Positions 1-64,000 of a stretch of 64,000 nt of DNA are shown here, piece after piece. Under the pieces are notes generated by a model, which saw nothing but the letters and a program-made list of their open reading frames with translations, did not search any database and was not told where the DNA came from. The first letter of the stretch is position 1; every line of letters starts with the position of its first letter. Made by a program: the position numbers and the translations under genes. The DNA comes from Actinoalloteichus hoggarensis. Lineage in GTDB: Bacteria; Actinomycetota; Actinomycetes; Mycobacteriales; Pseudonocardiaceae. The DNA is taken from contig NZ_CP022521.1 of NCBI RefSeq assembly GCF_002234535.1, positions 4,712,001-4,776,000 of the forward strand, read 5' to 3'.

Positions 1-635
1 CGTGGCCGTTGCCCTCGGACGTACCCGTCGTCGCGGCTCCGCCGGGCGCGGAACAGGCAAGGGCCGCCGTCGCCGCGCTGGCCCCCGCACGCGATCGGGC
101 CGGTGTGCTGGCCGCTGCGGGACGGGCGGGCGGGGTGGTGCTGGTCGACTGCGGGCGGCTGGACCCCGCCTCGCCCGCGTGGCCGCTCGTGGCGGCCGCG
201 GATGCGTTGCTGTTGATGAGCGGCGCGCATGCCGATGAGCTGGCGCACCTCGCGGCGCGGCTGACCACCGCAGGCCGATGGTCTCGACATCCCGCGCTGC
301 TCCTCGTCGGCGAGGGACATTCCAGCGGCGAGGTCACCCGTGAGCTGGGCGTCCCGGTGCTGGCCCAGGTTCCCCACGACCCGCGCAGCGCCGCCGCGCT
401 CAGCGGGCGCCCCACCAGCCGCAGGACGGTGACCCGCTCCGGGCTCGCTCGCGTCGCCCACCAGGTCGCCCGAGCCCTGGCCGCCCGCCAAGACGACGGT
501 CCTCCGACCTCGCGCCCCGAGGCGGCGCCGGTCCACGCCGTGGTGCCGATGCGACCTCCGATCACGTCCGCAGCAGGCACGATCTCCGCTCTTCCCGCCG
601 CCACCGACGATCTGACCACGACAGGGACGACCTGA
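1..635 (+). CDS. CpaE/MinD-like Tad pilus protein, C-terminal part (5' end outside window)
   Basis: The frame is open to the left edge, so the start and any Walker A loop are missing. What remains resembles the later half of MinD/ParA-fold CpaE proteins: a hydrophobic strand ending in an acidic residue (VVLVDCG), then a second strand with ALLLM and the motif LGVPVLAQVPHDPRSAAAL, typical of CpaE/MinD proteins just before the last helices. CpaE-like proteins position or regulate Tad pilus machines at the inner face of the membrane. The stop overlaps the ATG of the TadA gene (TGATG), which supports translational coupling. The last 50 residues are Pro/Thr-rich and probably disordered. The family assignment rests on fold-level motifs and on position in front of tadA. 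Confidence 0.65.
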   Translation, partial: WPLPSDVPVVAAPPGAEQARAAVAALAPARDRAGVLAAAGRAGGVVLVDCGRLDPASPAWPLVAAADALLLMSGAHADELAHLAARLTTAGRWSRHPALLLVGEGHSSGEVTRELGVPVLAQVPHDPRSAAALSGRPTSRRTVTRSGLARVAHQVARALAARQDDGPPTSRPEAAPVHAVVPMRPPITSAAGTISALPAATDDLTTTGTT

Positions 636-2053
636 TGACCTCCTTCGACTCTCGACCACCCCTGTCGCTTCGACGACACGAGCCCGCTTCTTCCCCATCT
701 ACTCCCGACGACGGGCCGACAGGCTCCCACGGTGTCGTGGACCGGCTGCGCCGTCGACTGCGCGCCGACCTGACGGCAGTGCTGCCGGAGCGGGTCGCGG
801 CCCAGCAGCAACGCTCCGGTGTGCCGTCCACGCCCGAAGGGCGGCGGGTGCTGGCTCAGGCGATCCTCGCCGAGTCCGTCCAGGCGCACAGTGAAGCCGA
901 GCTGATGGCCAACAGGGCACTCGCCCCGGGCGACGTCGAGGCGCGGGTCGTCGCGGAGGTCCTTGACGAGGTGTTCGGGATGGCCGGGCTGCAGCCGCTG
1001 TTGGATGACCCGTCCATCGAGACGATCAACGCGAACTCGTGGGATCGGGTGTTCGTCCAGTACGCCGACGGGAGCCGGGAGCGGGTCCGTCCGATCGCCG
1101 GGTCCGATGAGGAGCTGACCGACCTCGTCCGGCTGCTCGCCGCCCGCTCGGGCGGAGAGGAGCGTCGCTTCGACCGGGGTTCTCCATCGGTCAACGTGCA
1201 GCTGCCCGGCGGTCAGCGGCTGTTCGCGGTGACCGGGCTGACCGCCGGCGGGGTGACGTCGCTGTCGATTCGCCGCCACCGGCATCGCCACGCCACCCTC
1301 GGCCAGCTCCGGAGGAGCGGCACCCTTGATGACGGGCTCGTCGAGTTCCTTCGCGCGTTGGTCCGGGCGCGGAAGAACATCCTGATCACCGGTGGCACGG
1401 GCATCGGCAAGACCACGCTGCTCCGGGCGTTGGCCTCCGAGATGGATCCCCGCGAGCGCCTGGTCACCATCGAGGACGCCTTCGAGCTCGGTCTGGACGC
1501 CGACGGCGATCGGCACCCGGACGTCACCGCGTTGCAGGCCCGCGAGGCCAACGTCGAAGGCGAAGGCACGGTGTCCCAGGCCGAGCTGGTGCGGTGGGGA
1601 CTGCGGATGTCTCCGGACCGGGTGATCGTCGGGGAGATCCGCGGCCCCGAGGTCATCCCGATGTGCAACGCCATGTCGCAGGGCAACGACGGCAGCATGG
1701 CGACCCTGCACGCCTCCAGTTCGAAGATCGCCTTCGCAAGGTTGGCCTCCTACGCCGCCCAGGGCGCCGAACGGCTCCCCGTCGAGGCGACGAACCTGCT
1801 CGTGGCCTCGGCCGTGCACGTCGTGGTGCACCTGGCCCACGCCGCGGACCGCAGAACCCGGGTGGTGTCCTCGATCCGCGAGGTCGTCGGCGCCGACGGC
1901 GCCCAGGTGATCTCCAACGAGGTCTACCGGCCCGGCCCCGACCGCCGCGCCCGACCGGTCGCCGGGGCACTGTCCGGCGACACCCTGGAAGACCTGATCG
2001 CCGTCGGCCTGGACCCCGACGTTCTCACCCGCGGCGGGACGTGGACGACGTGA
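635..2053 (+). CDS. tadA: TadA/CpaF secretion ATPase
   Basis: This 472-residue protein is the hexameric ATPase that powers assembly or retraction of Flp/Tad pili at the cytoplasmic membrane. Walker A is GGTGIGKTT at about 253-261, an Asp box TIEDAFELGL follows near 285, and the Walker B/His-box region RVIVGEIRGPEV lies near 329, in the order usual for CpaF/TadA of the VirB11 superfamily. The N-terminal domain (about 100-240) carries the family DPSIETI and SIRRHRHR elements. The first 60 residues are a variable, charged leader. The ATG overlaps the preceding stop and the stop overlaps the GTG of tadB, so it sits inside a tightly coupled operon. All catalytic elements are present. Confidence 0.93.
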   Translation: MTSFDSRPPLSLRRHEPASSPSTPDDGPTGSHGVVDRLRRRLRADLTAVLPERVAAQQQRSGVPSTPEGRRVLAQAILAESVQAHSEAELMANRALAPGDVEARVVAEVLDEVFGMAGLQPLLDDPSIETINANSWDRVFVQYADGSRERVRPIAGSDEELTDLVRLLAARSGGEERRFDRGSPSVNVQLPGGQRLFAVTGLTAGGVTSLSIRRHRHRHATLGQLRRSGTLDDGLVEFLRALVRARKNILITGGTGIGKTTLLRALASEMDPRERLVTIEDAFELGLDADGDRHPDVTALQAREANVEGEGTVSQAELVRWGLRMSPDRVIVGEIRGPEVIPMCNAMSQGNDGSMATLHASSSKIAFARLASYAAQGAERLPVEATNLLVASAVHVVVHLAHAADRRTRVVSSIREVVGADGAQVISNEVYRPGPDRRARPVAGALSGDTLEDLIAVGLDPDVLTRGGTWTT

Positions 2054-2928
2054 CCGGCATGAGCACCTGGGCGGCGCTCCTCGGCATCGGCCTCGGCCTC
2101 GGTGTGCTTCTCCTCGTCACCGGCTGGCACACCCCTGCCCCCGACCGGGCGCCCCGGTCGTCGCGACGCGCACGGGAACACCGTGGGCCGACGGTGCGGC
2201 GTGCGGTGCCTGCGGCCGTCCTCGCCCTCGCGGGCGCGGTGGTCACCGGGTGGGTCGTCGGCGGAGTCCTGGCCGGGCTGGCCTGCTACGCACTCCCCCG
2301 ACTCCTCGGCCGCGACCCCGACCACCAGCGGCGAGTCGCCCGCGTCGAGGGCATCGCGACCTGGACCGAGCAGCTGCGCGACACCCTCTCGGCCGCCGCC
2401 GGCCTGGAACAGGCGATCCTGGCCACCGCCGACCTCGCCCCCGCCGCCATCCGACCACAGATCGCCGCGCTCACCGACCGGCTACGCGCGGGACAGCGCC
2501 TGGCACCGGCCTTACAGCAGTTGGCCGACGACCTCGCCGACCCGACCGCCGACCTGGTGATCGCCGCGTTGATCTCCGCGTCGCAACAGCAGGCCCGTCG
2601 GCTCGCCGATCTCCTCGGGTCCTTGGCGCTGGCGGCGCGGGATCAGGTGTCGATGCGACTGCGCATCGACGCCGGACGCGCCCGGACTCGCACCTCGATC
2701 CGCGTCATCGTCGGCACCACCCTGGCGTTCGCCGCCGGCCTGGTCGTGCTCAACCGCGACTACCTCACCGCCTACGACACCACCGCCGGACAGCTGGTCC
2801 TCCTCGGCGTCGGCGGGCTCTTCGCCGTCGGGTTCGCCTGGCTGGCCCGGATCGCCACCGTCAGCGAACCTGCCCGCGTCCTCACCGCGACCGACCGCCC
2901 TCGGTCTGAGCACGGGGTGTTCTCGTGA
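2050..2928 (+). CDS. tadB: TadB-like pilus assembly membrane protein
   Basis: This is a type II/IV secretion F-domain (GspF-like) inner-membrane protein that with TadC forms the platform above TadA. The start is taken at the GTG whose bases overlap the tadA stop (GTGA); an ATG nine bases later (2059) is the alternative. At 292 residues it has an N-terminal membrane helix (LLGIGLGLGVLLLVTGW), a second hydrophobic pair around 55-85, a cytoplasmic helical domain with the family signature EQLRDTLSAAAGLEQAI, and two C-terminal membrane helices (IVGTTLAFAAGLVVL and LVLLGVGGLFAVGFAWL). Its end overlaps the next GTG. Role and location follow from the family and the operon order tadA-tadB-tadC. Confidence 0.88.
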   Translation: MTGMSTWAALLGIGLGLGVLLLVTGWHTPAPDRAPRSSRRAREHRGPTVRRAVPAAVLALAGAVVTGWVVGGVLAGLACYALPRLLGRDPDHQRRVARVEGIATWTEQLRDTLSAAAGLEQAILATADLAPAAIRPQIAALTDRLRAGQRLAPALQQLADDLADPTADLVIAALISASQQQARRLADLLGSLALAARDQVSMRLRIDAGRARTRTSIRVIVGTTLAFAAGLVVLNRDYLTAYDTTAGQLVLLGVGGLFAVGFAWLARIATVSEPARVLTATDRPRSEHGVFS

Positions 2929-3818
2929 TCGCCGCGCTGCTGCTCGGGCTGGGTGGGGGCGTGGGCCTCTGGGTGATCACCCTTGGGCTCGTCCCACCGC
3001 GTCCCGCGCTGGGGACACTCCTGCACCGCGCGGACGCCGGTCTGGTCGACCCGGATTCAGGAGACGACGGGGGGTTGGGATGGGCCGGGCTGCTCGGCCG
3101 TCCGGCGGCGCGTGTGCTGCGCGGCGTCGGTCTTCCCGGAGCCCGGCTGCGCCGCGATCTGGGTGTCCTGGACACGCCGGTATCCGGGCACCTCGCGGAG
3201 AAGGCGGTGCTGGCCGTCCTCGGGCTCCTCACCCCCGGGGTCGTGCACCTTCTGCTGATGCTGCTCGGAGCGGGCCCGCCGTGGCCGGTGCCGATCGCGG
3301 CGGCCGTTGTGCTCAGCGGGCTCGGGTTCGTCGTCCCCGACCTGCGTGTCCGCCGGGAGGCCGCCGCACGGCGCGAGGAGTTCCGCCACGCGCTGTCGGT
3401 CTACCTGGACCTGGTCTGGATCACCCTCGCCGGGGGAGCCGGCGTCGACGGCGCCCTGCATCAGTGCGCCGCCATCGGCCACGGCTGGGCCTTCACCCGT
3501 CTCCGCCGGGCACTGGACGACGCCCGCCTCCTCCGCGGCACCCCCTGGGCGACGCTGAAGCGCCTCGGCGACGACCTCGACATCACCGAGCTGACCGACC
3601 TCGCCGCCACCATCTCCCTGGCAGGCCACGAAGGCGCCCGCGTGCGCACCTCCGTCGCGGCGAAAGCCCAGGCCCTGCGCACACGGCAGCTCACCGCCGC
3701 CGAAGGCCAGGCCCAGGCCGCCACCGAACGCATGTCCCTGCCCGTGATGTGCCTGTTCCTGGGATTCCTGGTGTTCATCGGCTATCCCGCGCTCACCCAC
3801 GTCCTCACCGGACTCTGA
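2925..3818 (+). CDS. tadC: TadC-like pilus assembly membrane protein
   Basis: This second GspF-type platform protein (297 residues) has the same layout as TadB: an N-terminal membrane helix, two helices around 95-125 (GLLTPGVVHLLLMLL, PIAAAVVLSGLGFVV), a cytoplasmic helical domain with EFRHALSVYLDLVWITLAGGAGVDGAL, and a C-terminal pair ending in VMCLFLGFLVFIGYPAL. That last hydrophobic segment with a conserved Pro is usual in TadC. The GTG start overlaps the tadB stop. After it comes a 49-base gap before the pilin start, the only sizeable gap in the first part of the operon, so a separate pilin promoter or processing site could lie there; none is obvious. Confidence 0.87.
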   Translation: MIAALLLGLGGGVGLWVITLGLVPPRPALGTLLHRADAGLVDPDSGDDGGLGWAGLLGRPAARVLRGVGLPGARLRRDLGVLDTPVSGHLAEKAVLAVLGLLTPGVVHLLLMLLGAGPPWPVPIAAAVVLSGLGFVVPDLRVRREAAARREEFRHALSVYLDLVWITLAGGAGVDGALHQCAAIGHGWAFTRLRRALDDARLLRGTPWATLKRLGDDLDITELTDLAATISLAGHEGARVRTSVAAKAQALRTRQLTAAEGQAQAATERMSLPVMCLFLGFLVFIGYPALTHVLTGL

Positions 3819-3867
3819 CCGATTCCCGACCGCCCGCGCACCTGCCGATTAGTAAATGGAGACAGCG

Positions 3868-4062
3868 ATGTTCACCTACCTCAGCCTGTTCACCGACCAC
3901 CTGCGCGACCGGTGGCGAGAACTCCACCGCGACGCCGAAGCCGGGTACTCCACCGAGACCGTCGTCGTGACCGCCCTGCTGGTCGCTCTGGCCATCGCCG
4001 TGCTGGCCGTCCTGACCGTCGCGGTCATGAACCGTGCCACCAGCATCGATCTCGGCGCGTGA
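3868..4062 (+). CDS. Flp/Tad-type pilin-like small membrane protein
   Basis: This 64-residue protein has one hydrophobic helix (about 35-55) preceded by AGYSTE, the actinobacterial counterpart of the Flp pilin cleavage and assembly segment, in which a Glu follows the processing site by a few residues. The start is the ATG at 3868 because GGAGA sits five to six bases upstream; an in-frame ATG at 3856 has no ribosome binding site. Position directly after tadC and before TadE-like genes is where the major pilin is encoded. No separate prepilin peptidase gene lies in the window, so the protease would be encoded elsewhere. Pilin identity is inferred from size, motif and context. Confidence 0.75.
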   Translation: MFTYLSLFTDHLRDRWRELHRDAEAGYSTETVVVTALLVALAIAVLAVLTVAVMNRATSIDLGA

Positions 4063-4066
4063 CACC

Positions 4067-4555
4067 GTGCCTGCCTCCTCACGCGCCGATGCGCACTCCG
4101 CCCCGGCCCCGAAGTCGAACCTCTGGCCGTTCCGTCGCCGGGTCCGCGACGTCTTGTCCGGGGAGTCCGGGGCGGTGTCGGTGGAACTGGTCGTCGCGAC
4201 CCCGCTGCTGCTACTCGTGCTGCTGCTGATCGTGCAGTTCACCGTCTGGTCGCACGCCACCCATCTCGCTCAGGCCGCCGCCTCCCGGGGCCTGGCCGCC
4301 GCCCGGATCCACGAGTCCACCGCGGCCGAAGGCCACCACGCCGCCAGGAATCTCCTCGACTCCCTCGGCTCGGCCACGCTGACCGAGATCGCCATCGACG
4401 TCGACCGCGACACCGACCTCGCCTCCGCACGCATCACCGGTCGGGCGGCCAGCGTCGTCCCCGGACTGCACCTGCCCGTCCGCGCCGCGGCCAGCGGCCC
4501 GGTCGAGCGAGTCGTTCCCGCCGTCCTGGGAGTACCGAACCGCGAGGAGGGCTGA
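4067..4555 (+). CDS. TadE-like pseudopilin
   Basis: The protein is 162 residues from the GTG at 4067, four bases after the pilin stop; an upstream in-frame GTG at 4034 would overlap the pilin gene. A basic, Pro-rich N terminus leads to [19 protein letters not shown], the TadE signature (Gly-x-x-x-[SV]-x-E before a membrane helix). A mainly extracytoplasmic domain follows, with heptad-like Ala-rich helix [16 protein letters not shown]. TadE-like pseudopilins are minor components thought to prime or cap the Tad pilus. The stop overlaps the next ATG (TGATG). The family is confident; the specific role among the three pseudopilins is not. Confidence 0.82.
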
Positions 4556-5055
4556 TGACACGCGATGGCCGCGAATCCGACCGGACACCTCCACCGCCAC
4601 GCCTCACCAAGGCCAGCCGCTGGTGGCGATCTGATCGAGGGTCGGCGGCCGTGGAGGTCACGCTGCTGACACCCGTGCTGATCATGCTGCTCGTGTTCGT
4701 CGCCGTGGTGATCCACCGCGGCGTCACTGCTCGCCTGCGCCTCGACGACGCCGCCCACCAGGCCGCACGGGCGGCCAGCATCGAACGGTCGGCCGCCGAC
4801 GCGCGAACAGCGGCACGCACCGCCGTGACAGGCGCCCTCGGCTCCGGCGACGTGGTCTGCCGGTCGCCGCGCGTCGACGTCGACACCACGGGTCTGACCG
4901 CCGGTGGTGCCGTGACGGCGACGGTGACCTGCACCCTCGACCTCGGCGACGCCCTCGTGGGAGTTCCCACACGAACGCTCTCGGCGTCGGCCACCGAGGT
5001 CGTCGACACCTGGCGAGCCGCCGACACCACCGACACCACAGGAGACAGCCGATGA
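4555..5055 (+). CDS. TadE/TadF-like pseudopilin
   Basis: This 166-residue protein repeats the layout of the preceding gene: basic N terminus, then [22 protein letters not shown], where the Glu and the hydrophobic helix form the TadE-type processing and membrane segment (about 25-50), then an Ala-rich helix and a domain with two Cys (VVCRSP and VTCTLD, about 40 residues apart) that could form a disulfide outside the membrane. Start and stop both overlap neighbours (TGATG and ATGA). It is probably a minor pilin; TadE and TadF are hard to tell apart from sequence alone. Confidence 0.82.
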
Positions 5056-5531
5056 GTCGACATGGCCGACATGCCCGCCCGACCTGGTGGGACCGCGTCC
5101 GCACCTGGTGGCGAGGCTGGTGGACACGAGAAGAAGGTCGGGTGACCGCCTTCGTCGTCACCCTCGTCCTCGCCGTCCTGGCCCTGGCCGGCCTGGCCTT
5201 GGACGGCGGCCTGGCCTTGGCTGCACAGGTCCGAGCCGCCGGTCAAGCCCAGTCCGCCGCCCGCGCCGGCGCGCAAGCGCTGGATCTCGCGGCCTTCCGC
5301 GACGACGGTGCCCTGCGGCTGCACCCCGCCCGCGCCGCCGCCGACGCCCACGATCACCTCGACCACGTCGGAGCCACCGGAGTCGTCTCCGCGTCCGAGG
5401 CGGAGGTCACCGTCACCGTCACCGCCTCCCATCGCACGCAGCTGCTGAGCCTGATCGGGATCTCCGAGCTGGCCGTGGGCGGCGAGGGAACCGCACGTCC
5501 CGAACGCGGCGACACCGCCCTCCAGCCCTGA
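5052..5531 (+). CDS. TadG-like pilus-associated protein
   Basis: This 159-residue protein has a Trp/Arg-rich N terminus, the segment [20 protein letters not shown] (TadG/Flp-like N-terminal helix, about 25-50), then [33 protein letters not shown], which matches the start of TadG-type proteins (the Asp-Gly-Gly and the following Ala-rich helix). It lacks the large C-terminal von Willebrand domain of proteobacterial TadG, as is usual for the short actinobacterial form. It overlaps the preceding gene by ATGA and is followed by 47 bases to the LysM-BTAD gene. It is likely to be the third pseudopilin or a surface-linked tip component. Confidence 0.78.
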
Positions 5532-5578
5532 CAACAGACCACCCATCCCGTATCAGGTCAGGCAGGCGGAGGCACGAT

Positions 5579-8413
5579 GTGATCAGGCTCGGCAACGATC
5601 TCAGGAGGCTGCTGGCCGCGACGAGCACCCTGGCCGCGTTGATCGCGCTGCTCTGCGGAGTGCCGTGGGCACTGGTTCGCTACATCGGCTGGCCGCTGCC
5701 CGACCGCCTGCCCAGCCTCGCCGAGATTCCGGACATGCTGCTGAGCCCGATGACCACCGGGCTGCTCCTGAACGTTCTCGCCGTTCTGTGCTGGCTGGCC
5801 TGGGGCGTCTTCCTCCTCGACGTCGCCCGCAGCGCCGTCCACGCCGTCGGGGGCGTCCACCGCCGACGCCGACGGGGCGGGCCGATACACACCGTGGCCA
5901 CGGCCCTGGTCGGCGCGCTGATCGTCGCCGTCCTCGGCGGCCGAGCACCACCGACCTCGACGCCCGCAGCTCACGTGGTGGCGGCTCTGCACGATGACGG
6001 CGTCCGAGGTATCCCCTCGCCGTCATCGGTGTCGCCCGTCAGGATGCAGGATGCTCCCTTCACCGAGGACGAACAGTCCCGGCCCACCACGGTGATCGTG
6101 CGGGCACCACAGGACGGCGTACACGACTCGCTCTGGCGCATCGCCGAACGCACCCTCGGAGACGGGACCCGCTGGCCCGACATCTATGCCCTCAACGAAG
6201 GCACCGGCCAACCCGGCGGGCAAGGCCTGACCAACCCGGCCCTGATCCACCCTGGACAGGAACTTCTCCTTCCCCACCACACCGCATCCGACCGACCTCA
6301 ACCCGACAGCAGCCCACCGGAAAGCCCCGACCGCACCCCGACGCCACCCTCACCGCCACCTCTCGACCCAGAACCAGAACCAGAACCGGAACCAGACCCA
6401 GCCCCAGAGCAAGACCAAGACCGGGATCGGGACGCAGCCTCTCCCGCAGCCCCGACGGCACCCGGCATCGTGTCTTCGCCGACCGACGACCCTCCCGACT
6501 CTTCGGCACGCGATCGACCGTCGGCGCCTGCCGGAGCGGTGTTCGTCGGGCTCGGCCTGGCCGCTGCGGTCAGCACGGCGTTGCTGCTGGCTCGGCGTCG
6601 GCACCGTCGGTCGTACCGGCCCGGCAGCGGTCGCCGTGAGGCCCTGCCCGTGGCCCCCGTCGTCTACCGACTGCACCTCGCCCACCTGCGTGCCGAGACC
6701 CCCGAGGAGGCCGAGGGCAGTGAACTCGACGACCTGTTCGACGGCCAGGAGACCCAGCCGGCCGTCCTCGGCTCCGCGGCGCACCAGACTCATCCGCCGG
6801 GCGACGGCCGCGGCACGCCGCTGGGAATGCGCGACGGCCGCGAGATCGCCGTGGATCTGGCCCGCACCCGAGGGCTCGGCCTGATCGGCGCCGGCGCGTT
6901 CGCCGCCGCACGCGCCCTGCTGCTCACCCTGCTCACCGATCGTGCGCCGCACGATGTCCATCAGGACCCGACTCGTGTCGTCCTGGCCGCGCCCGACCTG
7001 GCCGCGCTCCTCGGCCACGACCCCGTGCGCCGTCGGAACCAGGAAGGTCTCAGGGTGGTCTCCGATCTGGACGCGGTGCTGGACGAGGTCGACGCCGAGA
7101 TCCTGCGGCGGCTGCGCAGCGAACCGCCGCCCACCGGCTGGCCGCTGCTGGCACTCCTGGTGCGCGTGCCGGACCGTGCGGTCGGCCGGGTGCAGGCCGC
7201 GGTGGACAACGGCGGTCACCTCGGGATCGTCGGCATCATCCTCGGGTCGTGGCCGGCCGGGATCACCGTGTCGCTCACCACCGACGGCATCGTCTCGGCG
7301 AGCAACCCCGGTCCCGGCAGGCGACTACTCGGCACCCGGATGTTCCGTCTGACCGTCGAGTCCGACGCCACCGACCTGCTCGCCCTGTTGCACCCCGCCG
7401 ACCCCGACCCCGAGACGTCCTGCGCTCACTGGTGTCCCGAACAGGACGGCCCCGACGACGATTCCCTGCAACGGGACGCCGATGCGCTGGAGGTCACCGC
7501 ACCACCGCCCGCCGCGCTCGACCCGACACCTCCGAGCGACGCCGACGCGGCACCGGAGTCGACCTCCCCGAAGCCCTCCGTCTCCGCCCCGGCGGCGTCG
7601 GACCCCGCCGAGGCGGCCGCCGTCCCCCTGCGCCTGGTCGTTCTCGGAGCGCTGCGTCTGCACTGGCGTCCCGACGGGACCGACGAGCAGGCTGGCCGCG
7701 AGATTCTCGCGGACCTGTCACCCCGACAGCGTGAGCTTCTGGTGTTCCTCGCCGTGCACCCGCAGGGAGTCTCCCGCGAGCTTCTCGTCTCGACGCTCTG
7801 GACCGCAGTTCCCCCGCGCAGGCCGACCAACGCGCTGAACACGGCGCTGACCCGACTGCGCAACGCGCTCAGCCAGGCCACCCACGGGTCGATCAGCGAG
7901 GTCGTCGTCCTGCGCGGCGACCGCTACCACCTCGACCCGAGCACCATCGAAGTCGACTACTGGACGTTCAGCGAGGCCGTGGCTGCTCGACGTGCAGCCG
8001 CCACCGACCGCGACCGGGTGGACGCCGATCGCCGCATCCTGGCGTGTTATTCGGGTCCGCTCGCCGAGGACCTCGTCGGTGACTGGGTCGAACCCGTCCG
8101 TGAGGCGACGCGGCGCGACGCTCTGGACGCCGTCGCCGCAGCGGCCCGCGCCACCATCGCACACGACCCCGAAGAGACTCTCGACCTCCTGGAGACGGCC
8201 CGCACCATCGATCCCCACAATGACCTGCTCTACCGCGACATCATGCGACTCCAACACCGCCTCGATCGGCCTGAGGCGATCGCCCGCACACTCGCATTAC
8301 TCACCACCCGCCTCGCCGAGATCGGCGAGACCCCCAGCCGCGAGACCCGCGTTCTCGCCGCCCGACTTCAACACCACCGCGACACGACTCCGCCCGATTC
8401 ATCGCCGATATGA
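5579..8413 (+). CDS. Membrane LysM-BTAD regulator of the Tad locus
   Basis: The start is the GTG at 5579, with GGAGG seven bases upstream. At 944 residues it has three N-terminal membrane helices (about 11-33, 58-83, 104-124), a LysM peptidoglycan-binding domain (about 180-232, DSLWRIAERTLG to PGQELLLP), an acidic Pro-Glu repeat linker (about 255-285), another membrane helix (about 320-341), a central region, and a C-terminal winged helix (from about 684, LRLVVLGALRL) with a bacterial transcriptional activator (BTAD) domain from about 790. The architecture suggests a wall-sensing membrane protein with a cytoplasmic DNA- or protein-binding end. Such proteins are common beside actinobacterial Tad loci; their mechanism is not established. 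Confidence 0.85.
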   Translation: MIRLGNDLRRLLAATSTLAALIALLCGVPWALVRYIGWPLPDRLPSLAEIPDMLLSPMTTGLLLNVLAVLCWLAWGVFLLDVARSAVHAVGGVHRRRRRGGPIHTVATALVGALIVAVLGGRAPPTSTPAAHVVAALHDDGVRGIPSPSSVSPVRMQDAPFTEDEQSRPTTVIVRAPQDGVHDSLWRIAERTLGDGTRWPDIYALNEGTGQPGGQGLTNPALIHPGQELLLPHHTASDRPQPDSSPPESPDRTPTPPSPPPLDPEPEPEPEPDPAPEQDQDRDRDAASPAAPTAPGIVSSPTDDPPDSSARDRPSAPAGAVFVGLGLAAAVSTALLLARRRHRRSYRPGSGRREALPVAPVVYRLHLAHLRAETPEEAEGSELDDLFDGQETQPAVLGSAAHQTHPPGDGRGTPLGMRDGREIAVDLARTRGLGLIGAGAFAAARALLLTLLTDRAPHDVHQDPTRVVLAAPDLAALLGHDPVRRRNQEGLRVVSDLDAVLDEVDAEILRRLRSEPPPTGWPLLALLVRVPDRAVGRVQAAVDNGGHLGIVGIILGSWPAGITVSLTTDGIVSASNPGPGRRLLGTRMFRLTVESDATDLLALLHPADPDPETSCAHWCPEQDGPDDDSLQRDADALEVTAPPPAALDPTPPSDADAAPESTSPKPSVSAPAASDPAEAAAVPLRLVVLGALRLHWRPDGTDEQAGREILADLSPRQRELLVFLAVHPQGVSRELLVSTLWTAVPPRRPTNALNTALTRLRNALSQATHGSISEVVVLRGDRYHLDPSTIEVDYWTFSEAVAARRAAATDRDRVDADRRILACYSGPLAEDLVGDWVEPVREATRRDALDAVAAAARATIAHDPEETLDLLETARTIDPHNDLLYRDIMRLQHRLDRPEAIARTLALLTTRLAEIGETPSRETRVLAARLQHHRDTTPPDSSPI

Positions 8414-8448
8414 CCGGGCCGCAGAAGAGTCGCTCAGCGGGTTCAACG

Positions 8449-8473
8449 CGGTGACGGCGCCAGAGGGTCACCG
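8449..8473. terminator. Convergent hairpin terminator candidate
   Basis: CGGTGAC (8449-8455) pairs with GTCACCG (8467-8473) across an 11-base loop. It lies between the convergent LysM-BTAD and HxlR genes and overlaps the HxlR stop codon. There is no U-tract, as is usual in high-GC actinomycetes. Confidence 0.5.
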
Positions 8474-8902
8474 TTGTGGCTCAGCCTCGCCATGCCAATG
8501 GACGTCGACGACACCGTCGCGGACGGCGCGGGCCCGCAGGATGACCTGCTCATGCCGACCAGCCCAGTCCACGACCGCACTCATCACCGACACGAAGTCC
8601 CGAGCCGCCGGGGTCAGCCCGTAGCTGACATGCGGAGGGAACACCTCCGACTTCTGACTTCGAGTCAACAACCCCTCGTCAGTCAACTTCTTCAAGACTT
8701 TCGTCAGAATGCTATCGTGCAGGACATCCAATCGATTAGACCATTCCACACTACGCGAATACGAACGAATCGTGGACAGTATCTCCACCCGCCGCAGAGG
8801 GCCGGCCGACACGGCCATCAGCACGGCCGGCACCCACTTGTCTCCCAACAACGAACGCACCGCATACCACCGCGACAGGAAGAGTTCGTCCGCCTCGTTC
8901 AT
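8468..8902 (-). CDS. HxlR-family helix-turn-helix regulator
   Basis: The start is the ATG at 8902, with GGGAG upstream, giving 144 residues. The sequence follows the HxlR layout: N-terminal DKWVPAVLMAVSAGPLRRVEIL (first helices), recognition region LHDSILTKVLKKLTDEGLL, then a wing PPHVSYGLTPAARDFVSVMSAVVDWA. HxlR proteins are dimeric winged-helix regulators, often of stress or metabolic genes next to them. No flanking target is obvious here: the neighbour downstream is convergent and the upstream side is about 690 bases without a strong gene. The N terminus lacks the usual conserved Cys, so the inducing signal cannot be guessed. Confidence 0.82.
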   Translation of the reverse strand: MNEADELFLSRWYAVRSLLGDKWVPAVLMAVSAGPLRRVEILSTIRSYSRSVEWSNRLDVLHDSILTKVLKKLTDEGLLTRSQKSEVFPPHVSYGLTPAARDFVSVMSAVVDWAGRHEQVILRARAVRDGVVDVHWHGEAEPQR

Positions 8903-9589
8903 CGCCACTCCCGTCCCGTGCGCACCCCCTACGGGGAGCACGCGACCTCGCCCCGCAGCCGAACGAGTCATCGTCCCTGCGAGCACAGTCCGCCGCCACA
9001 CGATCATGGCCAGCCGAGGCCGGCAGGGGTGCCGATCGGGATACCACCGGGGATGCCATGAGGGATGCCGGCTGAGCCGGCACCACCCGTCACGGCTCCA
9101 CCACCAGGTCACACCTCGTGCCGGGGGTGCCACGGCCATCCCAGAGTCATACCCGCACGGGAAGGTGAACACATCGGGGCAGCCGCGCGGGACCTGCTCC
9201 TCTCTCACCGGCCTTCCCTCCGCGATTTGTGACACCATTCGCCTTTCACGCCCTCATGTCACCGAACACTCCCTTCATCTCCTATTCCTTCTCATCAACC
9301 AATGGAATCAACGAATCGAGCATCCCAAAACGAATCCACCCCGACCGGGGGCAATGCAAACAATAGAACCGATGCGATGCCACGCGTCCCATTCGACCGC
9401 GCGGCGAATCGTCCCCGAAAAAATGTCGAAAAGAGTCATGGAAATCGGGGTGATTCCGATTGCATTCGCCGACCACCAGAGCTATCGTTAAATCACAACA
9501 ACGGGAACGGAAACCGCCGCACACGGCACACGATCACGACACGCCGAATGCGCACCCCGGCACTATTCACCCACCGAATGGGGAAGATC
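8903..9589. other. Long intergenic stretch, partly AT-richer than its surroundings
   Basis: No convincing gene. The part around 9225-9580 is visibly less GC-rich and shows poor codon character in all frames. It should hold the promoters of the HxlR gene (left) and of the small gene at 9590 (right). I see no clear repeat or hairpin. Confidence 0.5.
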
Positions 9590-9724
9590 ATGTGTTTCGC
9601 CGACGTCATCACCGAACCCGACGGCACGGTGACCGCGTACTGCTACTGCGGGTGGGTCGAATACGGACACACCCCGGAAACGGCCGACGATGCCGCCGAA
9701 TCTCACCAGAACTCAACGAAATAA
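9590..9724 (+). CDS. Small Cys-containing hypothetical protein
   Basis: A 44-residue acidic protein from the ATG at 9590, which has GGGGAAG just upstream (an in-frame ATG at 9578 is the alternative). The core is ITEPDGTVTAYCYCGWVEYG, a Cys-x-Cys-Gly-Trp motif typical of small proteins common on actinomycete mobile elements, whose function is unknown. It could bind a metal with a partner, since two Cys alone make only half a site. Third-position GC and the ribosome binding site support it as real. It precedes the AAA ATPase gene by 203 bases. Confidence 0.55.
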   Translation: MCFADVITEPDGTVTAYCYCGWVEYGHTPETADDAAESHQNSTK

Positions 9725-9927
9725 TCGAATACCGGACGCCCGCCGTCGTATCACCCTAGCCCCGCCGCCTCGCACATTTCACTCATTCCGTAGCCACACC
9801 GCGCTGAACGCTGCCCGAATTCCGAACCGGAACTCGCCTAAGGCCGTCCATGGACGGCCGACCGGCACCCGCCCCCCGGCCGGTTTCGTCGAATCACCTC
9901 GCCATGAGATCGAAAGGACGACACGCG

Positions 9928-11109
9928 ATGACCGCACCCCCGCCACCGGTTCCGACGTCGGCGACATCCGGCACGACCGTTCCCGGTCCGGGCACCCGGT
10001 TGCGCAGTGGTGAGCTGCGCCGACAGGTGGCCGCCGTACTCGCCGATCAGGCCGAGGTCGATCACAGCCCGCGTAACGTCGCCCGCGAGTTGGGTCGGTC
10101 GGCCGGCGCGGTCGCGAACGCCTTGACCGTGTTGGTGGACCGGGGTGAGGCCGCGCGGACGTCGACGACACCGGCACGGTTTCGGGCCACCCCCACCACC
10201 GCCGCCGCCGCGACGGCAGCGCACACCGGGGGCTCGGGGGCGCCGCGTCGGTCCCCCGCGACGGCGCCACCCACGACGGCGCCCCCGGCGGCGCCCCCGG
10301 ATGCCGAGGTGGTGTCGGGTCCGCTGACACGGCCGAACGGGCAGGCCTATCACCCACGCACCGTCGCGGGCATGCCCGACGTCACGGCGCTACGCCGGCT
10401 GCGTGAGGCGGGGGTGCCCGCGTTGCTGTACGGCCCGCCCGGCACCGGGAAGACGTCGGTGGTCGAGGCGGCGTTCCCCGACCTGATCACCGTCGCGGGT
10501 GACGGTGACACCACGGTCGCCGACTTCGTCGGCGAGTACACGCAGACCCCCGACGGGCGGTACGTGTTCGTCCACGGTCCCCTGATCCGCGCGATGCGTG
10601 AGGGTGTGCCGCTGTTCATCGACGACGCCACCCTGATCCCGCCGACCGTGTTGGCCGTGGTCTACCCCGCGATGGACGGGCGCCGCGAGATCGTCGTGAA
10701 GGCCCACGGCGGCGAGATCGTGCGCGCCGCCCCCGGGTTCTACACCGTGGCCGGCCATAACCCCGGTGTTCACGGCGCGGTGTTGTCCGACGCGTTGGCG
10801 TCCCGGTTCGCCGTCCAGATCCAGGTGTCCACCGACTACGACCTCGCCACGCAACTCAAGATCGACCGACGCGCGGTGCGCGTCGCGCGCAACCTCGCCG
10901 CCCGTCAGGCGCGCGGTGAGGTCGGGTGGGCGCCGCAACTCCGCGAACTGATCGCGTTCCAGAAGATCTCCGACGTGTTGGGCAGCGATGCCGCCGCCGG
11001 GAACCTCATCGGCGCCTCACCGGAAGAGGACCGGGACACCGTCGCCTCGGTCGTGCGCGGTGTGTTCGGCAAACCGGTGGAGCCGCTCGCCCTCGGCGCC
11101 CGCATCTGA
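9928..11109 (+). CDS. Winged-helix MoxR/CbbQ-type AAA+ ATPase
   Basis: 393 residues from the ATG at 9928. Residues about 25-90 form a winged helix (ELGRSAGAVANALTVLVDRG), followed by an Ala/Pro/Thr linker, then a MoxR/CbbQ-type AAA+ module with Walker A GPPGTGKTS (about 173-181), Walker B PLFIDDATLIPP, sensor-like VAGHNPGVHGAVLSDALASRF and C-terminal helical lid. The usual catalytic Walker B Glu is Asp here (IDDA). MoxR-type ATPases work with VWA-domain partners to remodel or insert cofactors into client proteins; the next gene supplies such a partner 49 bases downstream. Its N-terminal module closely matches the end of the protein encoded at 13238-13960. Confidence 0.85.
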   Translation: MTAPPPPVPTSATSGTTVPGPGTRLRSGELRRQVAAVLADQAEVDHSPRNVARELGRSAGAVANALTVLVDRGEAARTSTTPARFRATPTTAAAATAAHTGGSGAPRRSPATAPPTTAPPAAPPDAEVVSGPLTRPNGQAYHPRTVAGMPDVTALRRLREAGVPALLYGPPGTGKTSVVEAAFPDLITVAGDGDTTVADFVGEYTQTPDGRYVFVHGPLIRAMREGVPLFIDDATLIPPTVLAVVYPAMDGRREIVVKAHGGEIVRAAPGFYTVAGHNPGVHGAVLSDALASRFAVQIQVSTDYDLATQLKIDRRAVRVARNLAARQARGEVGWAPQLRELIAFQKISDVLGSDAAAGNLIGASPEEDRDTVASVVRGVFGKPVEPLALGARI

Positions 11110-11158
11110 CACGCCCACCCCGCCCGGCCGACCCCGTCGAGGAAGGACACCCGCCGAC

Positions 11159-12964
11159 ATGACCACCCACCTGATCAGCGACCCCGCCGCCCCGGGCACC
11201 GCCGTGTTCCCCGCTGCCCCCGGGTGGCTCACCCTGTCGGCCGCGATGACCGAGGAGGTGCCCCTGATCGCCGACCGAGACGACCTGCTGGTCACCATCG
11301 CCCCCGGCGCCGGACACGGCGCCCCGGCGTGCTTCCTCCCCAATCAGTCCTTGATCGAACTCGACGGCACGCACCTCGGCGCCGTCGACCCCGCCACCGC
11401 CACACCCCACCTGAACCGCGACCGCGCCCGCTACGCGACCGCCTGGGGGCTGCTCACCCACGAGTGCGCCCACGCCGCCCACAGCCGATGGGACCCGCCA
11501 TCCGACGCCCCGCCGAATGCCGCCGGCGCCGCCACCCTGCTGGAAGAGTCACGCATCGAAGCCGCCCACCTACGGCGCCGCCCCGACGACCGACACTGGC
11601 TGCGGGCCTCGTCGATCAACCTGATCCTCGCCGACCTACCGGCCGCCGACCCCGCCCACGGTCCCGCGATGACCGCCCACGACGCCGCACAGGCCGCCGC
11701 GCTGGTGTTGGCACGCACCGACGCCGGGGTCCTGACCGCCACCGAGACCGCACCGGTTGCGCAGGCCGTGGAAGCCGTCCTCGGGGAAGAGGCCTTCGCG
11801 GCGTTGCGCACGGTGTGGCGTGAGGCGTTCACCGTCGCCGACGACGACGCCGAGGCCATGCTCGACCTCGGCCGCCGATGGTGCGAGATCATCGGCACCC
11901 CACCCGAACCCGAACCCGACACTGACCCCGACTCCGAACCCGACCCCGGCCCCGGCCCTGGCACCGAACCGGACGGCGTAGACAGCGGTTCCGCGCCCGA
12001 CCCTGCCGGTGCCTCGGTGCCCTCCCCGCTCACCAGAGCGATCACCACCAGCCTGGTGTCGGTGGCGCGGTCGATGGCGGACGAGGCAGGGCCGACCGAC
12101 CCCGAGCCCGCCGCCGATGCCACGGCAACGCCCACCGCCGACCCCGCCGCTGACGCTCACGCCGCCACGGTCGCCCGGCGGGTGTTCGCCACCGACGGGC
12201 CGGGCAGCGGGCGCACCGCCACGATGGGCACCCGGTCGCCGACCGCCGCCGAACGCACCGCCGCCCGCACCATGGCGCGCGCGTTGACCACCGCCGGGGT
12301 TCGGGAACGGGTGGCCACGAAGACGACCTCGGCGATGCCGCCCGGTCGGCTGCGGATGCGTGGGGCGTTGGCCGCCGACGCACAACGCGCCGCCGGGGCA
12401 CTACCGACCGCCGAACCGTTCACCCGCACCACCCGCACCACCGTTCCCGCGCCACCACTGCGGCTGGGCATCGCCTGCGACGTGTCCGGGTCGATGTCCA
12501 AGTTCGCGGGGCCCGTGGCCTCGACGGCGTGGATCCTCGCCCACGCCGCCCGCCACACCTCGGTGCCCGCCGACACCGCCACGGTGATCTTCGGCTACCA
12601 CGTGCGCCCCATCGTCTACCCCGGAACCGCACCCGCCAGGGTCACCGAATTCGATGCCGCCGACGACTGGGAGGCCGTCGACGAGGCCGTCGACGCGCTC
12701 GACGGCGCCCTCCGTCTGTCCCTCCCCGGGGCTGCCCGCCTGCTCGTCGTGATCTCCGACGGCCACTTCCCCGACGAACCACGGGCCGCAGGGCAGCACC
12801 GCGTCAACCGGCTGCGCGCCACCGGATGCGGCGTGCTGTGGCTGTCCCCCCACAAGCGCTCCATCCCCTTCGACGGGGTGACCGTCCACACCCTCACCGA
12901 CCCCAGCGCCACCGCGCGCGCGGTCGGACGCGCCGCCACCGCCGCCCTACGCGCCGCCCGCTGA
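11159..12964 (+). CDS. VWA-domain protein with HExxH metallopeptidase motif
   Basis: 601 residues from the ATG at 11159 (GAGGAAGG upstream). The N-terminal third carries THECAHAAH (HExxH at 101-105) followed by LLEESRIEAA, which looks like a gluzincin-type metal site with a downstream Glu. A long Pro/Glu/Asp/Thr linker (about 255-300) and an Ala-rich region follow. The C terminus is a von Willebrand A domain with the MIDAS motif DVSGS at about 441-445. Placed directly after a MoxR/CbbQ-type ATPase, it is the expected VWA partner. The combination of peptidase motif and VWA recalls putative metallopeptidase-VWA proteins found beside MoxR genes. Substrate unknown; peptidase activity is inferred from the motif only. 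Confidence 0.78.
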   Translation: MTTHLISDPAAPGTAVFPAAPGWLTLSAAMTEEVPLIADRDDLLVTIAPGAGHGAPACFLPNQSLIELDGTHLGAVDPATATPHLNRDRARYATAWGLLTHECAHAAHSRWDPPSDAPPNAAGAATLLEESRIEAAHLRRRPDDRHWLRASSINLILADLPAADPAHGPAMTAHDAAQAAALVLARTDAGVLTATETAPVAQAVEAVLGEEAFAALRTVWREAFTVADDDAEAMLDLGRRWCEIIGTPPEPEPDTDPDSEPDPGPGPGTEPDGVDSGSAPDPAGASVPSPLTRAITTSLVSVARSMADEAGPTDPEPAADATATPTADPAADAHAATVARRVFATDGPGSGRTATMGTRSPTAAERTAARTMARALTTAGVRERVATKTTSAMPPGRLRMRGALAADAQRAAGALPTAEPFTRTTRTTVPAPPLRLGIACDVSGSMSKFAGPVASTAWILAHAARHTSVPADTATVIFGYHVRPIVYPGTAPARVTEFDAADDWEAVDEAVDALDGALRLSLPGAARLLVVISDGHFPDEPRAAGQHRVNRLRATGCGVLWLSPHKRSIPFDGVTVHTLTDPSATARAVGRAATAALRAAR

Positions 12965-12991
12965 CCCATGGAACGACGCCCTGGGACGCCG

Positions 12992-13034
12992 TTCGGCCTG
13001 ACCCTGACGGCCGCGCGCCCAGGGCCAGGCCGAA
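12992..13034. terminator. Strong hairpin after the ATPase-VWA genes
   Basis: TTCGGCCTG (12992-13000) pairs with CAGGCCGAA (13026-13034), and inside it, after one A/C mismatch, CCCTG (13002-13006) pairs with CAGGG (13020-13024). It starts 28 bases after the VWA stop and lies before the convergent gene, so it probably ends transcription. No U-tract. Confidence 0.6.
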
Positions 13035-13237
13035 GAGGTTGCCGAGTCAGTCGGTATCGGTGTGTTCCGATGAGGTCCACGCCGGCGTGGGCATGGACGG
13101 CCTAGCCGTCGCGCGGCGTGATGACGGCGACGGCGCGAGCGACGTGTCCGGACCGGGACGCAGCGTCGAGCCTGTACCAGAGTCCAGCCTGCAGGCGTCG
13201 ATCAGGAAGGTCTCGCCCACGTGATCGTCCGCACTGG

Positions 13238-13960
13238 TCAGTTGGGGATCACGCCGTCGGGTGTGTCGTCGCCGTCGGCGATCTGATAGCGCCTGGGGTT
13301 GTCGGCGACTCGCACGGCGTAGCCGGCGGTGACCAGCCGCTCCAAGGCGTTCGCCACGGCCCCGCCCGATCGGCCCAGCCGCTTGCCGAGCTGCGACGGT
13401 CCGACCGACTCGCCAGGATGTGCGGCCAGGTAGTCCTCGACCAGTCCCTGCAGGGCGCCCTTGGCCAATCGACCCGTCGGGCTGGTCTGAGCACTGGTGG
13501 CGCTGGTCGGCGACGCCGGCTGTTCCCCGGCGATGTCGGCAACGACGTCCTCAATGGGGTCGGGGGCGACGGCGGTGTCCGTCGGCGTGTCCGGAACGAC
13601 GGCCAGACGCACCGGCGTCGCGTCCCCGGTCGATGGGATCGATTCGTCGCCGTGTGGATCCTGGTCGCCGTCCACGTCCGCTTCGGCGTCGGTGGTTTCG
13701 TCGGTGTCGGTGATACTCCACCGATCGGCCGGACGCCGCCCGCCGGTGGCGATGCCGGACGTCCTCGTTGCGCTGCCTTCCTTATCCCACGCGGCGAGGA
13801 TCTTCGTCGCGGTCGACCGGCCGATCACGGCTGTGGCCGCGAGATCAGCGGCCGTCGATCCGGGGTTGTCGTGCAACGCCTTCCACAACCGGTCCTCCGC
13901 ATCGGTGCGGCGACCGCCGGGCACGGCGTGCAGGCGGGTGGTGTTCGTGATGTCGGGCAT
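13238..13960 (-). CDS. Double winged-helix DNA-binding protein
   Basis: 240 residues from the ATG at 13960, eight bases after GAAGGAG (the GTG at 13969 would abut the ribosome binding site). An N-terminal winged helix (about 15-70, AATAVIGRSTATKILAAWDK) is joined by a 75-residue acidic linker to a second one (about 170-235, LGKRLGRSGGAVANALERLV). The second is nearly the same as the N-terminal module of the AAA+ ATPase at 9928, including the GRS-GAVANAL core. This suggests both bind the same site or that one controls the other. It is convergent with the ATPase-VWA pair. It is likely a regulator or a DNA-tethering factor; the target is unknown. Confidence 0.72.
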   Translation of the reverse strand: MPDITNTTRLHAVPGGRRTDAEDRLWKALHDNPGSTAADLAATAVIGRSTATKILAAWDKEGSATRTSGIATGGRRPADRWSITDTDETTDAEADVDGDQDPHGDESIPSTGDATPVRLAVVPDTPTDTAVAPDPIEDVVADIAGEQPASPTSATSAQTSPTGRLAKGALQGLVEDYLAAHPGESVGPSQLGKRLGRSGGAVANALERLVTAGYAVRVADNPRRYQIADGDDTPDGVIPN

Positions 13961-14265
13961 GACAGCCACTCCTTCGAAAAAGGAATACGGGTCATGCCCC
14001 CGGGGGCGGCGCAGCCCTCGGCGCGCTACCGGTCGAAACGGGCTACACCCCTATGAACGCTTCCATCACCCACCAAGTCAAGCCGAACATCACACCATGT
14101 CCGCCGCCGCATGTCGGCGCCCGTGATCAGCGACGATAGACCGCGACGCGACGCAGGCCGTCCCGCCGTGAACCGGCCACATCGGGGTTGTCGACGTCGC
14201 CACGACCACGCCTCCACGCACGTCGCCCTACGAGCATCACCGACAGCGCGGGGCGAATCCGACCG
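13961..14265. other. Intergenic region upstream of the double winged-helix gene
   Basis: About 300 bases without a supported gene. It holds the GAAGGAG ribosome binding site and promoter of the gene at 13238-13960 at its left end and the hairpin of the conjugation operon just beyond its right end. Otherwise I see nothing in it. Confidence 0.4.
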
Positions 14266-14286
14266 CACGCGCGGACCACGCGCGTG
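14266..14286 (-). terminator. Terminator hairpin of the conjugation operon
   Basis: CACGCGCG (14266-14273) and CGCGCGTG (14279-14286) form a perfect 8-bp stem with a 5-base loop, three bases beyond the stop of the last gene of the - strand operon. The position and strength fit a transcription terminator. Confidence 0.6.
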
Positions 14287-14289
14287 TCC

Positions 14290-15219
14290 TCACGTGATCC
14301 GCCGGGCTCCGGCATAGCGGTCGCCGTCCCATCGGTAGGCCCCGATCTGGACGGGTTGGCCGAAGGTGGGTGCGTGGATCATCTGGTCGTTGCCGAGGTA
14401 GAGGCCGACGTGGGTGATCTTGGTTGCGGGGTTGCCGTAGAAGACGAGGTCTCCGGGCAGTAGTGCCGTGTCGTCGGGGAGTCGGGGCCCGGCGTGGTAT
14501 TGGGTGTGGGCTGTTCTAGGCAGGGTGATTTCGGCGGCGGTGTAGGCGGCGGTGGTGAGTCCGGAGCAGTCGAAGCCCGCGTGGCCTGCGTCGGGGCCGT
14601 TGCCGCCCCAGACGTAGGGCAGGCCGAGTTGTCCCATGGCGTAGTTGATCGCCGTCTGCGCCGTGTCGGTGGGTGCCTGGTCGGGGGTGCCGTGGGTGGT
14701 GGAGTAGGTGTCGGCGTGGGCGAGGACTTTCGCGACGTACCAGTCGGCCCGGTTGTAGGCGAAGATCGCGGCGTAGAGGTCGTCGGGGGCGCCGGAGTCG
14801 CAGAGGTAGAGGGCGGCGGCGTGGATGGCGTCGTGCGGGTCGTATCGCGATGGTGGGACGGCGCCGCCGGGTGGGATGCGGGTGGCGATGGAGTCGAAGG
14901 TCGGTTGGAGGAACTGCATCGGGCCGCCTGCTCCGGCGTGGTTCTCGCCGTCGTGGACACCGGGGAGTGGGACGCGTCCGTGGTCGGTCTCGACCTTCCC
15001 GATGGCGGCGAGGACGGACCAGTCGAGGCCGGGGCAGGTCGGGGCGGCCTGGAGGTAGAGGGCTAGGTACTCGCCGGGGATGTCGTCGAGGGCGGTCTGG
15101 CTGGGTGTGGTGTCGGAGCTGCCGAAGAACGTGGCGGCCAGGCCGTGCAGGAGCGCGGCGATCAGGACGGGGATGAGCAGGAGCACGCCGAGACCGACGG
15201 CGGCGGTCTTACCGACCAT
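14290..15219 (-). CDS. Lytic transglycosylase-NlpC/P60 cell-wall hydrolase
   Basis: 309 residues. After an N-terminal membrane helix (about 7-32) come an SLT-like lytic transglycosylase domain (catalytic Glu about 77 in AIGKVETDHG; GGPMQFLQPTF at 99-109) and an NlpC/P60 endopeptidase domain (Cys218 in FDCSGL, His270 in THVGLYLG). The two-activity layout is that of wall-opening enzymes of Gram-positive conjugation systems (CwlT/TcpG type), which cut glycan and peptide so the channel can cross the wall. The gene is the last of the operon and its ATG overlaps the stop of the Replic_Relax gene. An upstream open extension is Arg/Pro-rich and has no function I can see, so I used the ATG at 15219. 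Confidence 0.88.
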   Translation of the reverse strand: MVGKTAAVGLGVLLLIPVLIAALLHGLAATFFGSSDTTPSQTALDDIPGEYLALYLQAAPTCPGLDWSVLAAIGKVETDHGRVPLPGVHDGENHAGAGGPMQFLQPTFDSIATRIPPGGAVPPSRYDPHDAIHAAALYLCDSGAPDDLYAAIFAYNRADWYVAKVLAHADTYSTTHGTPDQAPTDTAQTAINYAMGQLGLPYVWGGNGPDAGHAGFDCSGLTTAAYTAAEITLPRTAHTQYHAGPRLPDDTALLPGDLVFYGNPATKITHVGLYLGNDQMIHAPTFGQPVQIGAYRWDGDRYAGARRIT

Positions 15220-16258
15220 GACGGTGCCTGTCGGGTGTGGTGTCCGTGTCGATGCCGGGCGCCGGGGGGCGTGGGTGGGGTGGCGGCAGCGCCAGGGCTG
15301 GTGAGGTCGGGGCGGTGGTCGTCTGCGGTGCGGCGGGCGGCGGTGTCGGTCTGTTCTGGCGGTGTCGGGCGTCGGGCAGCTGGTGCAGGGCCCGCCGTGC
15401 TCCGGCTCCGGTGGCCTCAAGGGGAAGCCAGATCGGGTCGGCGGGGGTCGCGTCGTCGTGGTCGGCGGTGGCGGTCGCGATGGGGAGACGGTGCGGGTGG
15501 TCGAGGTCGGCCCGGGCGCGGGTCAGGGCGCGGCGGGCGCCGGCTTCGCGGCGGGTGGTGGGCAGCCAGATCAGGAGTGGGGTGGTGATGCCGGTGGCCT
15601 CGGCGAGTCGGGCGTAGCCGTGGAGCTTGCGGGTCACAACGGCCAGCGCCTCGGTGCCGGTGTCGTATTCGAGGAAGAACTCGATGTCGCGGTCGTCGGC
15701 CTGCCAACGGCCGTAGGCGTCGGGCCGGACGAGGTCGCCGAAGTGGGCGGCGACGCGGGTCTCGGACCACCACGCGGTCACCGCGGTGGTGGGGTCGTGG
15801 CGGGCGTGGCTGATCAGGCTGGTGAACCACTGGTTGATGCCGATGGTGTGGGCCAGGTGCAGGCTGTAGGCGATCCCGAAGGCCCGGTCGCGCCGGTAGC
15901 CGAGGTCTTTGACGTCCAGGCCGTCCTCGGCGGCCAGGACACCGGCGCCTGCGGGCGCGAGGACGTAGTGCATCGGGGCGGCCCCGTGGGTGGTGAACGG
16001 TTGGAAGCGGTCCAGGACGCTCCACTGGAACAGCTCCAGCAGGCGCCGGCGGGCCGCGCGGCCGGAGGGGAAGGCCAGGTCGGTGATCTGCTGTGAGGTC
16101 AGGACCCGGTGCTCGTGCAGCATCCGCAGCAGCCACCGGTCCCGCGCGGTCAGCCGCGCGGCGAGAGCGGCTTGGTGCTCGGTCGAGTTCGCGATCCTCG
16201 GACGCGAACGGGCCGGTTGAGACCCGCGCAGGGAGCGTTGCGTAGGAACGGTGGGCAT
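15209..16258 (-). CDS. Replic_Relax (replication-relaxation) family protein
   Basis: 349 residues from the ATG at 16258, six bases after GGAGG. Residues about 30-110 form a winged helix (LTARDRWLLRMLHEHRVLTSQQIT), followed by RRDRAFGIAYSLHLAHTIGINQWF and EYDTGTEALAVVTRKLHGY, which are signatures of the Replic_Relax family; the latter looks like a nuclease-fold core with acidic residues and a Lys. The C terminus is Pro-rich. Members occur on actinobacterial and firmicute plasmids and conjugative elements and are suspected to act in DNA relaxation or processing. As no standard relaxase is encoded in the window, it is the best candidate for nicking or recruiting the transferred DNA, but this is inference. 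Confidence 0.8.
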   Translation of the reverse strand: MPTVPTQRSLRGSQPARSRPRIANSTEHQAALAARLTARDRWLLRMLHEHRVLTSQQITDLAFPSGRAARRRLLELFQWSVLDRFQPFTTHGAAPMHYVLAPAGAGVLAAEDGLDVKDLGYRRDRAFGIAYSLHLAHTIGINQWFTSLISHARHDPTTAVTAWWSETRVAAHFGDLVRPDAYGRWQADDRDIEFFLEYDTGTEALAVVTRKLHGYARLAEATGITTPLLIWLPTTRREAGARRALTRARADLDHPHRLPIATATADHDDATPADPIWLPLEATGAGARRALHQLPDARHRQNRPTPPPAAPQTTTAPTSPALALPPPHPRPPAPGIDTDTTPDRHRHGR

Positions 16259-16296
16259 GGTGAACCTCCGGGGAAGACGGGGCGGACGTGGTCGGC

Positions 16297-18834
16297 TCAG
16301 CCGGTGCGGCGGGGGTCTGTGCTGCGAGGGCGAGGGCCGGGTCGCGGTGGCCGACTGTCCGGTCCGGTGTTCGAGTCCGTGACCGGCGGCGGAGTCGTCG
16401 GCGTTGTGGCGGGCCGGGTGCGCAGGGCTCGTCGGAGGTCGCGTGCGCGGCCGGGGATCGCCGGGGGCAGCGGGCTGGTGGTGAGGGTGAACGGCGGGCT
16501 GTTCTCGCCGTGCAGGACCAGGCGGGTGGCGGCGTGGTAGGCGCCCAGGTGTGCGAGGTCGTGTTCGGTCAGCCTCGGGGCGGTGTGGCGGGCCAGCTCG
16601 CGGGCGTCTTCGGGGGAGGCGGTGAAGAAGATCTTGCTGCGGGCGTTGGTGGAGATCCCCTCCCGGAGATCGCGGGGGAGCTGGCCGAGGTGTTGGTGAG
16701 CCAGGGTCATCGACACCCGGAAACCGCGGGCCTCGGCGAGCATGTCCTCCAGCGGGTAGGGCAGGTTGAGGAAGTTGTGGGCCTCGTCGATGACCATCGC
16801 CGCGTCCCGGCGATCCCGTTGTGGGGTGCGGGCGCGGCCGGTGGTGGCATGCCAGGACTGGGCCACGATCAACGACCCGACCAGCCGGGCCGTCTCCTCC
16901 CCCAACGTGCCCTTGGGGATGCGTACGAGGCAGATCCCGCCGTCGAGCACACCGCTTAGGTCCACTGTGGAGTGACCGGCGGTCAGTGCCCGACGGACGA
17001 AGGGCCGCAGGAGGAACCCCCGGAGTTTGTTCATCAACGGGGAGATGACCTGGGAGCGGCCGGAGTCGGTGAGCTCGTCGTACCAGGCCCAGAATCCGCG
17101 CAGGACGGGGTCGACGACCCCGGCGACGACACGGGAGCGGAACGCAGGCTCGGACAGCAGGCGCGGCAGGTCGGCCAGGGTGGTGACGCCCTCCTGCATG
17201 CGCAGGGTGAGGCAGGCGGCGCGCATCACGTCGTCCGTGCGCGGTCCCCAGAACGCCGAGTACACCCGGCGGAACACGCTGACGAGGTTGTCCACGACCA
17301 GGTCGGTCTCCCCGCCGTCGAGGGGGTTCAGGCACGGCGGTGGTGTCCGGGAGTCGGCGTCGAACACCACCAGCCGATCCGCCGCCGAGACCGGGAGGCG
17401 GGAGAGGACGTCGGTGACCAGATCGCCTTTCGGGTCGATCACCACCAGGCCGCGACCGGCCTCGGCGTCGGCGAGGATCATGTTCGCCAGCAGGGTGGAC
17501 TTACCCGACCCGGTCGCGCCGAGGACGTGCAGGTGATGCCGGGCATCGGGCACGCGCAGCGCGACGGGCTTGCGATGACCGCTGTCGCTGAGTCCCAGGG
17601 GTTTGGTCTGCGGGCCGGGCACGGAGACGCCCGGCGGCGGGGCCAGTGCCTTGGCTCCGGCGCGTTGCACGCCGGGGGTGGCCTCGTCGACCGGCAGGTG
17701 CGCCAGCGCGGCCAACTCGGGCACCGACAGCAGGTCGCCTCGGCCGAGGCGCCGATCGGCGACGACGCGGGCCGAGTGTCGGAGGCGGCGGCGGGTGTAG
17801 TGGTTGTGCTCGGTGTACGAGGCGAACGCCGCCGCCAGGGCGTGGGCTCGACCTCGCGCGGTCTGCCGAGCGAGCCGCACCTCTTCCTCGGAGGCGCCTT
17901 CCGGTAGGTCGGTGGTCACGGCGTAGCGCAGGACGGTCTCGTACTGGGAGCCGCGTTGCTTGGCGACCACCACGCGGTTCTGCGCGGCGTAGTCCAACAC
18001 CGTCTGCGGGTCCCCGCCCGGCCGTGTCGCGGAGGTGGCGCGCCGTCGGGGGGTGCCGCCGGGGGTGAGCAGGTCCAGGACCAGACCGACCGGGCGGGTG
18101 GCCAGGCCGGTGTGCAGGCGTCGGGCCGCACGGCGGGCGCGGGCCACCCGACGGCCGGTCACCGGACGGGCCAATACCTGCACGCACGCGTGTTCTCCCA
18201 GGCCGAGGCCGACGGGGGCGCCGATCAACGCCCGCAACGGGTCGGTGTCGAAGTCGGCTCGGATCGGCAGGGCCTCCGACCGAGCCAGGCGCAGCTGCCC
18301 GGCGACCAGCACCCGACGCCGTCCCGCCTCGACTGCGGGCAGGGGCGGACCGGCGGGTGCGGTGCGGGTGTGCGCGCCGGGCCACGCGGCCTCCACGGCC
18401 CGTTCGACCAGACCGGGCGGGACGGTCCCCGGAACCCACAGCCGCAGAACAACCCCGGCGTCGGAGAACAGGTACTCCCACGCGAGGTGCGGCTGGTTCC
18501 CGACCAGGCGAGCCAGCGTCGGGCGCAGCAGCCCGACGAGGTTCGACCACAGCGCAGGCCCGCCGGCGGCATCGACGGTGGGCGGGGCGAGCACCGTCAC
18601 CACGCGGGCGTCGACCAGCAGCCGCCGATGGCAACGGCGTTGCCACCACACTCGGACGGCGAACAGCGCGGCGAGGGCTGCGAGCGTGGTGGGGCCGACG
18701 ATCGGCCCCCAGGTGAGCGCCCATCGGCCGAGGGCACTCACCACGGTGTGCAGGGTGCCGCCGGGGTCGCGAAGATACTCGCCGACCCAGCCCGCCGCCA
18801 AGACCGACGGGCCGCGGTGCGCAGGTACGGCCAT
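16297..18834 (-). CDS. VirD4/TraG-type coupling ATPase
   Basis: 845 residues from the ATG at 18834 (GGAAGGAGG upstream). An N-terminal membrane helix pair (about 30-60), a long domain with Arg-rich loops, then a FtsK/VirD4-type motor with Walker A GATGSGKST (near 440), IDPKGDLVTDVLSRLP, Walker B region AAMVIDEAHNFLNLPYPLEDMLAEARGF and the AHQHLGQLP motif that follows in TraG/TraD proteins. The enzyme couples relaxed DNA to the type IV secretion channel at the membrane. The C terminus is Thr/Pro-rich. It lies between the VirB4-like and Replic_Relax genes, consistent with a coupling role. All motor motifs look intact. Confidence 0.87.
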   Translation of the reverse strand: MAVPAHRGPSVLAAGWVGEYLRDPGGTLHTVVSALGRWALTWGPIVGPTTLAALAALFAVRVWWQRRCHRRLLVDARVVTVLAPPTVDAAGGPALWSNLVGLLRPTLARLVGNQPHLAWEYLFSDAGVVLRLWVPGTVPPGLVERAVEAAWPGAHTRTAPAGPPLPAVEAGRRRVLVAGQLRLARSEALPIRADFDTDPLRALIGAPVGLGLGEHACVQVLARPVTGRRVARARRAARRLHTGLATRPVGLVLDLLTPGGTPRRRATSATRPGGDPQTVLDYAAQNRVVVAKQRGSQYETVLRYAVTTDLPEGASEEEVRLARQTARGRAHALAAAFASYTEHNHYTRRRLRHSARVVADRRLGRGDLLSVPELAALAHLPVDEATPGVQRAGAKALAPPPGVSVPGPQTKPLGLSDSGHRKPVALRVPDARHHLHVLGATGSGKSTLLANMILADAEAGRGLVVIDPKGDLVTDVLSRLPVSAADRLVVFDADSRTPPPCLNPLDGGETDLVVDNLVSVFRRVYSAFWGPRTDDVMRAACLTLRMQEGVTTLADLPRLLSEPAFRSRVVAGVVDPVLRGFWAWYDELTDSGRSQVISPLMNKLRGFLLRPFVRRALTAGHSTVDLSGVLDGGICLVRIPKGTLGEETARLVGSLIVAQSWHATTGRARTPQRDRRDAAMVIDEAHNFLNLPYPLEDMLAEARGFRVSMTLAHQHLGQLPRDLREGISTNARSKIFFTASPEDARELARHTAPRLTEHDLAHLGAYHAATRLVLHGENSPPFTLTTSPLPPAIPGRARDLRRALRTRPATTPTTPPPVTDSNTGPDSRPPRPGPRPRSTDPRRTG

Positions 18835-18866
18835 GGGGATGCCTCCTTCCACGGTGTCGAACGGGG

Positions 18867-20750
18867 TCAGTCGCTGTCCACGGGCAGGTGCTCGTCCCCG
18901 GTGTCGAACTCGTCGTCCGGCCACTCGTGGGGTGCGGGTCCGAGGTCGACGGCGGCGTCGGTCTGTCCGTCGTCGGCGGCGAGTTCGGCGGGGTTACTGG
19001 TGGCGAGCTGGTGTTCGGTCGGCGATGCCAGGGATTGGAACGCCACCCGTTGTGTGCCCGAGGAGAGCAGTCCTTGGCCGCGGTCGGCGGTGAGGAGGAA
19101 CTGGCGTTCGCCGTCGGAGAGGTCGAAGGTGCGCGTGATCTCGTCGATCGCCTGCGGAGCCTGACGCAGCAGGATCTGGGTGGCGGCGTTGGCGACCACG
19201 GCCTTGCCCAGCTCGGAGCCCAAAACGTCGGCGGTGTCCTGGGTCGCCACGGTCAACCCCGCCCACTGTTTGCGGGAGGCCTTGGCCATGCGGAAGAGGA
19301 ACTCCGCGCCGGCCTGCTCCTTCATCAGCAGCCAGGCCTCGTCGACCACGACCAGGCGAGGGCGGCGGATGGCCGGGTTGGACACCCGCCGCCACACCGC
19401 GTCCAGAGTGAGCAGCGTCCCGATGGGCTTGACCTCGTCGGGCACATCCCGCAGGGAGAACACCACCAGGTGGCCCTCGGGGCGGGTGGTGGTGGGACCG
19501 TCGAACAGTCGCTTGAACGCGCCCTCGACGAACGGGTGCAGGCGGGCCGCCAGATCACCGGCGGCCGGGTCATCGGTGGCGGCGAGGGTGTCGCGCAGAT
19601 CGACCAGCATCGGGGCGGGGCGGGTCCAGGTGCGGGCATCGGCGGTGATGCCCACCCGCCGGTAGGTGGTGGTGATCGCCCGATCCAACGCCGCCCGCTG
19701 CGCCGCCGACAACTCGCCGCCGAGCAGGACCGCGATCACGGTGTGCAAGAACAGCGACCTCCGGAGCAGGGCGTCCTTCGGTGCGGTGCGGCGGCCGTCG
19801 GGACGGGTGTGCACGGGCAGGTCGAAGGGGTTGAGGCGGACGTCGTCGGCGCCCAGGTGGAGATAGGTGCCGCCGACCGCCTGAGCCAAGCGCGCATACT
19901 CGTCCTCAGGGTCGATGACGCAGATCTCGACGCCCCGATACAGGCTGCGCAGCAGCTCCAGCTTGACCAGGTAGGACTTGCCCGAGCCGCTGCGGCCGAG
20001 GATCACCGAGTTGTGGTTGTCCAAGGCGAACCGGTCCCAGTGCACGAGGCCCTGGGAGCCGAGGTTGACGCCGTAGAGCACACCGGAGGGTGCGGCCGGG
20101 GCCGTCGGGTCGGCGGGCGGCAGGTCAGGGCTGGTGAAGGGGAAACCGGCCGACAGGGCGGAGGTGTCGAAGGTACGGCGCATCCCGACCAGGTCCAAGC
20201 CCATCGGCAGCGTCGTCACCCAGCCTTGCAAGGAGCGGTAGGTGGTGGGTTTGGCGTCCAGCAGCAACGACGCGGCCAGTGACCGGATCGCGGCCGTCTC
20301 CTCGACGAGGGCGGTCTCGGTGGCGGCGTGGATCGTCAGGTAGAGCCCGACGCGGAACAGTTTCCCTTCGCCCCGGGCGACGCGAGCCGACAGGTCGTAG
20401 GCATCCTCGGTCGCGGCCTCCACGTGCGGATCGACCAGGCGGCCCTTCTCCGCGGTCTGCCGCCGTCCCGACTCCAACTTCGCCAGCTGCCGCTTCAGCC
20501 GATTCGCCGCCGTCACCGGATCGACCGGTTCGACGTGCAGCGACACGTCGATGCGTCCCGGATAGGTCAGCAACGGCTGCAGCCAGCCGGGATGGACCTC
20601 GCGGGGATATCCGGCGATGGCGAGGGACGTCACCCACTGAGACCCGATCTGAAGATGTCGCGTGCCCACGACCAGCGACTCCGGCGTGAACGACGCCGCG
20701 GCGGCACTCGACCCGGAGACGTCGGCTCGAGGACGGCGAGGTCGTCTCAC
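18867..20750 (-). CDS. VirB4-like conjugation ATPase
   Basis: 627 residues from the GTG at 20750, whose last bases overlap the stop of the PrgI gene (GTGA) and which has GAGGTGG upstream; a GTG at 20759 is an alternative. The N-terminal half is the VirB4 channel-binding domain (PREVHPGWLQPLLTYPGRID and RLKRQLAKLESGRR). The motor has Walker A GRSGSGKSY (252-260), ICVIDPEDEYARL, Walker B RLVVVDEAWLLM and VATQDTADVLGS. VirB4 ATPases energise type IV secretion channels at the cytoplasmic membrane. The acidic C-terminal tail (from about 600) is typical of actinobacterial versions. Together with PrgI and the TrbL-like protein it forms the core of the secretion apparatus. Confidence 0.9.
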   Translation of the reverse strand: MRRPRRPRADVSGSSAAAASFTPESLVVGTRHLQIGSQWVTSLAIAGYPREVHPGWLQPLLTYPGRIDVSLHVEPVDPVTAANRLKRQLAKLESGRRQTAEKGRLVDPHVEAATEDAYDLSARVARGEGKLFRVGLYLTIHAATETALVEETAAIRSLAASLLLDAKPTTYRSLQGWVTTLPMGLDLVGMRRTFDTSALSAGFPFTSPDLPPADPTAPAAPSGVLYGVNLGSQGLVHWDRFALDNHNSVILGRSGSGKSYLVKLELLRSLYRGVEICVIDPEDEYARLAQAVGGTYLHLGADDVRLNPFDLPVHTRPDGRRTAPKDALLRRSLFLHTVIAVLLGGELSAAQRAALDRAITTTYRRVGITADARTWTRPAPMLVDLRDTLAATDDPAAGDLAARLHPFVEGAFKRLFDGPTTTRPEGHLVVFSLRDVPDEVKPIGTLLTLDAVWRRVSNPAIRRPRLVVVDEAWLLMKEQAGAEFLFRMAKASRKQWAGLTVATQDTADVLGSELGKAVVANAATQILLRQAPQAIDEITRTFDLSDGERQFLLTADRGQGLLSSGTQRVAFQSLASPTEHQLATSNPAELAADDGQTDAAVDLGPAPHEWPDDEFDTGDEHLPVDSD

Positions 20751-21880
20751 CTCGACCACCTCAGTCCGTCGTCGGCCTCGGCGGGCACGGCTCCGCCGTA
20801 CGCAGCGAGACCGTGTTCGTCGACCTCGGAAGTGGGGGTGGGTTCGCTGGTGATGACGTCGTCCGCGCCGGCCAACGAGGCCGAGGCCGGGATCAGCGAG
20901 TCGGGGTCGCAGGCAGCGGCGAGCACGGCGGTGGCCTGCCCGGCATCCAGCGGTGTCACCACGATCCCGGCCGGGGTGAAGAGTTCGGCGGCCTCACTCA
21001 CCCGCCGCAGCAGCCGTGTCTCCGCCGCCCGCCGTGCCGCCTCCGTCGCCTCCGCGGTCGGACCGCGACGCCGGAACAGTCCGGCGAGGGTCGCCGTCGG
21101 GGACGCACCGCCCAAGCCCGGATCGGTCGTGGTGTGGACGGGTTCGCGCAGGATCAGCAGGATCTGACGGCGCAGCAGGTCTGCCTGGGTGTCGAGGTGG
21201 ACCAGGTAGTCGGCGTGTTCCCGCGCGGCGTCCTCCAACGCCGGGTGCGGCAACGTCGGGGCACGCTCACGCAGCTCGCCGATCTGCGGGGACAGGTCGA
21301 GGTGCTCCGCGCGGACCAGGATCTGCACCGGGGCGGTCAGCGAGTGCAGATACCGGCCGAACGTCGCGACCAGCGACTCCTGCTCGGTCGGGGTGCGCAA
21401 CGCGAAGTTCACCGCCCCGCAGGTCGCCACCGCCGCCAAGCCGTCCCGACCGAGATCGATCACTCCGGCGTCGGTGACCGCGTGGGCGGGCAGCCGCAAC
21501 TCCGCAGGCTGGGTGGTCGCACTGCTGCCGTCGAGGTCGCGGTAGGACGTGCGGGCGGTGAGCCAGTCCGGGGCCGGAGGAATCCCCTCCGGTGCGGCGA
21601 CGCGCAGAGCCGGAGTCCGGCGCTGCCGCCACGCCGCCACCAGCAGCCGATCCAGGGTGATGCCGTCGCGTCGACCGAGGGCGATGACGGCCGCGGCGAC
21701 ACCGACCGGAACACCCAGGGCGAGGAACACCGGCAGCGGCACCAGATCACGGACCAACATCCAGGTGCCGTAGAGGACGATGCCGGTCACCGCCAGGATC
21801 GCCAACTGACGGGCGGTCAGGGTGCCGACCACCTGGTCCGGTCGGTCGACGTCGGCGGGAATGCGCACAGGACTGGTCAT
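20747..21880 (-). CDS. PrgI-family (VirB3-like) conjugation membrane protein
   Basis: 377 residues. The first 80 residues are a PrgI/VirB3 domain: VRIPADVDRPDQVVGTLTARQ followed by two membrane helices (LAILAVTGIVLYGTWML and PVFLALGVPVGVAAAVIAL). In Gram-positive type IV systems this small membrane domain docks on VirB4. The remaining 290 residues (helical, TEQESLVATFGRYLHSLTAPVQILVR and an Arg-rich helix bundle) resemble the fused cytoplasmic part seen in actinobacterial PrgI proteins and might be an extension of the VirB4 N-terminal domain. ATGA overlaps link it to the TrbL-like gene upstream, and its stop overlaps the VirB4 start. Confidence 0.82.
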   Translation of the reverse strand: MTSPVRIPADVDRPDQVVGTLTARQLAILAVTGIVLYGTWMLVRDLVPLPVFLALGVPVGVAAAVIALGRRDGITLDRLLVAAWRQRRTPALRVAAPEGIPPAPDWLTARTSYRDLDGSSATTQPAELRLPAHAVTDAGVIDLGRDGLAAVATCGAVNFALRTPTEQESLVATFGRYLHSLTAPVQILVRAEHLDLSPQIGELRERAPTLPHPALEDAAREHADYLVHLDTQADLLRRQILLILREPVHTTTDPGLGGASPTATLAGLFRRRGPTAEATEAARRAAETRLLRRVSEAAELFTPAGIVVTPLDAGQATAVLAAACDPDSLIPASASLAGADDVITSEPTPTSEVDEHGLAAYGGAVPAEADDGLRWSR

Positions 21881-24039
21881 GACGACTTCTCGCCGCCTTT
21901 CGGATCGGTGCGCCGCGACGGCGGCGCAGGAGGACGGGGTGTGCGCGGCAGGCCCAGTGGCAGCGGCAGTTGACGGCCGCGACGAGGCGGCGGCGTGGAG
22001 GCAGGGGCAGCAGCACCGGGCGACGGTGGTGGGGAGGGTGTCGTGCGGTGGATGCCGTCCAAGGGCAGGCGGTACTGGCCGGTGCGATCCGCTCGGGTGC
22101 CCTGATAGGGATCGAAGGGCAGCTGCGGCTGCCGCACCCGAGACCGCGACGGCGGACGCGGCGGCGGTGACGCGGAGCGGGGGGGAGGCGACGCCGCCGA
22201 GCGCGACGTGCGGTGGACGCCCTCCAGCGGCAGGCGGTACTGGCCGGTGCGGTCTGGGTGGTTGCCCTGATACGGGTCCAACGGCAGTTCCAGCTGCTTC
22301 CCGCCGCGCCGCCCGTGCCCGTGCGGTGACGGCGCGGCTGGATGGTGGCCCGGCTGCGGTGCGGGTCGCCGCTCGACGTCGAGGGGCAGTCGGTACTGGC
22401 CGTCACGGCCCAGCACGGGGCGGTTCTCCGGCCAGTCCTTTCCCAACGGCAAAGGCAGCTGCTGTCCCGCCGCAGACGACGCCGCCGCGTTCGACGGGGA
22501 CGGCGTCCCGTGGCCGGATGTGCCTGTCGAGGGTCGTCGAGTCTTCCGCACTCCAGGCAGCGGCAGGACGTACTGCCCGTTCGCCGCCGTCCGTGTCGAC
22601 CAGGACCTCCCGCCAGCGGGTGGTGGGGACGCCCTACCACCCGTCTGGACGGGAGTGGTCCCGCCAGCGGGAGGCGAGGTCCCGCCGGTCTTGCCCGAGC
22701 CCGAACCACGTCCTCGGCCGCCTCCGCCGAGGAGCCCGAACGTCTTGTACGCCAGCCATCCCTTCGCCAGGGAGCCGATCATCGACCGGCCGCCGCCGGA
22801 GACCGACGACATCACCCAGAACGGGATCTTGAACAGGATGTACATCAAGGCCAGGGCGACGACGAGGTTGACGAGGCTGCTGCCGTCGGGGCCGAACAGG
22901 GTGAACCCACCGGGGCCGAGAAAGACCCGCATCGCGGTGATCAGGGTGAGGCTCTGCACCACCTGGATCGCCAGGCACCCGCCGAAGGCCTTCCACCACC
23001 ACTTGGCGATGCCCTCGGTGTGCGGAAGGGCGTGGAACATCAAGGCGATCGGTGCTCCGACGACCAGGATGATCGTCATCGCGACCCGCACCACATAGGT
23101 CACCAGCAACGCGAGGAGCAACCCGGCCAGGACCAGGCCGAGGATGATGATGAAGAACCCACCAGCCAACGAACCTAAGATCAAGTCCTCGAGGTTCTCC
23201 GCCGCCGAGGTCGCCTCGACGCCGCCGTCCATCACCGCCGCCGACAGCGCGTTGGCGACCGTGATCGCCTGGGTGGCCACGAACAGCGACAGCGCCCCGG
23301 CGAGGAACCCCACCGCGATGCGCGGAACGAGTTCCTTGATCGTGTAACGGGTCTGCAGGGACTCGTAGGACATGATGAGGATCCCGGCGATCAACACGAG
23401 CACGCCGTAAGAGGCGAGCAGGATCTGCCAGGAGGACTCCCACAACTCCCCCACCCGGGGCAGCGAGTCCGGTGTCGGGGTCGTCAACAACGTCCGCCCC
23501 AACAGATCCAACAACGGGTTCAACGCATCGACGACCACGCTGCGGAAGAAGTCGTCCACGGCCTCGTCGATGCAGGCACCGATGTCGGTCAGCCCACAGG
23601 ACGACTCCTCCTCCGGCACCTCGCTCTGCCCCGGATCCTGCGGCGGGGTCTCCGGCTCGGGTTCCGGCGCCGGCTCGGGAGACGGCTCCGGCGGCGCCGG
23701 AGGTGCCACGCACTCCGGTGGCAGGGCCGCCGGAGGTTGAACCTGGCATTCCTCCGGCAGTTCCGCGCCAGGGTCACCGGGGTCGGGAAGGCACAGGACG
23801 GGGTCGAAGTCGGGCAGCTCGCACGACGGCGGAGGCGGCGGATCCGGAGACGGCAGCTGCGCCGCCGCCGGAAGCCCGCCGACACCCATACCGGCCAGCA
23901 TCAAGGCGACGACCACCACCAGGCGGCCCAACAGCCGGCGAGGCGGGACGGGCGGTTGGACACTCGAAGACCTGGGGTCTGCGGCAGGCGCGGGTTCCGC
24001 GCGTCGACGGCTCACCGGCTCAGACCCCGACGATGCCAC
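21877..24039 (-). CDS. VirB6/TrbL-like channel protein with Q-x-x-L-P-L repeat tail
   Basis: 720 residues. A basic N terminus and hydrophobic signal-like helix (about 36-62) are followed by an extracytoplasmic Pro/Glu-rich segment with several Cys, then a polytopic core (about 190-420) with at least five membrane helices and the family motif MIGSLAKGWLAYKTF near its end, as in TrbL/VirB6-type proteins of Gram-positive conjugation systems. The last 270 residues are a low-complexity cytoplasmic tail carrying eight short motifs of the form Q-x-x-L-P-[LF], strictly alternating between QY[RV]LPL and Q[LP]xLP[LF] types; two of the units also share DPYQG and the sequence HRT. The tail is unusual. 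It overlaps both neighbours. Confidence 0.82.
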   Translation of the reverse strand: MASSGSEPVSRRRAEPAPAADPRSSSVQPPVPPRRLLGRLVVVVALMLAGMGVGGLPAAAQLPSPDPPPPPSCELPDFDPVLCLPDPGDPGAELPEECQVQPPAALPPECVAPPAPPEPSPEPAPEPEPETPPQDPGQSEVPEEESSCGLTDIGACIDEAVDDFFRSVVVDALNPLLDLLGRTLLTTPTPDSLPRVGELWESSWQILLASYGVLVLIAGILIMSYESLQTRYTIKELVPRIAVGFLAGALSLFVATQAITVANALSAAVMDGGVEATSAAENLEDLILGSLAGGFFIIILGLVLAGLLLALLVTYVVRVAMTIILVVGAPIALMFHALPHTEGIAKWWWKAFGGCLAIQVVQSLTLITAMRVFLGPGGFTLFGPDGSSLVNLVVALALMYILFKIPFWVMSSVSGGGRSMIGSLAKGWLAYKTFGLLGGGGRGRGSGSGKTGGTSPPAGGTTPVQTGGRASPPPAGGRSWSTRTAANGQYVLPLPGVRKTRRPSTGTSGHGTPSPSNAAASSAAGQQLPLPLGKDWPENRPVLGRDGQYRLPLDVERRPAPQPGHHPAAPSPHGHGRRGGKQLELPLDPYQGNHPDRTGQYRLPLEGVHRTSRSAASPPPRSASPPPRPPSRSRVRQPQLPFDPYQGTRADRTGQYRLPLDGIHRTTPSPPPSPGAAAPASTPPPRRGRQLPLPLGLPRTPRPPAPPSRRTDPKGGEKSS

Positions 24040-24505
24040 GGAGGATCTCCACGACCAGCGGCGCCAACGCCGCCAACCCGTAACCCCACCCGGCGGACTT
24101 GAACGACCCCTTGGCCTTCTCCACCTCGCCCGGATCCCCGGCGGCCATGACGTACCGGACGCCGCCGACGGACAGGAACACCGTCGCCAACCCGGCGAGG
24201 ATGCCCATCAACCAGTCGCGGACGTTGGTCAACACCGCGTCCACCGACTGGGCCTGCGCCGCCGCGGAGGACTCGAACAGCAACGACCCGGCCACGATCA
24301 ACATCGAGACCGCCAGAACACGAGCGCCCGGCCGCAACCGACCGCGAGGTGAGCGACCAGACATCCGAGGTCCTGCGCCGGCGACCGGCACGGAATACCG
24401 GCCGCGCCGCCGCCGCAGAGGGCGTGGTCGTGTTTGGTCGGATCCGACCGCATCCACGCGGTCGTTCGGCTCGTCACGCAACGGGGGAACATCGTTCACA
24501 CGCAT
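24020..24505 (-). CDS. VirB2/TrbC-like conjugative pilin
   Basis: 161 residues from the ATG at 24505 (GGAGG upstream). A 65-residue basic leader precedes a signal-peptide-like helix (LAVSMLIVAGSLLFESSAAAQA, about 66-85). The mature part is two membrane helices joined by GGVRYVMAAGDPGEVEKAKG, the loop typical of VirB2/TrbC-type pilins of Gram-positive systems. Such pilins line or extend the type IV channel. The 20-base overlap with the TrbL-like gene and 10-base overlap with the sigma-like gene indicate coupled translation. The long basic leader is odd; an internal ATG (MSGRSPRG, about residue 48) could be the true start. Confidence 0.8.
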   Translation of the reverse strand: MRVNDVPPLRDEPNDRVDAVGSDQTRPRPLRRRRGRYSVPVAGAGPRMSGRSPRGRLRPGARVLAVSMLIVAGSLLFESSAAAQAQSVDAVLTNVRDWLMGILAGLATVFLSVGGVRYVMAAGDPGEVEKAKGSFKSAGWGYGLAALAPLVVEILRGIVGV

Positions 24506-25488
24506 CGGGGGACCTCCGGGGTCGAGGACGACAGCGACGAGGACTCGGGTGAGGTCGAGGACCGCCCGTGCACCTGAACTCCGGAATCACGCCGTCGTTT
24601 CGACCGGAGGGCTCCGGTTTTCTCCGACGAACCACAGCGCGGTCGTGTCACCGACGGCGACGGATCAGGGGTGGTGGCGGCCGTGGTGACGGTCAGGGTG
24701 TCGGCCACCCGACGTGCCGGATCGCCGCCGTCATCCGCGTCGTCGGCGTCCTGGAGGAGGTAGGCCGCGAGCCGGCGCTCGGCGCGGCGCCGGGCCTGAT
24801 GCACCGTCGCGTAGGAGGCATCCCGTTCGGCGACGACCGCGGCCAGCGGCCGGCCCTCCAACCGGGTCGCGGCGATCAGTTCCGCGTCGGCGGCGGTGAT
24901 CAGCTTGTCGGCGACGGCGCGCGCCAGAACGAAGTCCGGGTGCCCCCACGGCGGGACCGGCGCGGCCGCGCGGACGGCGTGACCGGTGGGCTGCGGCGCG
25001 TCCAGGGCCTCGCGCACAGCTGCGTGCCCGGCGCGGTAGGCGGCCCACCGCAGCCGCAGCATCACCCGAGGACGACGCAGATCCACCCGCGGCAGCTCCG
25101 CGAGGAACCCGGTCAACACCGCGGCGTGGATGTCGGCGGGATCACCGGCGAACCGCGCCGACAACCGGCTCGCGATGCCCAACAAGGCGGGCAGGCCGAC
25201 CCCGACGCAGCCCACCGTCCACGCCGCGCCGTCGGTCCGTGCCAACAGCACCAGGTGCGCCCACACCGAGTCGCGCACCGACTGCGGGCACCGTCGTGCC
25301 AACAGCCGATCCCGCACCTCGTTCAACGGCACCCGCCGGTCCGGGAAACCGGGAAACAGGCGGCCGTCCACGGCCAACGGGTGCGGCCCGGTGAGCAACA
25401 TGTCGAAGGCCGTCCGCGCGGTGTCCAACGGCATCGCCGCGGAGGAATAGCCGCCCCGGCGGTCAGGGAATGAGTGGGGAGAAGACAT
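24496..25488 (-). CDS. Sigma-70 region-4-like HTH protein heading the conjugation operon
   Basis: 330 residues from the ATG at 25488 (AGGAG about 12 bases upstream); an ATG at 25533 would add 15 residues and lie across the inverted repeat. The middle is helical, with DLRRPRVMLRLRWAAYRAGH and GHPDFVLARAVADKLITAADAELIAATRL, followed by EGRPLAAVVAERDASYATVHQARRRAERRL, a helix-turn-helix like that of sigma region 4. Proteins of this type recur at the head of actinomycete conjugation operons and probably regulate them. The last 60 residues are Ser/Pro-rich and without clear structure. Role as regulator is inferred. Confidence 0.65.
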   Translation of the reverse strand: MSSPHSFPDRRGGYSSAAMPLDTARTAFDMLLTGPHPLAVDGRLFPGFPDRRVPLNEVRDRLLARRCPQSVRDSVWAHLVLLARTDGAAWTVGCVGVGLPALLGIASRLSARFAGDPADIHAAVLTGFLAELPRVDLRRPRVMLRLRWAAYRAGHAAVREALDAPQPTGHAVRAAAPVPPWGHPDFVLARAVADKLITAADAELIAATRLEGRPLAAVVAERDASYATVHQARRRAERRLAAYLLQDADDADDGGDPARRVADTLTVTTAATTPDPSPSVTRPRCGSSEKTGALRSKRRRDSGVQVHGRSSTSPESSSLSSSTPEVPRCV

Positions 25489-25501
25489 GAACGTGTGCTC
25501 C

Positions 25502-25529
25502 TGTCGACGACGAGAAGGTGACGTCGACA
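25502..25529. promoter_or_regulatory. Palindromic operator candidate before the conjugation operon
   Basis: TGTCGACG (25502-25509) and CGTCGACA (25522-25529) are perfect 8-base inverted arms separated by 12 bases (28 bases in all, about two helical turns between arm centres). They end 13 bases before the start codon of the sigma-like gene, so a bound protein would block transcription or translation of the operon. Confidence 0.6.
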
Positions 25530-25544
25530 GCAAGTCACAACGGG

Positions 25545-25583
25545 TACTACACCCCTACTACCGAATTACTACACGACTACTAC
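25545..25583. repeat. Four TACTAC hexamers at exact 11-bp spacing
   Basis: TACTAC begins at 25545, 25556, 25567 and 25578, so the four copies are exactly one helical turn apart; intervening bases differ (ACCCC, CGAAT, ACGAC). They are 57-95 bases upstream of the start of the conjugation operon (read on the - strand as GTAGTA). Such phasing is seen in protein-binding iterons and operators. The partner cluster is at 25685-25734. Confidence 0.8.
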
Positions 25584-25684
25584 CACCCCAACAGGAAAGA
25601 TCACCTTTCGGCTCCACGACGGTCGCCATGCATCTCTGACAGAGATCAGCCGACCTCTGCCGAACGATGTCACGAGGATCGGCG

Positions 25685-25734
25685 GTAGTACCGTCTGACC
25701 TGCTTCTCGCTGAGCCTGTAGTAGGTCGGTAGTA
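25685..25734. repeat. Three inverted TACTAC hexamers on the same 11-bp grid
   Basis: GTAGTA (TACTAC on the other strand) begins at 25685, 25718 and 25729: spacings of 33 and 11 bases, i.e. three turns and one turn. Read on the - strand two of the copies continue as TACTACCG, like one copy of the left cluster. The two clusters face each other across about 100 bases. Confidence 0.75.
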
Positions 25735-26067
25735 GCTCCGTGGCAGGCCAGGGCGGACTACGCCACGACCAAGAATCACGCTGGAAGATTCATGGACGAG
25801 AACCGGTAAGGAAACGAGCCACCGGCCCCGTGATCCCGCGCTGCTGAACCACGTCACATGCCCATGGTGACGACGAAATACCGAAGTCCGACACCTCGAG
25901 CGTGATGCCGTCGAATCCCCGCTGAGTCCGCGTCCGAGTCACGTCCACGGACCTGGCTGCGGGAACGCGGTGGGAGGTAAAACGAGGATCGGCTGTCGAA
26001 AACAGGTCCATATCACGGAGTTCAGGGATGTCAGCGAAACACCACTCCCCCGCCGTGGAGGCCACCC
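25735..26067. other. Intergenic region between divergent conjugation and methyltransferase operons
   Basis: No supported gene. It holds the ribosome binding site GGAGG (26056-26060) of the following gene and presumably divergent promoters. With the hexamer clusters and the operator palindrome to its left, it forms a regulatory or transfer-origin-like region of about 570 bases. Confidence 0.5.
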
Positions 26068-26982
26068 ATGAACTCACCCGATCACCCGCCCACCCCGCGA
26101 CACACCCGCCCGACCCGGGCACCTCGAACATCCCACCCGACGACGGCGGGCCGCCGGACGCCGGCCGCCCGGCCGACACGGATGCCCGCGATCCCGCCGA
26201 CCGTCTGGTCCGCCCCGACCACTTCCCCCAGCGCGCCCCGAGATCGGTGGCCGGTCGGCGTGATCTCCCAGATCGTGACGTCCTTCAGCCGGCGCGGTGA
26301 CCACGTCCTGATCGTCACCGCCGACACCACACCCACCGAACGGACCGACTCGACCGGGACGGCGACCAGCACCGGGGCCGGCGCTGTCGAGGCGGCGTTC
26401 AACGCCGTCGCCAGCGCTGGTCGTATCGCCGGGATCACGATGTTGTGGAACCGGCCGCACTCCCACCACGCCCCGGCGCCGCCCTACTGGGCGAGTCTCA
26501 TCGGCCGCCCCGACCACCCGGCCGACGACCAACGCCCACGGCCGGACCCGATCGTCGAGGACGACAGCGCCCAACCGAGCGCGGATCTGATCATCGCGGC
26601 CGTGCCGCCGTCCTGGACCCGACACCGCCGCATCGACCACCTGGCGTTGCAGGCCGCCCGCCTGCTGCGGACCGGCGGAATCCTCGCCGTCCTCACCCAC
26701 AGTGACGTCCGGGAAGGGCAGCTGATCGACCCGACCGGCCCGATCGTCACCACCGGCCAGAACGCCGACCTGCTCTACCTCCAACACATCGTGGCACTCC
26801 ACCACACCACCGACGAGGCCTCGAGCAGCGAGGCCGTCGGCACCAACGCACCGGGTGACGCAGGGCCACAGCCACACCGACAGGTGCACTCCGACGTCCT
26901 GATCTTCGCCCAGCCCCACGATCACGAACCCCCTCCGACGGCGGCCGTCACCGCGACCGTTCCCCCACAGGTCATCCGATGA
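26068..26982 (+). CDS. Catalytically degraded DNA methyltransferase paralogue
   Basis: 304 residues from the ATG seven bases after GGAGG. It follows the downstream methyltransferase point for point: VWSAPTTSPSAPRDRW (partner: VWLTAQQSPGAQRKGR), motif I position GDHVLIV at 77-83 (partner GELVLDP), motif IV position ADLIIAAVPPS at 172-182 (partner ALVVTSPPYG), RLLRTGGILAVLTH (partner ALLRPGGHIAVTL), and HSDVLIFAQP (partner HEDVLIFRTP). The catalytic SPPY and the DPMCGIG loop are lost, so it probably cannot methylate. It likely serves as a structural or DNA-binding partner of the active enzyme encoded next to it. Confidence 0.68.
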   Translation: MNSPDHPPTPRHTRPTRAPRTSHPTTAGRRTPAARPTRMPAIPPTVWSAPTTSPSAPRDRWPVGVISQIVTSFSRRGDHVLIVTADTTPTERTDSTGTATSTGAGAVEAAFNAVASAGRIAGITMLWNRPHSHHAPAPPYWASLIGRPDHPADDQRPRPDPIVEDDSAQPSADLIIAAVPPSWTRHRRIDHLALQAARLLRTGGILAVLTHSDVREGQLIDPTGPIVTTGQNADLLYLQHIVALHHTTDEASSSEAVGTNAPGDAGPQPHRQVHSDVLIFAQPHDHEPPPTAAVTATVPPQVIR

Positions 26983-27032
26983 CTCCCCGACCCGTCCCCC
27001 ACCACGACGCCCACGAGCAGAGAAGGACTCCA

Positions 27033-28130
27033 ATGCCGCAGACCCCTGAGTTCCCCGGCGACGACAGCCCGACCGTGCCGATTCCCCGCACCGAGATCGA
27101 CCGGATCGACCGACGGTCCCGCCGCCGCACGGCACGTGCGGTGAACGAGATCCCCTCGCCCCATCCGGTCCCGAGATCGGGGTCGGGGTCGGGGCCGGTA
27201 TCGGGGTCGGTGTGGCTGACCGCGCAGCAGTCGCCCGGCGCTCAACGCAAGGGCCGCTACATCGCCGAGTCCACCGCGCATCCGGCGAAGATGCTCCCGG
27301 CGGTCGCCGCCCACGCCATCGCCCACTACACCAAGCCCGGCGAACTCGTCCTGGACCCGATGTGCGGCATCGGCACCACCCTCGTGGAGGCCGCCCACCT
27401 CGGCCGTCGAGCGATCGGCCTCGAGTACGAACCGCACTGGGCGCAGGTCGCCGCAGCGAACCTCGACCTCGCCCGCCGCACCCGCCCCGACGTCGACGCC
27501 GCGGTGTTCCAGGGCGACGCCCGCCAACTCCTCCACGCCCTCCCCGATGAGATCCGAGGTCGGGTCGCGCTGGTGGTCACCTCGCCGCCCTACGGGCCCT
27601 CCACCCACGGGCAGGTCTCCGTCGTCCCCGGCGGCGGCGTCCACAAATACCACCACCTCTACGGCAACACCCTCGACCGAGGGAACCTCGCCAACATCGG
27701 CCACCACCGCCTGCTCTCCGGATTCACCCGCATCCTCACCGGCTGCGCCGCCCTGCTCCGCCCCGGCGGGCACATCGCCGTCACCCTCCGGCCCTGGCGC
27801 GAACACGCCGAACTGATCGACCTGCCCGCCCAGATCCAGGCCTGCGGCACCCACGCCGGACTCATCCCCGTCGAACGCTGCGTCGCCCTGCTCGCCCGCC
27901 ACGACGACAACGGCCAGATCATCCCGCGCGGTTCGTTCTTCCAACGGGACTTCCTCCGCAAACAACGCGAACGCGGACTGCCCCTCCACCTCATCGCCCA
28001 CGAAGACGTCCTCATCTTCCGCACCCCACTGACCGAAGACGACGCCGAACAACCCACCGTGCCCGCCAACCCCGACCGAACCCCGTCCTCCCGGACGCCG
28101 ACGAAGCTCGCCTCCCTGCAGGCCGCATGA
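27033..28130 (+). CDS. Amino (N4/N6-type) DNA methyltransferase
   Basis: 365 residues from the ATG at 27033 (AGAAGGA seven bases upstream); an ATG at 26979 overlapping the previous stop would add 18 residues. Motif X-like HPAKM (83-87), motif I DPMCGIGTT (108-116, S-adenosylmethionine binding), the acidic GLEYEP and motif IV TSPPYG (183-188, catalysis on an exocyclic amino group) appear in the order X-I-IV. The residues fit an adenine-N6 or cytosine-N4 enzyme; TRM11-like methyltransferases show a similar order. It has no restriction endonuclease beside it. It forms an operon with its degraded paralogue, and its stop overlaps the next small gene (ATGA). Target base and site cannot be told from sequence. 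Confidence 0.82.
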   Translation: MPQTPEFPGDDSPTVPIPRTEIDRIDRRSRRRTARAVNEIPSPHPVPRSGSGSGPVSGSVWLTAQQSPGAQRKGRYIAESTAHPAKMLPAVAAHAIAHYTKPGELVLDPMCGIGTTLVEAAHLGRRAIGLEYEPHWAQVAAANLDLARRTRPDVDAAVFQGDARQLLHALPDEIRGRVALVVTSPPYGPSTHGQVSVVPGGGVHKYHHLYGNTLDRGNLANIGHHRLLSGFTRILTGCAALLRPGGHIAVTLRPWREHAELIDLPAQIQACGTHAGLIPVERCVALLARHDDNGQIIPRGSFFQRDFLRKQRERGLPLHLIAHEDVLIFRTPLTEDDAEQPTVPANPDRTPSSRTPTKLASLQAA

Positions 28131-28300
28131 GTACCCACGTGCACTGCCACACCTGCGGATTCCGCCGCCACTACCGACACCCCGACACCGCACGCACCGC
28201 CGCCGACCACCACCGCTGCCCGACACCACCACACACCACCCGCACCAGACAGGCCGAGCCCAGCACCGCCCAGCACCAATCAGCGAGGTGCACATGGTGA
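28127..28300 (+). CDS. Small Cys/His-rich protein
   Basis: 57 residues. The ATG overlaps the methyltransferase stop (ATGA) and the stop overlaps the ATG of the next gene, which strongly supports translation. HCHTCGFRRHYRH and HHRCP give two Cys in a C-x2-C-like knuckle plus a later His and Cys, so one zinc or iron site is possible. The rest is basic and Thr/Gln-rich. Similar small proteins are common in modification cassettes of actinomycete mobile elements; the function is unknown. Confidence 0.6.
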   Translation: MSTHVHCHTCGFRRHYRHPDTARTAADHHRCPTPPHTTRTRQAEPSTAQHQSARCTW

Positions 28301-29781
28301 CCCCCAGGCACGTGGACACGAGACCGGTCATCGGATCCCTCCGCACCGGAACCGCGGCACTGGACCTCGGAGTCCTCGCCGCGCTCGGAAGCGGGCGGGT
28401 GGCATGGTGCGCCGACCCCGACCCTCACATCCGCAGCATCCTGGCCGCGCGCATGCCCGACATCCCCAACCTCGGAGACCTTCGCACCGTGGACTGGGGC
28501 CCGAGTCGAGCCGGTCGACCTCGTCACCATCGGCTTCCCCTGCCAAGACATCTCCGCCACCGGACGACGCGCCGGCATCAAAGAAGGGACCCGCAGTGGA
28601 CTCTGGACCTCGGTCATGGACGCCCTTCGCCTACTACGACCGCGATTCATCCTCGTGGAGAACGTCGCCGCCCTCCGCTGGAGACACGGCGGACTCGACA
28701 CCGTACTCGCAGACCTGGCCCAAGCAGGGTTCGATGCGCTCTGGCGAAGCATCCGCGCCGACGACGTCGGGGCGCCACACCGCAGGGAGCGGATCTTCAT
28801 CCTCGCCTGGGCGCGGTCCCGCCGCGACATGACAACCGAGAGCACCGGGCGACGACGTCGCACCATCGAACCCTGCCACCATGCGGTGAAGCACACGGAC
28901 CTCGACAACCAGCCTGCGCACGTCGCAGTCCTCGAAGAGCTGTCACCGACGCGCACTACGCCGAACAGCATTCGACGGCACAGCCGCTCGCAGTCCGCTA
29001 CTGGAGGGCGGCTGCTTCCCACCCCGGCGAGCAGCACCCCCAACGACGGAGAAGACCCTCACCAATGGCTGGCCCGTCAAGCCCGCCACCGGGCACGCAG
29101 GATCAACGGCAACGGCATGGGCATGCCCCTCTCCGTCGCCATCAGGCTCCTGCCGACGTACAACGACGCCACCTACAGCCGGGAGTCCACCATCCACCCG
29201 TCCGGCCCGCCCGGCTCTCCCGTGCTCAGCTCCGGCGCACCGGGGCTGTTGCCCACACCCCGCGCGACCGAGGGAACCAAAGGCAGTCCCAATCAACGCG
29301 GCTCGGCAGGCGACTTCACCCTCTCCTCCGCCATCGTCCGACTCGAACCACCAGCCCGCACCGCCACCACGCGCCGCGACGACGACAACTGGGGCGACTA
29401 CACCCTGGTCATCCGTCGGTGGGAGGCCGTCCTCGATCGGCACGCACCGCATCCCACCGAACCAGGCCACCAGGGCAAACGTCGCCTCTCCGTCGCCTTC
29501 ACCGAATGGCTTATGGGACTGCTGCCGGGCTGGATCACCGACCTAGAACTCCCCCGCACCGCTCAGCTCCGCGCACTGGGGAACGCCGTCGTCCCCCACC
29601 AGGCCGCACACGCCACCCGCCTGCTACTCGACGACCTCGCCACACTGAAAACACCGCCCGAACGAGAGGCCAGCCCTGGGAAGTCGGGTGTGCTGGCCGT
29701 ACCCAATGCTGCAGAACCGCAGCGCGCGGTCCGGCCTCCAACGACGCAGCCGCCGCGACTCACACGGCGAGCCGCTCATGA
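28294..29781 (+). pseudogene. Cytosine-5 DNA methyltransferase, frameshifted
   Basis: The ATG at 28294 (GAGGTG upstream) starts a frame with the AdoMet-binding region VIGSLRTGTAALDLGVLAAL, the acidic WCADPDPH and PDIPNLGDLRTVDW. At the GGGG run 28496-28499 homology jumps one base to the next frame, which continues VTIGFPCQDIS (motif IV with catalytic Cys), LLRPRFILVENV (motif VI), GAPHRRERIFILAW (motif VIII) and RALGNAVVPHQAA (motif X). One G fewer would restore a single gene. The second frame then runs on with no sensible stop until 30151, whereas the first frame ends at 29781 overlapping the next ATG, so a second shift near 29650-29780 is possible. It is either inactive or a sequencing error. 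Confidence 0.65.
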
Positions 29782-30707
29782 CACACGTCCCGCCAGCACC
29801 CCGACCAGACCGAATCCCCGTTACCCAATCCACCGGACCTGCTCTGCGGCTGTTGTCCCTCGGCGCCGGAGTACAGAGCACCACCGTCCTGTTACTCGCC
29901 TGCGAGGGCGCGATCCCCCGCTTCGACCATGCCCTGTTCGCCGACACCGGCTGGGAACCACAAGCCGTCTACGACAACCTCGCCCGGCTCCGCACCCACG
30001 CAGCCGACGCCGGAATCCCAGTGTCCACCGTCTCGCAGGGCAGCATCCGCGACGACGCCCTCAACCCAGAACACCGCTTCGCGTCCATGCCCCTGCACGT
30101 ACGCAACCCCGACGGCACCAAAGGGCTCGCGCGCCGACAATGCACAAATGAATACAAGATCCGACCGCTGAAGAAAGCCGCACGTGCCCTCCTCGGCTAC
30201 CCATATCCTCAGCGTGTGCCTACCGGCATCTACGCCGAACAAGCCATCGGGATTAGCACTGACGAGTTCGCCCGAGCCAAAGACGCCGACGTCCGCTACC
30301 TCCGCAATGCCTTCCCGCTGATCGACCTGGGCTGGACACGCGACGACTGCAAACGCTACCTCACGGAGAAAGGCTTCGGCCAGACGGTGAAATCCGCCTG
30401 CATCGGCTGTCCCTTCCACGGCAACGCAGGCTGGCGATGGCTCCGTGACAACGACCGCGACGGCTGGGACAACGCCGTCGACTTCGACCACGCCATCCGC
30501 CACGGGCATCCCCACGCCAATAACCGGGCCCAGCCATTGCACGGTCAGTACTACCTACACCGTTCCTGCGTCCCCCTCGCCGAGGCGGATCTTGACCCGC
30601 CCGGCCCACGCCGCGCCCTCGCCGTAGTCAACGACTATGAACCGGAGGGCTGCTCGCCCTGGTCCTGCCGTTCAGGCGAATCGATCAACACGAGTCTGGC
30701 CGCATAA
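29778..30707 (+). CDS. PAPS-reductase-like PP-loop protein
   Basis: 309 residues from the ATG at 29778. The PP-loop ATP-pyrophosphatase motif SLGAGVQSTTV is at 27-37, a second loop FADTGWEPQAVYDNLARL at about 53-70, and SACIGCPFHGN with C-x2-C near residue 209 follows; ARRQCTNEYKIRP supplies another Cys. Phage and mobile-element homologues of 3'-phosphoadenosine phosphosulfate reductases look like this and are often next to DNA methyltransferases. Members of the fold adenylate substrates; DndC of phosphorothioation is one relative. A role in DNA base or backbone modification is possible, but true sulfate assimilation is unlikely because no partner genes are nearby. Its start overlaps the possible end of the preceding gene (ATGA). 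Confidence 0.75.
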   Translation: MTHVPPAPRPDRIPVTQSTGPALRLLSLGAGVQSTTVLLLACEGAIPRFDHALFADTGWEPQAVYDNLARLRTHAADAGIPVSTVSQGSIRDDALNPEHRFASMPLHVRNPDGTKGLARRQCTNEYKIRPLKKAARALLGYPYPQRVPTGIYAEQAIGISTDEFARAKDADVRYLRNAFPLIDLGWTRDDCKRYLTEKGFGQTVKSACIGCPFHGNAGWRWLRDNDRDGWDNAVDFDHAIRHGHPHANNRAQPLHGQYYLHRSCVPLAEADLDPPGPRRALAVVNDYEPEGCSPWSCRSGESINTSLAA

Positions 30708-30731
30708 GCACAGGAGCACCCAGGAGAGAAC

Positions 30732-30992
30732 GTGTCGCACAGCACGGCACCCACTCGGGCCGATAGATCCCAGACCACTCGACCTACCGAACCGATCATG
30801 CACACCCCGGCCGAGGCAGCTCGACTACTCGGAGTCAGAGAAAGCTGGCTACGCCGAGCCGCCGGACGCCGCCAGATTCCATCCACGCTGCTCGGCAAAC
30901 ACCTCCGCTTCTCCCCCGAAAACCTGCGCGACATCATCGCCAGCGGAAATCGGTCAGTCCGAGCCCGCACATCCGGACGTTCCCCGCGTTAA
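30732..30992 (+). CDS. Excisionase-like helix-turn-helix protein
   Basis: 86 residues from the GTG at 30732 (GGAGAG upstream). MHTPAEAARLLGVRESWLRRAAGRRQIPSTLLGKHLRFSPENLRDII is the MerR-like excisionase helix-turn-helix (helix_turn_helix DNA-binding domain, recognition region followed by the G-K-x-L-R-F wing). In actinomycete integrative elements such genes (xis) stand next to the integrase and set the direction of recombination. Here no integrase follows; instead the CRISPR leader begins about 430 bases downstream, and an integrase remnant is found 16 kb away. Excisionase function is likely but a plain transcription regulator is possible. Confidence 0.78.
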   Translation: MSHSTAPTRADRSQTTRPTEPIMHTPAEAARLLGVRESWLRRAAGRRQIPSTLLGKHLRFSPENLRDIIASGNRSVRARTSGRSPR

Positions 30993-31420
30993 CCCTGACA
31001 TCCAGCCCGCAGCCAAAGCAAAGTACAAACTGGCCGTGACCACCGAGAATGCTGGGGCAGCCTCCCGATACTCAATACCCTGCGCCCGAGCTTCGGTGTC
31101 CCGCCCACGCCTCAGTGAGCTGGACATCCGTCATCTCGGAGAGTGATTTTCACCGAATCGCCAGCGGCTATGGCAGCGATGTTGCCGAGACAAAAAAGCG
31201 ACCAAGGGGCTACGGAGGCCATCAGCAGGCGAGCGCCGCGGACTGGTTCGGCGTCGAGGTGCTCGGAGAGCCTGCTGACCTGCAACACAACTGCGCCCGC
31301 CGTCACTGTCCACCCTCACCCCACGTTAAGGTCAAGCACACCCATCCGACGGTCGCGCCGCAACAAGAGATCACCTGAAGAGCGCCGTGACCTAACCACA
31401 CACAACCCTCGGGATTCGCA
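30993..31420. other. Intergenic region between xis-like gene and CRISPR leader
   Basis: About 430 bases where an integrase gene would be expected. Several short open frames exist but none shows convincing codon use or a known motif. No full integrase and no tRNA match is visible here. Confidence 0.5.
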
Positions 31421-31474
31421 AGAATGAAACATCACAAATTGGCAACGCAGTAGAAGAAGTGCAGGTCGGGAAGG
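31421..31474 (+). promoter_or_regulatory. CRISPR leader of array 1
   Basis: This AT-richer stretch before the first repeat contains AATTGG (31438-31443), GTAGAAGA (31450-31457) and GTGCAGGTCGG (31459-31469), the last five bases from the repeat. The same three blocks in the same order and at the same distance occur beside array 2 on the other strand. It marks the left end as the site of new spacer insertion and transcription start. Confidence 0.75.
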
Positions 31475-34065
31475 GTCCGCTCCGCGCAAGCGGAGGTGAG
31501 CCGCGCGGCGGCCCGGCCTGGGCGGCGGCGCCGGGGTCCGCTCCGCGCAAGCGGAGGTGAGCCGACTCCCGCGCTTCGTGCGGACCTGGTCCTCGGGTCC
31601 GCTCCGCGCAAGCGGAGGTGAGCCGGCCGACCCGCTGCACCGACGGCACCCGGTGACGTCCGCTCCGCGCAAGCGGAGGTGAGCCGCGGCCTCATTGACC
31701 GCCACCAGGTCTACCGATGTCCGCTCCGCGCAAGCGGAGGTGAGCCGGAACTTCTCCACGAGGAGGAGTACGACTACCGGTCCGCTCCGCGCAAGCGGAG
31801 GTGAGCCGATCCCGGGGCTGCGGCCCCCTCGACACCGGCGGTCCGCTCCGCGCAAGCGGAGGTGAGCCGTCCTACGGCGCGCTGCTGCGGTGGCGGGTCG
31901 AGTCCGCTCCGCGCAAGCGGAGGTGAGCCGCTCGGCGACCCGGTCGAGCACACCGGTGTAGGGTCCGCTCCGCGCAAGCGGAGGTGAGCCGTCTGTGCGT
32001 GCGTCATGCTGCTCCTTCGCTCGTGTCCGCTCCGCGCAAGCGGAGGTGAGCCGCTGGCACAGGGCGACGTGGTCGTAGGCGCCGTGTCCGCTCCGCGCAA
32101 GCGGAGGTGAGCCGGCGCTCCCCGGCACTGCGGAACCCCGGCACCCGTCCGCTCCGCGCAAGCGGAGGTGAGCCGCGACGCGCGCGACGTAGGGAGTGGA
32201 CATCGAGGTCCGCTCCGCGCAAGCGGAGGTGAGCCGTCCGTCCGCCCGGTCGAGGGTGTCGATGTCGAGTCCGCTCCGCGCAAGCGGAGGTGAGCCGCTG
32301 TTCGCACTCTTCGTCCCATGCCTTCCGCGGTCCGCTCCGCGCAAGCGGAGGTGAGCCGCACCGGAACGTGTCGCCCGCGACAGTCCGGAAGTCCGCTCCG
32401 CGCAAGCGGAGGTGAGCCGCGGCACCCGTTGGATCGGTTGGTGATCGATGCGTCCGCTCCGCGCAAGCGGAGGTGAGCCGCGACCTGGACGGCATCGGGG
32501 TCGGCGGCGCGGGTCCGCTCCGCGCAAGCGGAGGTGAGCCGGCGTCATGGACGGTGCCGATCCAGCCGCCCGAGTCCGCTCCGCGCAAGCGGAGGTGAGC
32601 CAGAACAGCGGCTCGCTGAGCACGATCAACCCCGGTCCGCTCCGCGCAAGCGGAGGTGAGCCGACCCCCGCAGGCTGCGGGCGAGGTTCTGGCGCGTCCG
32701 CTCCGCGCAAGCGGAGGTGAGCCGCCCTCAGCAGCTTGGTCACCGCAGGCCGCTGCGTCCGCTCCGCGCAAGCGGAGGTGAGCCGGTGGCCCGGATGCGG
32801 GGGCCGAACGGGCCGCGGTCCGCTCCGCGCAAGCGGAGGTGAGCCGTCCCTTGCCGCTGTTCTCAGCGTCGACGGCATGTCCGCTCCGCGCAAGCGGAGG
32901 TGAGCCGCCACGCGCCAGTACGCCCGACGCGCTCCCGTGGTCCGCTCCGCGCAAGCGGAGGTGAGCCGCACTGCGAATCTGATAACGAGATGGTCACCCA
33001 GTCCGCTCCGCGCAAGCGGAGGTGAGCCGGCTGATCCGCCCATGGCCTGGCTGGAGATCCTGTCCGCTCCGCGCAAGCGGAGGTGAGCCGCCCAGCTTGA
33101 CACATCCTCGGTGGGCTGTCTGTCCGCTCCGCGCAAGCGGAGGTGAGCCGATGGCGTGGTGGTCAGCAGGGGCGCGCAGCAGGTCCGCTCCGCGCAAGCG
33201 GAGGTGAGCCTTTCTTCCTGATGCTGTGGGCCTTGACCTATGCGTCCGCTCCGCGCAAGCGGAGGTGAGCCGGACGGGCGGGTCTACTCCCTCGACGCCC
33301 AACAGTCCGCTCCGCGCAAGCGGAGGTGAGCCGGACGGGCGGGTCTACTCCCTCGACGCCCAACAGTCCGCTCCGCGCAAGCGGAGGTGAGCCGGACGGG
33401 CGGGTCTACTCCCTCGACGCCCAACAGTCCGCTCCGCGCAAGCGGAGGTGAGCCGGCCATCGTGACCGCGGTGACCGCCCTCGTCGGGTCCGCTCCGCGC
33501 AAGCGGAGGTGAGCCGCGTCATCTCGTTCTGATCTGACGGGGGGTTGGGTCCGCTCCGCGCAAGCGGAGGTGAGCCGTCCACCATGGACGACACGATCCG
33601 CACGTTGCCGTCCGCTCCGCGCAAGCGGAGGTGAGCCGGCCTACCAACTGCGAAAGCTCACCCACCGTGCGTCCGCTCCGCGCAAGCGGAGGTGAGCCGG
33701 GCACACCCCGTACCCGCGTCGTCTGACCGACGTCCGCTCCGCGTAAGCGGAGGTGAGCCGGTGGACCGCCCCCCACCGATCCGTCCGCCGTTGTCCGCTC
33801 CGCGTAAGCGGAGGTGAGCCAGCGCTGCAATCCGGCCTCGCCGACGACGAACAGTCCGCTCCGCGCAAGCGGAGGTGAGCCGACGTGCACTCCGGCGGGC
33901 TGCGGTTGGAGGGCGTCCGCTCCGCGCAAGCGGAGGTGAGCCGCCGTGGCTGCTCTCGATGAGATCGCGCTGACCGTCCGCTCCGCGCAAGCGGAGGCGA
34001 GCCGGCCGATACCAGGAGTCGAGCAGTGTCACCCGAGTCCGCTCCGCGCAAGCGGAGGTGAGCCG
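31475..34065 (+). CRISPR. Type I-E CRISPR array 1 (43 repeats, 42 spacers)
   Basis: 29-base repeats start GTCCGCTCCGCGCAA and end GCGGAGGTGAGCCG; spacers are 32 bases, a few 31 or 33. The repeat folds into a 6-bp stem (CTCCGC/GCGGAG) with a GCAA tetraloop, the Cas6e-type hairpin. Repeats are near identical on the left; variants cluster on the right (GCAA changed to GTAA in the repeats at 33732 and 33793, GAGGCGAGC at 33976, last base altered at 32574, 33183 and 33793), so the right side is the old end. Three consecutive spacers at 33273-33426 are identical. The array is transcribed rightward, toward the cas genes. Confidence 0.95.
33273..33426 (+). repeat. Triplicated spacer within array 1
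   Basis: The 32-base spacers at 33273-33304, 33334-33365 and 33395-33426 are identical (begin GACGGGCGGG, end CGCCCAACA), with identical repeats between them. This is a local duplication of the repeat-spacer unit rather than three acquisitions. Confidence 0.95.
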
Positions 34066-34588
34066 CAGAAGCAGACATGGTATCCAGCGGTCCGGTGTCC
34101 CTCGGCGTCCTCGCTGCGCTGGCACCCGTCCACGGTGCCGATCATGTGGTCCGGCAAGTATGAGGCTGACGACTACTCAATCGCCCGCTTGGAACGACGG
34201 CCACTGACTGCACCCCAGGAAGGCCCCGTGGCGCCATCTGCTTGGCAGTGCACGCAGGAGGGAGGATGCGGGGCAGGCCCGGGCGCCGAGGTTCCCCCGA
34301 AACCTACCGCGTGGCTGGGCAGGGCTTCAGCGCGAGGGCAGAACGCCACTCCCACACCCTTTCACTTCCGGGTTGATTTCGTGCTCGGAAAGTAAGAAAG
34401 GCGAATAGTTCCCCACGTTCGAGTGATTTAACCACCTCGAATGAGTTACATGGCCTCTTAAAGTTGCTCGGTGAGACCGCCAATCTCGAGAGCCACGCCG
34501 CGATCCTGATAACCTACGCCCGGACTCCACTCCTACCTGTTCGGTTCCTTCGACCTGGAGGGACCACGGCGCATGCTGAGAGGGTGCA
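34066..34588. other. Region beyond the old end of array 1
   Basis: About 520 bases without a supported gene or further recognisable repeat. Codon character is poor in all frames. It separates array 1 from a small possible gene and the relic array. Confidence 0.45.
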
Positions 34589-34846
34589 GTGTCTGACGAT
34601 GAGAGGGTCCCGCAAGAGGACGAAGAGCACGTCCCAGACCAGCTCGATGATGAGTCCGCTCCGCCGGGCCGGAGCATGGATCCGCAGCGGCGCCTCGTGA
34701 GAATCTTGCACATCGGAGGCGCAGTCCTAGACTGGACGGCTGACCTCAGTGACTCGGCCGGCGCCGCATCTTTAGCAATGCTGGCCAGAGGCGTGGCAGT
34801 TGGCCTCCACGCGATAGCAGTTCTGACGGTGATGCGCCGCCGATAG
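34589..34846 (+). CDS. Small hypothetical protein with hydrophobic C terminus
   Basis: 85 residues from a GTG preceded by GAGAGGG. The first 30 residues are very acidic (DDERVPQEDEEHVPDQLDDE), and the last 30 contain a hydrophobic helix (LARGVAVGLHAIAVLTVM) ending in three Arg, which looks like a tail-anchored membrane segment. No family is recognised. It lies in the gap between array 1 and the relic array next to cas2. Codon use is only moderate, so it may not be real. Confidence 0.35.
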   Translation: MSDDERVPQEDEEHVPDQLDDESAPPGRSMDPQRRLVRILHIGGAVLDWTADLSDSAGAASLAMLARGVAVGLHAIAVLTVMRRR

Positions 34847-34935
34847 CCCTCGGCCGGATTGTATGCGCTCTTGTACTTTCCTGCCCTCGGTCGGCGTCAA
34901 ATTCTCGACTCTCCTCCAACATAGATCCGAGCAGG

Positions 34936-35025
34936 CGGCTCACCCCCACTTTCGCGGGGCAGACGGACGTTCGCATGCCGGTGTGCTGTTCGGTTCCGGC
35001 TCACCCCCGCTTTCGCGGGGAGGAT
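34936..35025 (-). CRISPR. Relic CRISPR mini-array (two repeats, one spacer) of a different repeat type
   Basis: Two 29-base units at 34936-34964 and 34997-35025 are exactly 61 bases apart with a 32-base spacer. On the - strand they carry the I-E end GTGAGCCG but have a stem CCCCGC/GCGGGG with a GAAA tetraloop instead of CTCCGC/GCGGAG with GCAA. The first has one change in the stem (GAAAGTGG). It sits 77 bases beyond the cas2 stop. It is probably the remains of an array from an older or different I-E system. Confidence 0.7.
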
Positions 35026-35102
35026 GCAGCCAGAGGATACAGCGGTGTCCTTCCTGCGGTTCGCCCCGCCCGGAAGGAGCGGAGGCATCGTGCCCTGATG
35101 TG

Positions 35103-35435
35103 CTATGGGGTTGTTGCTCCTACTTGGCCTGAGTTGGTCAGGGCTGCCTGTCGGCTGCTGAAGGAGATGAGGGTGAGTCCGTCGAAGTCGATGGGGCGTC
35201 GTCGGTGTTGTCCAGCGGTGTGTAGCTCGAATCCCTGTTCGTTGTCTGCGGGGTGGATGAGAACGGCGACGCCGTCTTCGACGCAGTCGCTGACGGCGCT
35301 CCACAGTTCGTCTCGTACGCGTGCGGAGACCGTGCCGACGTAGAGCTGGGGGGTGACTTCGAGGAGCCAGCGGGTGAGGGCTCCTCGAAGGTGGTCGGGC
35401 ACGGCGGTGGCCGCGATGGTGATCATCGATGCCAC
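35103..35435 (-). CDS. cas2: Cas2 (type I-E)
   Basis: 110 residues from the GTG at 35435, eight bases after AGGAGG; an internal ATG (35426) is an alternative. The sequence opens MITIAATAVPDHLRGALTRW followed by LLEVTPQLYVGTVS, the signature of I-E Cas2 (short ferredoxin fold, helix with HLRG, and YVG at the end of the second strand). Cas2 bridges two Cas1 dimers in the spacer-integration complex and is not thought to need its nuclease activity. It is the last gene of the cas operon, 40 bases after cas1. Confidence 0.93.
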   Translation of the reverse strand: MASMITIAATAVPDHLRGALTRWLLEVTPQLYVGTVSARVRDELWSAVSDCVEDGVAVLIHPADNEQGFELHTAGQHRRRPIDFDGLTLISFSSRQAALTNSGQVGATTP

Positions 35436-35475
35436 GGTGCTGTCCTCCTGGTCGTGGGGAACGGTCGTGAGGTGT

Positions 35476-36444
35476 TCAGAATTCGTCCGAGACGCTGTGG
35501 TTGATGGTGCCGGGTACTGCTCCGAGAACGGGGTCCCACAGGTCGACGAGCTGCTCTCCGGGGTCGGGGTCTTCGATGGACGTGTCGGGGTCGAGGAGGC
35601 GTTGCACGTCGGTCACCACGCGGGGCAGCAGTTTGAACAGGCGTAGGCCGTCGCGAAAGCTGCGGCGAGCCTGCTGTTCCGGCTTGTCGGCGTCGTGCAG
35701 AGAGAAGGCCAGGGGGATGGTGAGTTCGGCTTTGTAGAGGTCGGCGATGTCGTAGACGAAGGCGTGTTGGTTCCCGCTGTGGATGAAACCGAGTCCGGGG
35801 GAACATCCCATAGCGGTCAGGGCGGCGTGAACGATGCCGTAGAGGCTGGTGTTCGCCGCCGACAAGGCAAGGTTGACCGGGTCTTGGTTGTCCCAGTCGT
35901 CGGGGTCGTAGCTACGGCGGAAGCGGCTGATCTTGTATTGCTTGGCGAGTAGCCGGTAGAGGGCTTTGACGCGTTGACCTTCCATGCCACGCAGGCCGGC
36001 GAAGGTCGTCTGGGGAGGCACGGTGGCCACGCCGAAGCGCTGCTCGTACATGCGGATCGCCACGCGAAGGCGGCTGGCTTCGTCAGCCCAGGCGCGTGCT
36101 TGGCGTTCAAGCCAGGTGGTGGTCAGGCTGGCGGGAGTGAATCCGGCGTAGCAGCGCACGCCTCCTGAACCGGTGATGAGGACCGTCGTACCGTGTCGAA
36201 CGAGCGTGGTGAGAGCTCGGGTGGTGATGGAGACTCCGGGGCCGAGCAGGACCGCGTTCAGTGCGGCGGTGGGCAGGTAGACGGTTTCAGTGCCGTGGAT
36301 CGGGCTTTCGACGACGGCTAGGACCCCGGTGTCGTCCTGTAGCACGCGGACGATGTCGAGGTAGAGAAAGGACAGTGAGTCGGCGACGCGGGGAAGCATC
36401 GCGACGGTCGGGCGGGCCAGGCGGCGCCGTGCTTGGACGTTCAT
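35476..36444 (-). CDS. cas1: Cas1 (type I-E) spacer integrase
   Basis: 322 residues from the ATG at 36444, which overlaps the cas6e stop (ATGA). The N-terminal beta domain (DSLSFLYLDIVRVLQDDTGV) is followed by the VLLGPGVSITTRALTTLVRHGTTVLITG segment, and the helical domain has the metal-binding Glu region MEGQRVKALYRLLAKQY, SAANTSLYGIVHAALTAMG, IHSGNQHAFVYDIADLYKAELTIPLAF with its His and Asp. These are the residues that bind metal and catalyse transesterification of prespacer ends. The C-terminal tail is acidic. The enzyme looks intact. Confidence 0.95.
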   Translation of the reverse strand: MNVQARRRLARPTVAMLPRVADSLSFLYLDIVRVLQDDTGVLAVVESPIHGTETVYLPTAALNAVLLGPGVSITTRALTTLVRHGTTVLITGSGGVRCYAGFTPASLTTTWLERQARAWADEASRLRVAIRMYEQRFGVATVPPQTTFAGLRGMEGQRVKALYRLLAKQYKISRFRRSYDPDDWDNQDPVNLALSAANTSLYGIVHAALTAMGCSPGLGFIHSGNQHAFVYDIADLYKAELTIPLAFSLHDADKPEQQARRSFRDGLRLFKLLPRVVTDVQRLLDPDTSIEDPDPGEQLVDLWDPVLGAVPGTINHSVSDEF

Positions 36445-37085
36445 CGCGCCGGCGCCAGGGTAAGCAGACCGCAGCCGTAGGCCTTGCCGCGGCCGATGCC
36501 GTCGAGCAGCCGGCGGCGGAGGAGGTCGGCGTCGGTGATCAGTGCTCGTCCGTCGAACAGTGTGCGGGCGTGGCGGATCTTGTCCGCGCTGTCGGCCCGC
36601 TCGCCGCGGGCCGAGCCCAATGGGGTTGTCAGCACGGTCTGGACCTGAAGTCCGGAGGCCTCCGCGTGGCGATGCCACCACTCTTCGGCCTCGGCGCCGT
36701 GAAGAGGCAGGACGGCGGTGAGGTTGCGGGCGGCGCGCGTCGTCTTACCGAGTCTGCGGATGGCGTTGCCCGCGATGCGGTAGTGCACGGCCCTGCCGGG
36801 ACGTAGTCCCTCCACGAGTGGGTCCAGGTTACGGGTGGTGGCGGAGCCATAGTGCTCGGGCAGGGCGTGGAGGTCGGGGGGAACCTGACTCTGCAGGAGG
36901 ATCTCCGCACCAGTCGCGGAGGTCTCGACTCGGAAGAGCACGCCGAGGTGTCGCCGGGGATCGTCACCGAGGTCGTCGGGGAAGAGGGAGAGCAGGCGGT
37001 GGTGCATTCCTACTGCGCTGGCGAGGTCACGTCGTGCCTGGCGCAGACGCATGTCGGGTTTGATCTGGGTGAGCCAGAGTGTCAT
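36441..37085 (-). CDS. cas6e: Cas6e CRISPR RNA endonuclease
   Basis: 214 residues from the ATG at 37085 (ATGA overlap with cas5). It shows the Cas6e features: N-terminal LTQIKPDMRLRQARRDLASAVGMHHRLLSLFPDD (with the HH/LFP segment of the first RAMP fold), HLGVLFRVE, and the C-terminal glycine-rich loop GIGRGKAYGCGLLTLAPAR that all Cas6e proteins share. It cuts the repeat transcript after the hairpin and stays bound to the crRNA in Cascade. The short stem with a GNRA loop in the repeats is its expected substrate. Confidence 0.94.
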   Translation of the reverse strand: MTLWLTQIKPDMRLRQARRDLASAVGMHHRLLSLFPDDLGDDPRRHLGVLFRVETSATGAEILLQSQVPPDLHALPEHYGSATTRNLDPLVEGLRPGRAVHYRIAGNAIRRLGKTTRAARNLTAVLPLHGAEAEEWWHRHAEASGLQVQTVLTTPLGSARGERADSADKIRHARTLFDGRALITDADLLRRRLLDGIGRGKAYGCGLLTLAPAR

Positions 37086-37945
37086 CGGGACGCTTTCGTG
37101 CCGGGGTGTGCTTCGAGGTAGTGGGTCACAGCGGTGAGGTAGTCGACTCCCAGGCCCGCGCATTGGGTGGCGGGAAGTCTCAGGCGACGGGTGTAGCGGT
37201 CGCGGGATCGGTAGCGGCGGTCGCCGGGGTCGAAGCTGATCGGGTCGTCGCCGATGTCACCGACCGGTTCGTCCGGTACTTGAACGCCGGCGGGTTGGTC
37301 CTCGTCATCGCGGCCAACGGGAAGGCCGTCGAGTGGTGTGTCCGCGTGGGCGTCGACGTGCACCTGTTCCTCCTCATCGGAGGGCTGCGGTCGAGCCAGA
37401 GGCAGGTTGACGAGGTGACACAGCGGGTCGGGGAAGAGCCCGAGGAACAGAGGCAGCGACGGTGGGCAGGATCGGCGTCCGAGATAGAGGGGCCAGGCGG
37501 GTTCTCGCAGCGCGTGGGCGCAGCGGGTCAGGAGGGCATCCTCGTCGGTCAGTGCCGTCACGGCGACGGTGAAGGCGGCGTCGGCCAGGTAATAGCGGTG
37601 GGAGAGCAGAGTCGCGGCGTCGCGCGGCCGTTTCCCGCCTTCGGCGGTGGTGACCGTGTGCTTGTTGCTCTTCTGTCGTTGGTCGCCGCCGACGGTGTGC
37701 AGGTCTCGCAGCAGGACACCTGGGCGATCCACTCGGATCGTGATGCGCAGGGCTGCGAGGTCGGAGATCGGCTCGGTGCGGGCGCGTCCGAGTGCGGCGG
37801 CGAGTAATCCGACAACACCGGATCGGGTGGGTACTCGGGCGGTGTCGCGTTCGGTGAAGTGGCTGTGCTCGCCCCAGGACTGTAGGGGGCCCGTCAGATG
37901 CAACAGCAGTCCGGCGGCGGGTCCGGGTGTGGACGAGGAGGTCAT
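37082..37945 (-). CDS. cas5: Cas5e Cascade subunit
   Basis: 287 residues. The N terminus LLLHLTGPLQSWGEHSHFTERDTARVPTRSGVVGLLAAALG is the Cas5 family start (hydrophobic strand, QSWG, and SGVVGLLAAALG). Cas5e caps the 5' handle of the crRNA and contacts Cse1. It is longer than most Cas5e (about 220-250) because of an acidic insert (about 190-240, SDEEEQVHVDAHADTPLDG and following). It overlaps both neighbours by ATGA. Confidence 0.93.
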   Translation of the reverse strand: MTSSSTPGPAAGLLLHLTGPLQSWGEHSHFTERDTARVPTRSGVVGLLAAALGRARTEPISDLAALRITIRVDRPGVLLRDLHTVGGDQRQKSNKHTVTTAEGGKRPRDAATLLSHRYYLADAAFTVAVTALTDEDALLTRCAHALREPAWPLYLGRRSCPPSLPLFLGLFPDPLCHLVNLPLARPQPSDEEEQVHVDAHADTPLDGLPVGRDDEDQPAGVQVPDEPVGDIGDDPISFDPGDRRYRSRDRYTRRLRLPATQCAGLGVDYLTAVTHYLEAHPGTKASR

Positions 37946-39123
37946 TCCGGAGTCTCCGCCTTCAGCGCCGCGGTCACCGCGTTGTCGATGAGTGTGTCGA
38001 ATGAGGTCTCACGAACTCCGAGGTGTGCCAGGTTCACGTCGTCGGTGCTCACCCAGCTCGAGTTCAGGGCACTGCGTGATCCCAGCAGTGTGGCGGCGGC
38101 TTTGGCGTAGGAGTCGAGAGCGGCACGCGAGGGCGCGGCGTGCCCCCCGTCGCGGGCGGCGTGCACGGGCTTCTCGAAAGCGGCGGCGTAGGAGATGGGA
38201 CGGTCGCGGCGGACGACGAGGTGCGCGAGGTCGGGGATGGTGTGCGGGGCTGTCGCGGTGCGCTTGGCCTGCGGGAGGGACAGCAGGAAGGCATCGAGGA
38301 ACGCCGCGGTCAGGGTGCGTGCCGCGTCGAGGTCGTCACCGAGGTTGCGGAGCAGGTCGTCGAGGTCGACCGTGGCGTAGCGGTAGAAGACCCCTGCGCT
38401 GTATTCGATGGTGCCCATGTGGGCGCTGCCGGTCTCGTCTGCCCAAGCCGAAGAGACGTCGTCGACGGCGTTGAAGTAGTCCACCTCGACGTCGGTGGTG
38501 TGAGTGGTGAAGGAATGGGCGACCTGCACCGCCCCGTCGACACTCGAGTTGTCGATCTCGGCGAGCATCCTGCCGAAAAGGTTGATCACACCGTTGCGTG
38601 AGCGCAGAATGTCGCGAATCTCGGTGACGGGCAGGACGCTCTTCGTCGTCTTGCCTGTGTCCTTCGCGGCAGTGATCTCGTCGCGGTGTGCCTCGGCGAG
38701 GTCGGCCAACGACTGCACGGCCGTGGCGGGCACGTAGAGCATCGCGCTGGTGAGCAGCGGTGAGGTCGAGGTCTTCGCAGCGTCCTTGTCCTTGGGTGTC
38801 TCGGTCTTGATGCCCGATCCGGTGGCCACGTGCCTCCCGGCCTTGGCCGCGAGATCCGCGGGCCACTGCCGGGCGTCGCGAAGTTCCGCTTCGACGGCTT
38901 CGCCGATGCGTCGGGTGCGCAGCGCCTGCTCGCCGATGCGCTTCTGGAATTCGGTGCGGGCAGCTCGTTTCCAGCTTTGGCTGCTGACTCGGGTGCGCGA
39001 GGTGTTGCCGTACTGGACGGTCTTCACCGAGTTGGTGTCGTCGCGGTTGAGATTGGCGAACGGCACGCTGTGCAGCACATGCACATCGATGAAACGGCCG
39101 GGTGTCTGGGTCGGACGAGACAT
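37942..39123 (-). CDS. cas7: Cas7e (Cse4) Cascade backbone subunit
   Basis: 393 residues from an ATG with AGGAGA five bases upstream. The start FIDVHVLHSVPFANLNRDDTNSVKTVQYGN and SSQSWKRAARTEF are strongly conserved in Cas7e; the thumb and palm regions follow (FTTHTTDVEVDYFNAVDDV, MGTIEYSAGVFYRYATVDLDDLL). Six copies form the crRNA-binding backbone of Cascade. A gap of 57 bases separates it from cse2, the widest inside the cse1-to-cas2 run. Confidence 0.95.
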   Translation of the reverse strand: MSRPTQTPGRFIDVHVLHSVPFANLNRDDTNSVKTVQYGNTSRTRVSSQSWKRAARTEFQKRIGEQALRTRRIGEAVEAELRDARQWPADLAAKAGRHVATGSGIKTETPKDKDAAKTSTSPLLTSAMLYVPATAVQSLADLAEAHRDEITAAKDTGKTTKSVLPVTEIRDILRSRNGVINLFGRMLAEIDNSSVDGAVQVAHSFTTHTTDVEVDYFNAVDDVSSAWADETGSAHMGTIEYSAGVFYRYATVDLDDLLRNLGDDLDAARTLTAAFLDAFLLSLPQAKRTATAPHTIPDLAHLVVRRDRPISYAAAFEKPVHAARDGGHAAPSRAALDSYAKAAATLLGSRSALNSSWVSTDDVNLAHLGVRETSFDTLIDNAVTAALKAETPE

Positions 39124-39180
39124 GGGTTCTCCTGTGGAGCGGTGGGAGTCGGGGCCGGGTCGGGTAAATGTTGCGACCGG

Positions 39181-39969
39181 TCAACCGGCCGTGGGGGTCG
39201 AAGGGAGTGCGGAGTCATCCGCCTTCTCCGCAGCATTACGGTCCAAGGCCCGCAGTTCGCGATAGAAGTCACGCAGCCAGCGCCGGGTGATGTCAGGGCG
39301 ATAGCGAGGCCAGCGGGAGAGATCGGACAGCAGACGCGCAAAGTCGATCAACATGTCGGCGTCGGCGAGTTGGCGGACAGCGGCAGGCAGGTGCCGGATC
39401 AGCCCGGACGATGTCTGTCGGGTCAGCGTCGTCAGACGAGCCTCGGCGCTGTTCTCTCGCAGTGCCTTGTCATGCCGCTTCCCGTCTTGCGTGCGACGCG
39501 CGACTGCGACGCCGAACACCGCACCGAGGCTCCGTCCCCACCTGCTCGATGCCGTGGAGGGCGTGTCTGGATCCCACGGCCCGTCAGAGCCGGCTGCCGG
39601 GACTGCGGACACGCTCGACGGTTGATCGGTTCCGGTGACCGGTGTCTCGGCAGCGGTTGAGCTCGCGTCGTCGTCGATGTCCGGGCACAGTTTCCGTAGG
39701 TCGTCTCGGTCGAGGGAAGCGATCATCGCGGCGACCGCATAGTAGGCGGTTTCCGATTCGGGACGCGCCATGATGGCGTCGGGCAGGATGCGTGCGACGA
39801 TCGCGTGCATGCGCGGCGCTTGTGGTACGGCTTTACCGAGGCCGCTGCGCAAGCTGGCCCGGGCTCCTCGGTCGGTGAGACACCTCTCGGCGATCTTGCG
39901 AACGAACGCCCGCTCGTACTCCAGCGGTTCCCGCTGAGACAAGGCTGCCGGCGTGGTCGTTGTCCTCAC
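39181..39969 (-). CDS. cse2: Cse2 (Cas11) Cascade small subunit
   Basis: 262 residues from the GTG at 39969, overlapping the cse1 stop (GTGA). Helical, with N-terminal region GARASLRSGLGKAVPQAPRMHAIV and C-terminal LIRHLPAAVRQLADADMLIDFARLLSDLSRWPRY, which match Cse2. A Ser/Thr/Pro-rich insert lies at about 115-150. Two copies stabilise the target R-loop in Cascade. Longer than the E. coli protein because of the insert, as is common in actinobacteria. Confidence 0.9.
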   Translation of the reverse strand: MRTTTTPAALSQREPLEYERAFVRKIAERCLTDRGARASLRSGLGKAVPQAPRMHAIVARILPDAIMARPESETAYYAVAAMIASLDRDDLRKLCPDIDDDASSTAAETPVTGTDQPSSVSAVPAAGSDGPWDPDTPSTASSRWGRSLGAVFGVAVARRTQDGKRHDKALRENSAEARLTTLTRQTSSGLIRHLPAAVRQLADADMLIDFARLLSDLSRWPRYRPDITRRWLRDFYRELRALDRNAAEKADDSALPSTPTAG

Positions 39970-41579
39970 GTGTCGTCTCCCTCGTCGGTACCGCTCCCAG
40001 CGCCCTTCGTCTTGCGCGGGTTCTTGTCGGGGCGGCCCCTGTACAGCTCGATGCGTGCGGTCTCGACCGCCCGCGCGCCACTACGAGTGACCGTGGCGGA
40101 ACGGGTCACCTCGTTGTAGGCGCGCTCGGCGATGTCGCGAAATGCCTTGACCGCTTCCGCGGCCGTGGCCGGGGTGAGATCACCTGCGGTGAGACGTCGC
40201 CAGAACTCGTCTTCGGCCGCTGGCCAGTAGCGTGCCGCGGCATCCCGTGACCAGGCGATGTCCTTGGAGTCCTGTCTCCTGCCGCCGGTGTAGGACAGCC
40301 ATGCCGTCTTCGTCGCCCTGTCCAGCCTGTGACCTATCGACTCGCCTTTCTCCCGTAGGAAGCCCGCATCGCCGGCGCGCTTCGGGCTGGTCTCCTCGAA
40401 CATTCCGAAGACCGGCGGCGTCGTACCGGTGACGAACTGTCGGTCCTTTGCCTGGGCATCCTGGTCGAACCCCAGAGCACGGACCCGCAAGGTGACCTCT
40501 GCTTCGTCGACGTCGGCAGCTGAAGCGAACACTTCGGGTCGGCGAGGCGCACCGGCAGTCGGTGAAGTGACGAGCAGCAACGCGTCCAAGTCCCGCCACA
40601 ACGCACGATCCGACTTCGCGGGGCGCGGATAACGGTTGCCTGCGACGCTGGTCTGCCAGATCAGGTAGGCGTCCTCAGTGGGGGGTCTGGCCGTGCGGAA
40701 GGCCCAGGTGACGTAGGCGTCGGCGACGCACCGGCCAGTCGCATCCGGCAGCAAGAGCACCGCGTGCGAGGTCTGATCCGTCAATGCCGAGCACGGACCG
40801 GTGACTGCCGGTCGAGGCCCCAACGGATCGAGGAGTTCCCGACGCTCCCACGCGCACAGATCGCGCTGTGGGTCGACATCACTCGCGGGCTCGGCGAGCC
40901 CTGCCAGCAGCGACTGGAACAGGGTGGGTGCCAGCGGATGGTAAGACAGCGCAGCACGCAGCGGGCCGGCCGTGCTGTTGTGTTCCTTGGTCTGCTCCAC
41001 CTGCCGAGAGGAACAGATTCCAGAAGCCCCGTAGTACCGCCACACCAGCAGGTGAAGGACCGCTTCAGCCGAGGAGACCGGCGTCCTGCGGGTGGAGTCG
41101 ACACGGCTGAACCACGCGTGGTTGCCTCCTGAAGGCCGGGTGACGACAAGCTTGTCCACCCCCACAGTCGCAGGACACTGCTCCGCCAGCCTCGGGTCCT
41201 GCAGGAAGGGGCGTTCCGGGTCGTACAGGCGGAACGACGAGGCCTCGGTGTCGAAGTAACTCGATATCGCTTCGACGTCGAAATTGCCATGTTCGAGGAT
41301 CTCGAGTCGACGCGTGCTCCACTTCCCGGCCCCTGACGCCGTTCCTCCGCTCTTCCGATCCAGCCCCGTGATCCTCGCCGTCAACGCGTAGAGCACGCGC
41401 CACAACGCTGATTCCGCCGGAGGGACCGTGATGGCCGGCCCGACGATCTGGTGCGCGTAGGTCAGAAGATCACACAGCCCGAGGGCTGCGCGCTGCTGCA
41501 GTTCGGCAGGCGCGGTCGGCAGCCACCGTACTGGAATCCAGGGCTCGATCCGCAGGTCGAACAGTGCAGAATCCGCCAT
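39966..41579 (-). CDS. cse1: Cse1 (Cas8e) Cascade large subunit
   Basis: 537 residues from the ATG at 41579 (GAGAAGG upstream). It opens FDLRIEPWIPVRW, the conserved start of Cse1, then LGLCDLLTYAHQIVGPA, LYDPERPFLQDPRL and WFSR-type loop residues. Cse1 reads the protospacer-adjacent motif and recruits Cas3. The C terminus is a four-helix bundle ending in a basic tail (RGRPDKNPRKTKG). A longer frame upstream exists but begins past the normal Cse1 N terminus, so I did not use it. Confidence 0.93.
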   Translation of the reverse strand: MADSALFDLRIEPWIPVRWLPTAPAELQQRAALGLCDLLTYAHQIVGPAITVPPAESALWRVLYALTARITGLDRKSGGTASGAGKWSTRRLEILEHGNFDVEAISSYFDTEASSFRLYDPERPFLQDPRLAEQCPATVGVDKLVVTRPSGGNHAWFSRVDSTRRTPVSSAEAVLHLLVWRYYGASGICSSRQVEQTKEHNSTAGPLRAALSYHPLAPTLFQSLLAGLAEPASDVDPQRDLCAWERRELLDPLGPRPAVTGPCSALTDQTSHAVLLLPDATGRCVADAYVTWAFRTARPPTEDAYLIWQTSVAGNRYPRPAKSDRALWRDLDALLLVTSPTAGAPRRPEVFASAADVDEAEVTLRVRALGFDQDAQAKDRQFVTGTTPPVFGMFEETSPKRAGDAGFLREKGESIGHRLDRATKTAWLSYTGGRRQDSKDIAWSRDAAARYWPAAEDEFWRRLTAGDLTPATAAEAVKAFRDIAERAYNEVTRSATVTRSGARAVETARIELYRGRPDKNPRKTKGAGSGTDEGDDT

Positions 41580-41751
41580 CAACACCTTCTCAGATGAACT
41601 CGTGACCAGCCGAGCCGTCACGTTCTCAACGGGCGACTCAGCGGCTGTCGGTGAAAATTTCATGTTGCTGTTCTCGGTAGCGAGGCCCGCGCGAACGTCG
41701 GTCCTGTGTCTGATCGAGCGGGAGAGTAACAAGGTGCTCCGACAAGAACGA
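41580..41751 (-). promoter_or_regulatory. Gap between cas3 and cse1, probable Cascade promoter
   Basis: 172 bases separate the cas3 stop from the cse1 start, whereas all later cas genes overlap or are within 60 bases. The stretch is locally AT-richer, so a second promoter for cse1 to cas2 is likely. I cannot point to a certain -10 or -35. Confidence 0.4.
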
Positions 41752-44592
41752 TCACGATGGCGGAAATGAAGGGTGCACTCCGAGATCCGAGTACTCGAGG
41801 TGGCGACCACCGACCTGGCACGTCCACTGTTCACCTACTTGGCGCATCACCAGGACAGCGAGTCGCCTCAAAGTCGGGTGATCGGCCCAACCTGCCGGAA
41901 CTTCGTCGTCCGTGCGGCCCGCCAGCCAAGGACCGGGCAGCGGAACGACATGACTCATGATCGAGGCGAGTTGTTGCGTCGACAACTTACCGCCATGCGC
42001 CATGGGCACGGGAAAATCGACATCGGGGCGCAACGAGGTCGTTCCGTCCGGCTGAACGAAGACACAGACCGCGCGCTCCGAGTCGGCACCCAGTCGGGTG
42101 GTGATCAGTCCTTCGTCGACCGTGTCCCCGTCGTTGCTCAGACGAGCCAGGTCCACCACGTCCTCAGGAGGCGGGATCGCGGTGAGACGGGAGAGTTGTT
42201 CCTCCGCCATGGTCTGAGCTTGATGTTCCACATCCGCGGCATACTGCTGAACTCGGGCGGCCTCGTCCAGCCGAGACCCGAAATCCTCGGCGTAGACCTC
42301 GTCGACCAACCGTTGAACATCCTCAGGGACCGAGATCCCCGTGTCGAGATTCTCACCGAGCAGGACGGACGTCCGTCGCAGCAGCGACTCGGAATAGACC
42401 GCTCCCCAACTGCGCGGCACGACGAAGACACCCTGCTCATTCCTCGGCTCGAGAACGACAAGACGCGGTCCCCCTGCCATGCCCGGCGCTCGGTCCGCTC
42501 GGTCGTGCCGATGACAGCGACCGGCCCGTTGTAAGAGCTGCGCCAACGGCGCGAGGTCGCTGATGACGAGGTCGACGTCCAGGTCCAGGGACTGTTCGAC
42601 GATCGACGTCGCGATCAGCACCGAAGGACGAGGCCGGCCAGGAGTGCGCCGGTCAGTTCCAGGCTTGCCGAAGCAACGCTCCACTGCCTCGGTGATCTCG
42701 GACCGACGGAAAGCCGGATACCGAGAGTGCAGCAACCGGAGATCCTCGGCAGCGACACGACCGCTCAACCGCGCCCGCAGGAACCGGAACGTGCGCTGCG
42801 ACTCCTCCACCGTCGCGCAACACACCAGGACACACCCGCCCGACTCGATCGCAGGCACCAACGCGTCTACCAACGCCGCGCGCCGGGACCCACGGGCCGG
42901 CTCGCGATCATCGGGCGCCGCCGGATCCCACGTCACCGCGCGAACGTCCAGACGCAACCGACGCGGCCGCGCGGTCTCCACCGCACGCGCCGCAGAGACA
43001 TCACCCGAGGAGCCGTCCACGAACAACCATCCGGGATACCGCGGCTGCACAGCCTGCGGCTCCCGGAAACCACACCCTCGACGGTAGGCTTCCACCAAGG
43101 ACGTCGCGGTCTTCCCCGCGAGGGTGGCCGACAACAGCACCACCGACGCCCCCATGGCGCCCAGCCACTCCAACAGCCGCACCAGCAGACTGTGCATCCA
43201 CGGGCCGTAAGCGTGCGCCTCGTCCACGACGAAGACCTTGTTCGACAGCCCGAACAACCGAAGCGCGTTGTGCCGCACCGGCAGCACACCCGTCAACGCC
43301 TGATCGATCGTGCCGACCGACAACGGCGCCAGAATCCCACGCTCCCCGGTCCGCAACCACCGACCGGCATCCCACCGTGTCACCGAGTCCTCCGAGACGA
43401 CCGCCCCGACCCCGCCTTTCGACGTCTGCTTCCAGGCACTCAACCACGCCATGCTGTGCAAGAGCGTCAACGCCTTCGGACCCCGAACCGAATCTCCAGA
43501 GAAGGCGGCGACGCGCCCGAGCATCGCATCCGCGGTCGCCATCGTCGGCAGAGCGAAATACATCCCGCTCGCACCCACCGCCCGAGCCAGCAACGACACC
43601 GCATGCAGCGCGGCCTCGGTCTTCCCGTCCCCAGTAGGCGCCGTGATCAGCAACAGCCCCTGACCCCGCACCAAAGACGGCAACTCCTGCGCCAGGCTCC
43701 GCTGCAGAGCGTTCGGCTGCGCGATATGCGGAAACTGACTAGTGAACGCGCGCCTCGCGTAGGAGACCCGCCCCAACCTCGCCGCAGCCAACACCGCCGG
43801 CGCTTCCTCCCGAGCCCGACGCCCATGCGCCCGCAACTCCGTATCGTCGGCCCGCCAGTCGGCCGGAGGCATCCGTGCCTCGATCAGGCGCTCCTGACTG
43901 GACAGCCAATCGGCGACGACGACCAACCCCGCCACCACGACCGCCACATCACCCGGCAACGGAGCAGCAGGCGCCTCCGACGACCGTGTCAACCGCCGCA
44001 GAACTCCGGCGTGCGCCCGCCGCTGCTCCCCCCAACCCCGCCTGCCCAACCCCGGCTGAACGGCTTCCCCCGCCGCAAGCAGACGCGGCTTCGGCACCTG
44101 ATGAAAACAGCCATGGTGACCTCCGAGGAGCTGAGCGATCTGATGATGAACAGACTCCCGCAACGGCTTCGACACCGGGTAACCGAAGCCCGGCAACAAT
44201 TCCGCCAGAACCCACTGCGTGGCGAGATCATGCTGAAGACTCTCCCGCTCAGCCCCGGCGCTCGCCGAGTAGTCGCCACTGGCTTCCAACCGAAGGTAAG
44301 ACGGGCGATGCATCACTACGAACGGCGGCGTGATCTTACCGATGTCATGGAGACCTGCCCAGAAAGAGACCAGCCGCCTCATGACGGCAACCGACACACC
44401 CGCACGATCCGCCAACCGCCGACGGAAAGCCCTCGACAACACGGCATCCCACAGCGCTCCCGCCATCACCGCCGTGTCGAGAAGGTGACACACGACCGGG
44501 TAGGGCCTGGACAGGCCCTTCTCCTTACCCCACAACCGGGCGTCCAGCTGGCAACCACTCACATCAGCATGCACAGAGTCATCAAACGACAC
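41752..44592 (-). CDS. cas3: Cas3 nuclease-helicase (type I-E)
   Basis: 946 residues from a GTG. The N-terminal HD nuclease has a first His (CHLLDTA, about 36), GLHDIGK with His82-Asp83 and later HH and HHGCFH metal ligands (about 148-180). The SF2 helicase has Walker A TAPTGDGKTEA (about 305-315), the Walker B box DEAH in VVDEAHAYG (about 455), LLSATLAGKT, and the motif VI region QLLQRAGRCHRH. A C-terminal domain completes the protein. Cas3 is recruited by Cse1 and degrades the displaced strand of target DNA. No ribosome binding site is seen before the GTG; the message may be leaderless or start near the palindrome CTACGTAG (44594-44601). All catalytic motifs are present. Confidence 0.95.
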   Translation of the reverse strand: MSFDDSVHADVSGCQLDARLWGKEKGLSRPYPVVCHLLDTAVMAGALWDAVLSRAFRRRLADRAGVSVAVMRRLVSFWAGLHDIGKITPPFVVMHRPSYLRLEASGDYSASAGAERESLQHDLATQWVLAELLPGFGYPVSKPLRESVHHQIAQLLGGHHGCFHQVPKPRLLAAGEAVQPGLGRRGWGEQRRAHAGVLRRLTRSSEAPAAPLPGDVAVVVAGLVVVADWLSSQERLIEARMPPADWRADDTELRAHGRRAREEAPAVLAAARLGRVSYARRAFTSQFPHIAQPNALQRSLAQELPSLVRGQGLLLITAPTGDGKTEAALHAVSLLARAVGASGMYFALPTMATADAMLGRVAAFSGDSVRGPKALTLLHSMAWLSAWKQTSKGGVGAVVSEDSVTRWDAGRWLRTGERGILAPLSVGTIDQALTGVLPVRHNALRLFGLSNKVFVVDEAHAYGPWMHSLLVRLLEWLGAMGASVVLLSATLAGKTATSLVEAYRRGCGFREPQAVQPRYPGWLFVDGSSGDVSAARAVETARPRRLRLDVRAVTWDPAAPDDREPARGSRRAALVDALVPAIESGGCVLVCCATVEESQRTFRFLRARLSGRVAAEDLRLLHSRYPAFRRSEITEAVERCFGKPGTDRRTPGRPRPSVLIATSIVEQSLDLDVDLVISDLAPLAQLLQRAGRCHRHDRADRAPGMAGGPRLVVLEPRNEQGVFVVPRSWGAVYSESLLRRTSVLLGENLDTGISVPEDVQRLVDEVYAEDFGSRLDEAARVQQYAADVEHQAQTMAEEQLSRLTAIPPPEDVVDLARLSNDGDTVDEGLITTRLGADSERAVCVFVQPDGTTSLRPDVDFPVPMAHGGKLSTQQLASIMSHVVPLPGPWLAGRTDDEVPAGWADHPTLRRLAVLVMRQVGEQWTCQVGGRHLEYSDLGVHPSFPPS

Positions 44593-44853
44593 GCTACGTA
44601 GTAGATCAGCGGCCCCCGACAGGATCGTCGCTCAGATAGGCCACTGTCGATACAACTGCGAGTTCTCCCAGGTCATCGCCTTACAACGTCCACGCGCTGT
44701 TTTCTAGCTTGCCTCCATCCAGCTCACGCGAGGCGAGACGCAGATCCGTTACGCCGCTCAATCGGTGCGGACTCCCACCCCCACAGCGTCAGGATCAGGT
44801 CAGCGCTCACGTGGCGGAACACGTCGAGGTACGCAGACGAGCCGATGAGGAGT
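44593..44853. other. Gap between cas3 and array 2
   Basis: About 260 bases between the cas3 start and the worn end of array 2. It must contain the cas3 promoter. The 8-base palindrome CTACGTAG at 44594-44601, immediately upstream of the start codon, is the only structure I notice. Confidence 0.4.
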
Positions 44854-47012
44854 CAGCCCATCTGAGCTCGTGTGGAGCGGACACACCTCTACGCCAGGCG
44901 GACCGCAGAACTCACGGCTCACCTCCGCTCGCGCAGAGCGCACGTGCGGATGGCGTCCTTCATGCCCGCGACGTTCGGCTCACCTCCGCTTGCGCGGAGC
45001 GCACAGCCAGCCGGCCCGTTCGAGGGTTCGCAGCATCGGCTCACCTCCGCTTGCGCGGAGCGCACCCTGCCCGCCCTGTCCGGAGTTGGACGGCTCACGG
45101 CTCACCTCCGCTTGCGCGGAGCGCACAAGGGGTGTCGCGCAACCTGGCGATCACGCGGCGGCTCACCTCCGCTTGCGCGGAGCGCACGGCCTTCCCTCGG
45201 CGGGTCGCCTCGTCGAGGCGGGCTCACCTCCGCTTGCGCGGAGCGCACCGCCCGGCTGGTGGGACGGCGAAGCCCGCCGGCGGCTCACCTCCGCTTGCGC
45301 GGAGCGCACTCCAGGAACCCGGTGATCCGGCCGATCTCGGACGGCTCACCTCCGCTTGCGCGGAGCGCACATCCCGACCACACCTCCGTCCGCAGCGCGT
45401 TCCGGCTCACCTCCGCTTGCGCGGAGCGCACCGCGCCAGGGCGGTGCCGACGTCGTGATGGACCGGCTCACCTCCGCTTGCGCGGAGCGCACAGCCGGTT
45501 CTGGACGTCGATCCCGGCGTCGAACGGCTCACCTCCGCTTGCGCGGAGCGCACGGCGCACGGTCAAGGCCCGGTCCGCGTGTTGGCGGCTCACCTCCGCT
45601 TGCGCGGAGCGCACACCCCGGCCCACCCATGATCATGCCCGCCGGTCGGCTCACCTCCGCTTGCGCGGAGCGCACTTCTTGAAGACGTCCTTCGTGGGCT
45701 CCTGGATCGGCTCACCTCCGCTTGCGCGGAGCGCACTCACACGCCGCACCATCCGTGGTGACGTCAACCGGCTCACCTCCGCTTCCGCGGAGCGCACCTG
45801 CGCCCACCTGATCGCCGCGGCCTCCGGGTCCGGCTCACCTCCGCTTGCGCGGAGCGCACCGGATGCGTTCCAGCTCGGCCGCATGTCGCGTCGGCTCACC
45901 TCCGCTTGCGCGGAGCGCACGCCTGGACCTGGTCGTGATCGACTACCTGCAGCGGCTCACCTCCGCTTGCGCGGAGCGCACCGGAGCGCCTCGGGTGGGC
46001 GGAGCCCGTCGGCCGGCTCACCTCCGCTTGCGCGGAGCGCACCCCACCAGCTCATCGAGCAGCATCCGGGGCGTCGGCTCACCTCCGCTTGCGCGGAGCG
46101 CACGTGGCGGCGAGGTCGCCCACCGCGGCCGCCGTCGGCTCACCTCCGCTTGCGCGGAGCGCACAGGGCCATGACTAGGGCGACGACCGCATCGATCGGC
46201 TCACCTCCGCTTGCGCGGAGCGCACCTGCCCTGGAGTCCGAGCGCTGGCCGCGGCTCACCTCCGCTTGCGCGGAGCGCACATCGAGGGGTGGGTGTGGGA
46301 CCGCATCACGCACGGCTCACCTCCGCTTGCGCGGAGCGCACGCAGCGCCAGCTCCCCGGCCTGCGGAGGCCATCGGCTCACCTCCGCTTGCGCGGAGCGC
46401 ACGCCGAGCGCGGCCGCAAAATCCAACCCCCGGCCGGCTCACCTCCGCTTGCGCGGAGCGCACCCTCCCGCGAAGGAGACCCCATGTCCGTGACCCGGCT
46501 CACCTCCGCTTGCGCGGAGCGCACCGGGGTCGACGAACACGAACAGCGTGCTGGTGCGGCTCACCTCCGCTTGCGCGGAGCGCACTCGACGGTGGTGGCG
46601 ATGATCGTGCGGCGCAACGGCTCACCTCCGCTTGCGCGGAGCGCACCCCTCACGCCGCAACGCCGCCGCGAAGGCGACCGGCTCACCTCCGCTTGCGCGG
46701 AGCGCACGAGCTGGTGGCCGCGGTGGTGGCCGGTGCCACCGGCTCACCTCCGCTTGCGCGGAGCGCACCAAGGGTGTCAGGAGCCCGAGTTCGACCATGG
46801 CGGCTCACCTCCGCTTGCGCGGAGCGCACTTCGCGAAGCGCCGCCTGCGCGAACGTCTCACCGGCTCACCTCCGCTTGCGCGGAGCGCACTTCTGTATCC
46901 ACCGGGCGCGGTATCCGTGCGGCGGCTCACCTCCGCTTGCGCGGAGCGCACATCAACTCGAGGGCGACACCACCCGGTTCCGCCGGCTCACCTCCGCTTG
47001 CGCGGAGCGCAC
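44854..47012 (-). CRISPR. Type I-E CRISPR array 2 (35 clear repeats plus one degenerate)
   Basis: On the - strand the 29-base repeat begins GTGCGCTCCGCGCAA and ends GCGGAGGTGAGCCG, differing from array 1 only at base 3 (G for C). Clear repeats run from 44915 to 47012; the unit at 44854-44882, exactly 61 bases before the first, matches at about 20 of 29 bases and is the worn terminal repeat. Repeats at 44915 and 45769 also carry changes. Spacers are 32 bases, except 33 at a few and one of only 26 (46226-46251). Leader and youngest spacers are at the right. The array is transcribed leftward, toward cas3. Confidence 0.95.
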
Positions 47013-47060
47013 CCTTGCCGACCTGCACCTCTTCTACCACGTGACCAATTCGTAATGTCC
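47013..47060 (-). promoter_or_regulatory. CRISPR leader of array 2
   Basis: Read on the - strand this contains AATTGG (47045-47050), GTAGAAGA (47030-47037) and GTGCAGGTCGG (47018-47028), five bases from the first repeat. The blocks, order and distances match the leader of array 1, so both arrays are likely served by the same Cas1-Cas2 and promoter type. Confidence 0.75.
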
Positions 47061-47342
47061 TGTCAGTGCGGTTTCGGGAAGTCGCAGATCGTACTGCAGA
47101 CAGATCAAGACACTCTCCGATTGATCGCCAAAGTGACAGCGCGAACGCCCACCAGACTCCACCTTAACCAGGTGGGAGTCGACGCAGACAGGAGCGGAAC
47201 CGGTACCTGTGGGAGCGGTCATCTGGGAGCAGGCTGGGAGCCGCAGTGCCCTCACAGCCACACCCAACTGCGCTGAACCGTGTCGAACGGCGCCCACTGA
47301 CCTACGGTTTCTCTGTTTCCGCAGGTCAGCGGGCACGGCCGC

Positions 47343-47392
47343 TTACCTTGACACGGTAGAGGTCACAGGTTCAATCCCTGTATCGCCCACCA
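47343..47392 (+). other. 3' part of tRNA-Val(GAC): probable attachment-site scar
   Basis: Bases 47343-47392 form the anticodon arm (stem TTACC/GGTAG, loop TTGACAC, anticodon GAC at 47350-47352), a 5-base variable loop, a perfect T-arm (ACAGG/CCTGT, loop TTCAATC) and the 3' acceptor strand ATCGCCC with ACCA. The matching 5' acceptor strand GGGCGAT is absent upstream; a D-arm-like GGTC...GGCC at 47324-47340 is degenerate. A functional tRNA is therefore unlikely. Such 3' tRNA duplicates mark the ends of integrated elements, and a recombinase remnant lies 37 bases away. Confidence 0.75.
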
Positions 47393-47428
47393 GTTATACA
47401 CACTGGTCAGATGCCCCGTCGGTGATCA

Positions 47429-48016
47429 TCACCGGCGGGGTTCTCTGCGTTGGTGGGAGCATTCTGGGAGCAACCGATCATGGTGTGATTCTGCTCTCGG
47501 TATGTGTTCTGGGGAGTCGGACTCGGTAGTGCTCACCGTGGATCGCTCCCACCGTCGCTGAAGTCCGACGAGCATCCGGTCGATCATGTCCTGCGTCACA
47601 TGCGAGTAGATCCCCGCGACGCCGCGCATCCGATGCCCGAGCCGCTCGTGTTGCAGAACCTCGGGAACGGCGTCCTCAAGGAGCCACGTCTTGTGTGTGT
47701 GCCGCAGATCATGGAAGCGGAATCCGGGCAACAGCGGCGCCCATCCGCGCCGAGGAAGCCCCGCCACGGCAGGGACCCAGAACCGATCGCGGAAGTTCGA
47801 CCTCCGCAGCACACCCCCGTCGGCCCCGGTGAACACATGCTCATGGTCCTGCTCGCCTCGATGGGTGCGAAGGGAATCACGTAGGAACGGTGGCAGATGC
47901 ACCAGGCGCACCGACGCAGGTTTCTTCGGCGGGCCCAGCTCCACATGACCGCCGATCTCGTGCAGGGCCCCGGAACGCGCATCCACCCGGATGGTGCCCG
48001 CGGCCACCGTCCGACA
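47429..48016 (-). pseudogene. Tyrosine recombinase (integrase), C-terminal catalytic remnant
   Basis: Homology begins at CRTVAAGTIRV, the beta strands after the first catalytic Arg, and continues with the Lys-bearing hairpin GPPKKPASVRLVHLP, FHDLRHTHKTWLLE (His-x-x-Arg box), LQHERLGHRMRGVAGIYSH (second His and the Tyr nucleophile). The N-terminal DNA-binding domains and the first active-site Arg are missing, so it cannot recombine. The gene points toward the tRNA-Val scar, the usual orientation of an element integrase. Upstream of the junction the sequence changes to a Hint-domain fragment. It may come from the element at the left or from another one. Confidence 0.8.
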
Positions 48017-48066
48017 TCGGCGGTCCAGAACGGATGTCCGTCGGTGGCCGCCACCGACCCCGCTTC
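48010..48066 (-). pseudogene. Hint-domain fragment abutting the integrase remnant
   Basis: In the frame next to that of the integrase, about 19 codons read EAGSVAATDGHPFWTADVG, matching GSVVATDGHPFWAANLD of the Hint protein at 48801-49560. Homology stops where the integrase begins. It shows a recombination junction between a toxin gene copy and an integrase gene. Confidence 0.6.
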
Positions 48067-48202
48067 GGCGCAAGTCCAGTAATGTCGTGACCAAGCTCGA
48101 ACGGGACGCAACGGCGGTTGTAACACCCACTAGCCCGGCTCCGATACCCGGAGCGCGTATAGCTAACTTACTCCAAGTGCTACCGATTTCATGCCTGATG
48201 CC

Positions 48203-48466
48203 TCACGAAGAATCAGTCTTACCACGGAATGGACTGTTTAACCGGGCACGGATTTGTGCTGCCTCGGCACGTGCAGCAGCTGCTTGATTGGCGGCCTGTT
48301 GTTGATCCTCTGGGTAGATCAAGAGTTCAGACAATAGATCTAACGCACATGCCATCTGATCGCGCCAAGCCGCAAAGGACTCCGTATCATGCCGCCCAAC
48401 CGGCTTCTGAGAGCCAACCTTTCCCAATCTCCGTAGCGCAGTACGCAATTCGGAGGATATTCTCAT
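48203..48466 (-). CDS. Small helical hypothetical protein
   Basis: 87 residues from the ATG at 48466 (a GTG at 48478 would add four). Sequence ELRTALRRLGKVGSQKPVGR, WRDQMACALDLLSELLIYPED and a Gln/Ala-rich helix QQQAANQAAAARAEAAQIRA suggest two or three helices with a coiled-coil end. No family recognised. It lies in an AT-richer block (about 48140-48790), unlike the rest of the window, consistent with acquired DNA. Confidence 0.5.
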   Translation of the reverse strand: MRISSELRTALRRLGKVGSQKPVGRHDTESFAAWRDQMACALDLLSELLIYPEDQQQAANQAAAARAEAAQIRARLNSPFRGKTDSS

Positions 48467-48800
48467 TTTTTCACCCACGTGCGCCGATGGAGGGCAGAAA
48501 ACGCTGACATGCAGGACACGGCCCGATTAATTCACCATGATCATCGAGGGGGGAATGATCCCCCTCGCACCTCCACCGATCTTCACCGAATCGAAACTCG
48601 AACCCTCCAGGGGGATTCCCGACCGTTCGGATTGATCGGCACACCCGACTTCTCCGCAACCACCATGGTGTTCAGTTCTTGCTACCGCGCTTGCCGTTTC
48701 TGGAGGCATTGAGCCCGTGCGTGTCCTCCGTGCAGGAAAACCTGACATGATTTCCGTCGCCCGAAGTCATCTTCGTAGCAACATTAGGACGTCTTTCCGG
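48467..48800. other. Gene-free, AT-richer block
   Basis: About 330 bases with no supported gene. It contains a perfect inverted repeat at 48545-48567 and otherwise nothing I recognise. Confidence 0.45.
48545..48567. repeat. Perfect 8-bp inverted repeat
   Basis: CGAGGGGG (48545-48552) pairs with CCCCCTCG (48560-48567) across a 7-base loop. It may be a terminator or a protein-binding site of the mobile debris region. Confidence 0.5.
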
Positions 48801-49560
48801 TCACACCATCAGCGCCTCGTCTGCGAAGTCGAGTAGGTCATCGGATGCTTCACCGCAGTTGTGTACGAGTACCGGTGTGTCGCCGGTTTCCACATAGTAG
48901 GTGTGGAGTCCGTCGACAGTGAGGTTGTAGACGCGGCGGACCTGAGTCCAGGTTCGTGTTCCGCCGACTTCGGCCGGGCGGTGGTCGGCGGTCTCGAACT
49001 CGTGACCCGGTTCTAGGTCGCTGGCATCGACCCAGCGGTCGAGATTGGCGGCCCAGAAGGGGTGGCCGTCGGTGGCGACCACCGACCCCACCGCGGAACC
49101 ATCGCCCCCACTGACGATGTCGATCTCGACGAGGTCCTTCACACCGTCGCCGACGATCAACGCCGTCACCCGACGCGGCCCGGACTCCCCCGTGGTCGGG
49201 TCGGTGGCCAGGACCTCGTCGCCCAGGCGGACGTCCTCGATCGCCGTCGACGTCCCGTCGGCCATGACCACGCGGGTACCGGCGACGAAACTGTTCCCGA
49301 CAACACACGACCCCGTCGATTCCCGCGCACCCCGACCCGCCGCCGCCGTATCCGCCCCGCCACGACCACCCGCCGAGGTCGGGACCGCATTCCTTGCTGA
49401 CGGCGAACACCGGTTTGAGCACCGCATCCGGCACCGCCATCGGCACCGTCGCGCGGTATGCGCCGCAGCATCGGCTGCCACCTGACGTGCCGCGACCATC
49501 CGCGCATGCCGCGGCCGCTTCGGCGGCTGCCCGCTGCGCGGCGGTGGGGCCGCCCACGTG
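48801..49560 (-). pseudogene. Polymorphic-toxin Hint domain, truncated and frameshifted
   Basis: NSFVAGTRVVMADGTSTAIEDV, LGDEVLATDPTTGE, VVATDGHPFWAANLDRW and HTYYVETGDTPVLVHNC form a complete Hint (hedgehog/intein-type) autoprocessing domain as found before toxin tips of RHS/polymorphic toxins. After VHNC only 17 residues (GEASDDLLDFADEALMV) remain, so the toxin is gone. Upstream the Ala-rich pre-Hint segment (TAAQRAAAEAAAACADGRG) and KECGPDLGGW lie in another frame, and no RHS repeats are found. It is the leftover of a toxin gene. Confidence 0.75.
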
Positions 49561-49747
49561 TGACGAGATCGCTCGAGGATCCTTGTCCGATGGATCTCGC
49601 GGCCGGTATGCCCGCCGTCGTCCCCAGCGACGTCCTGGGCGAGCACCGACCAGCAGCCCATGGGAACCACGATGCCGACAACAGTCGACCGCCTAGGTCC
49701 GAGAGGATCGTCCGCCGTGCCCCGCGGCCCCCGGCTCCGTCGGCGGG

Positions 49748-50293
49748 TCAGCCGGGCGCGACCGGGGACCACACACCGAACCACTGCTCGGCGCCGTATG
49801 CCTGGAACCTCTCCACCTCGGTGAATCCCAGCTTCGCCGCGACGCGCATCGCACGTTCGTTGGCGGACTGGGTGCAGAGCACCACCCGCTCGCCGGGAAG
49901 AGCGTCGGCGAACCAGCCGAGCACCGCTCTGCACGCCTCGGCAGCGTATCCGCGTCCCCACGCCTCCGGGAGGAACAGGTAGCCGAGCTCGGCCTCCCCG
50001 GCATCCGGACGGGCCGGGCCGGGGCTCGCCGCGTCGCGCCGATCGAGCGTGATCATCCCGACCATCGCTCCGTCACACTCGACCACGAAGAAGCCGGGGC
50101 GCCGCCCGGGTACCTCAGGCACCGTGCGCTCAAGCTCGTCACGCGGTCGAGCACCACCGACGTAGGTGCCCACCTCTGGCGAGGCGAACAGCTCGATGAC
50201 CGCCGCACGGTCCCGGGCCTCGGATTCGCGGAGTACCAACCGCTCGGTCCGGATCGGGGCAGGCGGCCAGGCGACGGGTCCGAGATCAGGCAT
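49748..50293 (-). CDS. GNAT-family acetyltransferase (RimJ/RimL-like)
   Basis: 181 residues from the ATG at 50293 (no clear ribosome binding site; a TTG at 50302 is the alternative). It opens IRTERLVLRESEARDRAAVIELF, the usual start of RimJ/RimL-type acetyltransferases, then GMITLDRRD, the acetyl-CoA loop LPEAWGRGYAAEACRAVLGWF and NERAMRVAAKLGFTEVERF. It transfers acetyl from acetyl-CoA to an amino group; the substrate is unknown (ribosomal protein, antibiotic or small amine). It stands alone next to the mobile debris. Confidence 0.85.
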   Translation of the reverse strand: MPDLGPVAWPPAPIRTERLVLRESEARDRAAVIELFASPEVGTYVGGARPRDELERTVPEVPGRRPGFFVVECDGAMVGMITLDRRDAASPGPARPDAGEAELGYLFLPEAWGRGYAAEACRAVLGWFADALPGERVVLCTQSANERAMRVAAKLGFTEVERFQAYGAEQWFGVWSPVAPG

Positions 50294-51168
50294 GGTGGTC
50301 AACGTATCGGATGTTCTTCCGGGCGGGCGGGCTCCGACGCCCCAACGGCGGCAGCGTCAGACCCCGGCCCGATCGGGATGTCCGTGTCCGTGCATCGTTC
50401 GACATCGTGATCGACCGAGTGCCCCGCGGGTTCCGCCTGCCCGTGTCCACCAGTACGACGGCGCCCCTGTTCCGCAGGGTCCGTGTTCGGCACCAGGCCG
50501 ATCTCGCCGACGTACTCGACCTGGTCGGCCTGCCCACGGCAGAGACTCACGAACACGCCGCCGAACGATCTGCCGACACTCGATCAGAATTCACGATGCT
50601 GAAGACATCGTCTCCGCTCGGCGGGCGTGGCCGTGGGTGTGTCAGGACATGCTCCGGGTCTACTTCCACGAAGGGCGTCGAGCGTTCCGCCACCTGATCA
50701 AGACCGGCCCCGCCGCCGAAGGCTTCTGTCGACCCTGCTCCTACGGCGGTCTCCAGGACGCCACGCTGAGCCGCGCCGTGATCGAGTCGCCGACATGCGC
50801 CCGGAACCGGGGATCCTCGCTGCGGCGGGTTCGGTCCCGCAGGAGGCATCCGTTCGGCTCGCATCGCTCGAGCCACGTCCCGGGCGGCGCGCCGCCCGCG
50901 GCCTGGGGACGACGGCCGGACGCATGTCCGCGGTCGACGGCCTACTCGAGTCGCGGTCGCGGCGCGGAATCACCCTGTGCGCGGTCATCGATCACGCCGG
51001 GCGGGTTGTGCACCGCTTCGGTCCTGTCGTCGCGGACCGCCCGGGTTCCGCAGACGGCTCCGGCCGCCCGTCCCATGCCGAGATCGATCGACGACGTCGC
51101 TCGCGCGCCGAACCAGCCGGCCTCGTGCATGACGACGGGGCGCCGCTCGCCGGCACTCGCGGCCCGTA
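50294..51168. other. Long gene-free stretch
   Basis: About 870 bases without a gene I can support. Several long open frames exist on both strands but have Arg/Pro/Ser-rich translations, no recognisable motif and no good start. It may hold a decayed gene. Confidence 0.45.
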
Positions 51169-51903
51169 TCACCACGCCGTCCGGCTGAACCGGCGATACA
51201 ACGGCCAGAGGGTCAACAGGTGGTAGACGAGGCCGCCCACGAGGTACGGCCACCAGGGCGTTCCGTCACTCACGGCGAGAAACGCCTGCGCAGGCCAGTA
51301 GGTGGGCAGCAACCCGAACGCCATGCTCCAAGGCGAGTCGATGAAGGACGGCAGCAGCGGCAGCCCGGCGACCACGATGCCGAGGGCGCGAATGGCGGCG
51401 AGTCCTTCGACCTTGTTCTTGGCCATCGCCAGGATCGTCAGGGCGATCGCCAGGGCGGACAGTCCGGTCAGCACACCGATCGGAATGAGCGTCGGCAGTA
51501 GCGAGAGCCGAAACAGGCCGCTGGCCGACACCGTGCCGAGCACGTAGATCAGGGTGATCCCGACAGCGGTCACCGATCGATAGGCGATGTAGGCGCCTAA
51601 TGACACCGGCGCGACCCGGATCGCGGTGAGGGTGCCCGCGTCTCGTTCGTCGAGTACCAGCAACGCCGCGACACCACCGATCACGATCGGGGTGGTGAGC
51701 AGCAGGAATCCGACGACGATGAGTGGGTGGTAGGGCACCAGGTCGAACCGGAGGTCCTCGGCCAGCATCCGCGTGACCGGGGGCGTGCCGAAGCGGACCG
51801 CGGCGATCCACACCAACGGCGCCAGGCACATCCCGACCAGCAGAGTGTCGCGCCCGGCACCCCGAAGGTCATTGCGGCCGAAGGCCGCGAAGGTCCGCGC
51901 CAT
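51169..51903 (-). CDS. ABC-2 type transporter permease
   Basis: 244 residues from the ATG at 51903, seven bases after GGAGGT. Six hydrophobic segments (for example LLVGMCLAPLVWIAAVRF, LIVVGFLLLTTPIVIGGVAALLV, ITLIYVLGTVSASGLF, ALAIALTILAMA, IVVAGLPLLPSF, LVGGLVYHLLTLWPL) and the ABC-2 motif VLDERDAGTLTAIRVAPVS fit a membrane half-exporter. It is the last gene of an operon with another permease and an ATPase, two bases after the upstream stop. The substrate is not visible; drugs, peptides or lipids are possible. Confidence 0.82.
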   Translation of the reverse strand: MARTFAAFGRNDLRGAGRDTLLVGMCLAPLVWIAAVRFGTPPVTRMLAEDLRFDLVPYHPLIVVGFLLLTTPIVIGGVAALLVLDERDAGTLTAIRVAPVSLGAYIAYRSVTAVGITLIYVLGTVSASGLFRLSLLPTLIPIGVLTGLSALAIALTILAMAKNKVEGLAAIRALGIVVAGLPLLPSFIDSPWSMAFGLLPTYWPAQAFLAVSDGTPWWPYLVGGLVYHLLTLWPLYRRFSRTAW

Positions 51904-51904
51904 G

Positions 51905-52615
51905 TCAGGCACCTCCGGTCTTGGCGATGAGGTACCTGTCGAACAGGCGTCGGGCCGCCAGCCACATGCCTGCGGCGAAGATCAGTGGATAGACGACGCC
52001 ATACCCCAGCTGCCAGCCGGTCAGGGACGTCTGGTCGAAGGCCGCTCCCAGGAAGAGCAGCGGGCCGTAGGTCGGAACGAGGTGGAGCCAGGGTGACTCC
52101 CAGAGGCCGGAGTAACCGAGAACCGGGAGGTTGAAGACCGCGATCGGGATGACGGCGGGCATGAACCAGTCGCTGATCGAGTGAAACGGGAGAACGGTGA
52201 TGAAGCCGAGGAGCAGCATCAGCACGGTCCCCAGCGTCGCCCCGAGAAGCAGTAACGGCAGGTGGTAGCCCGCCCCGTGAGTCACCGTGGCGACGAACAC
52301 GGCCAACAGGACGGAGAGTCCGGTCAGCAGGATCACCTTCGACGCGAGGTACTCGTGGAACCGCAGCGGCGTCGTCACCACGGCATCCAGCGTCCGCTCC
52401 CCCTTCTCGAAGAAGACCGCCCCGGCGACGAAGAAGAATCCGACGATCATCAGGTCACCGAGAATCACGTACGGTTCGACTGCCGACCGCATATCGCCGG
52501 GCATCGGCAGCAGCAGCGCCAACCAGAGCACACCGGAGAACACCGCGGCGTGCAGGAACCGATAGCGCCGCTGTAACGTGAACTCCAGTCGCAGCGCCGT
52601 TCCCAGGCGGCTCAT
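51905..52615 (-). CDS. ABC-2 type transporter permease
   Basis: 236 residues; six membrane segments with the coupling-helix motif FEKGERTLDAVVTTPLRFHEYLASK between the second and third, matching the same place in the next gene (DERDAGTLTAIRVAPVS). The two permeases are thus paralogues and form the membrane channel together. The ATG overlaps the ATPase stop (ATGA). Confidence 0.83.
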   Translation of the reverse strand: MSRLGTALRLEFTLQRRYRFLHAAVFSGVLWLALLLPMPGDMRSAVEPYVILGDLMIVGFFFVAGAVFFEKGERTLDAVVTTPLRFHEYLASKVILLTGLSVLLAVFVATVTHGAGYHLPLLLLGATLGTVLMLLLGFITVLPFHSISDWFMPAVIPIAVFNLPVLGYSGLWESPWLHLVPTYGPLLFLGAAFDQTSLTGWQLGYGVVYPLIFAAGMWLAARRLFDRYLIAKTGGA

Positions 52616-53475
52616 GTCAGGCTCCGACCGGTGGCCTCCACGAAGACGTCGTCGAGCGTGGCCTCGCCACTGTGGATGGTCTCGATCCGCTCGGTGCGCA
52701 GCAGCTTCAGGAACTCGGGATCGTCCGCCAGCGAGTCGAGCGGGAAGCTGCGACCGGTCAGTGCCTGCGTGTCGTCACGATATTCGACCCGTACCTGCCG
52801 CAGGCTGCGCCGCACCTTCAGTTCCTTCGGTGAGTCGAGCGCCACGATCCTGCCGTCCACGACGAAGGCGACTCGGTCACAGAGCTGATCCGCCGTGACC
52901 ATGTCGTGCGTGGTCAAGAAGATCGTCTTACCTCGGGCCCTCTCGTCGAGCACGATGTCCTTGACCTTGCGTGCGTTGACCGGGTCCAGTCCTGACGTCG
53001 GCTCGTCCAGGAACAGCAGATCGGCGTCGTGCAGCAGTGCCCGTACGAGGACGAGGCGCATCTGCATGCCCTTGGAGAACTTCCCGACTCGAGTATTCGC
53101 CTCGGCGGCCAGCCCCACGGCGTCGAGCAGTTCCATCGGGTCGCGGGTGGCCCGGCCGTAGAGCGAGGCGAAGAAGTCCAGGTTCTCCAGCGCGGTCAGC
53201 TTCTGGTAGTGGTTGGGCAGTTCGAAGGACACTCCGACACGCTGGTAGTAGTCCTGCCCCCAGTCCGCCGGTTCCCGTCCCCACACCGAGACCGAACCGC
53301 CGTGTCCGGTCAGCAGACCGATCAGGATCTTCTGCGTGGTCGACTTCCCCGCGCCGCTCGGCCCCAGGAACCCGAAGATCTCACCGCCGTCCACGGCGAA
53401 ATCCATGCCCCGCACCGCTGGTTCGGCAGCGCCGGGGTAGGTGAAGGTCAATCCGTCCACCTCGATCACAGTCAT
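52612..53475 (-). CDS. ABC transporter ATP-binding protein
   Basis: 287 residues. Walker A GPSGAGKSTTQ (about 39-49), ABC signature FSKGMQMRL (about 134-142), Walker B LLFLDEPTSGLDP and switch His in FLTTHDM are all present, followed by a 90-residue C-terminal region as in drug and bacteriocin exporters. It hydrolyses ATP to drive the two permeases encoded downstream. Start ATG at 53475 has no clear ribosome binding site. It is divergent from a MarR-type regulator, with a palindrome in the shared promoter region. Confidence 0.92.
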   Translation of the reverse strand: MTVIEVDGLTFTYPGAAEPAVRGMDFAVDGGEIFGFLGPSGAGKSTTQKILIGLLTGHGGSVSVWGREPADWGQDYYQRVGVSFELPNHYQKLTALENLDFFASLYGRATRDPMELLDAVGLAAEANTRVGKFSKGMQMRLVLVRALLHDADLLFLDEPTSGLDPVNARKVKDIVLDERARGKTIFLTTHDMVTADQLCDRVAFVVDGRIVALDSPKELKVRRSLRQVRVEYRDDTQALTGRSFPLDSLADDPEFLKLLRTERIETIHSGEATLDDVFVEATGRSLT

Positions 53476-53494
53476 GACGAGAGCATACTCAGTC

Positions 53495-53510
53495 TTCGCA
53501 CTTTTGCGAA
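53495..53510. promoter_or_regulatory. Palindromic operator candidate between ABC operon and MarR-type gene
   Basis: TTCGCA (53495-53500) and TGCGAA (53505-53510) form a perfect inverted repeat with a 4-base centre, 20 bases upstream of the ABC start and 45 upstream of the regulator start. Size and position fit binding by a MarR-type dimer controlling both directions. Confidence 0.6.
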
Positions 53511-53554
53511 CATTGGGAACAGGTAAGATGCTTTCGGCAACGAAGGGACGAGTG

Positions 53555-54043
53555 ATGACCAACCCGATGGACGCCGCCGAGCGGCTCGCGTTGACGTTCA
53601 CCCAGGGCGGCATGCAACGGACGACCGCGCGGGTCATGAGCGCGTTGCTGTTCGCGGATCAGGAGACGACCACCGCAGGCGAGCTGGCCGACCGCCTCCA
53701 GATCAGCCCGGGCACGGTGTCCACGGCCCTCAAGAACCTCTTCACCGTCGGACTCATCGAGCGCGTTCCGGCCCCCGGCAGCCGTCGGGAGCACTTCCGC
53801 TTCCGCGATGACGCGTGGACGACGTTGATGTCCAGCAAGAACACGACCCTCAAGGTCATGCAGGACGCCGCGCAGGAGGGCATCGACGCCGCAGGAGAGG
53901 ACAGCATCGCAGGTCGTCGACTCATCGAGATGCGCGACTTCTACAGCTACCTCATGACTGAACTGCCTGCGGTGATCGACCGGTGGACCTCCGGTGAGAT
54001 CGAACGCGGCGGGAGAGGCCGACATACCCCACGCCAGGCCTGA
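53555..54043 (+). CDS. GbsR/MarR-family transcriptional regulator
   Basis: 162 residues from the ATG at 53555 (AAGGGA six bases upstream); an ATG at 53528 would add nine residues. MDAAERLALTFTQGGMQRTTARVMSALLF forms the dimerisation helix and first DNA-binding helix; TAGELADRLQISPGTVSTALKNLFTVGLIERV is the recognition region; GSRREHFRF the wing. Typical for regulators that control a divergent efflux transporter, which is the arrangement here. Confidence 0.85.
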   Translation: MTNPMDAAERLALTFTQGGMQRTTARVMSALLFADQETTTAGELADRLQISPGTVSTALKNLFTVGLIERVPAPGSRREHFRFRDDAWTTLMSSKNTTLKVMQDAAQEGIDAAGEDSIAGRRLIEMRDFYSYLMTELPAVIDRWTSGEIERGGRGRHTPRQA

Positions 54044-54755
54044 TCGCGGCCGGAGACGGTGCGAGTCCGCCCGGCATGGTGTCGATCTCGGCGCACGTGA
54101 CACGGAGGTGGGCACCTGACATCACCGAACTCGCGGCGCCGTCGTGTTCGTGTCGCGGTGCTTCTTCGGGACTCCGCCGATCTGGTGATCTGGTGATCTC
54201 CCACCTGCGTCCGCACCCGAAGAACGTCAAGATCGGCCGCGAGGACCGGTGACCGGACCGAGACGATGTGGGCCCCGTATCGCCCGAGCACGAACTCGCC
54301 GACGTGGCCTACCGGTGGTCGGTGACTTCAGGCGAGCGGCGAGTCGATGCCGCTCGGCGACGTGTCAGCGCCTGTCCCGCTGCCGGATGCCCGGGGCCCA
54401 TACGACATCCGAGGTCCTTCTCGATGCCCTTCGCGACGAGCCTGGACTACATCCACGTGCAGGCTCGCATCGCCATGGACCTGATCACGCTCGGCGGCCG
54501 AGGATCGCGCATTCGCCGGTGATCAGGTCGACGCGAGCCTGGCGAGTCTGCCTACTGTCGACATCGCGGAACGGATCATCGAGGTTCTCCGGAAACCCGA
54601 CGGCCCGACGGCCGCGTGGTGCGGAGCGGAGGGCGCCGGTCGCGGGCCGCGAACGGCGGCGATGCCGCCGGAGGAGCCGGGATGACGAGCTCAGCAGGTC
54701 GGCGCGCTCGGCGCCGCGGCGCGGCCCCCCGGCCAGGAACGAGGCAGCGCACGCG
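54044..54755. other. Gene-free stretch
   Basis: About 710 bases with no supported gene. A short frame near 54424-54520 (MPFATSLDYIHVQARIAMDL) has normal codon use but no family; it may be part of a decayed gene. Confidence 0.4.
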
Positions 54756-55652
54756 TCACACACCGCGCAGGACACGATCGAGCGCTGCTCGGCCGGCAGG
54801 CCCCCAGTGCGGCTTCCCACCGGGTAGACCGCGATCTCCGTTCTGCCCCATGAGCATCAGGAAGAGGCATTTCATGGCGGCCAGCCCACGGGCACGCCGG
54901 ATCGTCGCCTCGTCGGCCCGCGCGTAGGCGGCGAAGAACCGCGCGGCCGTGCCCGAGGGCAGCAGCACCCAGGCGGCGGCGAGGTCCCACGCCGGATCGC
55001 CTGCGCACAGATCGCCGAAGTCCACGACGCCCGCGAGCGTTCCGTCCGAGACGACGACGTTCGCGGGATGAAGGTCGCCGTGCAGCCACACCGGCGGGCC
55101 GTCCCACGCCGGGGCCGCCACGGCGTCGTCCCAGACGGCCCGGACGTCGGCGGCGAGGTCGTCGAGGGCGACGGCCTGGCGGAAGTCCTCGAAGCCGCCC
55201 GTGCAGTCCCGGGGATGGGCGCCGCGGTCCGTGGCGGTCGGCGCCTCGGCAGGCGCCGACACGTGGAGTGCGCGCAGGAAGTCCGCCAGCGTGTCGGCCG
55301 CATGGGCGCCGCGGCTGATCGAGCCGAGGTCCAGTGGTTCGCCGTGAACCCAGGTCGTCACGGTCCAGTGCTTGGGGAAGCGCTCGGACGGTTCGCCGAA
55401 CCGCACCGGGGTCGGCACCGGCAGCGGCAGGTGCGGGGCGAGCACCGGCAGCCATCGCCGTTCCTTGAGCTGCGGCTCCGGGGTGGGGTCCCTGCGCTGC
55501 ATGCGCACGGCCAGTTCGTCCCCGAGACGCCACATCTGGTTGCCCCAGCCGCCCGCCACCTCGCGGACGACCAGCCCCGCGAGGTCTGGATGCTGCTCTC
55601 GCAGCAGGTCACGGACCAGGTCGGGAGTGACCTCGATCTCGGTGTCGGTCAT
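54756..55652 (-). CDS. Aminoglycoside phosphotransferase-fold kinase
   Basis: 298 residues from the ATG at 55652. GWGNQMWRLGDELAVRMQRR is the nucleotide-binding lobe with the Lys position as Arg; VWLHGDLHPANVVVSDG is the catalytic Brenner loop (His-Gly-Asp-x-His) and GVVDFGDLCAGDPAWDLAAAW the metal-binding Asp loop. APH-fold enzymes phosphorylate antibiotics, choline or other small alcohols. The protein looks active but the substrate cannot be read from sequence; it is alone, with no transporter of a known substrate beside it. Confidence 0.85.
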   Translation of the reverse strand: MTDTEIEVTPDLVRDLLREQHPDLAGLVVREVAGGWGNQMWRLGDELAVRMQRRDPTPEPQLKERRWLPVLAPHLPLPVPTPVRFGEPSERFPKHWTVTTWVHGEPLDLGSISRGAHAADTLADFLRALHVSAPAEAPTATDRGAHPRDCTGGFEDFRQAVALDDLAADVRAVWDDAVAAPAWDGPPVWLHGDLHPANVVVSDGTLAGVVDFGDLCAGDPAWDLAAAWVLLPSGTAARFFAAYARADEATIRRARGLAAMKCLFLMLMGQNGDRGLPGGKPHWGPAGRAALDRVLRGV

Positions 55653-56333
55653 ACGGCGGCACAGTACTGCGGCGGCGAGCGGAACGGATCCACCGCATCC
55701 GCGAAGGAGCCGACGGGAGGACGGGAGAAGCCTCCCCGCGCGACGGCGTCCGCGGTCGCCTCCGCCGATCCACCGTCGACCGCGCGATGCCGACCGCACG
55801 ATGCCGATCCCGCCGGACGAACCGCGGGCCGGCGGACGAAGCCGGTACTGGAGGGTGTCCCCTGCTCGTGCCGCTCCGGCGAGGCGATGAGCACGAGCTC
55901 GGCGTGAATACCGAGGCATCCACGCTGACGCCGACGGCCCCAGCCGACCACGAACCTTCGGGACGACACGGTGCCGACGAACCCGGATCACTCGGCATCC
56001 GGGCAGACCGTCTCGACGATCCGCGGTCTGCCGAAGACCGCAGAGATCGGGATCACCATGCAGGACCTGATCCCGATGAGACGACCGACCGAGGCATGCG
56101 CGTATCGCTCCGACTGCCCTGGTGACGCCGGTCGACCGAGCGGCCCGTCGTGCCGACGACGTCCGTCCGGATCACCTGCCGACCCACCGAGCGGGGCGTC
56201 GGCCCGCTGCGTGTTCCGCGCCCCGCGGTTCGCACTCCCGCCGGCCGAAGGGAGCGTCGAGAACGGACGATGGCGGCGTGGCCTCACGTGTCCGGCTCTT
56301 CCGCCGCGCCCCCTGGACGGAATGCGGTCTGGG
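55653..56333. other. Gene-free stretch between APH-fold kinase and mrp operon
   Basis: About 680 bases with no supported gene; open frames are Arg/Pro-rich mirrors of each other. No clear hairpin after the mrpG stop. Confidence 0.4.
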
Positions 56334-56711
56334 TCAACGACCGTTTCGGGAACCGCCGCGCTTCGACTTCCGAGCAGCGACGGTGTCCACCGCCAGGTCG
56401 TCGTACCGGGTACTCGGCGTCGTCGGAGTCCCAACGAGATATCCGGCCCTGGCCATCGCGTTGCCGCCGACGGCCGCGGTGGCGAGCTGGATGAGGAGGG
56501 CGAGCCCGAGTTTCAGTGCGTTCTCCACGCTGGGGAAGTGCAGCAGGAGTCCGAGCAGCAGCAGAGCGGTGCCCAGTCCCGCGGCGATGCTCACGCCGCT
56601 CAGCCGAGAGTAGAAGTCGGGAAGACGCAGTAGTCCGAAGGCTCCTACGGCGAAGACGAGCCCGCCGAGGACCATGCAGCTCACGCCCAGCACTTGCAGA
56701 ACCGAGGTCAT
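56334..56711 (-). CDS. mrpG: MrpG/MnhG subunit of Na+/H+ antiporter
   Basis: 125 residues with three membrane helices. It opens with LGVSCMVLGGLVFAVGAFGLLRLPDFYSRLSG, in which GLLRLPDFYSRL is the MrpG signature. The small subunit helps stabilise the Mrp antiporter complex in the cytoplasmic membrane. Last gene of the operon; its ATG overlaps the mrpF stop. Confidence 0.92.
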   Translation of the reverse strand: MTSVLQVLGVSCMVLGGLVFAVGAFGLLRLPDFYSRLSGVSIAAGLGTALLLLGLLLHFPSVENALKLGLALLIQLATAAVGGNAMARAGYLVGTPTTPSTRYDDLAVDTVAARKSKRGGSRNGR

Positions 56712-56965
56712 CGTTTACCTCCGGTGATCAGGCGAGCCAGGGAGAGCGCGGCAAGGAACCCGACGAGTGTGCCGGCCAGGACGATGTCGACGACCAGGTC
56801 GGTCTCCAGCCGCAGACCGAGAAGCGCGACGAGACCGACGAAGCCGAAGAAGACGACGTCGGCACCTGCCGCCCGGTCGGCGCTGGACGGGCCGCGGAGG
56901 ATGCGATAAGTGGCGATGATCATGGCCAGGACGACCGCGCCCAGGCCGATGTCGAGGAAGGTCAC
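56708..56965 (-). CDS. mrpF: MrpF/MnhF subunit
   Basis: 85 residues, three membrane helices, with the family core LRGPSSADRAAGADVVFFGFVGL (R-G-P-x-x-x-D-R-x-x-A-x-D). The start is a GTG overlapping the mrpE stop (GTGA). Membrane subunit of the antiporter. Confidence 0.92.
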   Translation of the reverse strand: MTFLDIGLGAVVLAMIIATYRILRGPSSADRAAGADVVFFGFVGLVALLGLRLETDLVVDIVLAGTLVGFLAALSLARLITGGKR

Positions 56966-57357
56966 GTCGTCCTCCTGCTCGTCGTTCGACCGGAGGCGGG
57001 CAGGCGTCCGGGCGCACCGCCGCGGCGGGTCACCGCCAGGAGCCGATCCTCCATCGCGTACAGCTCATCCCGGAAGGAGTCGCGGTCGTCGACGTACATC
57101 CCGTGCACCCAGAGCGTCGCCGGACGCCTGCGGGTCGCGACCGTCACCGTCCCCGGCGTCAAGGAGATCAGATTGGCCATCATCGTGATCTCCAGGTCGG
57201 TGGTGCACCGCAGTCGCACCTCGACGAAGGCAGGTGTCGCCCGGCTGCCCGGTGTGAGGATGTCGAGCGCGACCCTGGTCGAGGATTTGACGACCTCCAG
57301 CGCGTAGTAGAAGGGGAACCAGAACAGGCGGATCAACCACCGCAGGTGTGAGGTCAT
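56962..57357 (-). CDS. mrpE: MrpE/MnhE subunit
   Basis: 131 residues from the ATG at 57357 that overlaps the mrpD stop (ATGA). Two hydrophobic stretches (LIRLFWFPFYYALEVVKSS and LTPGTVTVATRRRPATLWVHG) with the MrpE motif NLISLTPGTVTV followed by a Pro/Arg-rich C terminus. Shorter than typical MrpE (about 160) because it has only one clear N-terminal membrane segment, as is common in actinobacteria. Confidence 0.88.
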   Translation of the reverse strand: MTSHLRWLIRLFWFPFYYALEVVKSSTRVALDILTPGSRATPAFVEVRLRCTTDLEITMMANLISLTPGTVTVATRRRPATLWVHGMYVDDRDSFRDELYAMEDRLLAVTRRGGAPGRLPASGRTTSRRTT

Positions 57358-58886
57358 CGGTTCGTCACCGCTTCGAGGTAGGCAGCGGGGTCCAGCAGGC
57401 CGGACGCCGCCTGGGCACTGAGATCGAGCAGGACCTCGGCGCCCAGCCCGATGCAGAGCGTGGCGGTGGTCAGCACCAGCGCCGGGAACAGCACGGCGGG
57501 CCGCACCTTCGGCTGGACCGTCGGTCGAGCCGGCGCCGACACCCCTCCTGGTGCGGAGCCGCTTCGGACTTCTCGATCCGACCGGCCGTCCGAGTCGGGC
57601 TCCGTGCCCCAGAAGGGGCCGCCCCAGATCTTGAGCATGGACATCAGGGTGATCAGGCTGACCGCCACCGCGACGGCGGCGACGATCCACTGCCCTGCCT
57701 CGAAGGTCGCGCTGACCAGCGTGAGCTTGGCGACGAAGCCGGAGAACGGGGGCAGTCCCGCGAGGGACAGCGCGGCGCCCATGAAGACCAGGGCCAGTAT
57801 CGGTTCGCGGCGGGCGATGCCACCGAGCCGGTCCAGCCTGCTCGTGCCGTAGGCGTTCTCGATCGCCCCGGTGGACAGGAAGAGCGAGGCCTTCACGATC
57901 ATGTGGTGGATCAGATAGAAGATCCCGGCCATCAGTCCCAGGGGCGTGAACAACGCGACCCCGAGCAGGATGTATCCGATCTGGCTGATCATGTGGAACA
58001 CCAGGATGGAGCGGGTGGTGTTCTCGCCGACCGCGCCCAGGACCCCGATGGCCATGGTCACGGTGAAGGCGACCAGGCCGATCCACAGGTAGGTGGCGTC
58101 GCCTTCGAAGAGCAGGGCGTACAGCCGGTAGATCGCGTAGATCGCGACCTTGGTGTGCAGACCGGAGAACAAGGCGGTCACCGCGGGTGAGGTCGCCGGA
58201 TAGGTGCGGGCCAGCCAGCCGTGCACCGGCACCACCGCCGCCTTGATCGACAGGGCGAGCAGGACGACCGCCATCGCCGCCGCCACCAGCGGCGACTCTC
58301 GAGCCGCCCCGATCAGTTCGCCCAGGTGCACCGTCCCCGCCACGCCGTATACCAGGGCGACGCCTGCCAGGAAGATCGTGGAGGTGAGCAGGTTGACCGT
58401 GACGTAGATCCGTCCGCCACGCAGGCTGCGCAGCGCCCCCGCCATCGCCAGCAGCCCGTAGGACGGCAGCAGCATGACCTCGATGAAGACGAACAGGTTG
58501 AACAGGTCACCGGTGAGCAGCGCCCCGTACACCCCCGCCGACAGCACCAGAACGAGCGATCCGAAGAACCGGGCGCGGTCCTCACCGGTGGCGATGGCGA
58601 ACGCGGAGCACGTCACGGTGAGCAGCGCGGTGGTCGTCACCATCAGAGCGCTGAACACGTCGACGACGAACGGGATCGCGATCCCGTCCTGCCAGAGCGC
58701 GATGCCGTGCGCGTAGACCGAGCCGTCGGCGGTGGCCTGGATCAGCAGGACACCGGCCGCCAGCGCACCGAGGTTGGGCGCGAGCAGCAGCACCCCGCGC
58801 AGCCATCGAGGTCCGGGAACGGCGGCGAGCAGGGCGGCGCTGATCAGCGGCACCATCACGACGAGCGGCAGCAGCGCGGCGTTCAT
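57354..58886 (-). CDS. mrpD: MrpD/MnhD antiporter subunit
   Basis: 510 residues with about 14 membrane helices, homologous to NuoM/NuoN-type proton pumps. Key elements: LFNLFVFIEVMLLPSYGLLAM (Glu of the first channel), LSIKAAVVPVHGWLARTYPATSPAVTALFSGLHTKVAIYAIYR (Lys and His of the second), and FHMISQIGYILLG. A Ser/Asp-rich loop (about 430-460) interrupts before the last helix. It is one of the two ion-translocating subunits. Overlaps mrpC and mrpE. Confidence 0.93.
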   Translation of the reverse strand: MNAALLPLVVMVPLISAALLAAVPGPRWLRGVLLLAPNLGALAAGVLLIQATADGSVYAHGIALWQDGIAIPFVVDVFSALMVTTTALLTVTCSAFAIATGEDRARFFGSLVLVLSAGVYGALLTGDLFNLFVFIEVMLLPSYGLLAMAGALRSLRGGRIYVTVNLLTSTIFLAGVALVYGVAGTVHLGELIGAARESPLVAAAMAVVLLALSIKAAVVPVHGWLARTYPATSPAVTALFSGLHTKVAIYAIYRLYALLFEGDATYLWIGLVAFTVTMAIGVLGAVGENTTRSILVFHMISQIGYILLGVALFTPLGLMAGIFYLIHHMIVKASLFLSTGAIENAYGTSRLDRLGGIARREPILALVFMGAALSLAGLPPFSGFVAKLTLVSATFEAGQWIVAAVAVAVSLITLMSMLKIWGGPFWGTEPDSDGRSDREVRSGSAPGGVSAPARPTVQPKVRPAVLFPALVLTTATLCIGLGAEVLLDLSAQAASGLLDPAAYLEAVTNR

Positions 58887-59191
58887 GAGGCGTCCTCGGT
58901 GTCGTCGTCGCTGCCGGTGGCGGCGAGGGTCAGCATGTAGATCGTGATCGAGAAGGCGATCACGATCGCGGTCAGCACGAAGGCCTGTGGCAGCGGATCC
59001 GCCGCGTTCTCGGGGGAGCCGAAGGACAGCAGCGGCTGGTCACGCCGAGACGTGCCGCCTGCCGACATGAGCAACAGGTTCACCCCGTGCCCGAGTAGTA
59101 CGAAGCCCAGCACGATGCGCACCATGCCGCGCTGCAGCATCAGGAAGACCGCCCCGGCGACCAGGGCGCCGATCGTGATGGCGAGCGTCAT
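58883..59191 (-). CDS. mrpC: MrpC/MnhC subunit
   Basis: 102 residues, three membrane helices, homologous to NuoK: MVRIVLGFVLLGHGVNLLLMSAG and DPLPQAFVLTAIVIAFSITIYMLTL carry the family motifs (G-x-x-L-L-x-x-x-x-N-L and the D-P-x-x-Q-A-x-x-L-T-A-I-V-I). Overlaps mrpA-B and mrpD by ATGA. Confidence 0.94.
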   Translation of the reverse strand: MTLAITIGALVAGAVFLMLQRGMVRIVLGFVLLGHGVNLLLMSAGGTSRRDQPLLSFGSPENAADPLPQAFVLTAIVIAFSITIYMLTLAATGSDDDTEDAS

Positions 59192-62043
59192 CGGAGACCT
59201 CCAGTCGCGGGACCGTTCGACGACCGACCTGTCGCGGCGCGCCGTCTTCGGGAACCACCGCGACCCCGAGGGCCGGAGCGGACCCCCGCCGACCGCGGCT
59301 GCTGCGGTCCCAGTTGGTTCAGCGCCGTGAGCAGCACGCCGATGACCGCGAGATAGACGCCGACGTCGAACACCAGGGCGGTGGTGAAGTGGAAGTCGCC
59401 CCAGGGCATCCAGATGTCGGCATGCAGCGGCCGTAGGAGAGAGCCGTCGAAGTAGCCCAACAGCCCGGAGCCCGCCGCCACGACGATCCCGGATGCGATG
59501 AGCCCCGGCGACGAGAGACGGATCCTGGCGGCCGATTCACTCGCGGCCGTCAGATAGACCAGGGCGAAGCCCGCGCCTCCCACCAGCCCGGCGATGAAGC
59601 CGCCGCCGGGTTCGTGATGCCCGCGGAAGAGCAGATAGAGGGACCAGAGCACCAGCAGCGGCATCAGCCACCGCGCCACGGTGCGGACGATGACGGTGTT
59701 GTCGTCGGCGTTCCAGACCGCGCTGCTCGGGGGGACCTTCGGTTGTCGTTCCCCACCGCCGGAGATCAGACCGCTGGAGTTGAGCACCGAGATGATCACC
59801 AGGCCCGCGACGCCGAGGACCGTGAGCTCGCCCATCGTGTCCATCGCCCGATAGTCGACCAGGATCGTGTTGACGACGTTGGTTCCGCCGGTGTCCTCCT
59901 CGACCTGGGAGAGGAAGTACTCCGCAGCCTGTGAGAGCTCCCGGCGCCCCGTCATCAGGTAGGCGGCGAGGCCCGCGCTGAGTCCGGCTCCGATCGCGAT
60001 CGCGGCGGTCAGCACCGTCCTTCGCCTGGTCGCACGATGGAATCGCCGGGGCAGCCGCCGCAGGACGAGCACCGCGACGACGACGGTGAGGATCTCCACC
60101 ATCACCTGCGTCAGTGCGACGTCGAACGCCCCGAGGAACAGGAACCACAGCGCCACCGTGAAACCGGCCACGCCCACCAGGACCAGGCCCGCCAGCCGGG
60201 AGCGGGTGATGGTCGCGGCCAGGACCGCGGCGACCACCAGCACCACCAGGAACCAGTCCAGCCTCCGCGAGGTGGGTGCGGTGAACGATTCGAAGTCGAG
60301 GTTCGCGGCGGCGACGACGGCGGTGAGAACACCGATCAGCACGATCGGCATCGCCATGTGTCGCGCCGGCGAGTCGCCGCGGGTGAGATCGCCCACCCGG
60401 ACGCCCAACGCGATCACCCCTCGGTGCAGCATCTCGAAGACCGCGGTGCCGGAGACGGGGAGGAACCGACGGCCGGCCAGGGCTTCACCGGCGGCCGACC
60501 GCCAGGCGAGCAGTGCGCCCAACCCGATGGCGACCGCCGACATCAACAGCGCCGCGTTGAAGCCGTGCCACAGGCTCAGGTAGGCGTGCCCGCTTCCGGG
60601 TGCGGCGTCGACCGCGACTCGGTCGGCCAGTGGATTGAGCCACGGAGCGCCCAGCCCGAGGACGAGGCCGCCGACGACGGCCACGGCGGGCGCGGCGAGG
60701 AACCAGACTCCGGCTTCCCGGGGCGACGACTCGTTCGGCGGGCCGCCGAACACTCCGACGACGAATCGGAACGCATAGGCGAAGGTGAATGCCGCCGCGA
60801 TCACGGCTCCGACGCCCACCGCCGGACCCACCCAGGCAGGCCCCGGTGCCTCCAGCAGCGCGTCGAACAGGGTCTCCTTGCTCACGAAGCCGAGGAAGGG
60901 CGGTATCCCCGCCATCGACAGGGCGGCCAGGCTCGCCACGATCGCGGTGACGGGCATGGCGGAACGCAGCCCGCTGAGTCTTCGGATGTCTCGGGTACCG
61001 GCTTGACGGTCGATGACGCCGACCGTCATGAACAGCGCCGACTTGAACAGGGCATGTGCCACGGTGTGCACGGCCGCCGCGATCAGCGCCGCGGGAGTGC
61101 CGATGCCGATCACCATGATGAGGAAGCCGAGCTGACTGACGGTCGAGTACGCCGCCAGCTCCTTGAGGTCGTGCCGCTGCAGCGCGAAGACCGCGCCGAT
61201 CAGCGCGGTGAGCAGGCCGACCGAGATGAGTCCGATGTTCCAGACGCCGAACTCCCCGAACGCCGCCGAGAATCGCATGGCGACGTAGACCCCGGCCTTG
61301 ACCATCGTCGCGGCGTGCAGGTAGGCGCTCACCGGGGTGCTGGCCGCCATCGCGTCCGGCAGCCAGTAGTGGAACGGGAACTGCGCCGACTTGGTGAAGA
61401 CCGCCAGCATCACCAGCAACGCGATCACGGTCGCGAAGCCGCTGTCCTGCATCCACGACGTGTCCGAAAGGACGGCGCTCAGGCTGCTGGTCCCGGTCCG
61501 CACGATGAGCAGGACGACGGCCGTCAGCAGCGCCAGTCCGCCCAACGCGGTGACGATGAAGGTCCGCACCGCGGGACGATTCGCCGACGGCCCCGACAAC
61601 CCGATCAGATAGAACGAGCAGATGGTCGTGAGCTCCCAGAACACGAAGAGCAGCACCAGGTCGTCGGCCAGCACCAGCCCGGCCATCGCCGTCGCGAACG
61701 CCGTCATCAGGAAGTAGAAGCCGCCCCGCCTGCCGGGCGGGAAGTACCGCGTCGAGTAGGCGATGATCAACGCGCCCACCGCGAGCACCAGCATGGTGAA
61801 CAGCCAGCCGAGGCCGTCCATGCGCAGCTCGAGGTTCACCCCGATCGCGGGCATCCAGGGCCGGGAGAACTCGAGTGTGCCGCCCTCGACGAGGACGTGG
61901 TGCCCCTGGGCTGCGACGACGACTGTCAAGGCCGCGAAGACGGCCGCGATCGGCCAGCCTGCCGCACGGCCGAGCAGGCGGTTGAGCAGGGGTGTGCTCA
62001 GGGTGGTGAGAGCGAGCGCAATCACCAGGACGGCCAGCAACAC
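59188..62043 (-). CDS. mrpA: MrpA-MrpB fusion subunit of Na+/H+ antiporter
   Basis: 951 residues from a GTG with AAAGGA eight bases upstream. The first 770 residues are MrpA: NuoL-like core with DDLVLLFVFWELTTICSFYLIG, TKSAQFPFHYWLPDAMAASTPVSAYLHAATMVKAGVYV and YSTVSQLGFLIMV, then extra C-terminal helices. Residues from about 800 (VARWLMPLLVLWSLYLLFRGHHEPGGGFIAG) are an MrpB domain, fused as is usual in actinobacteria. The complex exports Na+ in exchange for H+ and serves in alkaline and salt tolerance. First gene of a six-gene overlapping operon with all subunits present. Confidence 0.94.
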   Translation of the reverse strand: MLLAVLVIALALTTLSTPLLNRLLGRAAGWPIAAVFAALTVVVAAQGHHVLVEGGTLEFSRPWMPAIGVNLELRMDGLGWLFTMLVLAVGALIIAYSTRYFPPGRRGGFYFLMTAFATAMAGLVLADDLVLLFVFWELTTICSFYLIGLSGPSANRPAVRTFIVTALGGLALLTAVVLLIVRTGTSSLSAVLSDTSWMQDSGFATVIALLVMLAVFTKSAQFPFHYWLPDAMAASTPVSAYLHAATMVKAGVYVAMRFSAAFGEFGVWNIGLISVGLLTALIGAVFALQRHDLKELAAYSTVSQLGFLIMVIGIGTPAALIAAAVHTVAHALFKSALFMTVGVIDRQAGTRDIRRLSGLRSAMPVTAIVASLAALSMAGIPPFLGFVSKETLFDALLEAPGPAWVGPAVGVGAVIAAAFTFAYAFRFVVGVFGGPPNESSPREAGVWFLAAPAVAVVGGLVLGLGAPWLNPLADRVAVDAAPGSGHAYLSLWHGFNAALLMSAVAIGLGALLAWRSAAGEALAGRRFLPVSGTAVFEMLHRGVIALGVRVGDLTRGDSPARHMAMPIVLIGVLTAVVAAANLDFESFTAPTSRRLDWFLVVLVVAAVLAATITRSRLAGLVLVGVAGFTVALWFLFLGAFDVALTQVMVEILTVVVAVLVLRRLPRRFHRATRRRTVLTAAIAIGAGLSAGLAAYLMTGRRELSQAAEYFLSQVEEDTGGTNVVNTILVDYRAMDTMGELTVLGVAGLVIISVLNSSGLISGGGERQPKVPPSSAVWNADDNTVIVRTVARWLMPLLVLWSLYLLFRGHHEPGGGFIAGLVGGAGFALVYLTAASESAARIRLSSPGLIASGIVVAAGSGLLGYFDGSLLRPLHADIWMPWGDFHFTTALVFDVGVYLAVIGVLLTALNQLGPQQPRSAGVRSGPRGRGGSRRRRAATGRSSNGPATGGLR

Positions 62044-62840
62044 GCCATGGTCCTTTCACGATTCATCGCCGCGTCTTCGTCAATGGGGGTGCAGGTGACG
62101 ACGGCCCGCCACCGAACGCCGGCACCTTGGGCACCAGAAATCGGGGAGGGCGAAGTGACCGCACGGCAGGCACACCCGACGGAGGGTGACGCTAGTGCGA
62201 TCAACCAGACGAGGAGGGGGCAGACGACTACGGGAGTCAGCTCAGCGGGGTCCCGGCGGGCACGCGCTCAGCTCGCCGTGGGCGTTGGTGCCCCACGACG
62301 TGGTGTAGCCGTTGGTGCCCGGCGGCAGACCGTGGTCGACCGGCAGCTTGTGCGGTTCGGCGAAGCGCCTCCGCCGCAGACTCGAGGGGTGCGGAGCGGG
62401 CATCCCGAGCCTGCCCGACAGAGGGCGGATGCTGCCGCTGATCGGCAGGTCGGTGTCACCACACCGACGACCGACGGTCGCGATCACTGCCCCTCCCCTC
62501 CTGAAGTGTGGAAGTCGTGAAGAACGTATCAGACGACGTCCAGCCGCCTTACTGACACGATCGCCCCTTCCGGATGACCCGATGGCCGGGCCCACTGCTC
62601 CGTGTCGTTCGATCGAGCCTGAGCCTGCCGGCACCGACCACGACACCGCCGCACCCGTGAGACCGGTATCACTGCACGCGAGGACGTCGAACGCCGGCGC
62701 GCTGCTCGACCGCGCCGTGAGATCGACGTCACCGACTCTCGACAGACGGACGGCGGAGGCCCGAGGCCGCCGTCCCGGCCTCCCCGTCCTGGTCGTCGAG
62801 GGAACGTCGTTCCCGGTGGTGTCGTCGGGAGCGGAAGAGG
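62044..62840. other. Gene-free stretch upstream of the mrp operon
   Basis: About 800 bases with no supported gene. It holds the mrp operon promoter at its left end. Open frames on both strands have no motif. I see no clear repeat. Confidence 0.4.
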
Positions 62841-64000
62841 TCAGACGCCGAGATCTCGCCGTGCATGTCCGACGGTACCGATGACCGCGAGGGCGAGCGC
62901 GATCGTCGAGGACACCGCGAGGCCCGTCCAGTCCGGCGGAGAGTGCGGAACCGCGGCAAGGTGCGCGAAGGGCGAGAGGTCCCCCACCCACGCCGGGGCG
63001 CCCGTGCTCTGCGCCAGGACGTCGAGCAGGAAGCCGCCGACGGCAGGCAGGCAGCCGACCAGGAGGACCGCCCGCGGCAGCCACCCGAGTGCCGCCGTCG
63101 CCGCGCCGATGCAGAGCAGGCTGATCGGCACCAGGTTGAGTGCGCCGGCAAGCGCCTCACCCACTTCCAACGGTGCCTGGACGATGCGGGTGCCCGCCCA
63201 CATCGCGAGACCCACCACGGTGAGCAGCAGCAGAACGCACGCCAGGGTGACGGCAAGCTCGACGGCCACGATCCGTTGTCGGGATGTCGAGGTGGCGAAC
63301 AGGGAGACCGCACGTCCGCTGCGCTCGTCCTGCCGCATGGCGGCGATGCGCGTCGCGGCGAAGCACCCCACCGGGATCGCGAACAGGGTGAACATCGTCG
63401 CGGCATAGCCGGTGGTCGCATCCAGGAGACCGAAGCCCGCTGCGGCGGCCAGTTCGGTGAAGCGGGGACTGCCTGCGAGGAAGTCGGTGATCGAGACGGC
63501 CAGCAGCCCGATCAGTCCGGCGAAGGCGGCCAGGCCGACCGTCCAGCCCGCCATCGGGGGGAGCACCCGCCGGATCGCGAACCCGGGGAGGGACCCGAGG
63601 AGCGTCATCCGGGGGGATCGTCGGGCCGTCAGCCGGAGCAGACCCGCACCGGCGTCCCGCATGCGTGCGATGACGACCGCACTCGCCGCGAACAGCACCG
63701 GCATCAGGAACAACACGAGGAGCGGAGCCGGTCGATCATGCGCGTAAGGACCGACTTCACCGACGAGGCCGAACGGCGTGAACCACCGCAGCCAATCCAG
63801 CTGCTCCGCACCGTCCGCGACCATCCTCGCCATCATCGACGCGGTCAGCAGGCCGAGGCCCAGCCCGGAGGCGGCGGCACGAGTGGGAAGGATCTGAGCG
63901 CACAGCGCGCCCACCGCCGCGAACCCGACGCCGACCCCGACCAGTCCCGCGGCGTACAACACCGAACCGACCACCGCCGTGCCCGAGAAGACCAGCGTGC
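62841..64000 (-). CDS. ABC exporter permease (5' end outside window)
   Basis: The frame is open to the right edge, so the N terminus is missing; at least 386 residues remain. About ten hydrophobic segments (for example LVGVGVGFAAVGALCAQIL, PAPLLVLFLMPVLFAASAVVIA, AVELAVTLACVLLLLTVVGLAMW, VSSTIALALAVIGTVGHARRDLGV) with two repeated halves fit the large permease of actinobacterial antibiotic/polyketide-type ABC exporters. The last residues GHARRDLGV are typical of their ends. The ATPase would be expected beyond the right edge. Confidence 0.75.
   Translation of the reverse strand, partial: TLVFSGTAVVGSVLYAAGLVGVGVGFAAVGALCAQILPTRAAASGLGLGLLTASMMARMVADGAEQLDWLRWFTPFGLVGEVGPYAHDRPAPLLVLFLMPVLFAASAVVIARMRDAGAGLLRLTARRSPRMTLLGSLPGFAIRRVLPPMAGWTVGLAAFAGLIGLLAVSITDFLAGSPRFTELAAAAGFGLLDATTGYAATMFTLFAIPVGCFAATRIAAMRQDERSGRAVSLFATSTSRQRIVAVELAVTLACVLLLLTVVGLAMWAGTRIVQAPLEVGEALAGALNLVPISLLCIGAATAALGWLPRAVLLVGCLPAVGGFLLDVLAQSTGAPAWVGDLSPFAHLAAVPHSPPDWTGLAVSSTIALALAVIGTVGHARRDLGV

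Follow-up and report, generated by a model that had tools for sequence, protein, structure and literature searches.

Upstream of a predicted conjugation operon of Actinoalloteichus hoggarensis, a preliminary description of a 64,000-nucleotide stretch of DNA (hereafter the window) recorded seven TACTAC hexamers phased at 11 bp, which it took for an origin of transfer, a replication origin of the excised element or a cooperative operator. Three candidate binders were proposed, i.e., a sigma-like protein, a double winged-helix protein and a Replic_Relax protein. This locus therefore raises the question of whether such an array is a conserved site, which protein is likely to read it, and what it may control.

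The array and the conjugation module around it

Recounting the hexamers showed every position and spacing to be exact, with TACTAC starting at 25545, 25556, 25567 and 25578 on the forward strand and GTAGTA at 25685, 25718 and 25729, and the two clusters do face each other, with 101 bases between them (25584-25684). The array consists of the following elements:

25545..25583, forward strand: left array of four 11-bp units, each starting TACTAC and pointing rightward (shuffle p 0.001)
25685..25690, reverse strand: inner right-hand copy, GTAGTA on the forward strand, separated by the core element from the remaining right-hand copies
25696..25703, no strand given: core element TGACCTGC, +11 from the inner copy
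25718..25734, reverse strand: right array of two 11-bp units, TACTAC read leftward
25740..25745, reverse strand: degenerate fourth right-hand copy, TGCCAC, from the triple search with at most three mismatches

The 33-bp interval of the right-hand side is thus not empty, since TGACCTGC begins at 25696, 11 bases on from 25685. The array is real, and chance does not produce seven phased hexamers: 5000 Markov-1 simulations of 300 bp with the same composition gave a mean of 0.29 hexamers and a maximum of 5, and none contained more than one 11-bp pair, against four observed. The whole window contains 14 hexamers where 1.44 are expected, and the seven outside the array are scattered (28632, 30549, 41031, 44598, 53245, 57304 and 59095). 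Across the 6.6 Mb genome, the exact pair TACTACN5TACTAC occurs four times, all in the array (three on the forward strand and one on the reverse). Allowing at most one mismatch adds a single genomic place (677026; a reversed-pattern control gave three), and the triple with at most three mismatches is found genome-wide only at the array, in three overlapping or neighbouring places.

The first hexamer lies 57 bp from the likely ATG of the sigma-like gene, in the interval between two divergent operons:

24496..25488, reverse strand: sigma-like gene, 330 aa, likely start ATG 25488 (the longest open reading frame starts at TTG 25533)
15209..24505, reverse strand: transfer operon with T4SS pilin, TrbL-like, PrgI, VirB4-like, TraD-like and Replic_Relax genes
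26068..28130, forward strand: divergent conserved operon with protein X (304 aa) and a DNA-methyltransferase-like protein

The TrbL-like assignment is a weak Pfam match, below the cut-off, and the best NCBIfam match of the VirB4-like protein, conju_CD1110, reaches 299 bits, below the cut-off of 325. The Replic_Relax protein matches phrog_9381 ("replication initiation by nicking", E 8e-38), and its open reading frame overlaps the TraD-like one at the far end of the transfer operon, opposite the array. Protein X (26068-26982) has no match in Pfam, NCBIfam or PHROGs; it adjoins the methyltransferase-like gene and, by eye, resembles a degenerate methyltransferase.

A match to the sigma-like protein is present in 137 of the 297 genomes sampled from Pseudonocardiaceae. 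The relatives, of which we kept 80 of 212, include Saccharothrix, Amycolatopsis, Lentzea, Actinokineospora, Saccharopolyspora, Pseudonocardia, a few Streptomyces and one Phytoactinopolyspora. By tblastn, the 123 loci found with the sigma-like protein as the query contain the pilin in 120, TrbL in 118, the methyltransferase in 118, PrgI in 115, VirB4 in 111, TraD in 108, Replic_Relax in 100, protein X in 76 and NlpC/P60 in 69. A search of 72,556 plasmid records returned just one distant match to the sigma-like protein (29% identity). This is a conserved conjugation module carried in the chromosomes of Pseudonocardiaceae and some other actinobacteria.

Several further features of the window were recorded. 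Positions 1-12000 are 89-90% identical to DNA of genome G076 and have just short matches in G043; the left end (635-3818) encodes T2SSE and T2SSF proteins, which are Tad/type II secretion-like. The sole tyrosine-recombinase (PF00589) match inside the window, at 47591-47872, scores 28.7 bits, just over the cut-off, and type I-E-like CRISPR genes (Cas1, Cas5, CT1975 and Cse2) occupy 35476-39969. Before the rightward operon, at 26016-26033, and likewise in locus L214, there is a CGGAGTTCAGGG-GTGTCA-like element; this pattern occurs in 58 of 124 loci, at a median of 467 bp upstream of where the sigma-like gene starts, and is absent from the other 1.38 Mb of the loci. A second copy with one mismatch lies at about 4.07 Mb of the same genome, near what resembles, by eye, a CRISPR-type repeat array, and no homologs of 11 module proteins were found beside it.

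Constant period, changing word and constant elements

The preliminary description had staked its reading on the presence of phased hexamers at this position in homologous elements. We compared 124 loci, obtained from 181 by removing identical proteins (leaving 125) and interrupted frames (L116, L132); 100 loci were fetched among the matches listed, and 30 (L004-L033) were inspected by eye. A motif-free search for four units, confined to 300 bp upstream of the sigma-like homolog, identified an array phased at 11 bp in 95 of the 124 loci at p≤0.05, and in 78 at p≤0.01, with a word that is mostly not TACTAC. Control periods of 7, 9, 10, 12, 13 and 15 gave 1-3 loci each at p≤0.05 and periods 8 and 14 gave 13 and 12, the latter probably because many words repeat internally at three bases (1000 shuffles for period 11, 200 for the control periods). 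Of the 29 loci in which no array reached significance (L112, L121 and L126-L129 are examples), 16 have a loose core pattern and 20 have AAGATC or GATCTT. Keeping one locus per protein cluster at 10, 20 or 30% distance left the array in 62 of 81, 34 of 49 and 15 of 24 loci (63-77%).

Pooled autocorrelation over 400 bp upstream was highest at lag 11 (z 25.4), with 15.6 at lag 22 and 7.7 at lag 33; it was also high at lags 3 (18.9) and 25 (8.8), and these loci are related. In 66 of 90 loci, the right cluster matches the left profile in reverse complement, against 26 of 90 for a same-strand control. Three-unit arrays of each locus's own word numbered 251 in the region, a count that includes the units from which each word profile was built, and one elsewhere in 1.45 Mb of the same 90 loci, i.e., within the DNA examined there is one array per element. 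As judged from these comparisons of related loci, the site is conserved, with its period and its facing cluster constant while the word changes between elements. For example, TACTACC is the word of the window and of L034, L045, L055 and L066, and other elements have CTnGTACCGAA, AATACCACGGA with TACTAG, CGCCACCRAAC, ACAAGAAAAGA or TAGCAGACG. In three loci (L056, L153 and L155), GTACC and TnACC units appear by eye to alternate, forming a 22-bp super-repeat. We also considered whether coresidence drives the divergence of the word, and this was unsupported: the 11 same-genome pairs are no more distant than others (mean word distance 0.40 vs 0.41), nine of them lying at 0.41-0.50 and two being close (0.14 and 0.23).

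Three further elements of the region recur across the family, in addition to the core:

25597..25602, forward strand: AAGATC, the region's most enriched constant hexamer in the family
25501..25530, reverse strand: leader hairpin, arms 25501-25509 and 25522-25530, overlapping the AGGAG ribosome-binding site
25498-25502: AGGAG ribosome-binding site of the sigma-like gene

The core is the family's most constant element, with the consensus TGASCTGC (C4 100%, G6 99%, A2 92%) and a median position 206 bp upstream of the start codon, figures that hold for the 100 best of 124 loci, selected by their own match to the core motif. Among 71 loci, inverted words start at +22 from the core in 17, +33 in 16, -12 in 13, +23 in 7, -11 in 6 and +44 in 5, so that the distances are mostly steps of 11, with fixed distances in just part of these loci. 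Read leftward, the right-hand word nearest to the core in the window is about 21 bp from it, centre to centre; the usual distance between -35 and -10 elements is about 23. The right-hand word and the core could, hypothetically, form a -35/-10-like promoter pair. Standard sigma70 promoters were not found in 25450-26100, where 0.1 would be expected.

AAGATC or GATCTT is present in 94 of the 124 upstream regions, where 13.6 would be expected. The mean number of GATC sites per 310 bp is 3.8 in these regions, compared with 1.2 in simulations and 2.1 across whole loci. Such enrichment of GATC between the arrays, next to the operon that encodes a methyltransferase-like protein, would be compatible with a methylation-sensitive switch.

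In 111 of the 115 loci with a recognised ribosome-binding site, the predicted leader fold pairs at least three of four bases of this site, a count with no shuffled control of its own. Leader folding energies have a mean z of -2.4 against mononucleotide shuffles and fall below -2 in 81 of 124 loci. Since 39 leaders aligned with MAFFT too loosely for pairs to be counted, arms were instead swapped in the 66 less redundant of the 110 loci having both arms: own arms gave -17.4 kcal and swapped arms -13.0 (permutation p 0.0005), with the own partner best in 8 of 66 loci and in the top tenth in 35. This closer fit between the arms of one locus shows selection on the inverted repeat, be it as RNA or as DNA. 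No known RNA family was detected in 24900-26400 at E≤1.

Fold of the sigma-like protein and covariation with the word

The sigma-like protein of the window matches no Pfam, NCBIfam or PHROGs family, and Sigma70_r4 and r4_2 match weakly in 4 and 7 of 54 homologs. The structured parts of its AlphaFold model are confident, with block pLDDT mostly 96-98. Foldseek with the whole model listed 50 PDB matches, 48 of them sigma-factor or sigma-complex entries by description, with none at E≤0.001 (best 0.0095) and a poor overall superposition. The N-terminal domain folded on its own reached pLDDT 91.7 and superposed on region 2 of M. tuberculosis SigC (2o7g_B) with TM 0.73 and rmsd 2.9 over 91 columns (E 0.86), and on sigmaS entries with rmsd 2.1-2.5 over 87-91 columns. 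This identifies a sigma2-like domain by fold alone, the E-values against SigC and sigmaS being 0.6 to 1.6. Four helices are predicted in the region-4-like helix-turn-helix (HTH), at residues 184-193, 199-210, 215-222 and 226-251. The predicted model thus resembles sigma factors, region 2 well and region 4 less firmly.

We compared word distance with protein distance in 90 of the 95 array loci (those with the array starting at 35-110 bp), minus L066, in which the protein is without the HTH part. Among 20-residue blocks of the sigma-like protein in these 89 loci, the best predictor of the word is the following:

24796..24855, reverse strand: HTH block, codons 212-231 of the sigma-like gene

This block has both the top correlation (0.599) and the top partial correlation (0.303) with word distance, and remains top in 55 less redundant loci and in the 72 loci with p≤0.01; the sigma2-like part contains a second peak (0.58) among the 20-residue blocks. 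The maximum over 549 blocks, taken every five residues in eight other backbone proteins, is 0.452, and the HTH block on the loci used for these proteins gives 0.596-0.636. Taking whole parts and proteins in the loci common to all (75, then 68), the correlations over 68 loci are 0.606 for the HTH and 0.609 for the N-terminal part of the sigma-like protein, followed by the methyltransferase (0.45), TraD (0.41), X (0.40), VirB4 (0.38), Replic_Relax (0.33, and 0.23 in the block analysis), PrgI (0.31), pilin (0.30) and TrbL (0.15).

Among single residues, H230 ranks first (partial 0.320), A227 fourth and Y226 tenth, all three in the predicted helix 226-251; H170, A118 and V71, outside the HTH, are also among the top six. 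Using the recognition helix by itself as the predictor brought no gain over the whole HTH (partial 0.009). By our manual alignment, H230 presumably corresponds to R588 of E. coli sigma70, and Y226 and A227 to R584 and E585. These three sigma70 residues interact with the -35 box, as stated in a passage of PMC4943231. Permutation confined to narrow protein clusters leaves a weak HTH effect (p 0.047 and 0.020); with broad clusters, p is 0.003. Crude typing of the words did not give a one-to-one relation: two helix types accompany CCACC words, and a mixture of helices accompanies TACTAC words.

Candidate readers, likely function and relation to known systems

The covariation could reflect linkage and common descent alone, in which case it would not point to the binder, a reading that overlaps those considered below. 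The sigma-like gene is the nearest to the array, its N-terminal part correlates with the word as well as the HTH does, and significance within narrow clusters is weak. Linkage alone, however, predicts a peak at the N-terminus, because the N-terminal half of the gene is nearer to the array, whereas the peak within the protein is at the HTH, farther away, in all three locus sets, and we consider this explanation unlikely. Among the binders that had been proposed, we favour the sigma-like protein, since the word covaries with its HTH. Slightly less likely again is binding of the words by an OmpR/SARP-type winged-helix activator, either the host's or one that went unrecognised, that recruits RNA polymerase. 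According to a passage of PMC10936776, a SARP site comprises direct repeats spaced at 11 or 22 bp, of which the 3′ one stands 8 bp from the -10 element. When the right-hand word is read leftward, the family profile shows a TATAAC-like stretch about 7-8 bp away from it; the window, however, has TTCTCGCT at that place and no TATA-like box, and no SARP/OmpR-type Pfam match was found among the conserved backbone genes scanned. Nor would a host factor account for words that differ within one genome, as in the nine of 11 pairs above.

An origin of transfer, or of replication by nicking, with accessory sites bound by the Replic_Relax protein, would account for an array that adjoins the transfer operon, has a single site per element in the DNA examined and has an inverted repeat beside it, in a module where 100 of 123 loci have a Replic_Relax match and the Replic_Relax protein of the window matches phrog_9381. 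Yet this protein correlates just 0.23-0.33 with word distance, and such weak covariation disfavours it as the reader; its gene is at the operon's far end, and in 111 of 115 loci it is the ribosome-binding site that the inverted repeat covers, all of which makes this origin improbable. The word diversity also looks similar to that of ParR/parC, where, according to passages of PMC9426499, repeats differ between families and a minimum of two 11-bp repeats is required by ParR of R1; the array might accordingly be a centromere or a set of plasmid-type partition or replication iterons (ParR/parC- or TubR/tubC-like). We regard this as highly improbable: no filament protein or ParA was found among Pfam matches to the conserved neighbours, the ten AAA_31 (ParA-type) matches of the genome all lie outside the window, coresident copies are no more different in word (0.40 vs 0.41), and the 72,556 plasmid records hold the one distant match at 29% identity.

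Of the functions first proposed for the array, the cooperative operator is therefore the best supported, in that the site is conserved, single within the DNA examined, located between divergent operons and covaries in its word with the HTH, and the transfer or replication origin is less supported. We put at roughly 60% the probability that the array is an autoregulatory operator/promoter, bound cooperatively by the sigma-like protein, that controls the transfer operon and probably the methyltransferase operon. We infer that this protein, encoded by the first gene of the transfer operon, would bind the 11-bp words through its region-4-type HTH, several molecules being lined up along a single face of the DNA helix, in two clusters that point at each other, with cooperativity suggested by the phasing of the words. 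Once bound, it would control transcription of its own operon, i.e., the leftward transfer machinery, and probably that of the divergent, rightward methyltransferase operon as well, and the hairpin over the ribosome-binding site would limit translation of the sigma-like gene. The protein may work together with RNA polymerase, as a sigma factor, or may bind DNA as a free regulator. Since the clusters point toward the middle, transcripts started from one would cross the other, and mutual interference between the divergent operons is conceivable.

A more specific form of this autoregulatory reading is tentative and, in our judgement, doubtful: a sigma factor turned array-binding switch, in which region 4 would read a fast-changing 11-bp word in two facing phased clusters around a constant -10-like element, a lock rewritten in each lineage that would set transfer and methylation genes, transcribed divergently, against each other. 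If the autoregulatory reading holds, a large family of conjugation modules in actinobacteria would probably have its master switch in the sigma-like protein and its array. The 89 paired word and HTH sequences make the DNA code of a sigma4-type helix directly testable. Phased operator arrays are already known, and what is unusual here is a sigma-fold protein as the likely reader. In the open PMC subset, represented by titles and the starts of abstracts and with subscription papers outside it, we found no paper announcing the array.

With the SARP/OmpR-type operators of Streptomyces (the afs box and others), the array shares direct repeats of 11 (or 22) bp near a promoter in actinobacteria; unlike them, it has two facing clusters and a word that differs between elements, no SARP gene was recognised in the module, and it is a sigma-fold protein that covaries with the word. 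ParR/parC of plasmid R1 and its relatives likewise have 11-bp repeats (R1) and repeats specific to each type in homologous systems, whereas here the clusters are mutually inverted, the module is scarce in plasmid records and no filament protein was recognised. The sigma2-like domain and region-4-like HTH of the model recall ECF-type sigma factors (SigC, SigH, SigK and others), as the distance between word and core recalls that of -35 and -10 elements, but the protein of the window has an extra N-terminal segment, a long low-confidence tail and no Pfam match, and its word is present in several phased copies, some facing the other way. The transfer system of Streptomyces, TraB/clt, has what we take to be a clustered 8-bp repeat, GACCCGGA; this repeat gave 154 window matches at up to one mismatch, against 149 by chance, and none in 25545-25734, so that we rejected this identity for the array. 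The genes of the module resemble those of FATA-type conjugation modules, of which we take TraD-, PrgI- and pilin-like genes to be the mark, and conju_CD1110 is the best NCBIfam match of the VirB4-like protein, below the cut-off. The FATA type, so named in PMC3158045, occurs in Firmicutes, Actinobacteria, Tenericutes and Archaea according to a passage of that paper. This likeness is known from gene matches, and the module differs from FATA modules in that a sigma-like gene heads the operon and a methyltransferase operon diverges from it.
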